A program made the position numbers and the translations under genes. Below the pieces are notes generated by a model that had not been told where the DNA came from, did no database searches, and saw only the letters and a list, made by a program, of their open reading frames with translations. Source: an uncultured Akkermansia sp. (GTDB taxonomy: Bacteria > Verrucomicrobiota > Verrucomicrobiia > Verrucomicrobiales > Akkermansiaceae). Taken from it: a stretch of DNA of 64,000 nt. The stretch spans positions 1-64,000 of the forward strand of contig CASFPZ010000005.1 in the NCBI GenBank assembly GCA_949296365.1. The letters are read 5' to 3'. This document shows, in pieces, positions 1-64,000 of the stretch. Numbering within the stretch: the stretch's first letter is position 1; each line of letters starts with the position of its first letter.

Positions 1-36
1 GATGATGACGATGATGACGATGATGACGATGATTGA
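1..36 (+). CDS. possible C-terminal end of an upstream protein with a poly-Asp tail (partial)
   Basis: Read in frame 1, the first 33 bases encode eleven Asp codons followed by TGA at 34-36. An acidic poly-Asp C-terminus ending where the repeat changes from 9-bp (frame-preserving) to 10-bp units is a natural reading, but only the tail is visible. The other plus frames give a Met/Thr repeat or immediate stops. Whether this is coding can only be settled with the sequence to the left. Confidence 0.3.
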   Translation, partial: DDDDDDDDDDD

Positions 37-130
37 CGATGATTGACGATGATTGACGATGATTGACGATGATTGACGACGATTGACGACGATTGACGAC
101 GATTGACGACGATTGACGACGATTGACGAT
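1..130. repeat. 9-bp to 10-bp tandem repeat
   Basis: Three 9-bp units GATGATGAC (1-27) are followed by ten 10-bp units of the form GATTGACGAY (31-130), early ones ending in T and later ones in C. The change from 9 to 10 bp is an extra T in each unit. The plus strand of the 10-bp part has TGA stops in all frames, so it is not coding there. On the minus strand the 30-bp superperiod stays open in every frame, but no start or wider ORF supports a protein. The array begins at or before the window edge. Confidence 0.95.
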
Positions 131-291
131 TTCTTATCTGTCCATATATTATTCTGTGAACTCAACTGAGTGGGAACATTGGAAACACTTGAATTAGGCT
201 ATTGTTGAAAGGTCAAGTGTGACATGAAAAACAACTACTCAACATAGGGAGATGTTGAGATAATTGGAGAAAACAGAAAAACATAGAATTA

Positions 292-1065
292 ATGAACATT
301 AATTGGAATGCAGAGGGATACAGCAGCAATTTTTTCTTTGTGCATCAATATGGAGAGAAAGTCCTAGAACTTTTAGAAATAGAACCAGGAAGTTCAGTGA
401 TTGATTTAGGTTGTGGCAATGGTGCATTGACGCAACAAATTGCGTCAATGGGGGCCAATGTAATTGGCATTGATGCCTCGGAAGAGATGTTGTCTGTTGC
501 GCGGGCACATTATCCGAATTTGCCATTTGTACAGGCAGATGCATTGGAGTTTTCGGTAGCTCATCCCGTAGAGGCTATTTTTTCCAATGCAGTATTTCAC
601 TGGATTGATCGAGACAAGCAACAGACTTTGTTACAAAATATCAATCGCGCTTTGAAACTACATGGGCAATTGGTGTGTGAATTTGGTGGCAAGGGATGTG
701 GGGCTCAAGTACACAATGCTCTGCGTCGTAGTTTTGAATGCCGAGGGAAACAGTATATGATGCCTTTTTATTTTCCCAGCATTGGGGAATATACGCCGAT
801 GGTAGAACGTGCGGGGTTGAAAGTTGTTTTTGCTACGTTATTTGATCGGCTGACTCGTTGTGTTAACGGGATGAACGGATTGAGAGATTGGATCAATATG
901 TTTGTCAAAGTCCCGTTTTATGGAATCGATGAAAAGACCAAAGAAGAGATTTTGGACGAAACTGAACATGCTTTGTCAGGCACCTTATTACATGATGGAG
1001 AGTGGTATATTGATTATGTGAGGATAAGACTTAAAGCAGTCAAGGAACAGGACGTTGAAAACTAG
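292..1065 (+). CDS. class I SAM-dependent methyltransferase, trans-aconitate methyltransferase-like
   Basis: A 257-residue soluble protein with the Rossmann-type SAM-binding fold. Motif I is VIDLGCGNGALT (about residues 36-47), followed by the acidic ribose-binding residue in IGIDASEEML, then QADALEF and the post-motif FSNAVFHWIDRD. The last pattern and the overall length resemble trans-2-aconitate methyltransferase (Tam) and related small-molecule methyltransferases. That is family knowledge; the substrate cannot be read from the sequence. The ATG at 292 is the first start in frame. The gene stands alone, convergent with the metal efflux operon that ends 84 bp downstream. The region between the repeat array and the gene (131-291) holds no other recognisable feature. 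Confidence 0.8.
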   Translation: MNINWNAEGYSSNFFFVHQYGEKVLELLEIEPGSSVIDLGCGNGALTQQIASMGANVIGIDASEEMLSVARAHYPNLPFVQADALEFSVAHPVEAIFSNAVFHWIDRDKQQTLLQNINRALKLHGQLVCEFGGKGCGAQVHNALRRSFECRGKQYMMPFYFPSIGEYTPMVERAGLKVVFATLFDRLTRCVNGMNGLRDWINMFVKVPFYGIDEKTKEEILDETEHALSGTLLHDGEWYIDYVRIRLKAVKEQDVEN

Positions 1066-1079
1066 CTTGAACCGACCAA

Positions 1080-1118
1080 TAAAAAAGGCTGCTCGCCTGT
1101 GAAGGAAATGAGCAGCCT
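1080..1118 (-). terminator. intrinsic terminator of the metal efflux operon
   Basis: A perfect 9-bp stem, AGGCTGCTC (1086-1094) with GAGCAGCCT (1110-1118), is followed on the minus strand by a run of T (plus-strand A run 1081-1086). It lies 31 bp beyond the stop codon of the RND gene. The other direction has no T run, so it serves mainly the minus strand. Confidence 0.85.
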
Positions 1119-1148
1119 GAAAAAGAGGGTAGGATCCTTTTTCTTAGG

Positions 1149-4100
1149 TTATTTTTGATTGAGGATTTGGCGTCTCTTCTGGATCCAGCCAGAGAATATT
1201 TTGGAAGCAGCTGGGATGATAACAAGGTTGAGAATAGTTGCCGAAAACAGACCACCAAATTGCACGATAGCTAACGGCCCCAGCAATTCACCGCCTGGCT
1301 CATCAATTGCCCAAATGAGAGGGAGTAGTCCTAAGATTGTTGTCAACGAGGTCATGATGATGGGAACGACACGTTCCAAAGAGCCTTGAATGATAGCTTC
1401 TTCTGGCGGTATACCTTGGTGTTCAAGATCTCGATAGCGATTAAGAAGAATCAATCCGCTACGGATAGCAAAGCCAATGACCGTCACGAATCCGACGATG
1501 GATGCTACGGAGACAATAGGAGGGATGTAATGCCCAGATAAGAAACTTGATAAAGTCCCTGGAGAGGCTAAGAAGATAGCTACAATGCCGCCAACAAGGC
1601 AAAGAGGGATATTGACGAGGGTGATCATAGCTCGACGGACGCTTCCCAATGCAGTGGCGAGGAGGAGTACGATGAGTACAGCAATGACGGCGCCGAGCGT
1701 GTAGAGACGCTGGCCAGCAGATTCTCGGGCCTTGATTGTGCCGGCATAATCGACAGTACATCCCATGGCATTCATGACAGGATCCAGCTTCTCTCGGCAA
1801 GCTTGAGCCAAATCACCTAAGTTGGAGTCTGGCGATGGATTACAGGAAATCATGGCTTTGCGCATCGTGTTATCGCGTAGGATGAGGTTAGATACTTCTT
1901 CACGGTAAACGTGGGCAACGTCATCGAGTCGAACGGTGCGATTATCTTGAGTGATCAGTTCCAGGTTTCTCACATCTTCGATGTCAGAGCGGTAGGCGGG
2001 ATCGATTCTTAAGACAACGTTCCAGTGATCCTGGTTTTTGATGACTTCGCCGAGTTTTTGGCCATTCATAGCAGTGGAAACCTGGTCAGCTGCATTGGCG
2101 ATGGTAAGTCCATATGCAGCCAAGGCTTCCTGGTTATATTGGATCCTAATTGTATCGACCATAATTTCGCGGTTAGCTCGCGCATCGGCGACTTCTGGGA
2201 GAGAATCAAGGATTTCCTTGGCCTTTTTAGCGGCGAGTCGGAGTTGGGACAATTCGGAACCGTAAATATTGATAGCGATTTCTGAGTTGGACCCTGACAG
2301 TGACGAACTGATTCGGTGGGCGAGCGGAAATCCGATCATGTTGTTGGTACCTGGGATGTCGCTGATTGTGTCTCGGATTTTTTGTTTAAGGACCTTTTGA
2401 TCTTGAGCTAGGTCGACGCGAACTAACAATTCAGAGACACTGACTGGTTCGGCGTGTTCATCGTTTTCGGCGCGGCCAGCACGTTGAGCCACAGATAGAA
2501 TGCCTGGAATTTTTTCCAGTTTTTTCATGACTTCTCTCGAGATACGCTTCGTTTCGTCGAGAGAAGTTCCTGGTACTGTATTGATGAATACTGTGTAACA
2601 ATCTTCATTGAATGGAGGTAGGAAACTAGTACCGTAGGTTGAGGCTAACCAGAGAGAAAGTCCTGTAATAACCAGCAATACACAGCAGACTGTTTTAGAG
2701 AAACGGAGACAGTAGCGTAACACTGGTGTGTAGATTTGTTTAATGAACTTAGTACTTAAGGAATCACCAGTTTTTTGCGATTCGAGATTTTTGCTCTTTT
2801 TAAAGAACATGAAACATAGAACTGGGATAATAGTGATAGAAACCAAGAGAGAAGCAGTCAGTGCTAGCATGTAAGAAATTCCCAAAGGTCTAAAAAATTG
2901 ACCTTCGATACCAGACAAGAATAAAACAGGAACAAAAACCAAAAGGATAATGACTGACGAAAAGGTGATGGAACCAATGATTTCTCCTTTAGCTGCCATT
3001 AAGACCTCGTACTTGCTGCGTCGTTGATCTTCGGGAAGAGCAACATTTTGGTTCAAATGCCTCCAGGCGATTTCAACAAAGATGATAGCATTATCTACGA
3101 CATCGCCAACGGCTACAGCGAGTCCTCCCAAGGTCATGATGTTGATAGCTAGATCAAATGTTGGAAAGAAAATGAGCCCCAACAAAACGGACATTGGCAT
3201 AGAAACAAGTGTGATCAGTGCTGTACGTAAATTGAGCAGAGTTAACAAAATGACCAACATTACGACAATACCGGCAACAATCAGAGTTTCGAGACCGTTA
3301 TCGAGTGAGAGTTCGATGAAGTCAGACTGCCGATAAGCTTCAGTATGGAGTTTCATACCTTTTGGTAATTGGCTTTTGGCAAATTCGTCGACGGCTTGCT
3401 GTACGGCGTGGCTCAACGCGAGAGTGTTGGCGCCAGGAACTTTTTGGATGGATAACAGAACGGCATCTTGCCCCATGAATCCTGCGTCGCCTCGTCGAGG
3501 CGCTCCGTCGATTTTTATCTCAGCAACATCCTCTAAACGAAGGACACCTGAAGGGTGGCTGGAGACTAAGGCTCGGTTAAGTTGTTCGAGGTTATTAAAG
3601 CGTGATTCCTGTTGGATGGGCAGTTCTTGTCCTGCGACATCTTCTAGGTATCCTGCTGGGATAGTGGATTGAGCTTCTGTGATAGCTGTTTTGATGTCTT
3701 CCAGAGTTAAACCTGCTTGTTTGAGACGATTCGGATGATAAATGACCTGATATTCAGGTAGACGCCCGCCGAGTACGGTGATTTGACCGATCCCTGGTAT
3801 GGCCATGAGTCGTGTACGTAGCTTGTATTCAGCGAGTTGTCGCATATCTAGCGGGTTTGTATGTTCATCGCCAGTCAGAGCGATAAGCATAATTTCGCCG
3901 GTTACCGAGACAATGGGAGCAAGTTCAGGACTGTATTCTGCGGGGAGAGTTTCTCGAACAGCAGAAAGACGTTCTGAGACGATTTGGCGAGCACGATAGA
4001 TATCGACATCCCAATCAAAATCGACCCATACAAACGATAGCCCAGGACTTGATGAAGAACGGACTTCTTTGACTCCTGCGGTACCATTCATGGCGGATTC

Positions 4101-4304
4101 AATGGGAATGGTAACGTATTGTTCCACTTCTTCGGGGGTTAATCCTGAGGCTTCTGTCTGGATTGTTACGCGTGGGATTCGGAGTTCGGGGAAGACATCT
4201 ACAGGGATATTTTTCCCCATGATGATGCCGATAATGGCTAGAACGATTGTTAGCAGGATGACGGTGATCCTGTTATTGAGGCAGAACGAAACGAGGAAAT
4301 TCAT
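1149..4304 (-). CDS. CusA/CzcA-type RND heavy-metal efflux permease
   Basis: Inner-membrane RND proton antiporter of 1051 residues, the usual length for the heavy-metal (HME) branch. The N-terminus has the first transmembrane helix followed by IPVDVFPELRIPRVTIQTEA, typical of CusA/CzcA. TM4 carries LGGLAVAVGDVVDNAIIF, closer to the GAMVD form of CusA than to the DFG form of divalent-metal CzcA proteins; its Asp residues are the expected proton relay. Two large periplasmic loops and a second TM block complete the family layout. It is the last gene of a three-gene minus-strand operon with an adaptor (31 bp upstream) and an outer-membrane factor, so a tripartite pump is very likely. Metal specificity (Cu/Ag versus Zn/Co/Cd) is inference; the His-rich adaptor supports metal. 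Confidence 0.88.
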   Translation of the reverse strand: MNFLVSFCLNNRITVILLTIVLAIIGIIMGKNIPVDVFPELRIPRVTIQTEASGLTPEEVEQYVTIPIESAMNGTAGVKEVRSSSSPGLSFVWVDFDWDVDIYRARQIVSERLSAVRETLPAEYSPELAPIVSVTGEIMLIALTGDEHTNPLDMRQLAEYKLRTRLMAIPGIGQITVLGGRLPEYQVIYHPNRLKQAGLTLEDIKTAITEAQSTIPAGYLEDVAGQELPIQQESRFNNLEQLNRALVSSHPSGVLRLEDVAEIKIDGAPRRGDAGFMGQDAVLLSIQKVPGANTLALSHAVQQAVDEFAKSQLPKGMKLHTEAYRQSDFIELSLDNGLETLIVAGIVVMLVILLTLLNLRTALITLVSMPMSVLLGLIFFPTFDLAINIMTLGGLAVAVGDVVDNAIIFVEIAWRHLNQNVALPEDQRRSKYEVLMAAKGEIIGSITFSSVIILLVFVPVLFLSGIEGQFFRPLGISYMLALTASLLVSITIIPVLCFMFFKKSKNLESQKTGDSLSTKFIKQIYTPVLRYCLRFSKTVCCVLLVITGLSLWLASTYGTSFLPPFNEDCYTVFINTVPGTSLDETKRISREVMKKLEKIPGILSVAQRAGRAENDEHAEPVSVSELLVRVDLAQDQKVLKQKIRDTISDIPGTNNMIGFPLAHRISSSLSGSNSEIAINIYGSELSQLRLAAKKAKEILDSLPEVADARANREIMVDTIRIQYNQEALAAYGLTIANAADQVSTAMNGQKLGEVIKNQDHWNVVLRIDPAYRSDIEDVRNLELITQDNRTVRLDDVAHVYREEVSNLILRDNTMRKAMISCNPSPDSNLGDLAQACREKLDPVMNAMGCTVDYAGTIKARESAGQRLYTLGAVIAVLIVLLLATALGSVRRAMITLVNIPLCLVGGIVAIFLASPGTLSSFLSGHYIPPIVSVASIVGFVTVIGFAIRSGLILLNRYRDLEHQGIPPEEAIIQGSLERVVPIIMTSLTTILGLLPLIWAIDEPGGELLGPLAIVQFGGLFSATILNLVIIPAASKIFSGWIQKRRQILNQK

Positions 4305-4334
4305 ATGAGTTCAATGAAAGTTTATGAACAAATC

Positions 4335-5588
4335 TCAATGGTCTTCAGCTTCATGGAAAACGCCATCGGCGTGGAAGTGTCCGGCTTTGCGTTTATCGGC
4401 GTCGCTGCCATCAGACGGCAATAGGTATTTCAGTTCGTATCCTCCCTTGGTGACGATAGTTTGCCCAGGGATGAGGCCTAATACTGGTGTTTTGCCCATT
4501 CTGGCGGGTTTGATTTGTACTTTTTTGGCAGCGAAGGAATGATCGTTCACTTGTACGAAGACGACATTTTCAATACCGACGCGGATGACGGCGCTGTTAG
4601 GAATAGGGATGTATTTGTCATTACGTTCTAACCCGGCATAGAGATCGAGCCTCGCTAATTGTCCTGCATAGGCGGTTGTGGGAAGGTTGGGCGAGGTAAA
4701 ATAGATTTTACGCGACTGTGTTGCGGGATCAACTTGATCGTCGACTCTCAATTCTCCGTCTAGGCGGATATTTTCATGTCCATTGTTAACGACGAGTTGT
4801 GCCTTGTTGTAAGCGATGGTATCACCTGCATAGAGTGTAGAGGAGAATTCGAGTGAGTTGTTGCGAGCCATAGCGAGGACTGTGGTTCCTTGTTCTCCCC
4901 ATGCGTTTTGGGACATGTTGATAGATTGAACGATTCCATCGCTTTCGGCTTTGAAGAGCAACTCTGTGTCTTTGAGTTCGCCACCAGCAGTGATAGAGGA
5001 GAGGCGGCGTTTGCTGTTGGCTAAGGTTATAGCTTGGGACTTTAGCTCGGCTTCCTTGAATAAAATTGAGGTGTCGAGCTCGCTGTTTTTATTACCAATA
5101 GCTTGGAGTTGTTGTTGGCGTTGTTTGAGAGTATTTAACTCGACCGTTAATCGATCTAGAGTAGATTGAGCTTCGTTGGCATTGGCCCAAGCATCGACAA
5201 CATCGGGTGACTTCACTGTGTAAAGTAAGTCTCCTTTTTTAACAGATTCAGCTGCTTTGACATGGAAGGTGACCCTACCTGCTGCTGGGAGAATGTAAGT
5301 TAGGGTATGATGGGGTGGAACCGTTAATTGTCCGTAAAGAGTTTTTTCTAAAGTGAAGCCTGATTGAGGAACTTTTTCTAATTGTAACCCAATCGAATTC
5401 AAAATTTCGTGTTCTAATTCGACAAGAGTACCGTCTTTCAACCCCTGATGCGTATTGCTTGTATTGTGTTGTTGTTCTTCAGAGTGGTTGTGATTGTCGG
5501 TAGCTGTGGTTGTAACAAATGGAAAGAATGCCAGAGCAGAAACTACGGCAGTGGACAGAGAAATTAGGGAAAAACGTGAATAAAACAT
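4335..5588 (-). CDS. CusB/CzcB-type periplasmic adaptor (membrane fusion protein)
   Basis: 417 residues, linking the RND permease to the outer-membrane channel. An N-terminal signal or anchor helix (about residues 5-28) is followed by a His-rich stretch, DNHNHSEEQQHNTSNTHQ, and the C-terminus is also His-rich (HFHADGVFHEAEDH). A barrel-sandwich segment (VTFHVKAAESVKKGDLLYTV, about residue 85), a helical hairpin of roughly 80 residues and a second half-motif follow. His clusters at the ends of HlyD-family adaptors are known in metal pumps and suggest metal binding in the periplasm. It lies 13 bp downstream of the outer-membrane factor and 30 bp upstream of the permease. Confidence 0.88.
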   Translation of the reverse strand: MFYSRFSLISLSTAVVSALAFFPFVTTTATDNHNHSEEQQHNTSNTHQGLKDGTLVELEHEILNSIGLQLEKVPQSGFTLEKTLYGQLTVPPHHTLTYILPAAGRVTFHVKAAESVKKGDLLYTVKSPDVVDAWANANEAQSTLDRLTVELNTLKQRQQQLQAIGNKNSELDTSILFKEAELKSQAITLANSKRRLSSITAGGELKDTELLFKAESDGIVQSINMSQNAWGEQGTTVLAMARNNSLEFSSTLYAGDTIAYNKAQLVVNNGHENIRLDGELRVDDQVDPATQSRKIYFTSPNLPTTAYAGQLARLDLYAGLERNDKYIPIPNSAVIRVGIENVVFVQVNDHSFAAKKVQIKPARMGKTPVLGLIPGQTIVTKGGYELKYLLPSDGSDADKRKAGHFHADGVFHEAEDH

Positions 5589-5601
5589 AGTTAACGGGTT
5601 G

Positions 5602-6903
5602 TTATTGAATATTGGTATGAGTGCTCGTCAGGAAACGGAGCTGAGACTGGACGGGAATGAGTGTTTCGAGACGCTCAATCAGATTCATTTGGCTTTCATA
5701 GAGCTGTTGCCGTGCTTCAGCGACCTCCGGCAGGGTGGTTTCCCCGATGCTATACAACTTTTCGATCGTTTCTAGGTTGGTGGAGAATTGAACGAGGCGT
5801 TGTTGTTCTTGCTCGCAGTGATTTTTCAGCATTTGCTGTTGTTGAAAGAGCGTGGAAGCCGTGTGGAGGCGGTTACGCCATAGTAAGATCGTATCCTGCC
5901 GGGCTGTGTCACGAGCCCCCTGTGCTTCAGCGATAGCTTGTCGGTTACGATTCCACAGTGGGATGCTGAAACCGATACTTCCTCCAACTTCTTTTTCTCC
6001 GTCTTCACGATTGAATGTGGGGCCTAACTCAATGTCTGGGAACTGTTTTCTGATTTCCATTTTCAACGTTGATTCTGTTACTCCATATTGTGCTAAGCTT
6101 GCGTGAATAATTGGGGAATCAAGAATTTGCGCAGGGGTAGGCTGAAGCAAAGTTACTGGAATAGAAAGAGTTGATGATTTGCTTTCCAAACGGAACAATG
6201 GGACGACATGGGGGTGGAGTCCTAATAGTTTGGCAATTTCCTGGCGGAGGGACTGTTCGTTTTCCTGGGCATCTTGCAAGTCTCGTTTTGCATCGTGAAG
6301 ACGTTGTGCTGCAAGTTGATACGTTGCGAATTCGGCTTCTCCTAATTTAACAAGCTTTTCGATAGAGGCGTTTTCTAGAGCCATTTCATCTAGACGCCGT
6401 TGGATGAGCGATCGACGTATTTGGGCTATGTTAAGTTTGTGCCAGTTTTCTTCAAGTGAAGTCAAGAAGTCCAATTCTGTTTGTCGGAGTGTCCAGTAAT
6501 CGGCTTCTGAATATTGTTCGGCAACTTGACGAGTAAGAGCTGGGATACCAGTTAATGGAATCGTCAATCCTAGGTCACCTGTCATGTTAGGATCTTTGGG
6601 ATTTCCGTGAAGGACTCGAGCTATTTCCCAGGAAATGCTGGGGTCTTCCCACCAACCGGATTGTCGGGCGACTTCTTGACTACTGAGGTGTTTGAGACGA
6701 GCTTTGTTAAGATCGGGATTCATAAGAAGTCCAATTTCTCTAGCTTGTTCTAGGGTGATTGGACGTTGACTAAGTTGAGTGGAATGGTGGAGCCATGTTT
6801 GATTGTCTCGTGGAAGATCGATAGGAGAGCTCTCGTAAGTTGTACATGCTCCTACGAATACAGCCAGGGTACAGGAGAGACATAGTGTGGGTGTCAATTT
6901 CAT
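5602..6903 (-). CDS. TolC/CusC-family outer-membrane efflux lipoprotein
   Basis: 433 residues, first gene of the pump operon. The signal peptide ends in a lipobox V-G-A-C with the lipidated Cys at residue 20, as in CusC- and OprM-type factors. The rest is long amphipathic helices with the internal duplication of the OEP family (two parallel halves; the second contains IGFSIPLWNRNRQAIAEAQG, a conserved OEP signature). It would form the trimeric outer-membrane duct for the adaptor and permease encoded downstream. The 305 bp upstream (6904-7208) carry the terminator of the preceding small gene and presumably the operon promoter, but I see no convincing -10/-35 pair. Confidence 0.87.
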   Translation of the reverse strand: MKLTPTLCLSCTLAVFVGACTTYESSPIDLPRDNQTWLHHSTQLSQRPITLEQAREIGLLMNPDLNKARLKHLSSQEVARQSGWWEDPSISWEIARVLHGNPKDPNMTGDLGLTIPLTGIPALTRQVAEQYSEADYWTLRQTELDFLTSLEENWHKLNIAQIRRSLIQRRLDEMALENASIEKLVKLGEAEFATYQLAAQRLHDAKRDLQDAQENEQSLRQEIAKLLGLHPHVVPLFRLESKSSTLSIPVTLLQPTPAQILDSPIIHASLAQYGVTESTLKMEIRKQFPDIELGPTFNREDGEKEVGGSIGFSIPLWNRNRQAIAEAQGARDTARQDTILLWRNRLHTASTLFQQQQMLKNHCEQEQQRLVQFSTNLETIEKLYSIGETTLPEVAEARQQLYESQMNLIERLETLIPVQSQLRFLTSTHTNIQ

Positions 6904-7159
6904 GATAGGGTGAAAATGGAGAAAAGTTACAGTTGAGATCTTACGCTAGATACGCCTTATCTGCATAGTGTTACGGTACCTCATGGATTTTCAAATGATT
7001 TACCTGGTATTGAAGACGCACAGACAAGGGAAAAATTGGTCTTCCCGGGTTCTAGGGGCGAAGTTACAATACTTTGTTAGGAAATACGGTATAATAAATC
7101 CAGAAAGCCTTTAGAATTCAAGTTACACTTCCATGCATCACATTTGACAGATTACATGA

Positions 7160-7208
7160 AAAAAGAACCAAAAGGTTATTGGATACCGACCAATGACGGC
7201 AATAAACC
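7160..7208 (-). terminator. probable intrinsic terminator after the small Cys/His-rich gene
   Basis: On the minus strand GGTTTATTG (7200-7208) pairs with CAATAACC (7174-7181) with one bulge, followed by a T-rich run (plus-strand A-rich 7160-7173). It begins directly at the stop codon of the 7209-7640 gene, which suggests that gene is not co-transcribed at full level with the efflux operon. Confidence 0.5.
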
Positions 7209-7640
7209 TTAAATTAATAAAGGTGGCAAAAAACCTAATCCCCCTACAATAAAAAGAGGTACGAATTGAGTTGATAAAAATTGGGATAGAAGTGAACTAA
7301 AAGGAGAGGGAATGGGAAATGCCCGGAATTCCTCTTCGAAAATGGGGCGTGGGATCTCGGAAACAAGATTGCCAAATGAAAAGGAGGTATAATTTAGATG
7401 AAACTGTACTAGATCGTGTTGGTGATGCATTGTTGCGGTCTTACTAGGTAGAGACCAATTCAGCTTTCCTGATTGAGAACACTGATCTTGCTTACAACAC
7501 GAATCGGCGGATAAGCTTAATGAAAATTCACCATTTACTGCTATTTGAGGACAGTGGCAAATAGACTCGCCTTTAGTCTGCCAAATACTGCTTAGCAGGA
7601 AAACAACGAAAATGACAAGACCTTGGAAAAGACGAAACAT
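7209..7640 (-). CDS. small secreted Cys/His-rich protein upstream of the metal efflux operon
   Basis: 143 residues, not matched to a named family. A clear signal peptide or N-terminal helix covers residues 1-24. The mature part has ICHC (Cys28, Cys30), SCC (Cys48, Cys49) with Cys54, and a HHQHD cluster at residues 72-76; the end is hydrophobic (FVPLFIVGGLGFLPPLL). Five Cys and several His in a short exported protein, encoded just before a metal RND operon on the same strand, suggest a periplasmic metal-binding or sensing partner. That function is inference. A hairpin with a T run lies in its leader and another at its end. Codon structure is plausible but the gene is short, so it could be a weakly conserved hypothetical. 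Confidence 0.55.
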   Translation of the reverse strand: MFRLFQGLVIFVVFLLSSIWQTKGESICHCPQIAVNGEFSLSLSADSCCKQDQCSQSGKLNWSLPSKTATMHHQHDLVQFHLNYTSFSFGNLVSEIPRPIFEEEFRAFPIPSPFSSLLSQFLSTQFVPLFIVGGLGFLPPLLI

Positions 7641-7676
7641 AAAATGCTGAATACTCCCGCAACGATAGTTCCGTTC

Positions 7677-7700
7677 AAAAAAAAGCCATAGAAACTATGG
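7677..7700 (-). terminator. hairpin plus eight-T run in the leader of the small Cys/His-rich gene
   Basis: CCATAG (7686-7691) and CTATGG (7695-7700) form a tight 6-bp hairpin. On the minus strand it is followed by C and eight T residues (plus-strand A run 7677-7684). It sits 36 bp upstream of the start codon of the 7209-7640 gene. It may be a leader attenuator or the terminator of an unseen short transcript. Confidence 0.5.
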
Positions 7701-7734
7701 TATGTCAACATAAAAAATGCTATGATTCTTTTCA

Positions 7735-7762
7735 TTGACAGATGTGCTGCTATCGGTATGCT
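7735..7762 (+). promoter_or_regulatory. candidate sigma70-type promoter for the DUF1232 gene
   Basis: TTGACA (7735-7740) and TATGCT (7757-7762) with a 16-bp spacer, in the divergent gap between the small Cys/His-rich gene and the DUF1232 gene. The implied leader is about 80 nt. Confidence 0.4.
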
Positions 7763-7849
7763 AGCATCAATTGTAGAGAGATAAATTCTCAGGATATCGT
7801 CTAGAAGAATGATCTCGAGCGCACGTATTAATCTAACTAAAATATTCGT

Positions 7850-8098
7850 ATGGAAATCAATAAGAAGAAAGTAGGCATGATCATGCAATTGATCAATTGG
7901 GTCCGCGGGGAGAAAGGGGACTCTATCATAACTTGGAAAAAGATCCTCGTCATCTTGCTTGTTGTAGGATATTGCGTAAGTCCCATCGACATTATTCCGG
8001 ATATTACTCCGTTTCTTGGGGTTGCCGACGATTCTTTGTTGGGGTTGCTCGGCTTGATCCTCGTCTGTTTGCCTCGACGCGATGAATCTGGAGAATAA
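7850..8098 (+). CDS. DUF1232 (YkvA-type) small membrane protein
   Basis: 82 residues. The central stretch WKKILVILLVVGYCVSPIDI continuing into PDITPFLGVADDSLLG is the diagnostic DUF1232 pattern: a membrane helix, S-P-I-D-(I/L)-I-P-D, then a Gly/Asp-rich loop and a second helix. The family is widespread and its biochemical role is unknown. The protein is near the minimum length for the domain and has nothing else. It is convergent with the YcxB-like gene; a short 7-bp inverted repeat lies between them. Confidence 0.75.
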   Translation: MEINKKKVGMIMQLINWVRGEKGDSIITWKKILVILLVVGYCVSPIDIIPDITPFLGVADDSLLGLLGLILVCLPRRDESGE

Positions 8099-8115
8099 CT
8101 TAGGAACAATGTTGT

Positions 8116-8142
8116 GCTGTCGCTGTTAAAACAAACGACAGC
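8116..8142. terminator. weak bidirectional hairpin between convergent genes
   Basis: GCTGTCG (8116-8122) and CGACAGC (8136-8142) form a 7-bp stem in the gap between the plus-strand DUF1232 gene and the minus-strand YcxB-like gene. Neither side has a good T run. Confidence 0.3.
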
Positions 8143-8160
8143 CTGAAATGCTAGGAAACT

Positions 8161-8685
8161 TTATTTGAATTGCCCCCTGACAGGGAGGTTATTTTCTTTA
8201 AAAATTGAGAAGAGCGATCCTTCTTGATTAGGCGGTATGTCTTCTTTTGCGAACCAGAGGACAAGTTGCTGGTCTTTGAGCATGAGGATGTATTGAGCAA
8301 CTAGGCGTACTTCGGTAAAGCGATTGAGCGGGATTTTGACAGCTTGCTGGCCTTCGCAGATGTATTCCATGTGGTCGTTGTGGAAACGATAGATTTTTTT
8401 CTGATTATAAGACGGCAGTTTTTTTTGAGCGCCGAGAGCGACCGAAGCTAAAAAAGGTACGAAGAAAAATGCGGTTAAAAAAGAAATGATAGCACCGGCG
8501 AGGGCCAACCAGGTGTAAAATGGTAATTCTGGCTGCATGAAACAATAGATAGACATGATAGAAAAAGCGAGCCCTAGAATGATGTCGAGGGGCAATTTCC
8601 ATTTAGGACGGGCAGCCTTGAACCATTCGATGAGGATCTTTTTAGTAGCCTCATCGGTCGATGGAGTTTTGACGATTTCAATCAT
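8161..8685 (-). CDS. YcxB-like membrane protein of unknown function
   Basis: 174 residues. Two adjacent membrane helices (about residues 33-55 and 58-85) are followed by a soluble C-terminal beta-rich part with YRFHNDHMEYICEGQQAVKI and LNRFTEVRLVAQYILMLKD. This is the arrangement of YcxB-like C-terminal domain proteins: two helices, then a strand-rich PH-like domain with 'shape ... yiy' segments. Function is not known for the family. It lies 21 bp downstream of polA on the same strand and may be co-transcribed with it. The call is by pattern only. Confidence 0.55.
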   Translation of the reverse strand: MIEIVKTPSTDEATKKILIEWFKAARPKWKLPLDIILGLAFSIMSIYCFMQPELPFYTWLALAGAIISFLTAFFFVPFLASVALGAQKKLPSYNQKKIYRFHNDHMEYICEGQQAVKIPLNRFTEVRLVAQYILMLKDQQLVLWFAKEDIPPNQEGSLFSIFKENNLPVRGQFK

Positions 8686-8706
8686 AAGCGAGATATAAAG
8701 TAAAAA

Positions 8707-11481
8707 TTAGTGGGCTTCAAGCCAGTTTGTGCCAGTTCGCGCTTCGACGACAATAGGGACATCGTGCGGGAGGGGAAGCGCAGTCATCATCGTTTCAGCT
8801 ACGGAAGCGACAAGTTCCATTTCTTCTTGGTGTAGGTCAATGAGGAGTTCGTCGTGGATTTGGAGGATAAGGCGCGATTTCGTTGGTGCCAGGAGTTGTT
8901 GGACGCGAATCATGGCAATTTTGATCATTTCTGCCGCAGTCCCCTGAATGGGAGTATTGATTGAGGCTCGCTCGGCGGAGGCACGGATATTACGATTGGC
9001 GGAACGGAGGTCAGGCAACATGCGTTTGCGTCCGCAAAGCGTTTCTGCATAACCTTTTTCGGTAGCTTCTTGGACGAGGAGATCCATGTAAGACTTGATT
9101 CCCGGGAATTGGGTGAAATAACTCTTGATTAATGAAGCTGCTTCAGTGCGCGAACAACCAAGCCTCTGAGATAGACCAAAAGCCGATATCCCGTAAATAA
9201 TCCCAAAATTGACCGTTTTTGCAGTACGTCTCATATCAGAGGTGACGTCGTTGCGGTCGACTCCATAAATTCGAGCTGCGGTTTCGGTGTGGATATCTCG
9301 ACCTTGCTGGAAGGCTTGTACCATGTGGGAGTCGCCAGAAAGGGCCGCCATAATGCGGAGCTCGATTTGGGAATAGTCTGCCGAGAGGATGAAATATTGT
9401 TCTGAACGAGGAACAAAAGCTTGCCGGATGAGTTTTCCTTGTTCTGAGCGGATGGGGATGTTCTGGAGGTTGGGCTCTTGAGACGCGAGGCGCCCAGTAA
9501 TGGTGAGAAGTTGATGAAATTGAGTGTGGATCCGTTTGTCGACAGGAGAGATAAAGGCGGGAAGGGCATCTAGATACGTACTTTTAAGTTTGGAGGCTTC
9601 TCGGTAGGCAAGTATATCTTGGACGACAGGGTGTTTGTGTGCCAAAGACGAAAGAGTTTCTTCATCTGTGACGAATTGGCCTGTTTTCGTTTTTTTGGGT
9701 TTTTCTAAAAGGTGGAGCTTACCAAACAAGAAGTCGCCTAGTTGTTTGGGAGAATTGAGGTTGATAGGCTCACCTGCGACATTTTCGATTTGTTGGCGTA
9801 GTTGCTGGATACGGCTTTCCATGAGGATAGAAGCTTCACGTAGGGATTCGGGTAGGATGCGAATGCCTTCGTACTCCATATCGGCTAGAACGGGCAGGAG
9901 GGGCATCTCAATATCTTGGAAGAGTTGTTCCATACCACTGTCAACTAGATCACGTTTCAATCGCATAGCTAGTTGCAGCGTAATGTCTGCATCTTCAGAT
10001 GAGTATTCTGCCATCGTTTCTATTGGAACGGAAGCGGTGAGCAACTCCCCTTTCTTGGGGCCGGGCGGGGCTATGTCTTTCAACTTGATTGTTTGGTAAG
10101 ACAATATGTTTTCCGCTAGATCGTCCATGTTGTGCCTAAGCCCTGGCTTTAGAAGGGAATGGGCTAACATGGTGTCGAAAAAAGGGCCGGACCCCGGTAT
10201 GCCAGCCGTTCTCATAACTTGGAGATCGAACTTGAGGTTATGCCCTATTTTTTCTGCAGGGCAGGCAAAGACAGAGCGAAATGTTTCGAGTGTTTCAGGC
10301 GAGGTGATCGCAACATAATAGGCTTCGCCGGGTTTCATGCAGAACGCTATACCCAATAAAGCATCTTGTAGAGGATCTAAACCGGTAGTTTCTGTGTCGA
10401 AACACCAAAAAGGGGCCTGTTCGAGCTTTTGCGCCAATTCACGGCGATCTTCTGCTGTGGTGACGAGCGTGTAACGATGGGGAACGTCGCGAATGGTTTT
10501 GAGAAAGGAACGATCGAAGAGGTCTGGCTCGTTCTTGGCTGTATTTTGGACAGTTTCTTCTTGCTCTTTTCCAAAAATACGAGTTTGCAAAGATTTGAGT
10601 TCATGTTGGTGCAAAAATTGGCGCAGTTCTTCGAAGTTAGGTTCTTGGCATACCAAATCGTTAAGTTTGACCTGAACGGGTACGTAACGGTTGATTGTAG
10701 CTAAGCGTTTGGAAAGCAGAGCCTGTTGAGCATAAACTTCGACATTTTCTCGGCGTTTCCCTTTGAGTTGACTGACGTTAGCTAAGAGATTTTCGACCGA
10801 ACCGAAGTCGTGGACGAGGGTTTTGGCGGTTTTTTCTCCAATTCCCGGAATACCAGGAATGTTATCAGAGGAGTCCCCCATGAGCGCAAGGATGTCGATC
10901 ACTTGACTGGCATATTGGATGTTCCATTGCTCTAGCAGAGACGAGAGATTGACAATGGTGTGTTCATTGCCATGTTTCCCAGGTTTCCACAAACAACACG
11001 TCGGCGAGACCAATTGCCCTAGGTCTTTGTCTTGCGAGACCATGTAAGTCTGGAATGAACCGTCTTCATCGGCCATGCGAGAGATTGTACCGATTACATC
11101 GTCTGCTTCATATCCGTCGTAACGCAGGACAGGGATCCGGAAGATTTGCAACATGCGGATGATTTCAGGAATCTGCTGGCGAAGTTCTTCCGGCATGGCT
11201 TCTCGAGTTGCTTTGTATTCGGGGTAAAGCTTATGCCGTTCTGTTGGTACAGACGTATCAAAACAAGCAGCGAGGTGCGTTGGGCATTCCTGCCGGATGA
11301 TGGACAGCAAGGTGTTGGCAAAGCCAAATATAGCCGAGGTATTTTGCCCGGACGAGGTTCGGACAGGACTGGCGATGAGAGCAAAATGAGACCGATAGGC
11401 CAAAGCCATGCCATCTAGCAAAAAGAGCTTAGCTGGCCGTTTTTTGTTGGATAGAGGCATTTCGAGTTGAACGTTCGGCAT
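8707..11481 (-). CDS. polA: DNA polymerase I
   Basis: 924 residues, the full three-domain length. The N-terminal 5'-3' exonuclease (about residues 15-310) has FLLDGMALAYRSHFA, DGYEADDVIGT, QDKDLGQLV and GDSSDNIPGIPGIGEKTA. The 3'-5' exonuclease domain keeps its active site (FDTETTGLDPL, later HNLKFDLQV and YSSEDADITL), so proofreading is probably retained. The polymerase has motif A (LSADYSQIELRIMA), motif B (RRTAKTVNFGIIYGISAFG) and motif C (QIHDELLID). The Met about eight residues in, at the MPLSNKK segment, is an alternative start. It follows the GH20 gene by 83 bp on the same strand. Confidence 0.97.
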   Translation of the reverse strand: MPNVQLEMPLSNKKRPAKLFLLDGMALAYRSHFALIASPVRTSSGQNTSAIFGFANTLLSIIRQECPTHLAACFDTSVPTERHKLYPEYKATREAMPEELRQQIPEIIRMLQIFRIPVLRYDGYEADDVIGTISRMADEDGSFQTYMVSQDKDLGQLVSPTCCLWKPGKHGNEHTIVNLSSLLEQWNIQYASQVIDILALMGDSSDNIPGIPGIGEKTAKTLVHDFGSVENLLANVSQLKGKRRENVEVYAQQALLSKRLATINRYVPVQVKLNDLVCQEPNFEELRQFLHQHELKSLQTRIFGKEQEETVQNTAKNEPDLFDRSFLKTIRDVPHRYTLVTTAEDRRELAQKLEQAPFWCFDTETTGLDPLQDALLGIAFCMKPGEAYYVAITSPETLETFRSVFACPAEKIGHNLKFDLQVMRTAGIPGSGPFFDTMLAHSLLKPGLRHNMDDLAENILSYQTIKLKDIAPPGPKKGELLTASVPIETMAEYSSEDADITLQLAMRLKRDLVDSGMEQLFQDIEMPLLPVLADMEYEGIRILPESLREASILMESRIQQLRQQIENVAGEPINLNSPKQLGDFLFGKLHLLEKPKKTKTGQFVTDEETLSSLAHKHPVVQDILAYREASKLKSTYLDALPAFISPVDKRIHTQFHQLLTITGRLASQEPNLQNIPIRSEQGKLIRQAFVPRSEQYFILSADYSQIELRIMAALSGDSHMVQAFQQGRDIHTETAARIYGVDRNDVTSDMRRTAKTVNFGIIYGISAFGLSQRLGCSRTEAASLIKSYFTQFPGIKSYMDLLVQEATEKGYAETLCGRKRMLPDLRSANRNIRASAERASINTPIQGTAAEMIKIAMIRVQQLLAPTKSRLILQIHDELLIDLHQEEMELVASVAETMMTALPLPHDVPIVVEARTGTNWLEAH

Positions 11482-11564
11482 GATATGTGTCAGAGGAATA
11501 TCGCTTGGTACAGGAAGTTACGAGAGAAGAATGAAAAATTATTGCGAACTAGGGTTGTAGAAAG

Positions 11565-13193
11565 TTAATCTCTGTAGTCCATAGGCATGGGGTTGCCATT
11601 TTTTTCGCATCCGGCTGGTTCTTTACGGCGTTCAGGATCCCTCGTGTCAAAATAGTAGATCTCCTGCTGATCAAAAAAAACATAGGCTTCTTCCAAACGT
11701 CTTGAAAAGTCGTCGAAATTTTTAACTGAGGGGATGCTCCAAGCGGATTCTGCAGCGGCACAGAGACGAGGCCATGTCATGAAATCTACACGCTGGGGAG
11801 TCGATATTCGTTCAGTCCACAGGTTTGCCTGCAACCCCATAATTTGTGTTTGTTGTTCAGTTGGTATGTTCCATAGCGCGAATCCTTTATCGGGGAATTC
11901 ATAGACATCCTGAATAGGACAGAATCCTCCCCAGACACGTCCCCACTTGTGTGATTTGTGTTGAAGGAAGTCGAAATACAAAGGCCGACGCGGGCACATG
12001 ACGACCCGATACCCTTGAGCAAGAGCTTCTTTGAGGACGGGAACTCGATCGTGGCGCCACCACATGAGGATGGTGTGGTCTTTAGGAACTTGCGCGTCGA
12101 GCATTTCATCCCAACCAATGGCTATTTTCCCTGTTTTTTCATGGAGTTGGCGAATCATTTTACGGACGAAGTAACCTTCGACTTCCTTGTTAGACTTAAG
12201 ATTCTCTCGTTCTTTGAGCTGCTGGACTTCTGGTAAAGAGTCCCATGATTTACTGGCAAAAGCGACTTCATCGCCACCGAGGTGAAAGTACGCGGATGGA
12301 AAGAGTTGAGAGGTTTCTTCGAGGATGCGGGTGAGGAACTCGTAAGTTTTTTCTTTGCCGGGGTTAAAGGTGTAATGAGGATGGTCTGGCGTGCCGCCTC
12401 CTGAGTATTCTGGATACGCGCGATTGGCGGCAGTGGCATGGCCGGGCATGTCGATTTCTGGGATGATTTCGATATGTCGACTGGCTGCATATTGGATGAT
12501 TTCTTTAATTTCGTCCTGAGTGTAAAAACGGCATGAAGGATCATTGGGTTGACTCCACGAACCTTTGCCTCCTACAGACGCGAGTTTGGGGAATTGTTTG
12601 ATTTCTAGACGCCACCCTGGTTCATCCGTCAAATGCCAGTGAAATTTGTTAAGCTTAAAACGAGCCATGTTGTCTAGAATTTGCAGAACTTTTTCTTTTC
12701 CGAAAAAGTGCCTGGCTTCATCAAGCATGAATCCGCGCCATGGGTAACGAGGTGCGTCTTCAATGATACCGCATTCGAGGGTCGTTTCTTGCAGGCGGCA
12801 TGCGTGGAACAATTGCTGGAGAAGAGTCTGAATACCGTAAAAGACTCCAGCTTTATCGCTTCCCTGGATAATGATTTGGTTGGGATTGATGATGAGTTTG
12901 TAGGCTTCAGAACCTTCAATGCCTCCGAGTTTGAGGACAAAAGCAGCAGAAACGGCTCGCCCAGGCTGAGGGGTGAACCCCAATGCTTTCAACCCGTTGG
13001 CCAGGTGGTGTGCTTCGTTATCGAGCGAATCGGGAGCAGAAATATCCGTTTTCCCAATTGTGAATTCCCCAGGCAGACTTGAGGCGGAGCGGGGTTGGGG
13101 AATGGAGAAATTCTCAAAGGCCTCTGCGTAGAACAAGGGTAAGAACAGAGCGCTACAAACAGCCCAAACGTAAGAAATTTGCATGATTGACAA
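11565..13193 (-). CDS. secreted GH20 beta-N-acetylhexosaminidase
   Basis: 542 residues. It removes terminal beta-linked GlcNAc or GalNAc by substrate-assisted catalysis. Residues 1-24 form a signal peptide, so it acts in the periplasm or outside. An N-terminal GH20b-like alpha/beta domain (to about residue 150) precedes the catalytic barrel, which starts at YPWRGFMLDEARHFF. Key motifs are HWHLTDEPGWRLEIKQFP and the catalytic Asp-Glu pair in HLGGDEVAF; a WWRH segment and a C-terminal Trp-containing strand follow. The domain order is normal for bacterial family members. In an Akkermansia-like organism this suits mucin O-glycan or chitobiose trimming; the substrate is inference. It is divergent from serS. 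Confidence 0.93.
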   Translation of the reverse strand: MSIMQISYVWAVCSALFLPLFYAEAFENFSIPQPRSASSLPGEFTIGKTDISAPDSLDNEAHHLANGLKALGFTPQPGRAVSAAFVLKLGGIEGSEAYKLIINPNQIIIQGSDKAGVFYGIQTLLQQLFHACRLQETTLECGIIEDAPRYPWRGFMLDEARHFFGKEKVLQILDNMARFKLNKFHWHLTDEPGWRLEIKQFPKLASVGGKGSWSQPNDPSCRFYTQDEIKEIIQYAASRHIEIIPEIDMPGHATAANRAYPEYSGGGTPDHPHYTFNPGKEKTYEFLTRILEETSQLFPSAYFHLGGDEVAFASKSWDSLPEVQQLKERENLKSNKEVEGYFVRKMIRQLHEKTGKIAIGWDEMLDAQVPKDHTILMWWRHDRVPVLKEALAQGYRVVMCPRRPLYFDFLQHKSHKWGRVWGGFCPIQDVYEFPDKGFALWNIPTEQQTQIMGLQANLWTERISTPQRVDFMTWPRLCAAAESAWSIPSVKNFDDFSRRLEEAYVFFDQQEIYYFDTRDPERRKEPAGCEKNGNPMPMDYRD

Positions 13194-13314
13194 CGGCTAG
13201 TTTTCTACATAACTACCATTCTTAAATGAATCGGGAAATAAATTTCTGCCCCATGACGTCAGAAAATGATTCAGGCTTGAATCCTTAGGCAGACGAGTGC
13301 AATCTATTCCCGCT

Positions 13315-14583
13315 ATGCTCGATATTCGCATTATTCGTGAGAATCCTGAAATGGTTCGGGAACGGTTGAAACCACGTGGCGGCGACGCCTGGAGGCTGGT
13401 GGACGATGTTTTAAAATGTGATGAGACGCGCCGCAACTCAGAAACAGAAAAACAAAGTTTGCAGGCAAAACGAAAAAATGCATCCAAGAAAATCGGCATG
13501 ATGAAGAAAAATGGCGAGGACACCTCGGTTCTTGAGAATGAGGTGCGTGCTATTGGCGAGCGGATTAAAGAACTTGATGCTATTTCGGAAGAGGCTTCTC
13601 AGAAGCAAGAAGCGTTGCTGATGAGTATTCCGAATCTCCCGCATGTTGGTTGTCCTGTTGGACTCGATGAAACATGTAACCCGGAAATTAAGAAATGGGG
13701 TGAAAAACCCAATATTGTTAATCCCAAAGATCATGTGGAATTGACGACAAAACTGGGTATGCTTTCGTTTGAAGATGCCGTCCGCATTACGGGGTCGGGA
13801 TTTGTTGTTTACCGCGGAGCAGGCGCACGCTTGGAACGGGCCTTGATCAATTTCCTTTTAGATGTTCAAACACAGGAAAATGGCTATCAGGAAGTTGGCG
13901 TCCCTTTCATGGTGAAGCGCGAGTGTATGGAGGGAACTGGACAATTACCCAAGTTTGAAGAAGATATGTACGGAACAGAAAATCAGCAACGGTTTATGAT
14001 TCCGACTGCTGAGGTGCCTGTTACGAACCTTTACCGGGAAATGATAGTACCCGAGAGTCAGTTACCTATCAAAATGACCGCATACACGCCTTGTTTCCGT
14101 CGTGAAGCTGGAAGCGCCGGACGTGATAACAAAGGAATGATTCGCATTCATCAGTTCGACAAAGTTGAGTTGGTCAAAATTGTTAAGCCTGATCATTCCT
14201 ATGACGAACTCGAATCGTTGTTAGCCGATGCGGAATCAATTCTTCAAAAATTGGGTTTGCACTACCGTGTGATTGAACTTTGCACCGGGGATCTGGGGTT
14301 CTCTTCTGCCAAGACTTATGATATTGAAGTCTGGGCTCCAGGACAGGGTAAATATCTTGAAGTATCTTCGTGCTCGTGTTTTGTCGATTACCAGGCGCGC
14401 CGTATGAAGTTGCGTTATAAGGATGCCGATGGGAAAAACCATTTTTGCCACACGTTGAATGGTTCCGGAACAGCATTACCGCGTTTGTTCGTGGCTCTCG
14501 TCGAATCGTATCAACAGCCCGATGGTTCAATCAGAATTCCTGAGGCTCTTGTGCCTTACTTTGGGGCAACAGAAATCCGGTAA
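13315..14583 (+). CDS. serS: seryl-tRNA synthetase
   Basis: About 422 residues from the ATG at 13315 (MLDIRIIRENPE, the usual start of the family); a GTG at 13297 in the same frame would add six residues. The N-terminal coiled-coil tRNA-binding arm covers about residues 25-105. Class II motifs are present: motif 2 in FRREAGSAGRDNKGMIRIHQ and motif 3 in LNGSGTALPRLFVALVE. The serine-site TAEVP segment is also visible. It is a single-gene unit with a strong terminator, divergent from the GH20 gene across 100 bp. Confidence 0.97.
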   Translation: MLDIRIIRENPEMVRERLKPRGGDAWRLVDDVLKCDETRRNSETEKQSLQAKRKNASKKIGMMKKNGEDTSVLENEVRAIGERIKELDAISEEASQKQEALLMSIPNLPHVGCPVGLDETCNPEIKKWGEKPNIVNPKDHVELTTKLGMLSFEDAVRITGSGFVVYRGAGARLERALINFLLDVQTQENGYQEVGVPFMVKRECMEGTGQLPKFEEDMYGTENQQRFMIPTAEVPVTNLYREMIVPESQLPIKMTAYTPCFRREAGSAGRDNKGMIRIHQFDKVELVKIVKPDHSYDELESLLADAESILQKLGLHYRVIELCTGDLGFSSAKTYDIEVWAPGQGKYLEVSSCSCFVDYQARRMKLRYKDADGKNHFCHTLNGSGTALPRLFVALVESYQQPDGSIRIPEALVPYFGATEIR

Positions 14584-14614
14584 ATGTAATATCAAAGAGT
14601 ATTTCCCCACTCTC

Positions 14615-14645
14615 GGGAGGGCGTTAAGGCACCCTCCCTTTTTTT
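14615..14645 (+). terminator. intrinsic terminator of serS
   Basis: GGGAGGG (14615-14621) pairs with CCCTCCC (14632-14638), with a possible inner GC pair, and is followed by seven T residues. Confidence 0.9.
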
Positions 14646-14796
14646 GTCAATTTGGATGGCTGTTAATTGAAAAAGCGAATCAGTCTTTTCCCTCACTCAA
14701 TTGATAATTCAATGAGAGAATGACTTGAAAGGGTTAAAAGAATTGGTTTTGTAGTAATTCGTTAGTTCTGAGAGAACAGGTTGGGGGATTCGGTCA

Positions 14797-15018
14797 TTAT
14801 TGTCCCTGCTGCGTATTGTTATCTTGGCCACAAAAGGCATGGATGACACATAGAGCGTGTAAGAGAATGGATGGAATGAAAAGAAGTATGCCTGAGACTG
14901 CATATACGGAGGAAACAAGAAGGAACCAGATGATAGCCCAGATCAATTGCCCTTTGTACAATTGCCCCAATCCTGGAATGAATATGCTGAGGATAGCTGC
15001 TAATAATGATTTGTTCAT
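14797..15018 (-). CDS. small two-helix membrane protein, TM2-like
   Basis: 73 residues with two membrane helices. The first begins AAILSIFIPGLGQLYKGQ, the P-G-x-G-(Q/H)-(L/F)-Y-x-G pattern typical of TM2-type and related small membrane proteins; the second is GILLFIPSILLHALCVIHAF. A short polar tail ends in GQDNNTQQGQ. The role is unknown. Convergent with serS and divergent from the mutase genes, so it is a one-gene unit. The 150 bp after the serS terminator hold nothing else I can identify. Confidence 0.65.
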   Translation of the reverse strand: MNKSLLAAILSIFIPGLGQLYKGQLIWAIIWFLLVSSVYAVSGILLFIPSILLHALCVIHAFCGQDNNTQQGQ

Positions 15019-15126
15019 AACTGATTAATCCATGAATTAATAGTTTTTATATCACTGTAAGCGAGACAAATAAAGCAAGAAAATGTCCAGTATTAATCTC
15101 ATTTGCAGAATGAATAGCAATTGGCA

Positions 15127-15135
15127 TGTTATAAT
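15127..15135 (+). promoter_or_regulatory. candidate extended -10 element upstream of mutA
   Basis: TGTTATAAT, an extended -10 (TG at 15127-15128, TATAAT at 15130-15135) with a poor -35 match. If used, it gives a leader of about 240 nt. A second possibility is GATAAT at 15286-15291 with CTGGAC 18 bp upstream, which would give an 85-nt leader. Confidence 0.35.
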
Positions 15136-15300
15136 GATGAGAGAAAGAGACACGATAGAGGATCCTAAGTGGTTATGAGTATTGGAGGCTTAGGCGAGAT
15201 TCGTTTTGTGAAGGGAGCGGTTCGAGAGGAGACAATTTCTCAATTAGGGGAAGATTTCAGGCTGGACTTCCAAAGCTTAGAGTAAGATAATCACGCTTAA

Positions 15301-15367
15301 GCGCATTGTGCCGGCCTCCGGTGCGCATTGGTGTCCCGTAGGGGCAAAATTTAGGCCGATACCCAAT
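15301..15367 (+). promoter_or_regulatory. possible structured 5' leader of mutA
   Basis: Two adjacent hairpins fit the sequence. The first pairs GCGCA (15301-15305) with TGCGC (15322-15326) and has an inner CCGG/CCGG helix. The second pairs ATTGG-TGTC (15327-15335) with GATA-C-CCAAT (15358-15367) with one bulged C, and ends ten bases before the ATG at 15378. I do not find the B12-box consensus of the cobalamin riboswitch. The rest of the 359-bp gap 15019-15377 holds no gene. Confidence 0.35.
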
Positions 15368-15377
15368 TGACTTCGCC

Positions 15378-17441
15378 ATGCAACAGGGAAATATGCTAGA
15401 CAATCCGGACATAGATTTCGGAGAATTTACGGCAGCAACTTACGCCGAATGGCGCGAAGCAGCAATTGCTGCTCTGAAAGGTGCTGATTTTAACAAAAAG
15501 CTTTTCACGAAACTTGTGGAAGGCATTACTTTGAATCCGATATATAACAGAGAGGACTTTCAAGACGACGGGGAAATTCCTGGACAATTCCCATATCGCC
15601 GCGGGACGAAAACGCTTGGTTATGAAGAAAAGGCGTGTGAAGTGGCTCAGGGGATACCAGCCGCCAATGCGGCAGATTTCAATAGCAGCCTTCTCCATGA
15701 TTTGCAGAGAGGGCAAACTGCTGTCAACATTAACCTGAATTGCAAATCAGGCTTGAAACTGAAGTCGCAGGAAGATTGGGATACGGCGCTCAACAAAGTT
15801 CCTTTGGATTCTCTGCCGGTATACATTACGCCTGGTTCGTGTGGGATGGGCCCGTTAGCCATGTATCTTAATACGTACAAGAAGGCTGGGTTTAACGTAG
15901 CTGAGATGAAAGGCGGCATTTTGTACGATCCCATCGCCAAGGTCGTATCCAAGGGTACTCTTTGCGGTGGCCGTGCTATCAATGCTTATTACGACCAAAT
16001 GGCAGCCATGACGAAGTGGGCTATCGCCAATGCACCTCAGTTTCAGACGATTGGTGTTAGTGGTTTGCCATACAGCGACTCCGGCGCTTCTGCCATTGAA
16101 GAAGTCAGCGCAATGCTGGCGACAGCAGTGGCTTACCTCCGGGCGATGGAAGAACGTGGTATTTCGGTGGACGAGGCTGCTTCGCGGATGCGTTTCACCG
16201 TTGGCATCGGCGCTAACCTCTTCCTGGAAATAGCCAAGATTCGTGCGCTTCGCGAACTCTGGGCCTCGATTGTTAAGTCCTGCGGTGGCAATGAAACTTC
16301 GGCTAAGATCAAGTTGCATGCTCGTTCTTCGTTCTGGACTATTTCCAAGGTTGATCCCTGGGTTAATATGTTACGTGGCACTGCTCAGGCGTTCTCTGCT
16401 ATTATGGGTGGTGTTGACAGTTTGGATATCCTTCCGTTTGATTGTGCGGTTCGCATGCCGGATGAATTTTCTCGGCGCATTGCTCGCAATACGCAATTGA
16501 TCTTGTTGGGCGAATGTAATCTGGACAAGGTTGTCGACCCGGCTGGTGGATCTTGGTACATTGAATCGTTAACTACTGAAGTCGCGCAGAAGATTTGGGA
16601 CATGTTCCGTTTAATTGAGCAGGAAGGTGGCATGCTCCAGGCATTGCAGACTGGCAGTGTTCAGCAGCGCGTCAATGCTACAGCCGCTAAGCGTTATGAA
16701 TTGGCAGACCAACGCCGCCAATCCATCGTGGGCGTCAACCAGTACGTAAACTTGGATGAGAAGAAGTTGGAAGGTGCAAGCTCATGCTCTTGTGGGTGTT
16801 CGACAGAAGGCGGACACAAGCATCATTGTTGCCACAAGGGCGACGATGCGGCTCTGCCAGCAGTTAGCATGGACGTCGATTCTGTGTGCAAACTTGCGGC
16901 TGAAGGGGTTCGTTCCTGCCGTATTAACAAGGCTTTGTGCGCTGCCTACCCAGAAGGCGAAGCTTTAACAATTGAAACCCTGCCTGTCCGTCGGCTTGCC
17001 GAGCGTTTTGAATCGCTTCTAGCTCGTGCAGATGCATGGGTAGCCGAGAAGGGAAGTCGGCCTATAGTTTACCTTGCTACGATGGGACCGCTTCGCCAAC
17101 ATAAGGCGCGGGCTGACTTTTCGCGCGACTTTTTGCGAGCTGGCGGTTTAGATGTTGTTTATCCTGCCGGGGCTCAGACACCGGAAGAAGCGGCTCGTGC
17201 AGCGGCGGCAAGCGGCTGCGAAGTGTGTGTGATCTGCTCGACAGATGATACGTATCCTGAAATTGTGCCAGCATTCTGCAAGGTTTTGAAGGAACTCAAG
17301 CCAGACATGATGATTGCGCTGGCTGGTTACCCGGCAGACTATGTAGAAGCCTTTAAGCAAGCCGGTGTCGATATCTTCATTCACGTCCGTGCTAATTGCT
17401 ACAATACTCTTGAAACCATCCAGAACAAAATTGGCCTTTAA
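15378..17441 (+). CDS. mutA: methylmalonyl-CoA mutase, small (beta) subunit
   Basis: 687 residues. Non-catalytic partner of MutB in interconverting succinyl-CoA and methylmalonyl-CoA, a step toward propionate. The N-terminal barrel is complete ([26 protein letters not shown]-type helix, [20 protein letters not shown]). The C-terminal cobalamin-like domain lacks the D-x-H-x-x-G lower-ligand motif: [13 protein letters not shown] stands where MutB has GQDGHDRG, as expected for small subunits. An unusual Cys/His-rich insert (about residues 468-490, [19 protein letters not shown]) lies in the linker. A second ATG at 15393 has AGGGA just before it and may be the true start. It is 23 bp upstream of mutB. 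Confidence 0.92.
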
Positions 17442-17464
17442 TTCTAATCTTTTTTCTTCACACC

Positions 17465-19615
17465 ATGAGCAATATCCCTGATTTTGCATCAGCCAGTTTC
17501 CCCGAACTCAAGGCGGGAGTGCCTCAAACAGCATCGTGGGATGAAAGCTGGATGACTAACGAACAGATTCCTGTCGATCCTGTCTACACAGGCGATGTCT
17601 ATAATGATTGCCTGCATCTAGGCTTTACTGCTGGTATTGCGCCGAACTTGCGCGGCCCATATGCCACGATGTACGTTGCTCGTCCATGGACGGTCCGGCA
17701 GTATGCTGGTTTTTCGACGGCTGAAGAATCGAATGCCTTCTATCGACGCAACTTAGCAGCCGGGCAGAAAGGTTTGTCTATTGCTTTCGACTTGGCGACT
17801 CACCGTGGGTACGATTCTGATCACCCACGTGTCGTTGGTGACGTAGGCAAGGCTGGCGTAGCTGTTGACTCAATCCTTGATATGGAAATTTTGTTCAAGG
17901 GCATACCATTGGACAAGATGTCTGTTTCGATGACAATGAACGGCGCCGTGTTGCCGGTGTTGGCTTTCTACATTGTGGCCGCTCAGGAACAGGGCTGTAC
18001 GCTCGAACAGCTTTCCGGTACAATTCAGAATGATATTCTGAAGGAATATATGGTGCGCAACACCTACATTTATCCGCCGGATCCTTCCATGCGCATTATT
18101 GCCGATATCTTTGAGTTTACCTCGAAGTATATGCCTAAGTTCAATTCCATTTCTATCTCTGGCTATCACATGCAGGAAGCCGGTGCAACTGCTGACCTGG
18201 AAATGGCTTATACTCTGGCAGACGGGTTGCAATATGTTCGTACTGGACTTCAGGCAGGAATTGATATTGACGCTTTTGCGCCGCGTTTGTCGTTCTTCTG
18301 GGCGCAGGGTAAGAACTTCTTCATGGAAGTTGCCAAGATGCGTGCTGCTCGCGTGTTGTGGGCTAAGTTGATTAAACAATTTAATCCCAAGAATCCGAAG
18401 TCGTTGGCCTTGCGTACGCACTCTCAGACTTCTGGTTGGTCTTTGACTGAACAGGATCCATTCAACAACGTTGCCCGCACATGCATTGAAGCTCTGGCGG
18501 CTGCCTGTGGTCATACTCAGTCGTTGCATACTAATTCTTTGGACGAAGCAATTGCGTTGCCGACAGATTTTTCGGCTCGCATTGCTCGTAATACTCAGTT
18601 GTTCATCCAGGATGAAACGACGCTTTGCAAGGTGATCGACCCGTGGGGCGGCTCCTACTATGTGGAATACCTGACGAACCAATTGATTCGCAAGGGTTGG
18701 GCCCACATTCAAGAAGTGGAACGTCTCGGCGGCATGGCCAAGGCAATCGAAACGGGCTTACCCAAGATGCGCATTGAAGAAGCCGCTGCTCGCCGTCAGG
18801 CTGCTATCGATTCTGGCAAGGAACCTATCATTGGCGTGAACAAGTATCGCCTCGATCATGAAGCTCCGATCGACATTCTTGAAGTTGACAACACGGCCGT
18901 ACGCGAAGCTCAGATTGCTCGACTTAAGAAACTCAGGGCTGAACGTGATAGCGCTGCTTGCGACGCTGCCTTGAACGCATTGTCCGAATGCGCCCGTACT
19001 GGCGAAGGTAACCTTCTCGATCTCTCGATCAAGGCGGCTCAGGCTCGCGCCTCTCTTGGCGAAATATCGATGGCTCTCGAAAAACATTTCGGACGACACA
19101 AAGCACCAATTAAACTGATTACTGGCGTGTACGGAAAAGCATATGGAGATGATCCCATGGTTGACGAAGTACGCAAGATGACGGATGATTTCGAAAAACG
19201 CGAAGGGCGCCGTCCGCGTATTCTTGTTGCTAAGATGGGGCAGGATGGTCACGATCGCGGGGCCAAGGTAGTATCTTCCGCTTATGCGGACTTAGGGTTT
19301 GACGTTGACGTAGGCCCGTTGTTCCAGACTCCTGAAGAAACGGCTAAGATGGCCATCGAAAACGACGTCCACATCGTGGGCATGAGTTCGTTGGCTGCAG
19401 GCCACAAGACCCTTCTTCCTCAGTTGGTGGAAGAATTGGCGAAACAGGGACGTCCGGACATTCAGGTGTTCTGCGGCGGTGTTATCCCTGTGCAGGATTA
19501 CGATTTCCTGAAGGAACATGGAGCGGTAGCTATTTTTGGACCTGGCACCAACATCCCTGAAGCCGCTAAGGAAATCATGGAGGTTCTTAACAAGCAATAT
19601 TCTGCCGAAGACTAA
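17465..19615 (+). CDS. mutB: methylmalonyl-CoA mutase, large (alpha) catalytic subunit
   Basis: 716 residues, the standard length for the cobalamin-binding subunit. The substrate-binding barrel contains [20 protein letters not shown] (with the conserved Tyr and Arg contacts), [29 protein letters not shown] and [17 protein letters not shown]. The C-terminal B12 domain carries [13 protein letters not shown] (base-off His at about residue 596) and later [10 protein letters not shown] and FCGGVIP, all typical. With mutA it forms the heterodimer. No epimerase, MeaB chaperone or carboxylase gene follows, so those must be elsewhere. A strong terminator lies 70 bp downstream. Confidence 0.97.
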
Positions 19616-19687
19616 TCCTGGTTTTTTCGAGAGAGTAGAAATAACGATTCTTCTTGCTCGAATAGCATGAGCTTTTTCATGTCTCAA

Positions 19688-19725
19688 GGGCCTGTCTCGC
19701 GTTCAGCTGGGACAGGCCTTTTTCT
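19688..19725 (+). terminator. intrinsic terminator of mutAB
   Basis: GGCCTGTC (19689-19696) pairs with GACAGGCC (19711-19718) and is followed by TTTTT. It overlaps the upstream TTG of the next frame, arguing that the acyltransferase starts later. Confidence 0.9.
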
Positions 19726-19764
19726 TTGCCAGGCGACAGTTGTTGTTTCCACGAATTATTTGGG

Positions 19765-20703
19765 ATGCCAAGAAAACCTCAAGAACGGCTGGTGTGGGTT
19801 GACTATGCCCGAATCCCGGCGATGCTCTCTGTGATTTTCCAGCATATTCCGTACCGATGCGGGTGGAATGATCCGATCTTGTCGGCGTCTTTGGCATTTT
19901 TCATGATCTTGGCTGGATATTTTGCCGCCCCCAAATTGGCGAGCGCCTCAGATGGTTGGGACTACGCCAAGAGGCGTTTCAAACATCTTGCCATACCATA
20001 TATATTTTGGAGTATAGTGTATGGGGTGGCAGTTTCTCCGCTTTTTTATTCTGAGAGTACATTAACCTGGTCGTTAGCTAGTTGCACAGCTATGTTAGGG
20101 TTAGCGCATGAGCCGTTGTTAGTGCCGATGTGGTTTGTGCGCGATTTGATGGTGTTCTTTCTGGTAGGATGGGTTTTGATGCGGTGGCCTAGCCTGTTAC
20201 CTCTGGGGTTGGCCGGGTTGTTCTTTCTTCCCTTTGGCGAGTCGCCGGAAATGTGGCCCAAGCCACATATGTTGGGGAATTTTTGTTTAGGTATGATGTT
20301 GGCTCGCTTCCCTGATCTACCGGAACGTTGGAAATTGTTTCCTGTGCAGTTTCACGTTCTGCTGATTGCAGCATGGGTGGGGTTGTTGATTCTGAGAGCT
20401 TGTGGCGGCTTGTGGAAGTCGTTCATTTACGCTCCGTTGACGCCTTTGGGCGTTGTGGCTTTGTTAAGCTTAGGCATTGTGATGCAGTCTATGCCTATTT
20501 GCAGAGTGGTGTGGAAGTCCTTTGCGCAAGGAACTTTTTTTGTGTTTTGTGTTCACATTTTTTTCATTGGCATTTTGCAGGCGAAGTTGTCCTCAGAAAG
20601 TCCCTGGTGGATTGCAGCTGCTTTTGCTATCTATTTGGCCTCGCAAGCAGTTTATATTGGACTGAAACGATTTAAATGGCTGAGGCGTTGTCTCAACGGG
20701 TAA
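19765..20703 (+). CDS. acyltransferase-3 family membrane protein
   Basis: 312 residues from the ATG at 19765 (MPRKPQERLVWVDYARI); an upstream TTG in frame lies inside the mutB terminator and is unlikely to be used. The pattern is that of acyltransferase-3 proteins such as OafA or WecH: VWVDYARIPAMLSVIFQHIP near the N-terminus (the family has the aligned R-x-x-x-(L/I) and catalytic His in this helix) and about eight to ten membrane helices. Family members O-acetylate or O-acylate cell-surface sugars or lipids. Here the acceptor is unknown. It is followed after 44 bp by a coiled-coil membrane protein on the same strand. Confidence 0.75.
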   Translation: MPRKPQERLVWVDYARIPAMLSVIFQHIPYRCGWNDPILSASLAFFMILAGYFAAPKLASASDGWDYAKRRFKHLAIPYIFWSIVYGVAVSPLFYSESTLTWSLASCTAMLGLAHEPLLVPMWFVRDLMVFFLVGWVLMRWPSLLPLGLAGLFFLPFGESPEMWPKPHMLGNFCLGMMLARFPDLPERWKLFPVQFHVLLIAAWVGLLILRACGGLWKSFIYAPLTPLGVVALLSLGIVMQSMPICRVVWKSFAQGTFFVFCVHIFFIGILQAKLSSESPWWIAAAFAIYLASQAVYIGLKRFKWLRRCLNG

Positions 20704-20747
20704 AGATGACACTTCACGAGATTTCCTGGCTGTGGTAGAATGTTCTT

Positions 20748-21539
20748 ATGTCTGAAGAACTTGATTCCAGGTTGAGTAACACTACGTCTTGCAAACGCCG
20801 AATTTTCCGTATGCCTTGGATCGATGTTTTGGAAATTGTCATAGCCTTTGTGCTTGGAGTGTTGTGTTATGCTTTACTGTCTTCTCCTGAGTCCAGAGAA
20901 GAGAATTCTGAGGACACCCTGTATGAGGAACGCATGGCTAGGCTCCTGGCTGAGGAACAAGTCAAACGTTTGCAACTCAAATTAAACCAACTAGAACAGG
21001 AAGAACTTCACCGCTTGCAAATGCAGCGCAAACAATTGGAGATGAAACAACAAGAGGTACAAAATGTTTCGCAGAAAGGGGAATCCCGTCAAGCCAGGGT
21101 TGATCCTACGGTTGTCGGTAGTCCAACAGGGGATTATATGCCTGATTCTGGCTTTTCGGATGGCGCAGAGATACCGGTTGTCACGGGGGCTCCTGCTCCT
21201 GGGAGCGATCGAGAATCGGCAACCTGGAAAGCCAAGTGGAGTCATCTGGCATCTTCGTACAAACGCCTTACTGCCCAATACAACCAATTGAGAGCCAATT
21301 ATTCTGAACTTCAGCAGCATGTATCCGAGTGTCAGGGTACAGGTCTTACGGCTGCCATGTTCTATGAAGTCCTTTACAGCAACGTCCGAGAAGAAAGGAA
21401 TCGATTAGAACAGAAAATTCGCGATGGTATTTCCACGAGCTTCATTGGGGAAGTTCGCCAGCAACAAGAGGAATTAGAAAACCGTGAAAAATGGCTTCGA
21501 CGCATGGCTCGTCATTCTGGAATCAACCCAACAAATTAA
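20748..21539 (+). CDS. single-pass coiled-coil membrane protein of unknown function
   Basis: 263 residues, not assigned to a family. A short basic N-terminus (SCKRRIFRMPW) leads into one membrane helix (about residues 24-46). A strongly predicted coiled coil follows (about 58-110, Glu/Gln/Leu-rich heptads such as LQLKLNQLEQEELHRLQ), then a Pro/Gly/Ser-rich linker, a second helical block (about 160-200) and a C-terminal helical segment. The orientation suggests a cytoplasmic tip and a long extracytoplasmic coiled coil, or the reverse. It may be co-transcribed with the acyltransferase and is convergent with the tubulin cluster. Confidence 0.6.
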   Translation: MSEELDSRLSNTTSCKRRIFRMPWIDVLEIVIAFVLGVLCYALLSSPESREENSEDTLYEERMARLLAEEQVKRLQLKLNQLEQEELHRLQMQRKQLEMKQQEVQNVSQKGESRQARVDPTVVGSPTGDYMPDSGFSDGAEIPVVTGAPAPGSDRESATWKAKWSHLASSYKRLTAQYNQLRANYSELQQHVSECQGTGLTAAMFYEVLYSNVREERNRLEQKIRDGISTSFIGEVRQQQEELENREKWLRRMARHSGINPTN

Positions 21540-21572
21540 AAAAAGTAACAACAAAAATAGAGATGATACCAT

Positions 21573-21588
21573 CGTTGATTTCTCAACG
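21573..21588. terminator. short hairpin between convergent units
   Basis: CGTTGA (21573-21578) and TCAACG (21583-21588) form a 6-bp hairpin in the gap between the coiled-coil gene (+) and the last gene of the tubulin cluster (-). On the minus strand a T-rich stretch follows about 15 bases later. Weak as a terminator. Confidence 0.3.
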
Positions 21589-21603
21589 ACGTGATCGGTC
21601 ATA

Positions 21604-22317
21604 TCATAGTGGTCGAATGAGTTTAATATCCTTGTATCCCAGGATGGCCATGGTTGGTAGGTAGATTAGGGCGATTAAGAGTATTTTGGGCCCAGGGGAT
21701 AGAGCCCATTCCTGGAAATCTTTTTTATTTGATTCTTTTTGCAAACGTACAAGATACGATTTACAATCATTGTTAAATCGGAAGTAGGCTTTTGGGGAAA
21801 CTACGATATCGCTCGTATATTCACCGCTGAGAATAAAAGATTGCAGAATGTCTCCCGTTAATTGGGATATTTCGTTTTTATTTGGTGGAGAAAATGTTGT
21901 AATATCAAATAATTGAGGAAAAGCAGAATCTTGTTTTACCTGTCTATTGTAAACATATTGAGCGTAGCAAGTGAACAATTCCTGTTCATTTTTTGGATTT
22001 TTCGTACTCGATAGATTGACCAATATGGTTTTAAGGCGCCCTGAAGGAGGGAAATCAAGTTTGGACGAAAGAATAGTGGAAGCTCTATCTCCAACAATGT
22101 CTTTTGCAACTGAAGTAGAAACAATAACTGAAGAGACGGCGATCCAGGCAACGAGGGATACCGAGATTGCGCTGCTGTGGTACCAATATTGTTTATTCCA
22201 TAGACTGCACCAAAAAAAATGGATACATGCTATCACAACGAGTCCCAATAACATGTACCACAACTTACTGAAAGGTGCATAATAGATGAGCAAAAAAAAT
22301 AGATCTAGATTGGACAT
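21604..22317 (-). CDS. tubulin cluster gene 7: small membrane protein, paralogue of gene 1
   Basis: 237 residues, unknown family. Two N-terminal helices (about 15-33 and 47-66) separated by FFWCSLWNKQYWYHSS, a soluble middle of roughly 130 residues, and a C-terminal helix (about 208-228) ending GYKDIKLIRPL. The first gene of the cluster (32069-32653) has the same order: two helices around FWGNLWNKGW, a soluble segment, a last helix and AYREIKMIK. The shared LWNK and (Y)-x-(E/D)-I-K-(M/L)-I motifs and topology argue for common origin. It is the last gene, 35 bp after the MotB/ZorB-like gene. Membrane scaffold or adaptor of the system is inference. Confidence 0.7.
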   Translation of the reverse strand: MSNLDLFFLLIYYAPFSKLWYMLLGLVVIACIHFFWCSLWNKQYWYHSSAISVSLVAWIAVSSVIVSTSVAKDIVGDRASTILSSKLDFPPSGRLKTILVNLSSTKNPKNEQELFTCYAQYVYNRQVKQDSAFPQLFDITTFSPPNKNEISQLTGDILQSFILSGEYTSDIVVSPKAYFRFNNDCKSYLVRLQKESNKKDFQEWALSPGPKILLIALIYLPTMAILGYKDIKLIRPL

Positions 22318-22352
22318 GAACCAATGACTTTAATCAGACAATTATACGATAA

Positions 22353-23585
22353 TTATTGACGTTGATGGTTAAAATCTGGAGTACAGCTGAAACGGATGTC
22401 GATGCGCCTGCATCGGATTTTCCAAGAGTCTTCAAATTCTCCCAGTTCTTTGGGTAAAGGAACTCGTGCTCCAAAACCTGCATGAGAAAATAATTGACCA
22501 TATGGACTTAAACGTTCATTTTTGTTCAAGAGGGTCCAAACATAAAGCGCACGCATAGAACTTAATTCCTCGTTCCCATACTTGTAACTTCCTGTAGGTG
22601 AATCGTCAGCGTGGGATTCAATAATAATATTAGCAAGTTCTTGCGTATTAGTATTTTCTTGAGCAATTTCCGCTAATATTTGTCCAATGACATCTAATAG
22701 TTCATAGGGATTAGTGAATGAATTGGGCTCAAAAACATTAAATTCGTTGCTTTGAAAACTGATCGATGAAGCAGGAATTCGTAAAATTCCGTTTTCGCGT
22801 TCGATTGTACATTTGTCTGCTATGCCAAATTGAGTTACCTTTTTTTTAACTTTGTCCATGAAATCACGCCTTTTGTCCTCAATTGTGTCAGGGCTTTTAT
22901 AGGTTGATAAAATACGTTCTAGTTCTGCGATTTTTTCATTAAGACCTTGATTGGAATATTTCAATGACTCGCGTTCTCGTTCTAATTCTGTGATTTTCTC
23001 ATTAAGAGAGGTGAGAGCTTCGTCTTTTCCCCTAAGAAAAGGGAGAAGTTTATTTTTAATTTCCTTCATGGCTAAGGCGTAATTACCTCCATGCTTATCT
23101 AAAGAGTTGAGGTCAAGAGATTTTGATAATACTCTGATGACATCACGATAGTTGTCTAATTCATCAATTGTAGATTTGTCTAATCTTTCAATATTATTTA
23201 GGATCGAGGTCAAAACCGTTTTAAAATCGGCGTTTCCGGATTGTTGTAAAGCGGTTTGATAGGTTGATGAATGTTGAATGATATCTTGTAGTTTTGGAAT
23301 CTCCCAAATCTTTTTCAAATATTGTGCTAAATCGGAATATTTGGGCGACTGCTCTCTGTTAGTTGCATCAACAGAGCATAATCCTAATTCAGGATAATAT
23401 TGACCAATTTCATTTGCCTCCATCACGACTAATTCGACCATTTTTAGGTCTCCGTCGTTTTGCTCCTGATCTCTTTCCCATGTACTGACTGAAAAGAGAG
23501 CCAATGCTATGATGAAGAGCGACAAGAACATATCACTGATGCTTGGCCAGAAATTTTCTTCTTCATGCATTGTATTCAGAGACAT
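22353..23585 (-). CDS. tubulin cluster gene 6: MotB/ZorB-like protein with OmpA domain
   Basis: 410 residues. The N-terminus, NFWPSISDMFLSLFIIALAL (residues 11-30), is a single membrane helix with an Asp at residue 18, in the position of the proton-binding Asp of MotB and ZorB. A helical middle with a coiled coil (about 185-235, LTSLNEKITELERERESL) leads to a C-terminal OmpA-like peptidoglycan-binding domain: IIIESHADDSPTG, EELSSMRALYVWTLL and the closing RCRRIDIRFSC. This is the stator layout: ion-translocating helix, linker, wall anchor. The natural channel partner is the MotA-like gene 5 encoded 78 bp upstream. Function of the whole cluster is unknown. Confidence 0.82.
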   Translation of the reverse strand: MSLNTMHEEENFWPSISDMFLSLFIIALALFSVSTWERDQEQNDGDLKMVELVVMEANEIGQYYPELGLCSVDATNREQSPKYSDLAQYLKKIWEIPKLQDIIQHSSTYQTALQQSGNADFKTVLTSILNNIERLDKSTIDELDNYRDVIRVLSKSLDLNSLDKHGGNYALAMKEIKNKLLPFLRGKDEALTSLNEKITELERERESLKYSNQGLNEKIAELERILSTYKSPDTIEDKRRDFMDKVKKKVTQFGIADKCTIERENGILRIPASSISFQSNEFNVFEPNSFTNPYELLDVIGQILAEIAQENTNTQELANIIIESHADDSPTGSYKYGNEELSSMRALYVWTLLNKNERLSPYGQLFSHAGFGARVPLPKELGEFEDSWKIRCRRIDIRFSCTPDFNHQRQ

Positions 23586-23663
23586 AAGGGGAAACGGAAG
23601 TTAGAGTTGTATAGATAAAACAAACAATACTCAGAACATATATCAACCTAAAATACAGGAAGA

Positions 23664-25199
23664 CTAATCAATGGGGTTATGCTGCTGTTTTGTGTTTGGG
23701 TTAGGAAAAGGGGATTCGGAGATATTGGTTAGTTCGAAGGAGTTATTCTCTTGGTTGGGGGTGTCTTGGCTGGGCAAGGGGTAGGGGTAGGGGGGAATGG
23801 TGTCCTCTGGCATGTCGGGCTGTTGAACGATCTTTGTATGTTCTGTTTCAGTATTTTTTTGATAGAAATCCATGTGATTGGAGAGGTCCTTTATGTCTTG
23901 TTTGATTGAATGACATGTAGAAGTCATTTCATTTTGTAACAGCTGTACATGGTAAGCAATACGGTTATCAATGGTTTTGTGTAAATCTTGTAAGAGACTG
24001 TTTTGTTGAGTATTATTTTCCATAAATTTATTTTGTTGATCCTGAATGTTGGCCAGCAATTGACTGTAGTTGGGCAAGACGTCGACGAGTCCATAAATTT
24101 GAGCAAGGTTTTGAGTTATGGATTGTAGAGAAGCTCCAGTTTGCTTAAATTCATTGAGAACTTGATCTTGTAAATTTTTGTATTGATTAAAATTGGCATT
24201 GAATTGCTCTCTCAATTGCCTGTTGTCGGAATCGATGGTTTCCCAAGAATGAATCAATTGTTCGATTTGTTTTCGCATGAGAGAAACATTTTCTCCCTGT
24301 GAAGAAGCATGGTCCTGAACTGTTTTTACTGTCGGTTGGATTTGTAAAATAACACTGTCAATTTTTTGATTACATGTTTCCATGTATTTAGCGCTTTTAG
24401 AGAATGCATCAGTGGCTGTTCTAAGGCCTTGAGACGATTCATTAAAAACTCCCATTGACTCTTTTAATTCGTTGAGTTGTGCTCCTAAACCATCCAAAAT
24501 AGAATCTAATGGATTGTCCGGTTGAAGTTTGGGAATGATTTGAGTGACTGTGAGGAAATCCAAATCTGCTAAAAAAGAATCAACTTGCCTGATGTAACGA
24601 CCGCGTAATATAATCAATATAACAGTGGAAAAGATAGCAATTAAGCTTGGTTCCAGAGCCGGTTGTAATACATCAATTCGGGTACTTGTCCCCCCTTCGA
24701 TCTGAGTTTTTTCATCCTTCAAGCTAAAGTTCGGATCAAGTTTTGTAATGTTGTCATGAATTCCTACTAATGTTCCGCAGATGCCGGTAATGAGGAGAAT
24801 CGATACAATGATTTTCAACCCAGACGGAGCGGTTTTACTGAGTTCTCGTTGCAATGTTAACTCATGCAAATCGTGTATACGCGGCAAATCTTTTACAGCA
24901 TCTCTTGAGGTATTGTTCCCTTTGATGACAGAGGCAATTAGAGCTTGTAGCCGGTCAAACAAGTGACCCTTCATTATTTCGCCTGTTGTTAGCTGATGGT
25001 CAATATGTCTGGCAAATTGGCGGCCTTTCTCATCACTCATGAGAATTTGTAACAGGGTGTTGTTGGGATCGGCTGGTGATCCATCTGGCGAGAGTTCGAT
25101 AGATTTTTGTTCCCGCTTAATCTGATGTTGGGCCTTGAAAAAACACCATAAGCCGAAAAGAGCAAAAAAAATGATAATTAATTTAATAGAATCGATCAT
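23664..25199 (-). CDS. tubulin cluster gene 5: MotA/TolQ/ExbB-like channel with coiled-coil tail (ZorA-like)
   Basis: 511 residues. An N-terminal helix (about 4-22), a cytoplasmic segment, then a pair of helices: IIVSILLITGICGTLVGIHD (the T-G-x-x-G-T-x-x-G-(I/L) pattern of MotA/ExbB) and LEPSLIAIFSTVILIILRG. After these comes a long tail (about 215-440) of repeated heptads, then a Pro-rich, low-complexity end (PPYPYPLPSQ). ZorA of Zorya has the same order of a MotA-like channel and a long intracellular coiled coil; that comparison is from family knowledge. Its start overlaps the stop of gene 4 (ATGA at 25196-25199), indicating coupled translation. It is a clear paralogue of gene 4. Confidence 0.8.
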   Translation of the reverse strand: MIDSIKLIIIFFALFGLWCFFKAQHQIKREQKSIELSPDGSPADPNNTLLQILMSDEKGRQFARHIDHQLTTGEIMKGHLFDRLQALIASVIKGNNTSRDAVKDLPRIHDLHELTLQRELSKTAPSGLKIIVSILLITGICGTLVGIHDNITKLDPNFSLKDEKTQIEGGTSTRIDVLQPALEPSLIAIFSTVILIILRGRYIRQVDSFLADLDFLTVTQIIPKLQPDNPLDSILDGLGAQLNELKESMGVFNESSQGLRTATDAFSKSAKYMETCNQKIDSVILQIQPTVKTVQDHASSQGENVSLMRKQIEQLIHSWETIDSDNRQLREQFNANFNQYKNLQDQVLNEFKQTGASLQSITQNLAQIYGLVDVLPNYSQLLANIQDQQNKFMENNTQQNSLLQDLHKTIDNRIAYHVQLLQNEMTSTCHSIKQDIKDLSNHMDFYQKNTETEHTKIVQQPDMPEDTIPPYPYPLPSQDTPNQENNSFELTNISESPFPNPNTKQQHNPID

Positions 25200-26449
25200 G
25201 GTAATATGAACAATAAATATAAATAAAATAATACTAAAGAGGTTAAAATGATTAATAAAAAAATGGTATCTTTACCTATGTTAACATATTGTTTATTTTG
25301 TGGGCTTGTTGGGACTGTTGGCGAAAAAGGTAGAGGAACTGGATTTGGCTCAGGTTGCGGAATGAGAGGAATATTAATAATGCTAACGGCAATAAGAGGG
25401 AAAAATTGTAATAAATATTGGACATAGTAATTATATTGGTTTTGTATTTCAATAAAATGAGTGGGGCTGTTAGAATAGTTTTTTATATATGTATAAATAT
25501 GTTTTAATAATAGGGTTTGTTGCAGATGTTGTTCTGAGTATAATGTTTGAGTTTTATTTAAATTGTCTATGAGAGCATTGACTTTAAATAATTGGATTGT
25601 TAAATTTTTGAATGTTTGACATCCTGATTCGATATTATTACGGATTGATGGATCGTCTAACGACTGCAGGGACGAGACGAGGTTTTGATAAACATGATTG
25701 ATATCAGCAAGGCGTTCTTTTAAAGTTGAGAGTTTTGACGGAGGTTTTCTAGAGAAAAAAGGAACTAATTTCTTAATCGTAAATAGATCAAAGTCATTAG
25801 TGAACTTGGACCATTCGCGCTGATACAAGCCTCGGAAGATAAATAAAAGAATTGTTGCTGCGACAGCCCACATACCTGGTCTTAAAGCCTCGGGAAGAGA
25901 GGAAACCAATTGACCAACTTCCTTCCCAAGCGCATGGTGAATTCCCCAGAGAGTGCCAGCAATTCCGACGATAAGCACAGCAGGGGGGATAATAGTTAAA
26001 AACCATGTTGACAGGTATGAATGTTCCTTTTGCTCGGTCAGGTTATGAAGATCGATTAACGGCGGTATTTTAGTAACAGTATTCCGGCGCGGGTCAATAG
26101 AACAGAAAATAATGTAGAGGCGACGAGCCGTGTAATGGGGAGGCTGGCCGATGAATTGCCGAATCAGAGGCGTTTTCTTTCCCTCTCGAGGCGTATTGTT
26201 TTGAGCGTTATTTGTATCCTGACCTTGTAAAATATTCATGATGTCGCTTTCGCTTTGAGGATACTGATTTTTCTGTGATTCAGGGAAAATCCATAACTCA
26301 AATTGCCTGGGTGGGGTAAATCCCTTTTCGTCGTAGTCCAGTTGGCGCAGAAGGTCGTGTTCTCGCCTAACTCGACTGAGTGCAAACAAAAACGCAACAA
26401 ATCCGCAACCAACTAAGACAATGAATAATGTAGACAAAAAAGATTCCAT
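25196..26449 (-). CDS. tubulin cluster gene 4: second MotA/TolQ/ExbB-like channel protein
   Basis: 417 residues. The core matches gene 5: an N-terminal helix, then IPPLIDLHNLTEQKEHS (compare LPRIHDLHELTLQRELS), the helix with IVGIAGTLWGIHHALG and the second helix GMWAVAATILLFIFRGLY. It lacks the long coiled-coil tail and instead has extra hydrophobic segments near residues 335-352 and 395-415, the last forming the C-terminus. Two such paralogues beside two OmpA-domain proteins suggest either a hetero-oligomeric channel or two stator complexes. The coding sequence is visibly A/T-rich, more so than the flanking mutase and gyrase genes. Confidence 0.75.
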   Translation of the reverse strand: MESFLSTLFIVLVGCGFVAFLFALSRVRREHDLLRQLDYDEKGFTPPRQFELWIFPESQKNQYPQSESDIMNILQGQDTNNAQNNTPREGKKTPLIRQFIGQPPHYTARRLYIIFCSIDPRRNTVTKIPPLIDLHNLTEQKEHSYLSTWFLTIIPPAVLIVGIAGTLWGIHHALGKEVGQLVSSLPEALRPGMWAVAATILLFIFRGLYQREWSKFTNDFDLFTIKKLVPFFSRKPPSKLSTLKERLADINHVYQNLVSSLQSLDDPSIRNNIESGCQTFKNLTIQLFKVNALIDNLNKTQTLYSEQHLQQTLLLKHIYTYIKNYSNSPTHFIEIQNQYNYYVQYLLQFFPLIAVSIINIPLIPQPEPNPVPLPFSPTVPTSPQNKQYVNIGKDTIFLLIILTSLVLFYLYLLFILP

Positions 26450-26497
26450 TAGTTCAAAGACTTGGTTCCTAACAAAATGGATCTCGAGTTAAGCAAA

Positions 26498-28852
26498 CTA
26501 ATTAGACGAAGAACTTTCGGGTTCAGCAAACAATTTGGGGAAAATTAGAAACACTTCGACACGTCGGCACCAGGCTAAGTTTTGCTGTTGTTCTGCAGCT
26601 GAGCGAGAGACGTTGATTTCACGGCAGGGCCTAGTCCATGAACAATGTAAAGATAGGTTGATGATGTCGGGATATTTGTCTGGAGTGAAGGTGCTTTGAA
26701 AGAAGGTGGAATAAGCGGACTGGGCGCGATTAGCAGAAAGCTTTTTATTGAATTCGAACGATTCTTTGGTGAACATGATCTTTCCCTGGTAGGTACAGTC
26801 GGCATGGCCGACCATGACGATGGCGAGTGGGCCAGTTTTAGCAACTTTGATGATGCTATTGATGGTTTCTTCCAGGGAATAAACAGATTCGGGATCAACA
26901 TTCATATCTGACAAATTTTCAGAGCTGCCTGTTTGATAATGAATGGGGTAGGGGAGTTTGACTCCATAGACCCATTGATCGGTTGTATCGTAGCCGAAAT
27001 CATTAGTTTTGCGAATGGCAGGCTGGCTGAGTTCTCGAATGAGATCGTGGATAGGCAGATCTTTGTTGTCGAGTGTAGCACGGCGACCTTGAGTATCTAA
27101 TTTCAAATCGAGACGTACTGGCGTGAATCCCTGTGCTTTGACAATGGCTTGAGCTTTGCTGTTTTTATCGGAAGCATAATTCATCAACTTGATCGCGAGT
27201 TCATTACTGGTTGACCGGAAGAAATTGATGCGAAAGGCAAAGGGATATTCTGTTGAGTTGAGTGTTGTATCTGTGGGCAGATAACTCAATTCTTGAGGTA
27301 AATTCTTTTTATAAGAGGCGGGAATTTTTTGGGTATCGATATCGATGCGGGTTCCCATTAGACAATTGGGCAGAGCATTGCGATCCTTGTGATAGACTCC
27401 CAGCAATAATTTACCTGGATGCTCGTTTAACAGATTTGTTAACGAGGTCTGATCCTGAATAGTTACGTCTCCAGCCTGAGGCAATACTTGAAAAATTTCA
27501 GCGGCTTCTATTCGTCCGGGATAGGCGGCTGTAAAGACTTTGGCCGTTTGGCTTAAGTCATTTGAAGAAATGGCGTAGGGCAACTTGCTGTCGGGATTGC
27601 GAAAAAAGATGAGAGCATCGGAAGCGATGCGCACGCGACGACCACGTTCGACTCGAATTGGTTGTTCTGGCAACGAAGCCAACCAGGCTTGTTCCTGTGC
27701 TTGAGACATGACTCGACCCGTGAACAGTAAATCATAGGCATTGCCAGAAAGCGTTTGAAAGGCTTCCGCCCCTGGAACGGTGACGATTTTTATCCGGAGG
27801 ACGTCTTGTTCCTGCAACCCTGCGATACCTGGGGCCGGGATGGTTAATTCAATGCAACCTTCCTGCGGCAAATTGCGTTTGATTTCTCCAGAGAGTCCTA
27901 AACCGTGGTTATGGGTATCTGCAACCCATGCTTCGACAATGGAACCTAACAGGGCATTGGCCAGATCTCCTGTTGTTGCAATTTGTAGATCGGCAATGAA
28001 GGGTTTCGGTTTCCCTTCGTTGGGATCTGGCTGGGGCAGACGAGCCAAATCGGTATTGTAAGGTGGTTGTGAAAGTTGGTCGATGATTGCTAGCGTTTGA
28101 TTCAGTTGTTGAATCGCTGGAGCATTGGGATTGATCTTGTCGTTTGCAATCAAAGCTGCGCGAGCTGTTTGAAGATGGGTTTGGTCGTCAAGAAGAGATT
28201 TTTTCTCCTTTGCCCAAGATTTAAGAAAACGGTTCAAATAAGTATGCGTTGATTTATTAGTTGCAGCGGCTACCTCGTAGCCTTCACCTAGATTGTGGTT
28301 TAATTCTTTTGTAACTTCTTTCCTTTTTTTCTCGATAGCTTGGCAATGGGTATCCATGGTTTTTAAGATGGGGACCAGGCCTATGAGTTCAGGAAGGGGC
28401 TTTTCCCATTGAGCTGTTTGCTGTTGATATTGTTGATGGGCCCGTTCGCTCGTCTTGTTGAGCTCTGCATTGATGGCTTCCAGGCGTTTCAATTTTTGTT
28501 TACTGCTTTCGACGACTGCTTTAGGTTGAAGGGCTCCCTCTACGGATTTGAGATCATTATCGAATCCATCACCTTCTTGCCGGAGTTTTTCCATGTTGCT
28601 GCGCAAGGTGTCTAACTCTTGCTGCAATAAAGAGGGATCGTAGACATGACTCGAATGCAAAGCCTTGTCATTGACTTCTCGTTGTGTAGTCCGGGCTTGT
28701 TTGACAAGACCCACTGCCGTCTTGTGGGTGGCAGCAGCTTGTTGCTCCGCTTTAATAGCGTCTTCATCGGAACTACACATTTTGACGAGACCGAATACGA
28801 TGGCAATTCCTATAATAACTTTGATAATGAGCGATTTATTGGCAGCAGTCAT
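26498..28852 (-). CDS. tubulin cluster gene 3: periplasmic-binding-protein-like domain fused to OmpA domain
   Basis: About 784 residues from the ATG at 28852 (MTAANKSL); a GTG ten codons upstream lies in a hairpin and is less likely. One membrane helix (about residues 5-22) is followed by a coiled-coil stalk to about 280. Next comes a PstS-like type 2 binding fold: ADLQIATTGDLANALLGSI, YDLLFTGRVMSQAQEQAW, RIASDALIFFRNPDSKLPY, LLLGVYHKDRNALPNC, then a YPFAFRINFF strand and AQAIVKAQGF. The C-terminus (about 680-780) is OmpA-like: IVMVGHADCTYQGK, NKKLSANRAQSAYSTFF, WCRRVEVFLIF. PstS-like/OmpA fusions exist in databases. Ligand unknown. It would anchor to peptidoglycan and sense a small molecule or ion. 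Confidence 0.75.
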   Translation of the reverse strand: MTAANKSLIIKVIIGIAIVFGLVKMCSSDEDAIKAEQQAAATHKTAVGLVKQARTTQREVNDKALHSSHVYDPSLLQQELDTLRSNMEKLRQEGDGFDNDLKSVEGALQPKAVVESSKQKLKRLEAINAELNKTSERAHQQYQQQTAQWEKPLPELIGLVPILKTMDTHCQAIEKKRKEVTKELNHNLGEGYEVAAATNKSTHTYLNRFLKSWAKEKKSLLDDQTHLQTARAALIANDKINPNAPAIQQLNQTLAIIDQLSQPPYNTDLARLPQPDPNEGKPKPFIADLQIATTGDLANALLGSIVEAWVADTHNHGLGLSGEIKRNLPQEGCIELTIPAPGIAGLQEQDVLRIKIVTVPGAEAFQTLSGNAYDLLFTGRVMSQAQEQAWLASLPEQPIRVERGRRVRIASDALIFFRNPDSKLPYAISSNDLSQTAKVFTAAYPGRIEAAEIFQVLPQAGDVTIQDQTSLTNLLNEHPGKLLLGVYHKDRNALPNCLMGTRIDIDTQKIPASYKKNLPQELSYLPTDTTLNSTEYPFAFRINFFRSTSNELAIKLMNYASDKNSKAQAIVKAQGFTPVRLDLKLDTQGRRATLDNKDLPIHDLIRELSQPAIRKTNDFGYDTTDQWVYGVKLPYPIHYQTGSSENLSDMNVDPESVYSLEETINSIIKVAKTGPLAIVMVGHADCTYQGKIMFTKESFEFNKKLSANRAQSAYSTFFQSTFTPDKYPDIINLSLHCSWTRPCREINVSRSAAEQQQNLAWCRRVEVFLIFPKLFAEPESSSSN

Positions 28853-28863
28853 AGGCAAGAAAC

Positions 28864-28889
28864 ACGGAGGGCGACAAAGCACCCTCCGT
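28864..28889 (-). terminator. intra-operon hairpin between tubulin gene and gene 3
   Basis: ACGGAGGG (28864-28871) pairs with CCCTCCGT (28882-28889), an 8-bp GC-rich stem. On the minus strand it is followed by GTTTCTT, a weak T run. It sits in the 60 bp between the tubulin stop and the gene 3 start. Partial termination or RNA processing is possible. Confidence 0.45.
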
Positions 28890-28911
28890 AATGAGTTGTG
28901 GTTGAGGTGAA

Positions 28912-31900
28912 TTAGATATTTCTTAGTTCAAGAATATTTTTGAGTTGGTCAAGTAGTTCCTTTTTCTCCTGGTATTGTTGGAAAGACTTGTCGATTTTTT
29001 CTTGATCCTGACCTGCTTGTTCTTCTTTTGTCCATTGATCGGCAAGTGATTGGCATTCCGTTTCAACAGGTTTGTAGATTTCCAATTTTTGTTCGTTGCT
29101 CAGTGAAGAAACGGTCATGTCGATAGCATGGAACAAAGCTTCCTTGTAACTTGGTGTGGGAAATAAAATCATCGAATCAGGGTAATCGGGCGTATATTCG
29201 GGCATGCCAGCGTTTTCTTTTTGCAAGAAAGAGATTGAACGATTCCGTTTCCTGACGACAGGGAAACGACTGCCGTTTTTTGTTACGTAAAAGAGCATGC
29301 GAGCAATGTCGGTGTGAAGTTTCGTTTTTTGGTCTGGATCACCGTTTTTGGTGAGAGGTGGCCGATCCGAAGACTGTAACTCTTCTCCGCCTTGATCTAT
29401 ATTAGCAAAGTAAGCGACAATGTTTCCTTCTTCTCCCTGAACAGCCTTAACGTATTCTTCGTAGATTTTGTCGACGACTGGTGCAAATCGCGCAGGCATC
29501 CAGTATGGCGTGTACAAGATGCGGATTTCTTCAGGTGAAGAGTGATCATAAAATTGAGTACTGCTTTCAACAGTTGATAATCCGCTCGGGATACTTTTCT
29601 TAATCTTGTCTTTAAGCCAATTGAGAAATTCTGCAGGGACATTGGAACTGCCTTTTTCAGGGAATCCAATGGCAAGACCTGTTACTGGGGAAACCTGAGG
29701 TTTTAGTAACCCAGTGCCTCCTTGAATACTGGTACTGCAACCCAGTTTGTTTTCGCTGAGAAAATCAATAATTTCACCTTCAAGATTTTGTTCCCAGTTT
29801 CTATTTTGTTGTCCTGCTTGATTACCTGCAATTTGGTAGAGACGTTCCAGGATGGAACTGACGAGAATGGGGGCTAGTTTATGCTTTGTTTGAGCGTTTT
29901 GATGGAGTTTATCCAAAGTTATGTAAATGACATATTCGATAGAAGCAAAAAGATTGTTGATTTTGTTATCGTCGACGTCGTTTAACGAAGAAATGTTTTT
30001 GAGCCAGATTTCCTGATAAGTTGTCGCCATTTCTTCGGTGTAGGTATTACTATCGTTTTCGATTACTTCCCTTATGTTGTTGAGGTGCTGTTGATCATAA
30101 GCATATTTGGCACCTACACTGTTCCCTTGATTTTTGTTGTAGCTAATTAATTCATCATTTCGTTTATTGTATTCATTCTTTGCCTGATTTTGTCGATTTT
30201 TTAAATTATTAATTAATTTGTCAATTGATCTTGTTCTTAAATTCAATAACTCATTACTATATGTTGTGAAGATATTTCTTTTGACTTGACGAATTTTTTG
30301 ATCAAATTTTTGTGAGATTAGTTTTTTGGCATCTCTAATATGATCGTTGATCATTTCTTCATCTTTGTGAGTTAAAATAATGGTAAGCAATCCTAATTTT
30401 TCCCATTGTTTTTCACGCTTACCCATCTTTTGGGTAAGATCCTGAGTCTGCGTGACATTGTTTTGTTGATCTAATTGGTCGATCGAGTTCTGAAAATCAG
30501 CGATTAGGTTGTCTAATGCTACCTGAGCATGCTTGAGACCCCATACTTTACCTCCGGCGTTCCAAGCAATTTTTTGATCTAAACGCGTTGCAATATTATA
30601 GGCATATGTTTCAGCATCGTTAAACACGGATTTATTACTATCAAAAGAACGAGCTTCAATTTCATTGCAAATGTTGTTACATTCTTGAGTAATACGTAAC
30701 AGAACTTCGGCGTCGCGATCTTCATCTAGAATTCTCTGACGCATTTGTTCAAGCCGGTCAATATATTTTTGTATGGTAGTGCTGATTTCTTGCCATGTGT
30801 TTCCAGTTTGGTAATCATTGGCAGAGGCACTATCCAAGGTGTATAGGAATTTATTCCCTTCATCTTTAACTTCAGTCCCCATTAACCATTTATCGATGAT
30901 AATTTGTTCAATATCGTACCGAAGCAATTCTTGAATTTGTTGTGTTGGAATACACCAGCGGCGAGTACCAAAAGCAGCGAATCGATAACTACGTAATTCT
31001 CGACTATTCCCATCAGTTTCACCTGGGGTTGTTTGAACCAAATCTTCTCCCGAGATGGCTTTCAGGCCATTGGGATCTTTGTAGAGAAAACGGAAGATAA
31101 TAGCATCCATGCAGGCATTGGCCAAGTAATTGACTTGATCAGAGAACTTGCTTACATTGAGCGGAGACATTTCTGACGAGAGGTAGACAGAACTAATTGG
31201 ATTGGACTTCCTGAATTTGGAATCATGGCGATTCCCGAAACGAGTAATTACATAAGGGTGATATCGACCTGTCATTAAGCCATTAAGATCTCGGAGAGCT
31301 GCATATTCGTTTTGGAAAAAAAATCCAGTATTAGCAGTTCCGATAGCTTTGCCTGCAATATATAAATAGAGATTGACGGATAACTTGATGTCTAAGTCGC
31401 TGCTTCCACCAAATAAATCGTCATATACGTCGTTGATTAATGTGACCATGTCGACAATGCTACCACTACCTGTGCCGCCGCCTAGAGTGGCAAAAATATG
31501 AACGCAAAAGTTTTTACCTTTTTGCGCTGCCATTCCTTTTACTTTATCTAATAATTTGTTCTTAATGATTGGAGCATTGAGAGCAAAAAGAAGACGTCCA
31601 TAACGACGTAACTGGCCAGCGCCATCCAATCCACGTAATTCTGTCTCAACCTTGTCGATACTAATGCTCTTCTTTTTAGCGAAATTTGCCTGAATGTTTC
31701 CTAACCATTCAGTAATTTCAGGGCGCTTAGATAACGTATCGATAGATTGACTCCCGGCCCCGCCTTTAAGCTGAATAATATCTTCCATTTCAAGACGGCA
31801 GGATTCTCCTGCAACCGACCATTCAGATGTAGCGTTGAGGATATCGTCGTTAGAATCGATGTAGAGATAGTTAAAATTAGCGCCTTTTTCCTTGATCGAT

Positions 31901-31998
31901 TCAACATCGCTTTTGCGTAGGATCATTGCTCTTTTGATGGCCGCTAGAGAACGTCCCCCAGCGCCACCGAGACCGATAATAAGATGATTTTGTGACAT
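28912..31998 (-). CDS. tubulin cluster gene 2: large tubulin/FtsZ-like GTPase
   Basis: 1028 residues. The N-terminus has the tubulin-superfamily nucleotide site: HLIIGLGGAGGRSLAAIKRA (glycine-rich loop T1), and the signature loop T4 in HIFATLGGGTGSGSIVDMV. This matches the Pfam Tubulin_2 type, a set of large bacterial FtsZ-like proteins distinct from FtsZ. The GTPase-like part covers about residues 1-400. The long C-terminal region contains coiled-coil segments (about 530-680: KRNIFTTYSNELLNLRTRS and Gln/Asn-rich helices) and a further folded part, IRILYTPYWMPARFAPV. Filament formation is inference. It is the only singleton of the cluster; all other genes come in paralogous pairs. Confidence 0.85.
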   Translation of the reverse strand: MSQNHLIIGLGGAGGRSLAAIKRAMILRKSDVESIKEKGANFNYLYIDSNDDILNATSEWSVAGESCRLEMEDIIQLKGGAGSQSIDTLSKRPEITEWLGNIQANFAKKKSISIDKVETELRGLDGAGQLRRYGRLLFALNAPIIKNKLLDKVKGMAAQKGKNFCVHIFATLGGGTGSGSIVDMVTLINDVYDDLFGGSSDLDIKLSVNLYLYIAGKAIGTANTGFFFQNEYAALRDLNGLMTGRYHPYVITRFGNRHDSKFRKSNPISSVYLSSEMSPLNVSKFSDQVNYLANACMDAIIFRFLYKDPNGLKAISGEDLVQTTPGETDGNSRELRSYRFAAFGTRRWCIPTQQIQELLRYDIEQIIIDKWLMGTEVKDEGNKFLYTLDSASANDYQTGNTWQEISTTIQKYIDRLEQMRQRILDEDRDAEVLLRITQECNNICNEIEARSFDSNKSVFNDAETYAYNIATRLDQKIAWNAGGKVWGLKHAQVALDNLIADFQNSIDQLDQQNNVTQTQDLTQKMGKREKQWEKLGLLTIILTHKDEEMINDHIRDAKKLISQKFDQKIRQVKRNIFTTYSNELLNLRTRSIDKLINNLKNRQNQAKNEYNKRNDELISYNKNQGNSVGAKYAYDQQHLNNIREVIENDSNTYTEEMATTYQEIWLKNISSLNDVDDNKINNLFASIEYVIYITLDKLHQNAQTKHKLAPILVSSILERLYQIAGNQAGQQNRNWEQNLEGEIIDFLSENKLGCSTSIQGGTGLLKPQVSPVTGLAIGFPEKGSSNVPAEFLNWLKDKIKKSIPSGLSTVESSTQFYDHSSPEEIRILYTPYWMPARFAPVVDKIYEEYVKAVQGEEGNIVAYFANIDQGGEELQSSDRPPLTKNGDPDQKTKLHTDIARMLFYVTKNGSRFPVVRKRNRSISFLQKENAGMPEYTPDYPDSMILFPTPSYKEALFHAIDMTVSSLSNEQKLEIYKPVETECQSLADQWTKEEQAGQDQEKIDKSFQQYQEKKELLDQLKNILELRNI

Positions 31999-32068
31999 GT
32001 TAACAGAGAAATGTTGTTGTATAGATTGGAATAAGTCGTTGTTCAGACGAAGAAAATTTCCAGATACG

Positions 32069-32653
32069 TTACTTGATCATTTTAATTTCACGATATGCGA
32101 AAAAGGCACTTCCTCCAAATAGCAATAAAAGAGACAAGATGAACAATCCCCACATATTGAAAACGGCGTCTTTATATTCAATAATAATAGTTCGGAGTAA
32201 ATCTGCTGAATATGAACCATCAGGTTCAGAAAGGATCACTCCGTCAGAAATGGAGTAAGCAATGAATTGAGAAATGAGTTTATCAGCACCATTACTTGTT
32301 GGAAAGATAGGAGCGTCATTAGGATTAACAGTTCCTTCTTCAGGCAATGTATTGTATTGACTTACAATATCGGTTGAAACAGCCGTACGAAAAAAATGAC
32401 CACCATAAAGAGTATTGATTGAAGCTAGGCTCCATGAACAAATGGCTGCAAATAAAATAACCCAAATCATCTGAAAGGGAGTTTTTTTAGCACTCCATCC
32501 TTTATTCCATAGATTCCCCCAAAAGATGGTTAATGCAAGAAGGACAATAAAACAGATGATTGCGATAACGCCGGCAGTACCTATTCCGGTTCCTGCCGAG
32601 AATGCGAACGACATCCAGGTCATGACATCAATGTTGGCAATGACAGATAACAT
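32069..32653 (-). CDS. tubulin cluster gene 1: small membrane protein, paralogue of gene 7
   Basis: 194 residues, unknown family. A hydrophobic N-terminus (about 10-48) contains GIGTAGVIAIICFIVLLALT, then FWGNLWNKGWSAKKTP, a second helix (about 61-82), a soluble part of about 80 residues, and a C-terminal helix (about 166-185) that ends FAYREIKMIK. Gene 7 shows the same order and motifs. It is the promoter-proximal gene, 70 bp upstream of the tubulin gene. The ATG at 32653 is the only reasonable start. A role as membrane platform is inference. Confidence 0.7.
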   Translation of the reverse strand: MLSVIANIDVMTWMSFAFSAGTGIGTAGVIAIICFIVLLALTIFWGNLWNKGWSAKKTPFQMIWVILFAAICSWSLASINTLYGGHFFRTAVSTDIVSQYNTLPEEGTVNPNDAPIFPTSNGADKLISQFIAYSISDGVILSEPDGSYSADLLRTIIIEYKDAVFNMWGLFILSLLLLFGGSAFFAYREIKMIK

Positions 32654-32726
32654 AATGATATGTAGGGTTGGTGTGATTTTAGAGAATCAAGAAAGCATGG
32701 CATAGAAACCAAGGAAAACAGCTCAG

Positions 32727-32746
32727 ATAGCGAGAGTGTACGCTAT
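32727..32746 (-). promoter_or_regulatory. inverted repeat upstream of the tubulin cluster
   Basis: ATAGCG (32727-32732) and CGCTAT (32741-32746) with an 8-bp spacer, about 75 bp upstream of gene 1. Its position fits an operator; the minus-strand TACACT inside it could be a -10 element. Not matched to a known regulator. Confidence 0.3.
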
Positions 32747-32904
32747 TGATGAAAAGGTTATGTTGACTTTTTCATGGGTATGGAGGGGTACAGATATCTT
32801 GTCATGTGGATGCAGGGAAGGAAAAGTGCATTACGTACAAGTTTTTTTTGCGAACTTGCAGGAATCTATTTCATTCGTACCCTGCCTGACTTGAAAAATA
32901 ATAG

Positions 32905-33055
32905 CGTATTGACAATACGTTTGAATAAATTGCAATATACTGATGATGAGTTAATTAGCAAAAATATGATTCTATCATACAAGCGATAAGTTTGTTTTTA
33001 TAACTCATTGAGAAATTTACCTTTTTATTTCTCTTGTCTACGTATTGTCAATCCG
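32905..33055. repeat. pair of inverted 15-bp near-palindromes in the 759-bp gap upstream of the tubulin cluster
   Basis: CGTATTGACAATACG (32905-32919) is a palindrome around a central base. Its reverse complement recurs with one mismatch as CGTATTGTCAATCCG (33041-33055). The whole gap 32654-33412 has no convincing gene: the largest plus frame, 32774-32989, gives 71 unrecognised residues. The gap is strongly A/T-rich and ends with the gyrA terminator. Confidence 0.55.
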
Positions 33056-33336
33056 TTGAAATTTGTGGATAGAAAACGGTATCTCAATTGACCAGGATTG
33101 TGATTGCAACATTTGAGAGATTACATGGACCTTTTGAATCGCTGTATTTGTGCGATATGTTCAGATCTGAAGTTTTACAGAAAGAACGATGATTGACGTG
33201 TTTGCAATACCCATAAACGGAGGTTACGGAGGTGCTTTTGAAGGATGAACCTCTTAATCAAGAAAGAGGATACGTTAGAAAGTTTTCCCTTTATCTTTTT
33301 CGAGCATTTTGAGTGGTAACCCTATTCTTGACGAAA

Positions 33337-33376
33337 GGGAAAAACGAACCAGGCAACTTTGACAAGCTACCTGGTT
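33337..33376 (-). terminator. intrinsic terminator of gyrBA
   Basis: AACCAGG (33347-33353) pairs with CCTGGTT (33370-33376) and the stem extends inward with mismatches. On the minus strand it is followed by CGTTTTTCCC (A run 33340-33344). It lies 37 bp beyond the gyrA stop. Confidence 0.8.
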
Positions 33377-33412
33377 GGGTGAGATAATAGATAAAGGTAA
33401 AGAGGGGTGGAT

Positions 33413-36040
33413 TTATTCCTCGGGGGAGGAAGAGGCAGAAGATTCTGTAGGAACGTCTGCCGTTTCGTTTGTAAGGGCGGATTCAGCCTCGTTGTTGTCG
33501 TCATCATCGGGAATGACGATAGAGATGTCTTGGATGGATTCGCCCTCTTTGAGAGAGATGAGTTTGACGCCTTGGGCGACGCGACCAGTTTCGCGGATCG
33601 AGGAAACGCGGATTCGGACGGATTGCCCAGAGGTGGTCATCAGCATCAGTTCGTCGTCGTCGGCAACGACAGTGGCAGAGACGACTTTGCCTGTTTTGTC
33701 GGTACAGTTCATCGTCTTGATGCCGATACCCCCGCGGCTTTGGAGACGGTATTCATCGAATTTGGTGCGTTTACCGAGACCGTTTTCAGAGGCGACGAGG
33801 AGGGTGGCGTTTTCATTAACGATGGCGAGAGCGACAACGTAGTCACCTGGGCGTGGGCGGATGCCGCGGACGCCGATTGTATTACGACCTTGGTCGCGGA
33901 GATCGTGCTCGCTGAAGCGAATACTCATACCTTCTCGAGTGACGAGGACGATTTCATCATCTCCTGAGGCGAGGCATGCGTTGACAAGGCTGTTGCCTTC
34001 TTCGAGGTTGATGGCGATAATGCCTGCTTTGCGATAATTGCGGAAATCGTTTAGGCTGGTTTTTTTGACAGTACCGTCTTTGGTAGCGAAGACAACATGA
34101 CCGCTGCCTTCGCCAAAAGTGATATCTTCGCCTTTGTCATTGATTTTGCGTTCGAGGCGGAGGATGGCGGCTATCGTTTCTTCAGGTTGAAGGTCGAGGA
34201 GGTTTTTAATGCTACGGCCCTGAGCACTGCGAGCGGCTTCATCGATTTCGTAGACGCGATCGACATAGACGCGGCCAGTGTTGGTAAAGAACATGAGATA
34301 ATCGTGGTTTTGGGCCGCGAAGAGGTGTTCGATGAAATCGGCTTCTTGATCTTTTTTGGAGGATTTAGCAGTAGCGGCGCGGATGCCTTTCCCGCCTCGG
34401 GCTTGGATTCTGTATTCGGCGGTATTGGTGCGTTTGATATAGCCACAGTGCGTGATTGTGACGATCATGGAATCGTTGGGGATGAGGTCCTCAATGGCCA
34501 TGTCGCCAGAGTAGGGGATAATGCGAGTGAGGCGTGGGGTAGCAAATTTTTCTTTGATGGCAAGGAGTTCTGTTTTGACGATTTCGAGAACCCGTGATTC
34601 GTTGGCAAGGATATCGAGGTAGTCTTTAATCTGAATGATGAGATCGGCGTAATCGCTCTTGATCTTATCAGACTCGAGTGCAGTTAATTGGTAGAGACGC
34701 AAGTCGAGGATAGCGTTGACTTGGCGTTCGGTGAAGACATATTCGCCATTTTGGATAGAAGGCTGAGAACGGATGAGGATGCCGAGGCTTTCTGCGGTGG
34801 CTACAGGGAATCGGCAAGCCTGGAGGCGTTGGCGGGCTTCGTCGCGGTTTTTGGAGTCGCGGATGATGCTGATGAAGTCATCGAGGTTGTTCAAGGCAAG
34901 GAGATAAGCCTCGAGGCGTTCAGCGTTTTTCTCGGCATCATTGAGGAGGAAACGAGTACGGCGCACGACGACTTCTCGGCGATGTTCGATGTAGAAGTTG
35001 ATCGCATCGAGCATCGTGAGCGTTTTGGGCCTGTTATCGTGAATTGCCAGCATGTTGACCGCGAAGGAGGTTTCCAGTGAGGTCAATTTGTAGAGCTGGT
35101 TGACCACAACTTGAGGGCGGGCATCGCGCTTGAGCTCGATTTCGATGTAGGTTTGGTCTTTGGAGAGGTCGCGAATGCCGGAGATATCAGTGAGGACTTT
35201 TTCTTTACAGAGTTCGGCGATGCGTTCTTGGAGAGTGGAACGGTTGACGCCGTAGGGGACTTCGCGGATGATGAGGAGGTCTCGTCCTGTTTCGGATTGT
35301 TCGATGTCAATCTTGCCGCGAATACGGATAGAACCACGACCTGTGCGGAAATAATTATCGATGCCGGAATAACCCAGTAGGTCGCCGCCAGTGGGGAAGT
35401 CTGGACCTTTGATATAGCGTTTGAGTTCTTCGAAAGAGAGATGAGGGTTGTCAATGACAGCGCAGATACCATCGACGACTTCTCCGAGATTGTGTGGCGG
35501 GATGTTGGTGGCCATGCCGACAGCGATGCCAGTGCCCCCGTTGACGAGCAGATTGGGGAATGCCGAAGGAAGGACAGTTGGTTCAACTGTGGTGCCGTCG
35601 TAGTTTGGCGTAAAATCGACAGTGTCTTTATCAAGGTCTGCCATGATGGCCATGCCCATGCCAGAGAGTTTGGCTTCTGTGTACCGGTAAGCAGCAGGAG
35701 GGTCGCCATCTGGAGTACCAAAATTCCCTTGACCGATCACGAGAATATCTCGCATTGACCAATCCTGAGCCATATTGACGAGAGTGCCATAGATGGCAGA
35801 GTCGCCATGCGGGTGATAATTACCCATGGTTTCACCGATGATTTTGGCGCATTTACGAGTTTTACCTCCAGGCGTGAGGTTGAGTTCCTTCATGGCATAG
35901 AGGATGCGGCGCTGGGAGGGTTTGAGACCGTCTCTGGCGTCTGGGAGGGCTCGTGAAATGATCACGGACATCGAATAGTCCAGGAACGAGGCAGAGAGTT
36001 CGCTGGCGACATCGACAGGTTTGATTCGATTATTATCCAT
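33413..36040 (-). CDS. gyrA: DNA gyrase subunit A
   Basis: 875 residues. The breakage-reunion domain starts [20 protein letters not shown]. The catalytic Tyr is residue 120 in [12 protein letters not shown]. The C-terminal wrapping domain contains the GyrA box as [13 protein letters not shown], which separates it from ParC. The tail is acidic and Ser-rich. In the quinolone region [13 protein letters not shown], Ser81 corresponds to E. coli Ser83, but Gly85 stands where E. coli has Asp87. It is 74 bp downstream of gyrB and likely co-transcribed with it. Confidence 0.96.
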
Positions 36041-36114
36041 GGATATATAAAGCTAGGAGAACGACGGTAAAAGGGGTATTGAGCATTGGCAACGTACGGA
36101 GAGAGGTAAGACGC

Positions 36115-38676
<2,562 letters not shown>

Positions 38677-38757
38677 TTAATGATAAAAACAGATTCTTGA
38701 GAAGGCAAGGATCAAGCTCGTCAGTAGATGTTGAATACACGAAGCATAGAATAGAGA

Positions 38758-38796
38758 AAGGGGAAGGAGAGTGAAATCACTTGGGCCCTTCCCCTT
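38758..38796 (-). terminator. hairpin terminator after the AcrB-type gene
   Basis: AAGGGGAAGG (38758-38767) and CCTTCCCCTT (38787-38796) form a perfect 10-bp stem downstream of the RND gene ending at 38840. The minus-strand tail after it is TCTCTATTC rather than a clean T run. Confidence 0.6.
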
Positions 38797-38839
38797 CAAA
38801 ATAAAAATGTGAGAATTCGACCGATAGGAACCGTCGGCT

Positions 38840-41800
38840 TTATGAGGCAGACGGGCTCAACGGTTTGTTGTTGTCAGAGTCTTGGGGATTGCTGCTAGGG
38901 ATGTCATGAGACGGTTGTGGTGAGGCCGGGGTTAACACCGGAGAACCTTTGAACCGTTCGCGCATTCTTTGGAACATGCTGTAAAGAGCTGGGATGAGGA
39001 TAATGCCGAAGCAAGTTGCAAAGATCATGCCGTAGAAGGTGGTGATGCCAATATCTTGACGGCTAGCGGCGCCTGCGCCTGAGGCAACGACCATGGGGAA
39101 TACCCCGATAATGAAGGAGATAGCCGTCATTAACACAGCTCGGAAACGTTGGCTAGCGCCGTTGAGAGCAGCTTGTTGGATGGGGACGCCGCGTTCGTGG
39201 TCTTCTTTTGAGAATTCGACCATAAGGATGGCGTTTTTACTGGCTAATCCTACGAGCATGACAAGGCCCAGCTGAGCATAAATACTGAGCGAAGTACCAC
39301 AGATCATGATACCGACGAGGGCTCCTAAGATGGCGACGGAGACTGAGACGATTACAGACAGAGGGGTTGTCCAACTTTCGTATTGCGCCACTAAGAAAAG
39401 ATAGCCGAAAACGAATGCGAGAATCATCAACATGACGATTTGGCCTTCGTTTTGCCGTTCCTGGTAACTCATAGCGGTCCATGCGATAGAGTAGTTGTCG
39501 GGAAGCTGCAAGTTTTCGATTTCGTCCATGACCTCACCACTGCTGACGCCGGGTTTGACCATGCATTGGATTTCTGCGGACATGATTTGGTTGTAACGCT
39601 GGATTTGGCGAGGGCCGGTGATAAATGAGATTGTACCCATGGAACTCAGGGGAACCATTTCTCCTTCGTTGTTTTGGATATAGGTACTCATAATATCATT
39701 GATGTTGGAGCGTTCCTTGTCGTCTGATTGGATTTTGACCTTGAAGGCGTAACCTTCTAGGTTGAAATCGTTGACATAGAGTGATGCCAGTTTCCCCTGG
39801 AGAGTAGAGAAGATGTTATTGACTGGTACATGCATGGTACGCGCTTTTTCTCGGTTAAGATTGAGATAAAGCTGCGGCGTATTAGCTTCGTACGATGAGA
39901 AGGCGTTAGCGACACCCGGGAGGTTATTGATTTGTTCAAGGATTTGTTTGGTATTGCGTTCGAGGTCTTTTGGTGTTTCATCGCCCGAGGCTTGGAGCAT
40001 GAACGAGATGCCACCAGTGGCGCCGAGGCCCATGATGGCCGGTGGCGTGAATACTTTAATGGAAGCAGCCGGGATGTCGACTAAGAGGTCCTGGGCTTGA
40101 CTGCGAATGGAATCAAGTTGGAGTTCGGGCGTAGTACGCAGGCTCCAGTTTTCGAGACGGCCAATGCACATAGCGACGTTTTCGCTATCGCCACCGGTGA
40201 AACTGTGGCCGGTGGAACTGGAAACCATACGAATACCTGGGAGCTCCATCAGAATTTCTTCAGCCTGGCTTCTTGCTTCTTCAGTACGTGAAAGCGCTGC
40301 GCCAGATGGTAATTGAATATCAACAAACAACGTGCCTTTGTCTTCTGAAGGAATGAATGAGGTTGGGATTGATTCAAACAGTTTCCAGTCAGCAATCAAC
40401 ACAGCAAGCAAGATGACAAGGGTTAGCCATATCCGGCGGACTAGGATACCGGCGGCTTTTAGGTAGTGCTTGCGGGACCAATCCAGAAGGACATTGAAAG
40501 GTTTGAAAAGCTTGCTGGATTGGCCAGAAGTTCTCTTTTTTAACAAGAGGACACAGAGAGCAGGGCTGAGGGTCAATGCGTTGACAGCGGACAAGCAGAG
40601 GGCAACACACATTGTTACAGAGAATTGCAGATAGATATTACCGACCATGCCCTCGATGAAGGCGATAGGGATGTAAATGGCAACCGTTACCAGAGTGGTA
40701 GCGATGATTGCGCCAGTAATCTGCTGCATACTCTTTTGGGTGGCTTCTGCCGGGGAGAGCCCTTCTGAATCCATGAGACGGATTGTATTTTCTACGACGA
40801 TGATGCCGTCGTCTACCAAAGAACCAATGACCAGGATGAGGCCGAACATAGTCAACACGTTGATACTGAATCCCAACGGCAACAAAACGGCAAATGTGGC
40901 TAAGAGGGAAACCGGGATAGCGAGAGAGGGAATGAGAGTAGCCCGCCAATCTTGCAAGAAAAGATAGGTAATGCCCACGACGAGGAGAAGAGCTACGATC
41001 AATGTTTCCGCAATTTCATACATCGTAGCCATGATGTACTCAGTGGGATCGTAACTGACATCGTAGGTAATACCTTCAGGGAAATTTTTACTTAGTTCTT
41101 TCAACGTAGCCTGGACACGTTCCATCGTATCCAGAGCATTCGAGTCGTCATTGCGATAGACGGCCATGTTGACAGATGGTTTGCCATCGGTTCGGGAACT
41201 ACCAGTATAACTTTCAGCGCCCAATTCGATTCGTGCGATATCGCGGAGTTTGACAATTTCGCCATTTTCGCTGGTTCGAACGATGATATCGCTGAATTCA
41301 TCAACAGTTTTCAGACGGCCTTTGACATCGACCTTATATTGGACAGCGGTGTTATTGGACTGAGTGCCGACAGAGCCGGCAGCGGCCTGGATATTTTGTT
41401 CTTCGATGGCGGCAGCGACGTCGGCAGGGGTGATATTGAGTGCCGACATGCGGATAGAATCCAGCCAGATACGCATACTATAGTTTTTAGCGCCTCGGAC
41501 AGCTACGTCGGAAATACCGTCGATACGAGCAATGACGTCTTGGACTCGTGTTTTGACGAAGTTGTTAAGCTGGAGATTGTTCATTTTGTCGGGGTCAGCT
41601 CTGAATGAGAACTGGCCTAGGATATCCGAGGTACGCTTGCGGACGAAGACGCCTTGGTTGACGACCTCTGTGGGCAAGTTGTGTTCGACGCGCTTGATGG
41701 CGTTTTGCACATTGACCATGTTGATATCTGAATCTGATCCGCTTTTAAAGGTGATGGAAACGGAGTATTCGCCATTGTTGTTGGAGGTAGAAGAGAAGTA

Positions 41801-42031
41801 GAGGAGATCTTCTAACCCGTTGAGTTCTTGTTCGAGAGGAATGCCGATTGTTTCCATGACCGTTTGTGCGCTAGCGCCTTCGTAAGTGGTACGAATGTTG
41901 ATAGCAGGCGGCGCAATTTCCGGATATTCGGCAATAGGCAAGCGAAACCAGCAGATAGACCCTGCTAGAACCATTAGAATTGCAATGACAATTGCGAATT
42001 TGGGACGATGAATAAAGTGTTGCGAAATCAT
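38840..42031 (-). CDS. AcrB/MexB-type (HAE1) RND multidrug efflux permease
   Basis: 1063 residues. The N-terminus MISQHFIHRPKFAIVIAILM and LPIAEYPEIAPPAINI are characteristic of HAE1 pumps. TM4 has FGLILVIGSLVDDGIIVVEN with the paired Asp residues of the proton relay. The second half shows LAQYESW in FLVAQYESWTTPLSVIVSVS and the LVGLASKNAILMVEFSKE motif. The C-terminal tail is Ser/Pro-rich. It is encoded 13 bp after its adaptor. No outer-membrane factor follows, so it must use one encoded elsewhere (the CusC-like gene in this window is tied to the metal pump). Drug range cannot be inferred. Confidence 0.93.
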   Translation of the reverse strand: MISQHFIHRPKFAIVIAILMVLAGSICWFRLPIAEYPEIAPPAINIRTTYEGASAQTVMETIGIPLEQELNGLEDLLYFSSTSNNNGEYSVSITFKSGSDSDINMVNVQNAIKRVEHNLPTEVVNQGVFVRKRTSDILGQFSFRADPDKMNNLQLNNFVKTRVQDVIARIDGISDVAVRGAKNYSMRIWLDSIRMSALNITPADVAAAIEEQNIQAAAGSVGTQSNNTAVQYKVDVKGRLKTVDEFSDIIVRTSENGEIVKLRDIARIELGAESYTGSSRTDGKPSVNMAVYRNDDSNALDTMERVQATLKELSKNFPEGITYDVSYDPTEYIMATMYEIAETLIVALLLVVGITYLFLQDWRATLIPSLAIPVSLLATFAVLLPLGFSINVLTMFGLILVIGSLVDDGIIVVENTIRLMDSEGLSPAEATQKSMQQITGAIIATTLVTVAIYIPIAFIEGMVGNIYLQFSVTMCVALCLSAVNALTLSPALCVLLLKKRTSGQSSKLFKPFNVLLDWSRKHYLKAAGILVRRIWLTLVILLAVLIADWKLFESIPTSFIPSEDKGTLFVDIQLPSGAALSRTEEARSQAEEILMELPGIRMVSSSTGHSFTGGDSENVAMCIGRLENWSLRTTPELQLDSIRSQAQDLLVDIPAASIKVFTPPAIMGLGATGGISFMLQASGDETPKDLERNTKQILEQINNLPGVANAFSSYEANTPQLYLNLNREKARTMHVPVNNIFSTLQGKLASLYVNDFNLEGYAFKVKIQSDDKERSNINDIMSTYIQNNEGEMVPLSSMGTISFITGPRQIQRYNQIMSAEIQCMVKPGVSSGEVMDEIENLQLPDNYSIAWTAMSYQERQNEGQIVMLMILAFVFGYLFLVAQYESWTTPLSVIVSVSVAILGALVGIMICGTSLSIYAQLGLVMLVGLASKNAILMVEFSKEDHERGVPIQQAALNGASQRFRAVLMTAISFIIGVFPMVVASGAGAASRQDIGITTFYGMIFATCFGIILIPALYSMFQRMRERFKGSPVLTPASPQPSHDIPSSNPQDSDNNKPLSPSAS

Positions 42032-42044
42032 AATGAGAAGACAA

Positions 42045-43190
42045 TCAGTTGGCTTCTACAGGAGAAATAGTTGCGCCAGGGTAGGTCTTGTGTTGTCCGT
42101 CGATGATGACGGTTTCGCCTTCTTTAAGTCCACTACGAATACATTGGCGATTGTCGACGATGTTACCGAGGGTGACCTCTCGTTGTTCTACGACGTTTTT
42201 GTCATTGACTATGTACAGATAACATTTGGTGTCATCGTACATGATGGCCGAGATATTTGTGGAGGGCAGGGATTCAACATTTTTCTTGGAGAGGCGTACT
42301 GTGACGATACTGCCAGGATTGAGAAGTTCGTCTTTGTTATCGAATTTGGCCCAGACGGTAATCGTATCGGTTGTGGGGTTGATTTTATTATCAGTCAATG
42401 CAATGACGCCTTCAGAACGGAAGGGGGTACCATCTGCCAGGATTAAATGGATGACGGCTTCTTTTTGCATCGTATTGGCATCCCCAAACAATGAGAGCAA
42501 ATCGCGCTCACTCATTGGGAATCGCACATAAACTTGCCCAATGTTAGTGACTGTGGCTAACGTGCCGGATTGAGGGGTTACATAGTTGCCGCGCGAGAAT
42601 GTGAGTCGGCCAATTTTACCGGCGATGGGAGAGGTGACTCGAGTGTAGTTGAGATTGTCTTTGGCGATAACGAGTTGAGCCTCCTCTGCTTTTTTTTGGG
42701 CTTCAAGGGTGGCAAGTGTACTGCGGGCGTTTTCGTATGTGTCTTGAGAAACGGAAGCCGTTTTGACCAATTTGCTGTAACGTTCCAGGTTGGATTTGGC
42801 ATAACTGATTTTGGCTTCGGTTTGAGCGATCATGGCCTCGGCATTCATTACGGTGGCTTTGTACTGGGTGTCTTCAATTTCAAATAAGAGTTGCCCTTCT
42901 GAGACGAGATCGCCTTCGTCGAAATGAATGGAAAGAATATTGCCTGAGACTCGGGGCTGGATAGCTACTGTATCGATCGCTTCTACTTGCCCCGTATAAG
43001 GTTTGTTGATGGCATTCTTAATAAGCGTAGCTTTCTCAATTAGAACTGTCGGTGGCCGTTGGTGAGCTGCTTTCTCTTGGTTTGCATTGGCCTGCCATAC
43101 GCAACTAAGACATAAAAACATAAGACAAGACTCTGTCAGACGGCGTTTGACAGACGAATAACGTGGTGTTCCGTTCGAAACTAGTGACAT
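42045..43190 (-). CDS. AcrA/MexA-type periplasmic adaptor
   Basis: 381 residues. A long N-terminal region with a signal-like helix (about residues 19-36, ESCLMFLCLSCVWQANAN) has no lipobox of the usual form. The barrel-sandwich halves are PRVSGNILSIHFDEGDLVSE and YTRVTSPIAGKIGRLTFSRG, separated by a helical hairpin (about 105-165). The beta-barrel domain VYVRFPMSERDLLSLF and the membrane-proximal end complete the HlyD layout. First gene of the pump unit; upstream (43191-43425) is a divergent gap shared with marC. I see no linked TetR or MarR regulator gene. Confidence 0.92.
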   Translation of the reverse strand: MSLVSNGTPRYSSVKRRLTESCLMFLCLSCVWQANANQEKAAHQRPPTVLIEKATLIKNAINKPYTGQVEAIDTVAIQPRVSGNILSIHFDEGDLVSEGQLLFEIEDTQYKATVMNAEAMIAQTEAKISYAKSNLERYSKLVKTASVSQDTYENARSTLATLEAQKKAEEAQLVIAKDNLNYTRVTSPIAGKIGRLTFSRGNYVTPQSGTLATVTNIGQVYVRFPMSERDLLSLFGDANTMQKEAVIHLILADGTPFRSEGVIALTDNKINPTTDTITVWAKFDNKDELLNPGSIVTVRLSKKNVESLPSTNISAIMYDDTKCYLYIVNDKNVVEQREVTLGNIVDNRQCIRSGLKEGETVIIDGQHKTYPGATISPVEAN

Positions 43191-43425
43191 GACTTATTTG
43201 TTGAATGATTGGATTCTGGACATTTGTCAAAAAAAAATACGTACATAAAACCAGCAAACTGTTCCAAAGCTGACACAGAAACGTTTAATTTTAGAACATT
43301 TGGAATTATATGGTTTTTTATGGGAAGGAGAGGTTTCTATTTGTTAGAGAATACTGACATGGGATGAACTATGATGAGATGAGGGACGGACTTGTTTATG
43401 GATTGAATTCAGTGTAATCAAAGGC

Positions 43426-44016
43426 ATGGACTTGTTGAAAACAGCGGTATTACTTTTCATCGTGTTGGACCCTTTGGGGGTAATACCTGTCGTATATAGC
43501 ATGTTGGGGCGATATTCTCCGCAGCGGCGCAATCAAATTATTATTCGGGAATCATTGTTTGCGTTGGGGATTATGTTGGTTTTTCTCATTGCCGGGACGT
43601 CGTTGATGCAATTGTTAGGATTAGAACAATCGACACTTAATCTTACAGGGGGGATATTATTGTTTATGGTAGCAATTGGGATGGTGTTCCCGAACAGAGC
43701 AGCAGAGGGAGAAGAGAACAAGATGGAGGAGCCATTCATTGTGCCGATCGCTGTCCCTTTGATTGCAGGGCCGGCTGCGTTAGCTATCATCATCTTGCAT
43801 TCGTCGGTAGCGGATGGGATTTTTACTAAGTTCATGTTGGGGATTGCGATATTTTTAGCATGGTTAGCTACGACGTCTGTTGTTTATTTAGCGCAGTATT
43901 TCACGCGTTTTTTGGGGAAACGGGGAATGGTGGCATTAGAACGCTTGATGGGGATGGTGTTGGCCATGATTTCTATCCAGATGTTTTTGAATGGCTTGCA
44001 TGGGTTAAAGTTATAG
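43426..44016 (+). CDS. MarC-family integral membrane protein
   Basis: 196 residues with six membrane helices. The N-terminus LLFIVLDPLGVIPVVYSML holds the conserved D-P-x-G-x-x-P of the family, and FIVPIAVPLIAGPAALAII the second conserved P-x-A-x-P-x-x-A-G-P. Members were once linked to multiple antibiotic resistance but their function is unsettled. It is divergent from the AcrAB-type pair across 235 bp, so shared regulation is possible but not shown. A 10-bp inverted repeat without a T run follows. Confidence 0.88.
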   Translation: MDLLKTAVLLFIVLDPLGVIPVVYSMLGRYSPQRRNQIIIRESLFALGIMLVFLIAGTSLMQLLGLEQSTLNLTGGILLFMVAIGMVFPNRAAEGEENKMEEPFIVPIAVPLIAGPAALAIIILHSSVADGIFTKFMLGIAIFLAWLATTSVVYLAQYFTRFLGKRGMVALERLMGMVLAMISIQMFLNGLHGLKL

Positions 44017-44034
44017 ACGGCAGCTGACACAGAA

Positions 44035-44062
44035 GGAGCGTATGCCAAGCGACATACGCTCC
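44035..44062. terminator. 10-bp hairpin between marC and the next convergent gene
   Basis: GGAGCGTATG (44035-44044) pairs perfectly with CATACGCTCC (44053-44062), loop of 8. No T run on either side, so it may terminate weakly in both directions. Confidence 0.5.
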
Positions 44063-44107
44063 CGATGAACACAACACACAAATCTCAACCACAAAGATCT
44101 AAAAAAG

Positions 44108-44494
44108 TTATTTCTTAAGCTGAAGACCGATTTTGTTGAGGTGCTCGTTGGCTTTTTTAATATTTTTTTCTTGGCGTTTCTGAGCAGCTTTTTGAGCTTT
44201 TTCCTGGAGGTTTTTTTTACGTTCGGCGATTTCCTTTTTGGTCTCTTCTTTGATTTGTTTACCCGGGTCTTTAACTGCTTCGCGGACTGCGTCTATTTTT
44301 TCTTGGGCAGCTTTTTGGCGTTCAGCGATTTTTTTGGCAGAAGCATTTTTACGTTCATTGAGGCGCTGTTTGATTTGTTCTTTTGAGGTTGGAATTTCGC
44401 GACCGTTTTCGTCGACAATTTTGATAGTCTGGCTAAATGAAGAAAACGACAAACAAAGGACTAAGGCGGTTAACGTGGTGATGAAGAATTTCAT
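44108..44494 (-). CDS. small secreted, basic, helical protein of unknown function
   Basis: 128 residues from the ATG at 44494 (MKFFITTLTALVLCLSFSS), which gives a standard signal peptide; an upstream in-frame start at 44527 would bury it. The mature protein begins TIKIVDENGREIPTSK and is then one long Lys/Glu/Ala/Gln-rich helix (about residues 35-125) with repeats such as AERQKAAQEKIDAVRE and AERKKNLQEKAQKAAQ. Likely periplasmic and elongated. No family recognised. It follows the bactofilin unit, separated from it by a terminator. Confidence 0.6.
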   Translation of the reverse strand: MKFFITTLTALVLCLSFSSFSQTIKIVDENGREIPTSKEQIKQRLNERKNASAKKIAERQKAAQEKIDAVREAVKDPGKQIKEETKKEIAERKKNLQEKAQKAAQKRQEKNIKKANEHLNKIGLQLKK

Positions 44495-44548
44495 AACAAT
44501 AGATTCTTTCTGTAAAGGTTGAGACATGGTGAGGTCCCAATATGTTCA

Positions 44549-44587
44549 TAAAAAAACGGAGCGAGGAGAGAATTCCTGGCTCCGTTT
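44549..44587 (-). terminator. intrinsic terminator after the bactofilin gene
   Basis: AAACGGAGC (44554-44562) pairs with GCTCCGTTT (44579-44587). On the minus strand the stem runs into TTTTTT (plus-strand A run 44549-44556). It ends the pyrH-frr-bactofilin group. Confidence 0.85.
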
Positions 44588-44618
44588 ATAAGAAAAACAG
44601 AAGATTATTTGTTGAGAA

Positions 44619-44939
44619 TTAACCGATTTCGGTGCGGCCGGAGAGTTGGGCTCCTTCTTCCATGGAGAGAGTTTTAGTTTTGATATCTCCTTTAAGGCGC
44701 GACTGGTGTTTGAGTTGGCATTTTTGGGCTTTAATTTCGCCTTCAACGCTGCCATAGATACAGATATTGCCAGCGGTAATATTGCCTTTGATCTCAGCAG
44801 ATTCACCGATGGTTACGGAGCCGTGTTCGGAGGTGATTTCACCTTCGATTTTGCCATCGATTTGCATATCGTTGGAAAACCGGATTGTACCGTTGATTTC
44901 AATCCCAGCAGCAAGAAAATTAGTTATATTGTCGGACAT
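44619..44939 (-). CDS. bactofilin-family cytoskeletal protein
   Basis: 106 residues, almost all one bactofilin (DUF583) domain: repeated short strands of a right-handed beta-helix, seen as INGTIRFSNDMQIDGKIEGE, GSVTIGESAEIKGNITAGN and IYGSVEGEIKAQKCQL. Bactofilins self-assemble without nucleotide and organise envelope machinery; the exact role here is unknown. The gene is 42 bp downstream of frr. A short polar N-terminus and Arg-Thr-Glu end leave little room for other domains. Confidence 0.9.
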   Translation of the reverse strand: MSDNITNFLAAGIEINGTIRFSNDMQIDGKIEGEITSEHGSVTIGESAEIKGNITAGNICIYGSVEGEIKAQKCQLKHQSRLKGDIKTKTLSMEEGAQLSGRTEIG

Positions 44940-44981
44940 GATTGGACATACTAGATAATGATTCCCAATAGCGCGAGATGA

Positions 44982-45548
44982 TTAGACCGTCATAATGTCT
45001 TTTTCCCGAGCAGCTAAAATAGAGTCGATCGAGGCTACTGTTTTATCTGTGAGTTTCTGTACTTTATTTTCCAAAGTGTGTTGTTCGTCTTTGGTGATGA
45101 GATTATCGTTTTTAAGTTTTTTGAGGCCATCCATGCCTTCGCGACGGGCGGCGCGAGCGCGAACACGAGCTTCTTCTGCAATGCTTTTGGCATATTTGAC
45201 AAGATCGCGGCGGCGTTCTTCGGAGAGGGCTGGGATGGGTATGCGGACGGATCTTGCATCGATGACAGGGTTGAGATTGAGTCGGCTTTCACTGATGGCG
45301 CGTTGGATATCGTGAAGCGTACCCGGGTCGAATGGCTGGATGAGAATGCTGCGGGCATCTGGTGTGGTGATAACGGCGAGGTTTTTCAGTTGCATAGTTG
45401 ATCCATAACTTGCAATGGTGACATCAAGATTTTCAACCAGAGAGGGAGAGGCTTTGCCTGTGCGGAGACCAGAGAATTCATTGTGAAGATATTCAACAGC
45501 TTTATTCATACTGGCTTCGGTGTTGGATAGTACGGTGTTTGCGTCCAT
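44982..45548 (-). CDS. frr: ribosome recycling factor
   Basis: 188 residues, the normal length. Conserved segments include EFSGLRTGKASPSLVENL, the ITTPDARSILIQPFD strand, NLNPVIDARSVRIPIPALSE and ERRRDLVKYAKSIAEEARV. It splits post-termination ribosomes with EF-G. It is 56 bp downstream of pyrH, a common bacterial pairing. Confidence 0.97.
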   Translation of the reverse strand: MDANTVLSNTEASMNKAVEYLHNEFSGLRTGKASPSLVENLDVTIASYGSTMQLKNLAVITTPDARSILIQPFDPGTLHDIQRAISESRLNLNPVIDARSVRIPIPALSEERRRDLVKYAKSIAEEARVRARAARREGMDGLKKLKNDNLITKDEQHTLENKVQKLTDKTVASIDSILAAREKDIMTV

Positions 45549-45604
45549 ATACGTCTAGATGAGTTTAATATTGGGAAAAGGTTGTTGAAAAAGAGGGAGA
45601 ATTG

Positions 45605-46333
45605 TTAAGAAATGGTGGTACCGATTGGTTCTCCTTTGAGGGCTCGGGTAATATTACCCTCGGCATGCATGTCAAAAACAATAATGGGCTTTTTATTGTC
45701 CATGCAAAGAGCAAATGCTGTTGAATCCATTACTTTGAGTTGACGTGCGATACATTCTTGATATGAAATGGTATCAAAACGTTTGGCGTTTTCGACCTTT
45801 TTGGGGTCAGCATCGTAAACGCCATCTACAGAAGTTGCTTTCATAACGATATCGGCGTTGATTTCGCTGGCGCGAAGCGCGGCAGTAGTATCAGTAGAGA
45901 AGAATGGGTTACCGGTGCCGGCGGCAAAGATAACGATTTTCCCTTGAGAAAGTTCTTCTTTGGCCTTGAGCCTGATAAATGGTTCTGCAACATTTTTCAT
46001 TTCAATAGCAGATTGCACGACACAGGGAACACCACAGCGAGCGATAGCGCTTTGCAAGGCAAGAGCATTCATAACAGTAGCCAACATACCTACGTAATCA
46101 GCAGTGGCTCGATCCATGCCTCGCACGCTAGCTTTAGCGCCGCGCCAGAAATTGCCACCACCAATAACTAGGGCTAGTTCGATTGAGGCGGTATGGTACG
46201 CATCGGCGATTTCCTGAGCGATACGGGCTACAATTTCCGGGGAAATGTTGTCCATACTTCCGGGGCTACGTAGAGCTTCCCCACTAAGTTTGAGGAGGAT
46301 TCTTTTATAAGGTGAAGGTACAGGAGTAGTCAT
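45605..46333 (-). CDS. pyrH: UMP kinase
   Basis: 242 residues, amino-acid-kinase fold. Motifs: RILLKLSGEALRSPG at the N-terminus, VIGGGNFWRG (phosphate loop), ADYVGMLATVMNALAL, AAGTGNPFFSTDTTAALRA and GVYDADPKKVENAKRFD. Phosphorylates UMP to UDP for pyrimidine nucleotides. It is 99 bp downstream of an MscS gene and upstream of frr. Confidence 0.97.
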   Translation of the reverse strand: MTTPVPSPYKRILLKLSGEALRSPGSMDNISPEIVARIAQEIADAYHTASIELALVIGGGNFWRGAKASVRGMDRATADYVGMLATVMNALALQSAIARCGVPCVVQSAIEMKNVAEPFIRLKAKEELSQGKIVIFAAGTGNPFFSTDTTAALRASEINADIVMKATSVDGVYDADPKKVENAKRFDTISYQECIARQLKVMDSTAFALCMDNKKPIIVFDMHAEGNITRALKGEPIGTTIS

Positions 46334-46432
46334 CAGTGTTACTGTTCACAAGTGAGCATGGAATTTTATTGTGGGAATGGAAAGACAAAATAGTTGAGAA
46401 GCCCAAATTTCAGCTTAATAGTTTCTTAAAGT

Positions 46433-47383
46433 TCATGATTTTACGGGAGAGTCAGATTGTGATTCATTTTTGGAAGTAATCGGAATTGATCCATTGCGAG
46501 CGTCGACGCTGACGATGGGGTAGGGAATTGAAATGCCGACTTGATCGAATTCTTTCTTAATTTGTTTAGCCAAGTCGAGGCGCAACTGAACATAATCATC
46601 GCATTGACACCAGGCGCCGATGATAAAACCAATGCCGGAATCCTGAAAACCATCGAAAAGGATGGATGGTGCTGGCGAGTCCAGGCAAAGCGGATGTTCT
46701 TTTAGTATTTTATTTACCACGGATAAGACGGTATCTAGATCACTATCATAATCTACAGAGATGCTGATATCACATCGGCGAGTTTCGAACCGCGTGGCGT
46801 TGCTGACTGGGTTTTTAATAATTAATTCATTAGGGATGCGGACCATGGTGTTGTCAGGAAGTCTCAATTGGACGGCCATGAGATTAATGGCATCGACAGT
46901 GCCACGGACTCCTTCGATTTCGATGATATCACCAATGTTGATTTGGCGTTCTCCTACGAGGAAGAGACCGCTAATGATATTAGATAATGATGTTTGAGAG
47001 GCAAAACCGACGGCAACACCAATGATACTAGCTGCACCTAACAAGGTGATGATATCGAACCCTAAAAGAGCGAAGGTTTCTACTACAATAATGCTCCAGC
47101 CAGTTAATTTAATGAGTTTAATTAATAAAGCCGCAGCTGGTTGGGCCATGTGTTTGTGAAAAATAGGCACAAGGATGCGGCATAGCACAATGAGGACAAT
47201 TGAAGAGACAAGTAACCAGATACTGGCGTGGATGACTGACACGACAATGGTATGTATATCTAGAGAGGCCCACCATTTTGGGAGGTCTATTATTTGATTG
47301 AATGAGTGGATAGATTCAGTTGGTGGCACAGGAGCCGTCGGTGTAGTAGAAGATGTTGTTTCAACAGAGGCAATGACTATCAT
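46433..47383 (-). CDS. MscS-type small-conductance mechanosensitive channel
   Basis: 316 residues. Three N-terminal helices; the pore helix is ITLLGAASIIGVAVGFASQT, followed by the conserved NIISGLFLVGERQINIGDII and VRGTVDAINLMAVQLRLPDN of the beta domain. The C-terminal alpha/beta part includes RRCDISISVDYDSDLDTV. Opens under membrane tension during osmotic downshift. The Ser/Asn-rich C-terminus is divergent. Likely its own promoter; may read into pyrH. Confidence 0.92.
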   Translation of the reverse strand: MIVIASVETTSSTTPTAPVPPTESIHSFNQIIDLPKWWASLDIHTIVVSVIHASIWLLVSSIVLIVLCRILVPIFHKHMAQPAAALLIKLIKLTGWSIIVVETFALLGFDIITLLGAASIIGVAVGFASQTSLSNIISGLFLVGERQINIGDIIEIEGVRGTVDAINLMAVQLRLPDNTMVRIPNELIIKNPVSNATRFETRRCDISISVDYDSDLDTVLSVVNKILKEHPLCLDSPAPSILFDGFQDSGIGFIIGAWCQCDDYVQLRLDLAKQIKKEFDQVGISIPYPIVSVDARNGSIPITSKNESQSDSPVKS

Positions 47384-47434
47384 GATAACTTAGGGGACAT
47401 GGAGAAACGTTGACGTTACAAAGACTACAATAAA

Positions 47435-47466
47435 ATATGGACGGAACCAGGATATTGATTCCGCCC
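47435..47466 (-). terminator. probable terminator of the peroxiredoxin gene
   Basis: On the minus strand GGGCGGAA (47459-47466) pairs with TTCCGTCC (47439-47446) with one G-U pair, followed by ATATTTTATT. It lies about 70 bp beyond the gene. Confidence 0.5.
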
Positions 47467-47536
47467 ATGAACTGAGATAAAAATATAGCGCCATTATAAG
47501 CGATTGCTGCCTATTGAATGAGCAGACAATATCGAC

Positions 47537-48160
47537 TTATTCCTTGCCGAGGTATGAGGCAACGCCTTCATGAGACGGCGTCATGGCAACATCTCCAGCG
47601 TGCCACCCTAATGGACAAACTTCGCCGTATTGTTCGACGTGCTTAAGCGCATCGAGGAGGCGGAGGGTTTCGTCAACTGAGCGCCCAAGTGGCATGTCGT
47701 TGACAAGTTGATGGCGAACGATGCCTTCTTTGTCAATAAGGAAGAGGCCGCGGTAAGCGACCATTTCGCCTTCGACTGTGACGTTGCCTTCTTCATCATA
47801 GATTTGTTCACCGGCCAAAACATCGTAATTACCAGCGATAGTTTTGTTGATGTCGGCAACGATAGGATAAGTCACACCTTCAATGCCGCCTTGTTTCCGT
47901 GGGGTGTTGACCCAGGCCCAATGTGAGAATTCACTGTCAGTAGAGCAGCCAATGACAACGGCATCACGCTTTTCAAATTCTGACAAAGACTTTTGAAACC
48001 CGATTAATTCAGTTGGGCATACGAAGGTAAAATCTTTAGGATAGAAAAAGAGCACCACATATTTCCCCTTGAACTGAGAAAGAGTGAAATTCTCAACGAT
48101 GGTTCCGTTGACGACAGCATTAGCACTGAAATCAGGAGCTTGTTTTCCTACAAGAAGCAT
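47537..48160 (-). CDS. typical 2-Cys peroxiredoxin (AhpC/Prx type)
   Basis: 207 residues. The peroxidatic Cys is in FYPKDFTFVCPTELIGFQ (about residue 49), and the resolving Cys in EVCPLGWHAGD (about 183). The GGIEGVTYPIVADINKTI loop and the C-terminal tail match the Prx1/AhpC group. It reduces peroxides with thioredoxin or an AhpF-type partner; no reductase gene is adjacent. The upstream region has a good promoter overlapped by a palindrome. The gene is monocistronic. Confidence 0.95.
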   Translation of the reverse strand: MLLVGKQAPDFSANAVVNGTIVENFTLSQFKGKYVVLFFYPKDFTFVCPTELIGFQKSLSEFEKRDAVVIGCSTDSEFSHWAWVNTPRKQGGIEGVTYPIVADINKTIAGNYDVLAGEQIYDEEGNVTVEGEMVAYRGLFLIDKEGIVRHQLVNDMPLGRSVDETLRLLDALKHVEQYGEVCPLGWHAGDVAMTPSHEGVASYLGKE

Positions 48161-48191
48161 ATTTTATGTTTTGGGTTAAGGTTGTTAACTG

Positions 48192-48224
48192 TTGGAATAA
48201 TTCCAAATTTTAAGCTTACGTCAA
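48192..48224 (-). promoter_or_regulatory. candidate promoter with palindrome over -10 for the peroxiredoxin gene
   Basis: On the minus strand TTGACG (48219-48224) and ATTATT (48196-48201) are spaced by 17 bp. The 15-bp palindrome TTGGAATAATTCCAA (48192-48206) covers the -10. A repressor operator is the simple reading; it does not match the PerR or Fur boxes I know. Confidence 0.5.
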
Positions 48225-48356
48225 GTATTATCCGCCGATGAATCTGAGTTTGTAAGAATTTTCTGTCTGGGTCTATACTGTTTTTCAAACAATTTTTTGC
48301 TATATTGGTTTGTTTCTGGACGATACCAGCAAGGTATATGGTGGGAAATGAGGGAT

Positions 48357-48398
48357 TAAAAAAGACTGACTCTGCGGCAAGAGAGCAGAGTCAGTCTT
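48357..48398 (-). terminator. intrinsic terminator of the nuo operon
   Basis: AAGACTGACTCTGC (48362-48375) pairs perfectly with GCAGAGTCAGTCTT (48385-48398), 14 bp. On the minus strand it runs into a T run (plus-strand A run 48358-48363). It lies 25 bp after nuoN. Confidence 0.92.
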
Positions 48399-48422
48399 GA
48401 TGATGAGAAAGAAGATAGGGTT

Positions 48423-49835
48423 TTACATTCCCATGAAACCCGTAGTGAAAAGCGGCATGATGCCAGCTACGGTTAAGAAGAGCGAGCAGGCAACTAAAAC
48501 AACAAGCGTAATAGGCGAGATTGAGAGGGATTGGTCGTCGTCTTGAGGTTTATCCCAGTACATGGAGCGAATCACTTTGAAATAATAATAAAATCCTGCT
48601 GCGGCACAGATGACCATGATAGGCAAAAGCCAGGCACGATATTGGTCGAGACCGATGACGTGAAGGAACGAATACATTTTAGCCAGGAAGCCAGCAGTCA
48701 GAGGCACACCAGCCAACGAGGCAAACATAATCGTAACGGAGAGAGCCAGGATAGGATTCGTTTTACCCAAGCCGCGAAAGGCAGAGATTTCATCGCTACC
48801 GCGCTGAGTACGGACAAGGGCGAGAGCGTAAAAAGCGCCGAAAGTCATGACCATGTAAATGGCTAAGTAAAGGGCCGCGTTAGGAGCAATCGTTGTGTTC
48901 AGAGAAGGTTCGTAAGTTTCATAAGTTACAAAAAAGGGCAGAATGAATCCAGCTTGAGCTATTGATGAATAACCTAGCAGACGTTTCAGGTTAGTTTGCG
49001 GGATGGCGCCTAAGTTGCCGACGAGCAGAGTAGCGGCAGACATTAGAGCGAGAAGTAAAGCAACTGAGGGAAGGCTGACAAAAGGAACAAGGATGATGCT
49101 CAAGAAGGCAAAGCCTGCAACTTTGGAAGCAACAGAGAGGAAAGCAGTGATGGGTAGGGGAGCTCCCTGATAGACATCTGGTATCCACATTTGCATAGGA
49201 ACGGCGCCGATTTTAAAGGCAGCGCCGACGATGAGCAGAGCCATGGCTAATTGAATACCAGGAGCGTTGCCCGCATTGACCGCAGCCTGTACTATTTGAC
49301 AGTTGATGGCAAATGAACCGGTCATTCCGAAATACCAAGCTAAACCGAAAACGAGAGTCCCAGTACTAATGGCGCCGAGGATGAGATATTTGATTCCGGC
49401 TTCTAGGGAAGCGAGGTTACGGCGGAAATATCCTACGAGGACATAAGAACTTAGTGTTAGGACTTCTAATGAGACGAACAGAGTAATCAAATCGCTGGCC
49501 TTAGTCATGGCAGTAATACCTGCACATGCGACAAGAGGCAAAATGAAGAGTTCACCTGTACCTTCTTGGGATTTTGTCTCATTGGAAGACAAGTTGATGA
49601 TGGCTCGGAAGTCAATAGCAAGCAGTAGAGTCAATGCAGTAGAGATCAAAGCGAGAACTGCAAAGATATTACTGCTGTATAGATTGTGAGAGGTGAAGTA
49701 AGGAATAACAGCTAACGAAGTTAGTGCGCCGACTAAGCCGAATGCCCACTTTGGTATGCGTTTCAGGAACGCATCAACCAGGAAGAGGACGAGGGCGACT
49801 CCCACGAGTATGAATTCAGGTATATAGGCTTGCAT
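48423..49835 (-). CDS. nuoN: NADH-quinone oxidoreductase subunit N
   Basis: 470 residues, membrane antiporter-like subunit with about fourteen helices. Segments such as FVSLEVLTLSSYVLVGYFRR (the Glu of the first channel), GAAFKIGAVPMQMWIPDVYQGAPLPITAF (quoted here only as landmarks 210-238) and LKRLLGYSSIAQAGFIL with its conserved Lys identify it. Last gene of the nuo operon, 46 bp after nuoM, followed by a strong terminator. Confidence 0.95.
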   Translation of the reverse strand: MQAYIPEFILVGVALVLFLVDAFLKRIPKWAFGLVGALTSLAVIPYFTSHNLYSSNIFAVLALISTALTLLLAIDFRAIINLSSNETKSQEGTGELFILPLVACAGITAMTKASDLITLFVSLEVLTLSSYVLVGYFRRNLASLEAGIKYLILGAISTGTLVFGLAWYFGMTGSFAINCQIVQAAVNAGNAPGIQLAMALLIVGAAFKIGAVPMQMWIPDVYQGAPLPITAFLSVASKVAGFAFLSIILVPFVSLPSVALLLALMSAATLLVGNLGAIPQTNLKRLLGYSSIAQAGFILPFFVTYETYEPSLNTTIAPNAALYLAIYMVMTFGAFYALALVRTQRGSDEISAFRGLGKTNPILALSVTIMFASLAGVPLTAGFLAKMYSFLHVIGLDQYRAWLLPIMVICAAAGFYYYFKVIRSMYWDKPQDDDQSLSISPITLVVLVACSLFLTVAGIMPLFTTGFMGM

Positions 49836-49881
49836 GGAATGGAATTATTGGAAGTGATTGCCGTATAGGAAAACAATAGGA

Positions 49882-51321
49882 TTAGTTACCAAAGAAACAG
49901 AGGACGATATTGGGAACGAAACCGAAGAGGACAAGGGCTACAACCAAGAAAACAATAGCGAGGCGATTCCCGCTGGGACAGGAACAACACGCAGCTGTTT
50001 CAACTCGTTCACAGGATTTAGAAAGTTCTCCTTGGAAGATATCACGGTAAGCGCGTAACATGTAAACAGCGCTGATGACTAAGCCCCAGAGACAGAGGAT
50101 TGTTGCGATCTGAACACATCCGAAAGATCCCTTGAATCCGGAAAAGCCAGATACGAATACCATGAATTCACCAGGAAAGTTAGCGAACCCCGGTAACCCA
50201 ATGGAAGCCATAGCAGCAAGACCAAAAACGAAGGCTAGTTTGGGAAGTTTACAACCAAGCCCACCGAGAGCACCTAATTCGAGAGTATGGGTTTTAGTTT
50301 CGATATATCCACAGAGTAGAAAGAGGAGAGCGATGGACAAACCATGGGCGAGCATAAGCAAGGCGGCGCCTTTGACTGCAATTGGATTACTGCCGGAGCT
50401 GATAAGAGCAGCAAAAGCCAGGAAGAGATAACCCATATGCATGACGGAAGAGTTACCCAACAATAGGTCGAGGCGTTTCTGGTTAACAGTTACATAGCCA
50501 ACCCATAGGACGTTGCCTACAAGCAAAACGAGCAACCAGTTGTTCCATGGTTCAAACGCACTAGGAATCAAAGGTTGGAACATAAATAAACCATAAAGGC
50601 CAAATTTTTTCAGGACTCCTGCGTGCATCATGGATACCGGAGTCGGCGCTGAAGCATAAGCTGGGGCTGCCCAGGAGTGGAATGGGAAAAGCGAAACAAG
50701 CGTACCGAAACCCAGGATGAGTAAACCGCCGATGAGACATGAGTTCTGGAGTGTTTTACCTGCTTCTACAGATTTGGCGATATCTGAGAAAGAATATCCC
50801 AGTTGGTTGCCAAGCAACAAGAGAGCAGACAGAAGAACCATAGAGGCAAATCCCAAATACAAAGTAATTCTCCAGGCGGTAGTCCGTTTGTCGCCGCGTC
50901 CATACAAACCAATCATGACGAAAGTCGGGATCAGGGCTAGTTCATGAAACGCGAAAAAGGACATAATGTTGTCGGAGAGGAAAGCGCCGGTTGCACCAGC
51001 TGATATGAGCAGAGGTGCAATGTACAAGGAAGGGGCTGCAGGAACATTTTTAGGAGAAGCAACACCAAAAACTGTACCGAAAGTCACAAGGATCGTTAAA
51101 AGGATCATGACTTTAGATAATGGCGCTGCCATGGTCAATTGAAGTTCTTCACCCAGGAAATGAGTCCACAAACTTGGGTTGGTGTCGAAAGTGACCAATG
51201 CCAGAATGCCCATGAGCAAGGTGAAGATGGCACTTAGGACAGCAGTGATTCTGGCCGGAGATTTGCAGATTCCGATTAGCCCGGAAGCAATGAGCGGAAC
51301 AAGTATGAGCCAAATAAGCAT
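49882..51321 (-). CDS. nuoM: NADH-quinone oxidoreductase subunit M
   Basis: 479 residues from the ATG at 51321 (MLIWLILVPLIASGLIGI). The frame extends upstream into nuoL to 51423 but that part is not M-like. Antiporter-like features: FAFHELALIPTFVMIGLYG, FPFHSWAAPAYASAPTPVSM and LLGNSSVMHMGYLFLA. A Cys-rich insert near the C-terminus (SCERVETAACCSCPSGN, about residues 440-456) is unusual for NuoM. It is 20 bp downstream of nuoL. Confidence 0.94.
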   Translation of the reverse strand: MLIWLILVPLIASGLIGICKSPARITAVLSAIFTLLMGILALVTFDTNPSLWTHFLGEELQLTMAAPLSKVMILLTILVTFGTVFGVASPKNVPAAPSLYIAPLLISAGATGAFLSDNIMSFFAFHELALIPTFVMIGLYGRGDKRTTAWRITLYLGFASMVLLSALLLLGNQLGYSFSDIAKSVEAGKTLQNSCLIGGLLILGFGTLVSLFPFHSWAAPAYASAPTPVSMMHAGVLKKFGLYGLFMFQPLIPSAFEPWNNWLLVLLVGNVLWVGYVTVNQKRLDLLLGNSSVMHMGYLFLAFAALISSGSNPIAVKGAALLMLAHGLSIALLFLLCGYIETKTHTLELGALGGLGCKLPKLAFVFGLAAMASIGLPGFANFPGEFMVFVSGFSGFKGSFGCVQIATILCLWGLVISAVYMLRAYRDIFQGELSKSCERVETAACCSCPSGNRLAIVFLVVALVLFGFVPNIVLCFFGN

Positions 51322-51341
51322 GGTAGTAAATTGGGTGAAGG

Positions 51342-53171
51342 TTAACGATAGAAGACGGAAAAGAAGACGATCAATAAAATTCCGGCTCCGAAGAGAACAG
51401 AGTATGCAACAATGTTTCCACATTGGAGGTAACGGAGAAGTCGACCGAGACCAGATGAGATTCTAGCACAGCCTCCAACAATAAGGCCTGAGATGAGATA
51501 TTGGTCGAAGAAATCAATGAGAGCAGAAATAGAACCTTGGATATAGTGGATGAGAATCTTGTTGTAGAAATCGTCAATATAGAAACGATTGGCGAAAAGT
51601 TTGGAAATGGCATTGCCCGAAGCTTTATCTTGAACAGGATTCCCAGAATACATGATAATCCCAATAAGACCTCCGATGATTAGAGCACCTAATGAGGCAT
51701 AAAATGGCAGTCCAACATGGAGTGGTTCGGCAGCAAAAGAATTCGAGGGAACGAGTTTATCGGCAATAAATCCGTAACCTGAAACAACAGCTAAGATAGC
51801 CAAAATTACTAGTGGAAGCCACATGGTGCAGTTAACTTCTTTAGCATGTTCAGAACATTTTGCACGAGGTTTCCCACAAAAAACAACCATGAAGAGGCGA
51901 GCCATATAGAATGTTGTCAAGAGTGCAACGAATGCGCCTAACCAGAAGAACAAGGGGTTTTTTTCTAATGCAGCTACCAGGATACTTTCCTTGGAGAAAA
52001 AGCCTGAAGTACCAGGGATAGCGATTAGAGCTGCTGTTCCCATGATAAAACAAAGTGAGGTAAGTTTCATTTTGCCGAGGATTCCGCCCATTTTCCAGAT
52101 ATCCTGTTCATGGTGACAGGAGACGATGATAGCACCTGCTCCTAAGAAGAGAAGGGCTTTGAACCAGGCGTGAGTATAGAGGTGAAACATAGCTGCTTCT
52201 CCAGCGAGAAGACCAACGGCCATGATCATGTACCCCAGCTGAGATAATGTGGAATAAGCCAGAATTCTTTTGATGTCGTTTTGACGGGTTGCCATCAAAG
52301 CAGCCAACAAAGCAGTAATGGCGCCGATGGATACGATGACATTGCAGGCAGTGTCGGTGAAAACCTCAGTACCTAACGAGGTCTGAATGCGTACCATCAT
52401 GTAAACACCTGCTGCTACCATCGTGGCAGCATGCATGAGCGCCGATACTGGTGTGGGGCCTTCCATTGCATCTGGCAACCAGACGTGTAAAGGAAACTGA
52501 GCAGATTTGCCAACGGCACCGCAAAACAGACAAAGAATAACAATCGTCAAAAGGCCAGAGTCTAGGGAACTTGACAATTTCATGTCAACAAATGAAAAGG
52601 TACCTGCCAAAGCCCAAACGGCAAGAATCCCGATTAAGAAGCCGAAGTCACCGACTCGGTTGGTGATAAAAGCTTTTTTGGAAGCTTCAGCTGCCGACTT
52701 CTTGGTAAAATAGTGCCCAATGAGAAGATAGGAACAGAACCCCACCAATTCCCAACAAATGAAGGTCATGGCCAAGTTATTGGCCAAAACAATGCCTGTC
52801 ATCGAAAACATGAACAGGCTTAACCCAGAATAATAGCGAGTCTTAGCAGGATCGTCAGCCATGTACCCCCAAGAAAAGAGGTGGACGAGGAAACCAATGC
52901 CGGTCACAACGACCATCATGCGAGTTGAAAGAGCATCCAGAAGAAATCCAAATTCAACATTGAAATGAACATTTTCTGATTGGATTGAGAGCCATGAGAG
53001 ACCATCAGAGCCCGTTTGACCGAGAAGGCCAATAGAAACGACTAGTGTTACAAGAGCACTCAGGGTCGAGGTCAGTGTAGCTATGTTACCATGTTTTTTC
53101 AAAAACAGCCAGTTGAAAGCTGCAATTGCTAATGGCAGGAAAAGTAATAACCAAGCGTATTTCGTATCCAT
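51342..53171 (-). CDS. nuoL: NADH-quinone oxidoreductase subunit L
   Basis: 609 residues, the distal antiporter-like subunit. Landmarks: FICWELVGFCSYLLIGHYF (conserved Glu), GKSAQFPLHVWLPDAMEGPT, LMHAATMVAAGVYMMVRI, DIKRILAYSTLSQLGYMIMA and FYNKILIHYIQGSISALIDFF at the lateral helix. Order and spacing with K and M are normal. Confidence 0.96.
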   Translation of the reverse strand: MDTKYAWLLLFLPLAIAAFNWLFLKKHGNIATLTSTLSALVTLVVSIGLLGQTGSDGLSWLSIQSENVHFNVEFGFLLDALSTRMMVVVTGIGFLVHLFSWGYMADDPAKTRYYSGLSLFMFSMTGIVLANNLAMTFICWELVGFCSYLLIGHYFTKKSAAEASKKAFITNRVGDFGFLIGILAVWALAGTFSFVDMKLSSSLDSGLLTIVILCLFCGAVGKSAQFPLHVWLPDAMEGPTPVSALMHAATMVAAGVYMMVRIQTSLGTEVFTDTACNVIVSIGAITALLAALMATRQNDIKRILAYSTLSQLGYMIMAVGLLAGEAAMFHLYTHAWFKALLFLGAGAIIVSCHHEQDIWKMGGILGKMKLTSLCFIMGTAALIAIPGTSGFFSKESILVAALEKNPLFFWLGAFVALLTTFYMARLFMVVFCGKPRAKCSEHAKEVNCTMWLPLVILAILAVVSGYGFIADKLVPSNSFAAEPLHVGLPFYASLGALIIGGLIGIIMYSGNPVQDKASGNAISKLFANRFYIDDFYNKILIHYIQGSISALIDFFDQYLISGLIVGGCARISSGLGRLLRYLQCGNIVAYSVLFGAGILLIVFFSVFYR

Positions 53172-53192
53172 AACAGCGAGAATGTGGAGTTG

Positions 53193-53510
53193 TTAGTCTT
53201 TCAACACGGTCATGTCTTTTGTATTAACGGATCGGCGTGCCTTGTAAAAGGCGATAACGAGAGCTAGACCGATAGCTACTTCAGCCGCAGCTATGGCAAC
53301 GACAAACAGAGTTAATACCTGAGGATCATAAACAGGAAGCCCCATGGTACCTTGAGCTCTGGAAAAAGCAGCTAGAGAAATATTAGCAGCGCTAAGCATC
53401 ATTTCCAGGCACATAAAGATGACGATGATGTCCCGTCGAATAATGACACCTGCGATTCCGATGGCAAATAATATGCCGGAAAGAATGAGGTAATGAGTGA
53501 GAGGAATCAT
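53193..53510 (-). CDS. nuoK: NADH-quinone oxidoreductase subunit K
   Basis: 105 residues, three helices. The two membrane Glu residues of the family are in FMCLEMMLSAANI and VAIAAAEVAIGLALVIAFY. The start LTHYLILSGILFAIGIAGVI is typical. It lies 21 bp upstream of nuoL. Confidence 0.96.
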   Translation of the reverse strand: MIPLTHYLILSGILFAIGIAGVIIRRDIIVIFMCLEMMLSAANISLAAFSRAQGTMGLPVYDPQVLTLFVVAIAAAEVAIGLALVIAFYKARRSVNTKDMTVLKD

Positions 53511-53546
53511 AATATCAAAACAATTAAATGAGGAATTTGAGGTTTA

Positions 53547-54179
53547 TTAACGAGACGAGACCTTACGCGAAAGAGCTACAACACCGACAGCAGCAGCTAA
53601 TAACACCAGACTAACAATCATAATTGTTGCATTGTACTTAGAAAAAAGTGTGTATCCTAGCAGAGAGGTATCGGGGAATTCTCCTTTTTCTGTAAGTTGG
53701 CGCAATTTGGAATTTTCTGGAAATTGTTTAGCAACGGCTGCAGGATTAATTTCCGGCAAGATGACCTGAGGTGCAGCCTTAGGAGAAGAATTAGCTGAAG
53801 TTTGTGCAGTTGCAGGAGGGATAGATGGGATGCTGACTGCAACATTTGAAACCTGAGCAATTAAGAGTACTGCAACCAAAATCCCCAAAGCAATAGGGAG
53901 CGGCCTCCTGTAACTCATTTCTGCCTCTTTGATATTCATCATCATAACGATAAAGACGATGAGCACCATAATGGCGCCAGTGTAAACCAAAAGTTGAATG
54001 ACTCCGAGGAAGTGTGCTCCAAGAATAAACAGGATGGCGGCAGTGGAGGCGAAAGAGAGCCCCATACAGACCGCTGAGGTGACAGGATTCTTCTTGAAAA
54101 TAACCAAAAGCCCCATCACGATAGCCAATGCTCCGAATACATAAAAGAGCAGGTTATTGAAAAAAATGTCAAGGTCCAT
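53547..54179 (-). CDS. nuoJ: NADH-quinone oxidoreductase subunit J
   Basis: 210 residues with five helices; GVIQLLVYTGAIMVLIVFIV (about residues 55-75) is the conserved TM3 with its pi-bulge Tyr/Gly. A Pro/Ala/Ser-rich extramembrane segment (about 115-170) separates TM4 and TM5. It lies 36 bp upstream of nuoK. Confidence 0.93.
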   Translation of the reverse strand: MDLDIFFNNLLFYVFGALAIVMGLLVIFKKNPVTSAVCMGLSFASTAAILFILGAHFLGVIQLLVYTGAIMVLIVFIVMMMNIKEAEMSYRRPLPIALGILVAVLLIAQVSNVAVSIPSIPPATAQTSANSSPKAAPQVILPEINPAAVAKQFPENSKLRQLTEKGEFPDTSLLGYTLFSKYNATIMIVSLVLLAAAVGVVALSRKVSSR

Positions 54180-54224
54180 GTTAATAGAGATGAATTGTTA
54201 ATACTGAATACTTAAAACAGATTA

Positions 54225-54791
54225 TTATTTATATTGGTTCCACTTATTAACGAGACCCTTGCGGGTGCCTCCGATTTCATAAAGTTTAGTCTTATCATGA
54301 ATTGCTTCTTCATGGCTCAATGGAGTCAGCAGGTATTCGTGAGACAGGAAGATTGCCTGTTCAGGACAGGCTTCTTGACAGAGACCACAATAAATACAGC
54401 GGAGCATATCAATTTTAAACTCTTTTGGAGATTTTTCCACTTTAGCATGCGGAGAATGAGGATCGATTTCACCTGGGATAACCGTGATTGCTCGAGCTGG
54501 GCAAACGAATTCACAAAGTTGACACGATACACAGCGTTCGCGTCCGTCTTCACCACGAACGAGAGAAGGCATGCCGCGGTAATATTTGGGAAGATTTTTA
54601 TCCCAGCGATGTTCGGGATATTGCATTGTTACGCCAGTACCCGAACCACCGAGCATTTTTTTACCATAAGATTTCCCGGTGAGAGCCAGGATGATGTGTT
54701 TCATGGTAATGAGGAGGCCTCCGAATATAGCCTTCAGGTAGAACCTGTCGGAGATCGAAAGTCGAGGCCGTTTGAGAATCTTGTAAGCCAT
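54225..54791 (-). CDS. nuoI: NADH-quinone oxidoreductase subunit I
   Basis: 188 residues. Two ferredoxin-type clusters: CVSCQLCEFVCPARAI and CIYCGLCQEACPEQAIFL bind N6a and N6b [4Fe-4S]. The N-terminal amphipathic part and GGSGTGVTMQYPEHRWDKN are typical of the Q-module face. It is 27 bp downstream of nuoH. Confidence 0.96.
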   Translation of the reverse strand: MAYKILKRPRLSISDRFYLKAIFGGLLITMKHIILALTGKSYGKKMLGGSGTGVTMQYPEHRWDKNLPKYYRGMPSLVRGEDGRERCVSCQLCEFVCPARAITVIPGEIDPHSPHAKVEKSPKEFKIDMLRCIYCGLCQEACPEQAIFLSHEYLLTPLSHEEAIHDKTKLYEIGGTRKGLVNKWNQYK

Positions 54792-54818
54792 AGTTGTAGT
54801 GATAGAGGGTAGGAAAGT

Positions 54819-56135
54819 TTACTGGAACAAGTAAAGAATAGCTGCTGTGATGAAAATATTAACCAAAGCGAGTTCGAAAAAGACGAGCCAACCTAGTTTC
54901 ATAATTTGGTCGTAACGGAAGCGTGGAAGAGTCCAACGTACCCAGACAAAGAAGAAGATGAAACAAAATAGCTTCAAGAGGAAAGCGACAAACTGAAGGA
55001 TTACGGTAACCCAATCAGCTAATTGATCAGCCCAAGCAGAAGACACCCCCCAATTATTAAGGTAACAGGATACACATTCCGGGACAAGCCGATCTAAGGT
55101 GAACCCCATGGACCACCCACCCAAGAACAGAGTAATGACGAGTGCTGAACCAACGACCATAGCGGCGTATTCACCCATGAAGAACAAAGCAAATTTCATC
55201 GATGAATATTCGGTGTGATAGCCACCTATGAGGTCGGTTTCACATTCTGACATGTCGAATGGGGTACGATTGGCTTCTGCAAATACCGATGTGACGAAAA
55301 TGAGGAAACTGATGGCAACAGGAATAAGAAGTAACCATCTTTGCCAGCTCAAACCTTCTCCCCAAAGAGGAAGAACTAACCAACCATTGTCGGCCTGATA
55401 TTGAACCATATCGTTCATATTCAGGTAACCATAAATCATCAACAAAGGAATGACTGAAAGGCCCATCGAAATTTCATAAGAAATCATTTGAGCAGAAGTA
55501 CGAAGGCCCCCCATTAATGGATATTTGGAATTAGAAGCCCAACCTGCTAAGACGAGACCATAAACGGAAATTGCTGAAACAGCGAAGACCCAGAGCGGCC
55601 CCATATTCAGGTTGGAAACTACCATGTTGATATTGCCATAAGGAGTTTCTAACGGGCCTGCAAATGGAATGACAGCTGCTGACATTAAAGGCGCTGCCAT
55701 AACGAGAGCTGGAGCAACCCAAAAGTAAGCTTTCCGAACGAAAGAAGGGGTAAAGTCTTGTTTCAAAAAGAGCTTAGCGCCGTCCACTGCGGGCTGAAGG
55801 AGCCCCCAAAGTGAAATATCGCGATCAAGACGCAGAAACTTGAGCAATTCAGCAGCACGACCATTGTGAGGAAGGCCTAGTTTATCGAGGAGACCTGAGA
55901 AGGGAACTTCTTCTTTACTGCCCCATCGGCGAAAAATGGAAAGAGGAATCCCAACTCGATTGGGGCCGACTCGGTCTTGGATGAAAGCACAGACGCGTCG
56001 TTCAACCAAGACGGATACCGGGACGAAGGCGATAGTGACGGCAAAGCACACCACCAATTTAATGATGGTTGTGATGGTGTAGAACAAAACAGGGTTGCTC
56101 AGCAAATCATCGCAAAAACGTAAAATATAGGTCAT
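54819..56135 (-). CDS. nuoH: NADH-quinone oxidoreductase subunit H, with an insertion
   Basis: 438 residues, against about 325 in E. coli. Core motifs are present: VLVERRVCAFIQDRVGPNRVG, LLQPAVDGAKLFLKQDF, ISVYGLVLAGWASNSKYPLMG, AEANRTPFDMSECETDLIGG and WVRWTLPRFRYDQIMKLGW. About 45 extra residues (SIFRRWGSKEEVPFSG to LDRDISLWG) lie between PNRVG and LLQPAVDG, in the loop after TM1, and a further Cys-containing stretch (PECVSCYLNNWG) precedes the last helices. It forms the quinone chamber with B, C and D. Confidence 0.94.
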   Translation of the reverse strand: MTYILRFCDDLLSNPVLFYTITTIIKLVVCFAVTIAFVPVSVLVERRVCAFIQDRVGPNRVGIPLSIFRRWGSKEEVPFSGLLDKLGLPHNGRAAELLKFLRLDRDISLWGLLQPAVDGAKLFLKQDFTPSFVRKAYFWVAPALVMAAPLMSAAVIPFAGPLETPYGNINMVVSNLNMGPLWVFAVSAISVYGLVLAGWASNSKYPLMGGLRTSAQMISYEISMGLSVIPLLMIYGYLNMNDMVQYQADNGWLVLPLWGEGLSWQRWLLLIPVAISFLIFVTSVFAEANRTPFDMSECETDLIGGYHTEYSSMKFALFFMGEYAAMVVGSALVITLFLGGWSMGFTLDRLVPECVSCYLNNWGVSSAWADQLADWVTVILQFVAFLLKLFCFIFFFVWVRWTLPRFRYDQIMKLGWLVFFELALVNIFITAAILYLFQ

Positions 56136-56162
56136 AAACGTATAGGTGTGACTGGTTAAATG

Positions 56163-57902
56163 TTAGTGTTTACGAACTGATTTTTCTTTTTCGATAAGCG
56201 GAATAGTAACCCCTGTTTCGATGATTTGGCATCCATTGTCTCCGATGGAACCCCATGTGATTCCCGAGAATTCAACAATATCCGATGCTATCAATTTGAG
56301 GATGTCGCGAGAACTAACAAGTTTGGAAATTGAATCGTCTGCTCCCAGAGCTGTGCAAAGATCGCGTAGGATCTGCCAGTCGTCTTTAGCTTCCCCCAAG
56401 GGCATGATGGCTCGATTGAGACGCTGTAAGCGACCGGTGACGTTGATCATAGTTCCATATTTCTCAGCGAAAGTTACGCCAGGAAGAACAACATCAGCCA
56501 TCTTGGCTGTTTTACTGGCGGAATGAGAAACAACAACCATGTAATCGAGCAAAGAGAAATCTTCTTCAGTAAAGTGAGCTTCTTGAGATAAGTCTTCGCC
56601 TAAAACGATCAAACCTTTGATGAGGCCGCGGCGAACGCCTTGATGAATCTCATTAAGTTTTTTACCAAAGTTATCGGACTTCAGGATCAATTTGGCTCCG
56701 TTTGTATTTGGATTAAGGTCTTTAGAAATCAACATTTGATCACCATCCCCTTCTCGTGGAACGATGGAAATATGAGAAGTACCAATCACTTGAGCTAATT
56801 GGTTAGCCATGTAGAGTTCTTCGTTGGTCATTCTACCGGAGGCAATAATGGCCATCTTGTTATTACCAACTTTGCGGATTGCTTCAGCAACAGCGCTGAT
56901 AACTGCATCCCAGGTCGTATGGCGGTGAGGAGCGCCGACATCTGTACGAATGACTGGCTGAGGGATTCGTTGATCGGAATTAATGAACTTGTAGTTCAGC
57001 CGGTGTGAATCTGGCATCCAGCATGAATTAACTTCATCATTCCGTCTTGGAGTAATGCGGTAGACGTCACTACCGCGGGACCAAATATTGATATTGGTAC
57101 CTGTGCCACAATTCACATCAATGGTAGGAGTTGACTTCAGGAACCATACGCGCATTTTGAAGCGGAAATCTCGAGAAGTCATAGCGCCTACAGGGCAGAG
57201 GTCGACGACATTCATGGAGTAATTGCTATCCAGCATTTTACCGGGGAAGATGGTAATAGCATTGTGTGTGCCGCGTTGAGAGATGCTGAGGACTTCTTCA
57301 CCCACGATATCACGCATGAAACGCACGCAACGACCACAGAGGACACAACGTTCTTGGTCGAGGTTTACACGCGGACCAATAGTGAGATTTTTACCTTTTT
57401 TGGTTTTCATTTCCGAGAAACGGCTGTTGAGTTGACCGTAATCCGTCGAAAACTCCTGAAGGCGGCATTCGCCTGCTTGGTCACAAATTGGACAATCCAA
57501 GGGGTGATTAGACATGAGGAATTCCAGAACCCCCCTGCGAACCTCCTTGACTAAGGGGCTATCTGTTCTGATCCCCATATTTTCTGCGACAGTGTTAGCA
57601 CACGAAATGATGGGACGAGGCATCCACTGAATGGTCTGATAGCCGTCAGCATTGTATTTGGGTGTTTGTCCTGGTGCGAGACGAGGTGGCATGCCTTGCT
57701 CGACAAGACACATACGGCAAGTACCTGCGATGGCCAATTTAGGATGATAACAAAAACGTGGAATATAGACACCAACAGACTCGCAGGCATCAATGATGCG
57801 AGTGCCTCGAGGAAACATATGCCAGGTGCCATTAATCTGGACATTCACCTTGCCTTGTTCTGAGGCAATGTCTTTGGGAAGTTTAGGTGTATCTTCGCTC
57901 AT
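56163..57902 (-). CDS. nuoG: NADH-quinone oxidoreductase subunit G
   Basis: 579 residues from the ATG at 57902 (MSEDTPKLPKD); a TTG 15 bp upstream adds five residues. N-terminal [2Fe-2S] ferredoxin (YIPRFCYHPKLAIAGTCRMC), the His-containing [4Fe-4S] site near SNHPLDCPICDQAGECRLQE, and CVLCGRCVRFMRDIVGEEVL with CPVGAMTSRDFRF. The C-terminal molybdopterin-like domain is short; the family often reaches 700-900. It lies 45 bp downstream of nuoF. Confidence 0.94.
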   Translation of the reverse strand: MSEDTPKLPKDIASEQGKVNVQINGTWHMFPRGTRIIDACESVGVYIPRFCYHPKLAIAGTCRMCLVEQGMPPRLAPGQTPKYNADGYQTIQWMPRPIISCANTVAENMGIRTDSPLVKEVRRGVLEFLMSNHPLDCPICDQAGECRLQEFSTDYGQLNSRFSEMKTKKGKNLTIGPRVNLDQERCVLCGRCVRFMRDIVGEEVLSISQRGTHNAITIFPGKMLDSNYSMNVVDLCPVGAMTSRDFRFKMRVWFLKSTPTIDVNCGTGTNINIWSRGSDVYRITPRRNDEVNSCWMPDSHRLNYKFINSDQRIPQPVIRTDVGAPHRHTTWDAVISAVAEAIRKVGNNKMAIIASGRMTNEELYMANQLAQVIGTSHISIVPREGDGDQMLISKDLNPNTNGAKLILKSDNFGKKLNEIHQGVRRGLIKGLIVLGEDLSQEAHFTEEDFSLLDYMVVVSHSASKTAKMADVVLPGVTFAEKYGTMINVTGRLQRLNRAIMPLGEAKDDWQILRDLCTALGADDSISKLVSSRDILKLIASDIVEFSGITWGSIGDNGCQIIETGVTIPLIEKEKSVRKH

Positions 57903-57947
57903 GGTGCGTGAATGCAAAAAGGATGAAATGTTGGAGAGAAGGGAAAA

Positions 57948-59336
57948 TTAATCGCGAACGAGGTATTTAACTTGTTCCTTGGCTTCGGGATTGTGAGGCA
58001 AGACAGCATTGATGGGCTGAGTCAAAGCTAAGAATTCTTCCTTGAACTTAGCAACGAATGCTTGAGTGGGCCATGCGGTAGCTTCGCCAAATGCGCAAAC
58101 TGTTTTACCTTCGATTTGATTAGCTACTTGAGCAAGAAGATCGACATCTTCCGGGGAGGCTTTGCCTGCCAGAATACGATCGGTTAATTTGACCATCCAG
58201 GGACAACCTTCGCGACAGGGAGTGCATTGCCCGCAAGATTCATGTGCATAGAACTTGTTGATGTTATTCAGGATCCAAGGCATAGAACGCGAGTCATCCA
58301 TGACAATGACACCACCAGAACCAGCCATGGAACCACATTGTGCAATGCTGTCGAGATCCATTGGAATGTCAAAGAAAGAGATTTCACGGCCATTAAGTTT
58401 GACTGGTTGATCGCAACGCATGACTTTTGCTGAGGAACCGCCAGGAATAACAGCCTTAAAGGAACGCCCATCTTTAGGCCCTTTGCAGAGGTCGTACAGA
58501 AGTTCTCCATAGGTGATTGACCCGGAAACGATTTCGAAGAAACCAGGATGTTTCACATCGCCAGAAACTCCGATAATACGAGTACCTGGGGAACGCTGTG
58601 CGCCGACTTTGGCGTATTCTTCACCTCCCATTTCGATGATGTGTTTGACCTGGCAGAGGGATTCTACGTTGTTGACGATAGTGGGACAGCCGTAGAGGCC
58701 AATGGCGGCAGGGAAGAAAGGAGGTTTAATGCGCGGGTAAGGGCGTAGTCCTTCGATGGAGTTAATCAAAGCAGTTTCTTCTCCACATATGTAAGCGCCT
58801 GCTCCACGATGAAGATAGATGTCGAGATCATAACCAGACTTGAGGATATTTTTACCGAGAAAACAATGTTTTCTGGCTTCATCGAGAGCTTTGGTGACGA
58901 TTTGAGCTGCGATGGGGAATTCTTCGCGCATATAGATGTAGGCGCGGTGTGCACCGACAGCATAGCAAGCGATAATCATCCCTTCGATCAATTGGTGGGG
59001 GTCTTGATGAACAATGAAACGGTCTTTGAATGTACCAGGTTCAGATTCATCGCAGTTACAGATTAAATAAACTGGTTTTGTATTATTGGGCGGGATAAAT
59101 GTCCACTTGACTCCCGTTGGGAATCCTGCACCGCCTCTTCCACGCAATCCGGATTTTTTGACTTCAGCGATAATGTCTTTAGGCTCCATGGAAAGGGCCT
59201 TTTCCAACTGTTTGTAACCTCCATCGTTGAGGTATGTTTTGATGGATGTATCCCAGCCGACGCGATCGATGTTTTTGAGGATAACACGATGTTCCTTGGG
59301 ATGGGGTTCTTTACCAGGAAGATAGCTGATGCTCAT
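57948..59336 (-). CDS. nuoF: NADH-quinone oxidoreductase subunit F
   Basis: 462 residues, NADH/FMN-binding. GLRGRGGAGFPTGVKWTF is the NADH site, ICNCDESEPGTFKDRFI and GAGAYICGEETALINSIEG the FMN region, and SCGQCTPCREGCPWMVK binds N3 [4Fe-4S]. It lies 43 bp downstream of nuoE. Confidence 0.97.
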   Translation of the reverse strand: MSISYLPGKEPHPKEHRVILKNIDRVGWDTSIKTYLNDGGYKQLEKALSMEPKDIIAEVKKSGLRGRGGAGFPTGVKWTFIPPNNTKPVYLICNCDESEPGTFKDRFIVHQDPHQLIEGMIIACYAVGAHRAYIYMREEFPIAAQIVTKALDEARKHCFLGKNILKSGYDLDIYLHRGAGAYICGEETALINSIEGLRPYPRIKPPFFPAAIGLYGCPTIVNNVESLCQVKHIIEMGGEEYAKVGAQRSPGTRIIGVSGDVKHPGFFEIVSGSITYGELLYDLCKGPKDGRSFKAVIPGGSSAKVMRCDQPVKLNGREISFFDIPMDLDSIAQCGSMAGSGGVIVMDDSRSMPWILNNINKFYAHESCGQCTPCREGCPWMVKLTDRILAGKASPEDVDLLAQVANQIEGKTVCAFGEATAWPTQAFVAKFKEEFLALTQPINAVLPHNPEAKEQVKYLVRD

Positions 59337-59379
59337 GGGTCAAAAGAAAAGAAAAGTTGATAATAACCGATTAGGCCTC

Positions 59380-59952
59380 TTAATACTGAGAGATGACTTC
59401 ATCGACCTTGTCAGGAGTCATATGGGAATGGAGCGTATCATTGACCATGATATTTGGACCAAAGCCGCAATTGGCAAGGCATTCGACAAATTCGATGCTC
59501 CATTTGCCGTCTGGACTGATAGCAATGGGATTGTCGTGAGAGAGGGAACTACGATCAATCGAGAGTTTTTGGCAAAAAATATCAGCAAGTTCTTCAGCCC
59601 CTCCCATACCACAAGCGAGTGTCTTACAAATGCGAATGTGGAATTTTCCAGGGCAAATTTGACGAAGGCCGGGATAAAATGTTACAACTCCGAGGACATG
59701 AACGGGGGTTGAATTGATTTTATTGGCGGTCCACAGCATGGCGTCTCCCGAGATGTAACCGAATTTTTTTTGAATGACGTGGAGAATGGGCAAGATGGCT
59801 GATTGGCTTTGCCCGTCGGGGTATTGTGCAATTAAGCGATCTGCTTCTTTGTCGAGTTCGGCGGATGCTGTAAATGGTGGGAAGAATTGTTCACCTGGAG
59901 AAGGACGATGTGCAATAGTAGCCTCAATGGCGTTCTCAGTGTGCTCAGTCAT
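59380..59952 (-). CDS. nuoE: NADH-quinone oxidoreductase subunit E
   Basis: 190 residues from the ATG at 59952 (MTEHTENAIEATIAHRP); an upstream TTG would add 14 unlikely residues. Thioredoxin-like [2Fe-2S] domain with ICKTLACGMGGAEELA and VECLANCGFGPNIMVND. The N-terminal three-helix bundle contains ILPILHVIQKKFGYISGDAM. It lies 54 bp downstream of nuoD. Confidence 0.95.
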   Translation of the reverse strand: MTEHTENAIEATIAHRPSPGEQFFPPFTASAELDKEADRLIAQYPDGQSQSAILPILHVIQKKFGYISGDAMLWTANKINSTPVHVLGVVTFYPGLRQICPGKFHIRICKTLACGMGGAEELADIFCQKLSIDRSSLSHDNPIAISPDGKWSIEFVECLANCGFGPNIMVNDTLHSHMTPDKVDEVISQY

Positions 59953-60006
59953 GGGATGGTCGGTGTTGAAGGAAATGGAAAAGATAAGAAACAATTAAAA
60001 CCGGAT

Positions 60007-61251
60007 TTAACGATCGCATTCACCTTGGACGAATGAGAACGAACCCAAGATAGCAGGGACGTCAGAAATAAGATAGCCTGGTAACAACTTAGGCAAAATG
60101 GACAGAGTGCAGAAGGAGGGAGAACGCATACGCAAACGGTTAGGGATGCCACCACCCTTCGAATCGATCATAAATCCCATTTCTCCACGTGGGTTTTCAG
60201 CTGCAAAATAAAGTTGGCCAGCAGGAGCATTGACACCTTCTGTTGTGGTCATGAACTGACGGATCAACTCTTCCATACCTTGAAGGACTTTCTGTTTTTC
60301 GGGAAGGACTCCTTTTTGGTCGGTAATGTTGATAGGACCGGAGGGCATAGACTTTAAGACTTGACGAATGATTACGATGGATTGACGGATTTCTTCCATG
60401 CGACAGAGATAACGGTCGTAACAATCGCCAATTTCACCGATAGGTACATCGAAATCATAGTTCTCATACCCGAGGTAAGGTGTAAGTTTGCGTAAATCTC
60501 GTTTAACACCGCTAGCACGGAGATGAATACCGGTCAGCCCGTAAGACAAAGCATCTTCTTTGGTGATGATTCCGATATCCTTCATGCGGTTCATGAAAAT
60601 ATTGTTCTTCAGAAGAAGATTATCAATTTCATCTAAGGTACGTGAACATTCGTCACAAAATTCCAGAATTTGAGCCGGCATAGTGTCGGGCATATCGTGG
60701 ATTTGGCCACCAATTCTAGTGAAGGAAGAGGTGAAGCGAGCTCCGGAGAGCTGTTCGTAGAAGTTGTGGATTTTTTCACGTTCCTCATATGCATAGAGGA
60801 AAACCGTCATTGCTCCGACATCCATGGCGCCGACCCCGATATCCAGCAGGTGAGAGCTCATACGAGAGAGTTCTAAGGCAAGTACTCTGAGAGCTTGGCC
60901 ACGTTCCGGAAGTTCCCAATCCAAAAGTTTTTCAATAGCACAGGCGAACGCAATATTATTGGAAAGCGGGGAGAGATAATCAAATCTGTCTGTGTAAGGG
61001 ATGAATTGATTATATTGAACTGTTTCTCCAATTTTCTCGATACCGCGGTGTAAATGTCCGATAACGGGATCGCATGAGATAATTTCTTCCCCATCCAATT
61101 CGAGGATTAGACGTAAGACACCGTGAGTAGCGGAGTGTGAGGGCCCCATGTTCAGGGTTACTGTTTCACCTAGGCCGTCAGTTGTTTCTGCTAGATAATC
61201 AGAGCCTGCTGCTGGTTCAGGCATGGCAAATGTTTGGGTTCTTGTCTTCAT
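60007..61251 (-). CDS. nuoD: NADH-quinone oxidoreductase subunit D
   Basis: 414 residues, 49-kDa subunit lining the quinone site. LNMGPSHSATHGVLRLILEL has the conserved His pair and YTDRFDYLSPLSNNIAF the quinone Tyr. GIHLRASGVKRDLRK and the C-terminal FVQGECDR are typical. First gene of the operon here: no nuoA, nuoB or nuoC precedes it. A candidate promoter lies upstream. Confidence 0.97.
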   Translation of the reverse strand: MKTRTQTFAMPEPAAGSDYLAETTDGLGETVTLNMGPSHSATHGVLRLILELDGEEIISCDPVIGHLHRGIEKIGETVQYNQFIPYTDRFDYLSPLSNNIAFACAIEKLLDWELPERGQALRVLALELSRMSSHLLDIGVGAMDVGAMTVFLYAYEEREKIHNFYEQLSGARFTSSFTRIGGQIHDMPDTMPAQILEFCDECSRTLDEIDNLLLKNNIFMNRMKDIGIITKEDALSYGLTGIHLRASGVKRDLRKLTPYLGYENYDFDVPIGEIGDCYDRYLCRMEEIRQSIVIIRQVLKSMPSGPINITDQKGVLPEKQKVLQGMEELIRQFMTTTEGVNAPAGQLYFAAENPRGEMGFMIDSKGGGIPNRLRMRSPSFCTLSILPKLLPGYLISDVPAILGSFSFVQGECDR

Positions 61252-61303
61252 GGGAATGGACCGTACCAGTTATCAATTAACCCGAGTACAGGGGTGCGGC
61301 CCC

Positions 61304-61331
61304 ATTATGCCAATTGGAATTTTATGAGCAA
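61304..61331 (-). promoter_or_regulatory. candidate promoter of the nuoD-N operon
   Basis: On the minus strand TTGCTC (61326-61331) and CATAAT (61304-61309) with a 16-bp spacer; the leader would be about 45 nt. A GGGG/CCCC hairpin (61291-61303) lies just downstream of the -10. Confidence 0.4.
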
Positions 61332-61437
61332 GTCAAATCTCTCAATTCCCCTAGGGATTGGTTAGGAAAAATGAATTAACTGTTCTTTAATTAGACATGA
61401 GAATGAAGACTCAACTGCACAAAACGGCCTACCTATA

Positions 61438-61464
61438 GTTACAGAGGACAGAGATGTCTGTAAC
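61438..61464 (-). terminator. hairpin after the fucosidase gene
   Basis: GTTACAGA (61438-61445) pairs with TCTGTAAC (61457-61464), 8 bp, 45 bp downstream of the GH95 stop. No T run follows, so termination strength is uncertain. Confidence 0.45.
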
Positions 61465-61508
61465 CACAAGCAGGCAGTATCATTTGTGCAAGGATAACTA
61501 GGGAAGTG

Positions 61509-63863
61509 TTATCGTTGGAAAAGTACGGAAGTGGATTCCCCTTGATCGAGCTGGATTTCTTTGAATTGTTTATTATATTCGATGAGGAAGGTACCAGGAC
61601 GTGAAGCACGGAATGTTGAGGAGATATTCTGTGGGGTCCAAGTTATATCGGCTTCGATCCCGCCGCGAGCTCTCAGCCCAGAAGCTGATCCGTGTTTCCA
61701 TAGAGGTGGCAGAGCTGGAGCGATACTAATTACCCGTTTGCCGTCTTTGATAATTTGGCTTTGAATGATACATTGGGCGATACCGGCAGTGAAGCCGAAG
61801 TTGCCATCGATTTGGAATGGCGGGCACATATCAAACAAGTTAGGGTTAAGCCGGGTTGTCATTAGGTGATTGATGTATGTAGAGGCTTTTTGGCCATCTC
61901 GGAGCGTGGCATAGAGATTAATGAGCCACGATGAACTCCAACCGGTGTGTCCCCCACCGTGTGCGCATCGATCGTCAAGACTTAATCGTACGGCTTGGGC
62001 ATAGTCGGGTGTGTTTAGTACATCGAATTCATTTCCAGGGAAAATACCGTAACAATGACTGACGTGGCGGTGACCTGGTTCTTGGATTCGTTGTCCTCTT
62101 CTCCATTCTTCCAATCTGCCGTTTTCCGAAATTTTAGGAAGGGCAACTTTGGGAAGAGTAGATTTCACTTGTTCGTAAAGTTCGTCGTCCGTTTTTTGAA
62201 GGATTTCGCAGGCTTCAAGGTAATTTCTTAGGCTTTCGCGGGCAATCAAGAGGTCGTGAGTGGTACCATTACTGATGGCGGCTGATTGTTCCTTGCCGTC
62301 TTGATCCGTGTAAATAAATCCTACTTCAGGGGAGATAGATGGCCCCGTAATGAGTTCTCCAGATTCTGGTTCTGGTTGAAGCCAAGCTAATAGAAAACGA
62401 ACGTTTTCTCTGAGGAGGGGAAGCGACTTTGCTAGATATTGAACATCGCCTCCGAATCTATAATGTTCCAGAATGTGAGAAGAAGCCCATGCTCCATTGA
62501 GCAAGGAGGTGGAAGAAGTTAAGAATTGATGCCTGAAATAGGTTTCTCCCCAACAATCAGTGTTATGTCCGCAACAGAATCCTGGATAGCCTAGTGACTT
62601 AGCCATTCTCTGCCCACCAGGAAGCATTCTGTTGATGAAATCAGTAAATGGCTGGTGAAACTCGCCTAAGTTGGTCACTTCTACGGGCCAATAATTCATT
62701 TGGCAATTAATGTTTAAGAAATAACAAGATTGCCAAGGAGGAACGAGTTCGGGATTCCATAGTCCTTGCAGCGTGGCTGGCAACCCACCAGGTCTTGAAC
62801 TTGAAATGACACAATATCTCCCGAATTGGAATAACTGTTCGATGAGATCGGGGTCATTCCCTCCTTTTTTGAGACGTTCAACTCGTTCGGGGGTTGTCAT
62901 GTTTTGGATGGCTGTCGGACTATCTCCTAAATCGATCTGGCACCGCTCCATCAGAGGGGCATAATAGGATTGGGCTTCTCGAATTAACTGACTCCATCCG
63001 TTCTTTTGCGCATTATTGAGAATTGAAATATTTTTTTTGCTTAGGTCGATTTGGAGTGGTTGAGCTGGGGAATTAATGTTATAATCTGTTGATGTAGAAG
63101 CAAGTAGGATAAGTTCTCGACCGCCTGTAACGATGAGTTTATTGTTATCTTTTTGCATCGTGCCGCCGATTGGGATGAGGCGGACTCTTGTTTCGAATTT
63201 GGTGCCATTGTTAGGGGCTTGTCCTTGGAGGATCAGTTCCCCGCGTTCGAGGTCAATAGAACCAGTAAGAGCAGGTTGATTTGAGGCCTTGGGGCGGTCG
63301 AGAGAGAAAGTGAGACGAAGAGTCTTTCCGGAATCAATGGTGAAGCGAGCGGCGATGCAATCTGTTTTAGGTGCAGCAATAACTTGCATGTTTTGAGGAC
63401 CATCTGGCAAAATAAATCCATTGGAAACTATCCCGTTTTTCATATCAAGCGAGCGGTTGATATGAAAAGGGGTATCGCCAGATGGAAAACCTATGTGCAG
63501 AAATCCGGCGGGGAGATAACTACCACTTTCGGAATTAGGGGTAAGAATTTGATTGAGGAAAACTTTATCAGCTTCCTGGTATTGAGCTTTGTTGCAGAAT
63601 TCGCGTGCCTGACGGATGCCTTGAGCTGCATTTGGTGGAATGGAATAGATCTTTTTAGAGAAAATGGAGCTTTCGTTGAGCAAGATCGTCGCTTCAGGAA
63701 AACCATGATAGACAAGTGCGGCGACACGGCCATTGCCGACGCCATATCCTTGGTCCCAGTGAGGAGCAGGCGCGGTATCTCGCAGTACAAGGTTGGTTGG
63801 TGTACCTGACGAATAAACACTGCACACAAGAGAAGCAAACAATAGAGGGAAAAGACGGTTCAT
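61509..63863 (-). CDS. secreted GH95 alpha-L-fucosidase
   Basis: 784 residues, full length for GH95. Residues 1-19 form a signal peptide. The N-terminal beta domain begins APAPHWDQGYGVGNGRVAAL. The (alpha/alpha)6 barrel shows LNINCQMNYWPVEVTNLGEF (the Asn pair that assists catalysis), GPSISPEVGF (candidate catalytic Glu) and FQIDGNFGFTAGIAQ (Asp near the site); GHRHVSHCYGIFPGNEFD is another family landmark. GH95 enzymes mainly release alpha-1,2-linked fucose by inversion, as on mucin or milk glycans. It is monocistronic, with tandem dyad repeats directly upstream. Confidence 0.94.
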   Translation of the reverse strand: MNRLFPLLFASLVCSVYSSGTPTNLVLRDTAPAPHWDQGYGVGNGRVAALVYHGFPEATILLNESSIFSKKIYSIPPNAAQGIRQAREFCNKAQYQEADKVFLNQILTPNSESGSYLPAGFLHIGFPSGDTPFHINRSLDMKNGIVSNGFILPDGPQNMQVIAAPKTDCIAARFTIDSGKTLRLTFSLDRPKASNQPALTGSIDLERGELILQGQAPNNGTKFETRVRLIPIGGTMQKDNNKLIVTGGRELILLASTSTDYNINSPAQPLQIDLSKKNISILNNAQKNGWSQLIREAQSYYAPLMERCQIDLGDSPTAIQNMTTPERVERLKKGGNDPDLIEQLFQFGRYCVISSSRPGGLPATLQGLWNPELVPPWQSCYFLNINCQMNYWPVEVTNLGEFHQPFTDFINRMLPGGQRMAKSLGYPGFCCGHNTDCWGETYFRHQFLTSSTSLLNGAWASSHILEHYRFGGDVQYLAKSLPLLRENVRFLLAWLQPEPESGELITGPSISPEVGFIYTDQDGKEQSAAISNGTTHDLLIARESLRNYLEACEILQKTDDELYEQVKSTLPKVALPKISENGRLEEWRRGQRIQEPGHRHVSHCYGIFPGNEFDVLNTPDYAQAVRLSLDDRCAHGGGHTGWSSSWLINLYATLRDGQKASTYINHLMTTRLNPNLFDMCPPFQIDGNFGFTAGIAQCIIQSQIIKDGKRVISIAPALPPLWKHGSASGLRARGGIEADITWTPQNISSTFRASRPGTFLIEYNKQFKEIQLDQGESTSVLFQR

Positions 63864-63884
63864 AGATGTTTTGAATTAATAACG

Positions 63885-63930
63885 GATTAAAGATGGCATA
63901 TCTTTCAGATTAAAGATGGCATATCTTTCA
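63885..63930 (-). repeat. tandem 23-bp repeat with dyads upstream of the fucosidase gene
   Basis: Two exact, adjacent copies (63885-63907 and 63908-63930). Each holds AAAGAT-GGCAT-ATCTTT, an inverted repeat with 6-bp arms and a 5-bp centre. They begin 22 bp upstream of the GH95 start codon. The layout suggests two operator sites or a recent slip duplication of one. The remaining bases to 64000 show nothing further. Confidence 0.8.
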
Positions 63931-64000
63931 GTAAAATTGAAATATCGGCAATGCCTTAATAAAGAGAAGAATCCCGTATAAGCAAAACAGGGATGAACCC

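What the first reader, a model, noticed from the sequence alone, without database searches (positions are those of the whole stretch)
21604..32653. Seven-gene system: a tubulin-like GTPase with MotA/ExbB-like channels and OmpA-anchored partners
Seven minus-strand genes with gaps of 29-78 bp and one ATGA overlap encode a large Tubulin_2-type GTPase (GGGTGSG loop), two MotA/ExbB-like proteins, a MotB/ZorB-like protein with a membrane Asp and OmpA end, a binding-protein/OmpA fusion, and two small membrane proteins. Ion-channel stators plus a cytoskeletal NTPase would be a new kind of envelope-spanning machine. Zorya shares only the ZorA/ZorB-like parts; I recall tubulin-like proteins reported near membrane-remodelling genes, but no named system with this gene set. 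Function is open: phage defence, envelope remodelling or transport are all possible.
Basis: partly seen in the sequence, partly recalled or inferred. Interest (0 to 1): 0.9.

Follow-up and report, generated by a model that had tools for sequence, protein, structure and literature searches.

The report
Tubulin GTPase coupled to ion-driven motor
A rare gene set in a gut bacterium (Akkermansia) pairs a tubulin-like GTPase with a cell-wall-anchored ion-driven motor like that of the Zorya phage-defence system; the genes stay together in distant bacteria, so they very probably build one undescribed envelope machine, perhaps for defence.

Summary
Seven minus-strand genes (21604-32653) encode a Tubulin_2 GTPase, two ExbB/ZorA-like channels, a ZorB-like stator with membrane Asp and OmpA domain, a PstS-like binding domain fused to OmpA, and two paralogous three-helix membrane proteins. 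The neighbourhood is not chance. The five-part core (3TM, tubulin, SBP-OmpA, ExbB, ZorB) recurs in the same order in 15 distinct loci: Akkermansia, other Verrucomicrobiota and purple sulfur Gammaproteobacteria. Its tubulins form essentially one clade, with one motor-less pair nested in it. Other Tubulin_2 operons lack the motor, so the motor is an add-on. AlphaFold2 places the tubulin on CetZ/FtsZ (Z up to 26); the aligned range suggests a whole tubulin fold interrupted by a ~400-residue helical insertion. Distribution (11 of 289 genomes of the order), fast divergence, low GC and neighbouring restriction, CRISPR and Hhe genes resemble a defence system. It is not Zorya: no Zorya effector is present. 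Best reading: a ZorAB-type stator coupled to an FtsZl1-type tubulin module, probably sensing envelope breach and blocking infection. The architecture is well supported; the function is inferred. I found no description of it; the component families are known.

The parts
32069..32653 (-). g7: 194-aa membrane protein, 3 TM helices, conserved WGxxWNKxW after TM1; first gene of the core
28912..31998 (-). g6: 1028-aa tubulin/FtsZ-like GTPase (FtsZl1/Tubulin_2). T1 loop IGLGGxGG, T4 loop GGGTGSG and N230 conserved; ~400-residue helical/coiled-coil insertion (about 374-770), then an alpha/beta C-terminal part
26498..28882 (-). g5: 794 aa, N-terminal TM, coiled coil, PstS-like periplasmic binding domain (about 299-590), C-terminal OmpA peptidoglycan-binding domain. 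Relatives outside Akkermansia carry an N-terminal Cys-rich ribbon before the TM
25196..26449 (-). g4: 417-aa ExbB/ZorA-like subunit, GTL/GIH pore helix, extra C-terminal TM
23664..25199 (-). g3: 511-aa ExbB/ZorA-like subunit, 3 TM, long cytoplasmic coiled-coil tail; pore Thr143 and Thr192 conserved in the family
22353..23585 (-). g2: 410-aa ZorB/MotB-like stator. Membrane motif WPSxSDMF with invariant Asp18; C-terminal OmpA domain with H325, N338, R345, R393, R398 invariant
21604..22317 (-). g1: 237-aa 3TM protein, paralogue of g7 (WCSLWNKQ ... YKDIK); seen in Akkermansia-type clusters
33347..33376 (-). terminator-like hairpin after gyrA; separates gyrA from the cluster
   Evidence: pattern match only
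32905..33055 (.). two palindromes (CGTATTGnCAATACG at 32905-32919; one-mismatch copy at 33041-33055) upstream of g7: candidate operator

Best explanation
A conserved envelope machine. SHOWN BY SEQUENCE: an (ExbB/ZorA)-(ZorB) ion-driven stator, a cell-wall-binding sensor-like protein (binding domain plus OmpA), a cytoplasmic tubulin-family GTPase and 3TM linker proteins are kept together as a five-gene core. INFERRED: ZorB and g5 hold the complex to peptidoglycan. Damage or remodelling of the wall during phage entry (or a ligand in the g5 binding domain) opens ion flow through the stator. The ZorA-like cytoplasmic tails then turn or change shape and, perhaps through the 3TM proteins, switch the GTP-bound tubulin. 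Assembly of that coiled-coil-bearing tubulin at the membrane is the output that seals the entry site or stops the infected cell. In short: a ZorAB-type sensor-motor whose effector is a tubulin scaffold instead of Zorya's nuclease/helicase proteins; most likely anti-phage defence.
For: Core order conserved in 15 loci across Verrucomicrobiota and Gammaproteobacteria; near-full-length g5 beside g6. Stator: ZorB profile in 10 of 12 g2 relatives, solved MotB-related chain 8vvn 5e-11, ZorA membrane core 8qyy 2e-6 and tail-less 8qyh 1e-4; invariant membrane Asp, conserved pore Thr. In Zorya the equivalent Asp, the peptidoglycan-binding residues, ion flow and the ZorA tail are needed for defence (PMC11890865). 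Tubulin fold: Z 26.2 to CetZ, 3.8 A over 300 residues; T1, T4 and N230 conserved. Defence-like pattern: 11 of 289 genomes of the order and 6 of 44 sampled in the genus; tubulin 32-36% identical to its nearest relatives within the genus against 74-85% for GyrA; Chromatiaceae copies nested among verrucomicrobial ones; GC 40% against 51% in gyrAB. Flanks carry type IV restriction-like genes (L044, touching the core; L054), PDC-S37/Hhe (L047, touching), HsdM (L053), Cas6 (L052): 168 PADLOC families hit at 1e-8 in 55 flank ORFs against 4, all Cas4 models, in 55 control ORFs.
Against: No experiment. Zorya's known effectors are absent, so the output step is a guess. The region where tubulin/FtsZ carries its T7 catalytic acid shows no conserved acid, so polymerisation-coupled GTP hydrolysis is doubtful. 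The window's own cluster sits beside gyrA/gyrB with no defence gene recognised among the neighbours examined, and two other copies (L043, L045) are also beside gyrA, which fits vertical keeping as well as a hotspot. The flank test is small, its control covers only five genomes, and hit counts are inflated by overlapping models of one family. Absent from phage and viral collections at this sensitivity.
Confidence: 0.5

Rival explanations
1. A force transducer for transport or envelope upkeep (Tol/Ton-like): the stator drives g5, whose PstS-like domain binds a nutrient or wall fragment, and the tubulin organises the complex at the membrane.
For: PstS-type binding fold; OmpA anchors; gyrA-adjacent position in three divergent genomes; a related motor-less tubulin operon includes ABC-transporter-like genes (L095, by sequence look); Makarova and Koonin proposed membrane remodelling for FtsZl1 operons (PMC2875224).
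Against: Present in about 4% of genomes of the order; very fast divergence within one genus; no outer-membrane receptor, TonB/TolA or TolB gene in the core; restriction, CRISPR and Hhe neighbours.
Confidence: 0.27
2. A further type of Zorya in the strict sense: bona fide ZorA and ZorB that have swapped their effector for the tubulin module.
For: g2 matches ZorB models far better than flagellar MotB models; 10 of 12 relatives match ZorB; ZorA is the closest solved membrane core.
Against: No ZorC, D, E, F or G in the cores examined; the ExbB subunits hit ZorA models mostly in coiled-coil regions; 2-4 ExbB copies in Akkermansia-type clusters; no tree of ZorA/ZorB was made.
Confidence: 0.18
3. Chance neighbourhood of unrelated genes.
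For: Tubulin_2 genes occur without the motor (L036, L055, L093, L094, L107).
Against: Same order in 15 loci of two phyla and co-occurrence; motor-associated tubulins cluster on the tree, 1 of 500 shuffles as low.
Confidence: 0.01

Closest known systems
Zorya anti-phage defence (ZorA5B2 stator plus type-specific effectors)
   Same: ZorB-like protein with membrane Asp and OmpA peptidoglycan-binding residues; ExbB/ZorA-like channel with long cytoplasmic tail; found near other defence genes
   Different: no ZorC/D/E/F/G; instead a tubulin GTPase, a binding-domain/OmpA protein and 3TM proteins; often several channel paralogues
FtsZl1 (Tubulin_2) operons of Makarova and Koonin 2010 (PMC2875224)
   Same: about 1000-aa tubulin with N-terminal GTPase, coiled coil and C-terminal part; OmpA-family partners reported in several genomes
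   Different: no ion-driven stator reported there (no mention of MotA, ExbB or TolQ in the main text); vWA, P-loop GTPase and kinase partners are not in this core
MotAB / ExbBD / TolQR stators
   Same: pore helix pattern GxxGTL and membrane Asp
   Different: no flagellar, Ton or Tol partners; coiled-coil tails; B subunit closer to ZorB
PstS-type phosphate-binding proteins and OmpA-domain proteins
   Same: g5 combines both folds
   Different: membrane-tethered with coiled coil and beside the tubulin; OmpA-end proteins elsewhere in the order lack the full match

Membership tests
Zorya | ZorB: TM Asp plus OmpA-type peptidoglycan-binding domain | tested here: met
   PADLOC ZorB1 4e-25, 10/12 relatives; D18, H325, R345, R393, R398 invariant; 8vvn 5e-11
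Zorya | ZorA: MotA/ExbB-like channel with long cytoplasmic tail | tested here: met
   membrane core to ZorA 8qyy 1.7e-6 and tail-less 8qyh 1.2e-4; MotA_ExbB in 3/8 members; PADLOC ZorA hits lie mainly in the tails
Zorya | type-defining effectors ZorC/D, ZorE or ZorF/G | tested here: not met
   no such PADLOC match for any core protein of the window or L044, nor in the flank rows listed
Zorya | anti-phage activity requiring ion flow | not testable with these tools
   needs phage assays
FtsZl1 / Tubulin_2 proteins | Tubulin_2 GTPase domain with GGGTG(S/T)G | tested here: met
   PF13809 7e-27; GGTGSG invariant in 17 sequences
FtsZl1 / Tubulin_2 proteins | N-terminal FtsZ domain, extended coiled coil, C-terminal domain | tested here: met
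   AlphaFold2 model: helix 545-621 and others, C-terminal alpha/beta part
FtsZl1 operon as described in 2010 | vWA and P-loop GTPase partners | tested here: not met
   no such Pfam match in the seven proteins; vWA-like ORFs occur only kilobases away in L047 and L029 (ILDRSGSM read by eye; family not searched)
FtsZ/TubZ/CetZ-type tubulin fold | two-domain tubulin fold | tested here: met
   Z 26.2 to CetZ 3zid, 300 residues, 3.8 A; completion of the C-terminal sheet after the insertion is read from the aligned range 2-840 only
FtsZ/TubZ-type cytomotive filament | T7-loop catalytic acid | tested here: inconclusive
   no conserved acid at 244-290; D319 and E327 are invariant elsewhere, role unknown
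MotAB flagellar stator | MotB plug and flagellar genes | tested here: not met
   no MotB_plug match for g2; MotB equivalogs far below cut-off; no flagellar genes among the neighbours examined

The most novel reading that the evidence does not exclude
A new kind of bacterial machine in which an ion-driven rotary stator anchored to the cell wall directly controls a tubulin-family scaffold, so that wall damage is turned into cytoskeletal assembly at the membrane as an antiviral response.
Probability: 0.3. Interest if true: 0.93.

Novelty: new variant of a known kind. Interest (0 to 1): 0.75.

Why it matters
It would join two families known only apart: Zorya-type motors, whose cytoplasmic output is nuclease/helicase proteins, and FtsZl1 tubulins, predicted in 2010 to serve membrane remodelling and, as far as found here, never tested. 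It offers a defined, transferable gene set (a five-gene core in Thiocapsa imhoffii DSM 21303, a named strain) to test whether an ion-driven motor can control a tubulin, and it suggests that FtsZl1 operons are modular: a tubulin core with exchangeable outputs.

Tried and rejected
Single-protein scan of genome contigs found nothing; an alignment was needed. Viral contigs and phage records gave no relative; plasmids gave only a motor-less cousin (Paraburkholderia). Empty-site test beside gyrA: flanks differ too much among Akkermansia to join. Best ExbB hits to chemoreceptors, designed coiled coils and inclusion proteins are coiled-coil artefacts and were discarded; the claim rests on the membrane core. 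One search's 288 of 289 hits are mostly OmpA-domain matches; only matches over most of the model were counted. DpdF, PbeA and similar PADLOC flank hits are treated as generic helicase matches. L054 is not counted in the 15: its 3TM gene was not called (a longer ORF occupies that place). L042 and L049 are cut by contig ends. L058 is a near-copy of L048, and L043 is the same locus as L028/L038. 'Chance cluster' rejected. No fold was sought for g1/g7, g2, g3 or g4 (structure jobs used on g5 and g6). Rfam found nothing in the window.
Full report
WHAT IS THERE. The window is contig C5 of a 2.67-Mb genome whose same-genus relatives include named Akkermansia. Seven minus-strand ORFs lie at 21604-32653, read 5' to 3' on their strand as g7, g6, g5, g4, g3, g2, g1, with gaps of 70, 29, 48, -4, 78 and 35 bp. 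Upstream are gyrA and gyrB, a terminator-like hairpin after gyrA and a 759-bp gap holding two copies of a palindrome; the exact palindrome occurs once in the genome. Cluster GC is 40%, against 51% in gyrAB and 46% in the rest of the window.

PROTEINS. g6 is a 1028-aa Tubulin_2/FtsZl1 protein. Its T1 (IGLGGxGG) and T4 (GGGTGSG) loops and N230, which I read as the guanine-contact Asn at the start of H7, are conserved in 17 relatives. The genome also has an ordinary FtsZ-family gene elsewhere, so g6 is unlikely to be the division protein. g2 is ZorB-like, with an invariant Asp in its only TM helix and OmpA-type wall-binding residues. g3 and g4 are ExbB/ZorA-like: weak alone, clear as a family in the membrane core, with Thr143 invariant and Thr192 near-invariant in the pore helices. 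g5 has one TM, a coiled coil, a PstS-like binding fold and an OmpA end; relatives outside Akkermansia carry a Cys-rich ribbon before the TM. g7 and g1 are paralogous 3TM proteins with a shared WxxxWNK motif.

CO-CONSERVATION. Scans of sequenced genomes gave 18 loci, to which loci from whole-genome searches were added. The core 3TM - tubulin - SBP/OmpA - ExbB - ZorB occurs in that order in 15 distinct loci: the window, L028/L038/L043 (one locus), L029, L030, L041, L044, L045, L046, L047, L048, L050, L051, L052, L053 and L091; the 3TM call in L091 is weak. L054 has four of the five called; L042 and L049 are cut by contig ends. Akkermansia-type clusters add channel copies (two to four), sometimes a second ZorB, and g1 at the end. 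In 289 genomes of the order, near-full-length g5 matches sit next to g6. Other Tubulin_2 loci (L036, L093, L094, L095, L107, L055/L057) have no stator but often a 3TM protein and a Cys-rich TM protein. On the tree, motor-associated tubulins are together apart from the PP2C-linked pair L055/L057, and the Chromatiaceae copies nest among verrucomicrobial ones, which indicates horizontal transfer.

STRUCTURE. AlphaFold2 gave usable models (g6 pLDDT 77, g5 pLDDT 73). g6 aligns with CetZ at Z 26.2 over 300 residues (3.8 A), and with FtsZ and tubulins at Z 21-23, spanning model residues 2 to about 840. Since residues 374-770 are almost all helical, the simplest reading is a complete tubulin fold whose last strands (814-833) follow a large helical insertion. 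This is inferred from aligned ranges and secondary structure; no residue-level superposition was available. The 2010 paper could not match the C-terminal domain of this family to known tubulins. The T7 zone has no conserved acid, so canonical GTP-hydrolysis-driven filament turnover is not supported.

DISTRIBUTION AND CONTEXT. Present in 11 of 289 genomes of the order and 6 of 44 sampled in the genus (counting motor-type matches). Within the genus g6 is 32-36% identical to its nearest relatives (the G015 copy is lower) while GyrA is 74-85%. Flanks include genes matching type IV restriction enzymes (L044, immediately beside the core; L054), PDC-S37/Hhe (L047, immediately beside), HsdM (L053), Cas6 (L052), PDC-S01 (L046) and an AriA/mad-like ATPase (L051). 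In 55 flank ORFs 168 PADLOC families were hit at 1e-8; in 55 control ORFs from genomes that carry the system, 4, all Cas4 models. Family counts overstate the contrast, because one protein can hit many models, so the comparison is suggestive, not a formal test. Three copies sit beside gyrA (window, L043, L045), which shows either a hotspot or retention.

MECHANISM. By homology with ZorA5B2, in which the ZorB Asp, wall binding, ion flow and the ZorA tail are required for defence (PMC11890865), g2 with g3/g4 should form a wall-anchored ion-driven stator with cytoplasmic tails. g5 adds a second wall-anchored protein with a ligand- or fragment-binding fold. The only recognisable cytoplasmic enzyme is the tubulin. 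The most economical chain is: wall disturbance or ligand, then stator opening, then tail movement, then a switch of the tubulin, then a membrane-associated scaffold that blocks entry or stops the cell. Steps up to 'stator plus wall anchors plus tubulin in one machine' rest on homology and co-conservation; the trigger, the coupling and the output are inference.

PRIOR ART AND NOVELTY. FtsZl1 operons with OmpA genes were described in 2010 (PMC2875224) without any MotA, ExbB or TolQ mention in the main text (supplements not read). Paper searches combining tubulin with Zorya, MotA, OmpA or Akkermansia found no description of such a system; only open-licence papers were searched. A 2025 stator survey (PMC12505986) mentions Zorya but not tubulin. 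I rate it a new variant of a known kind: a ZorAB-like stator with an FtsZl1 tubulin module. Strict Zorya membership fails on the effectors.

Noticed in passing
window 32905-33055: Two palindromic sites (CGTATTGnCAATACG and a one-mismatch copy) 136 bp apart upstream of the cluster; the exact palindrome is unique in the genome. No regulator identified.
   Followed up: partly
L055 8176-15118; L057 8182-15124: Motor-less variant in Akkermansia: a PP2C-like ORF (by sequence look), 3TM protein, tubulin and a 665-aa protein in a row.
   Followed up: partly
L095 2175-15944; L093 and L094: Other Tubulin_2 loci with ABC-transporter-like and FHA-like ORFs (L095, by sequence look) or lipoprotein-like ORFs (L093, L094), each with a 3TM protein and a Cys-rich TM protein: FtsZl1 systems look modular.
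   Followed up: partly
L007-L012, L016: Short (383-405 aa) tubulin-like proteins in several Akkermansia genomes, not linked to this cluster; a separate family that was not characterised here.
   Followed up: no
window 38840-43190 and 1149-6903: Two RND efflux pump operons on either side of the cluster (AcrB-type with HlyD; one also has an outer-membrane efflux protein).
   Followed up: no
L047 7011-7694; L029 607-1278: vWA-like ORFs (ILDRSGSM read by eye) a few kilobases from the core, recalling the vWA partners of FtsZl1 operons.
   Followed up: no
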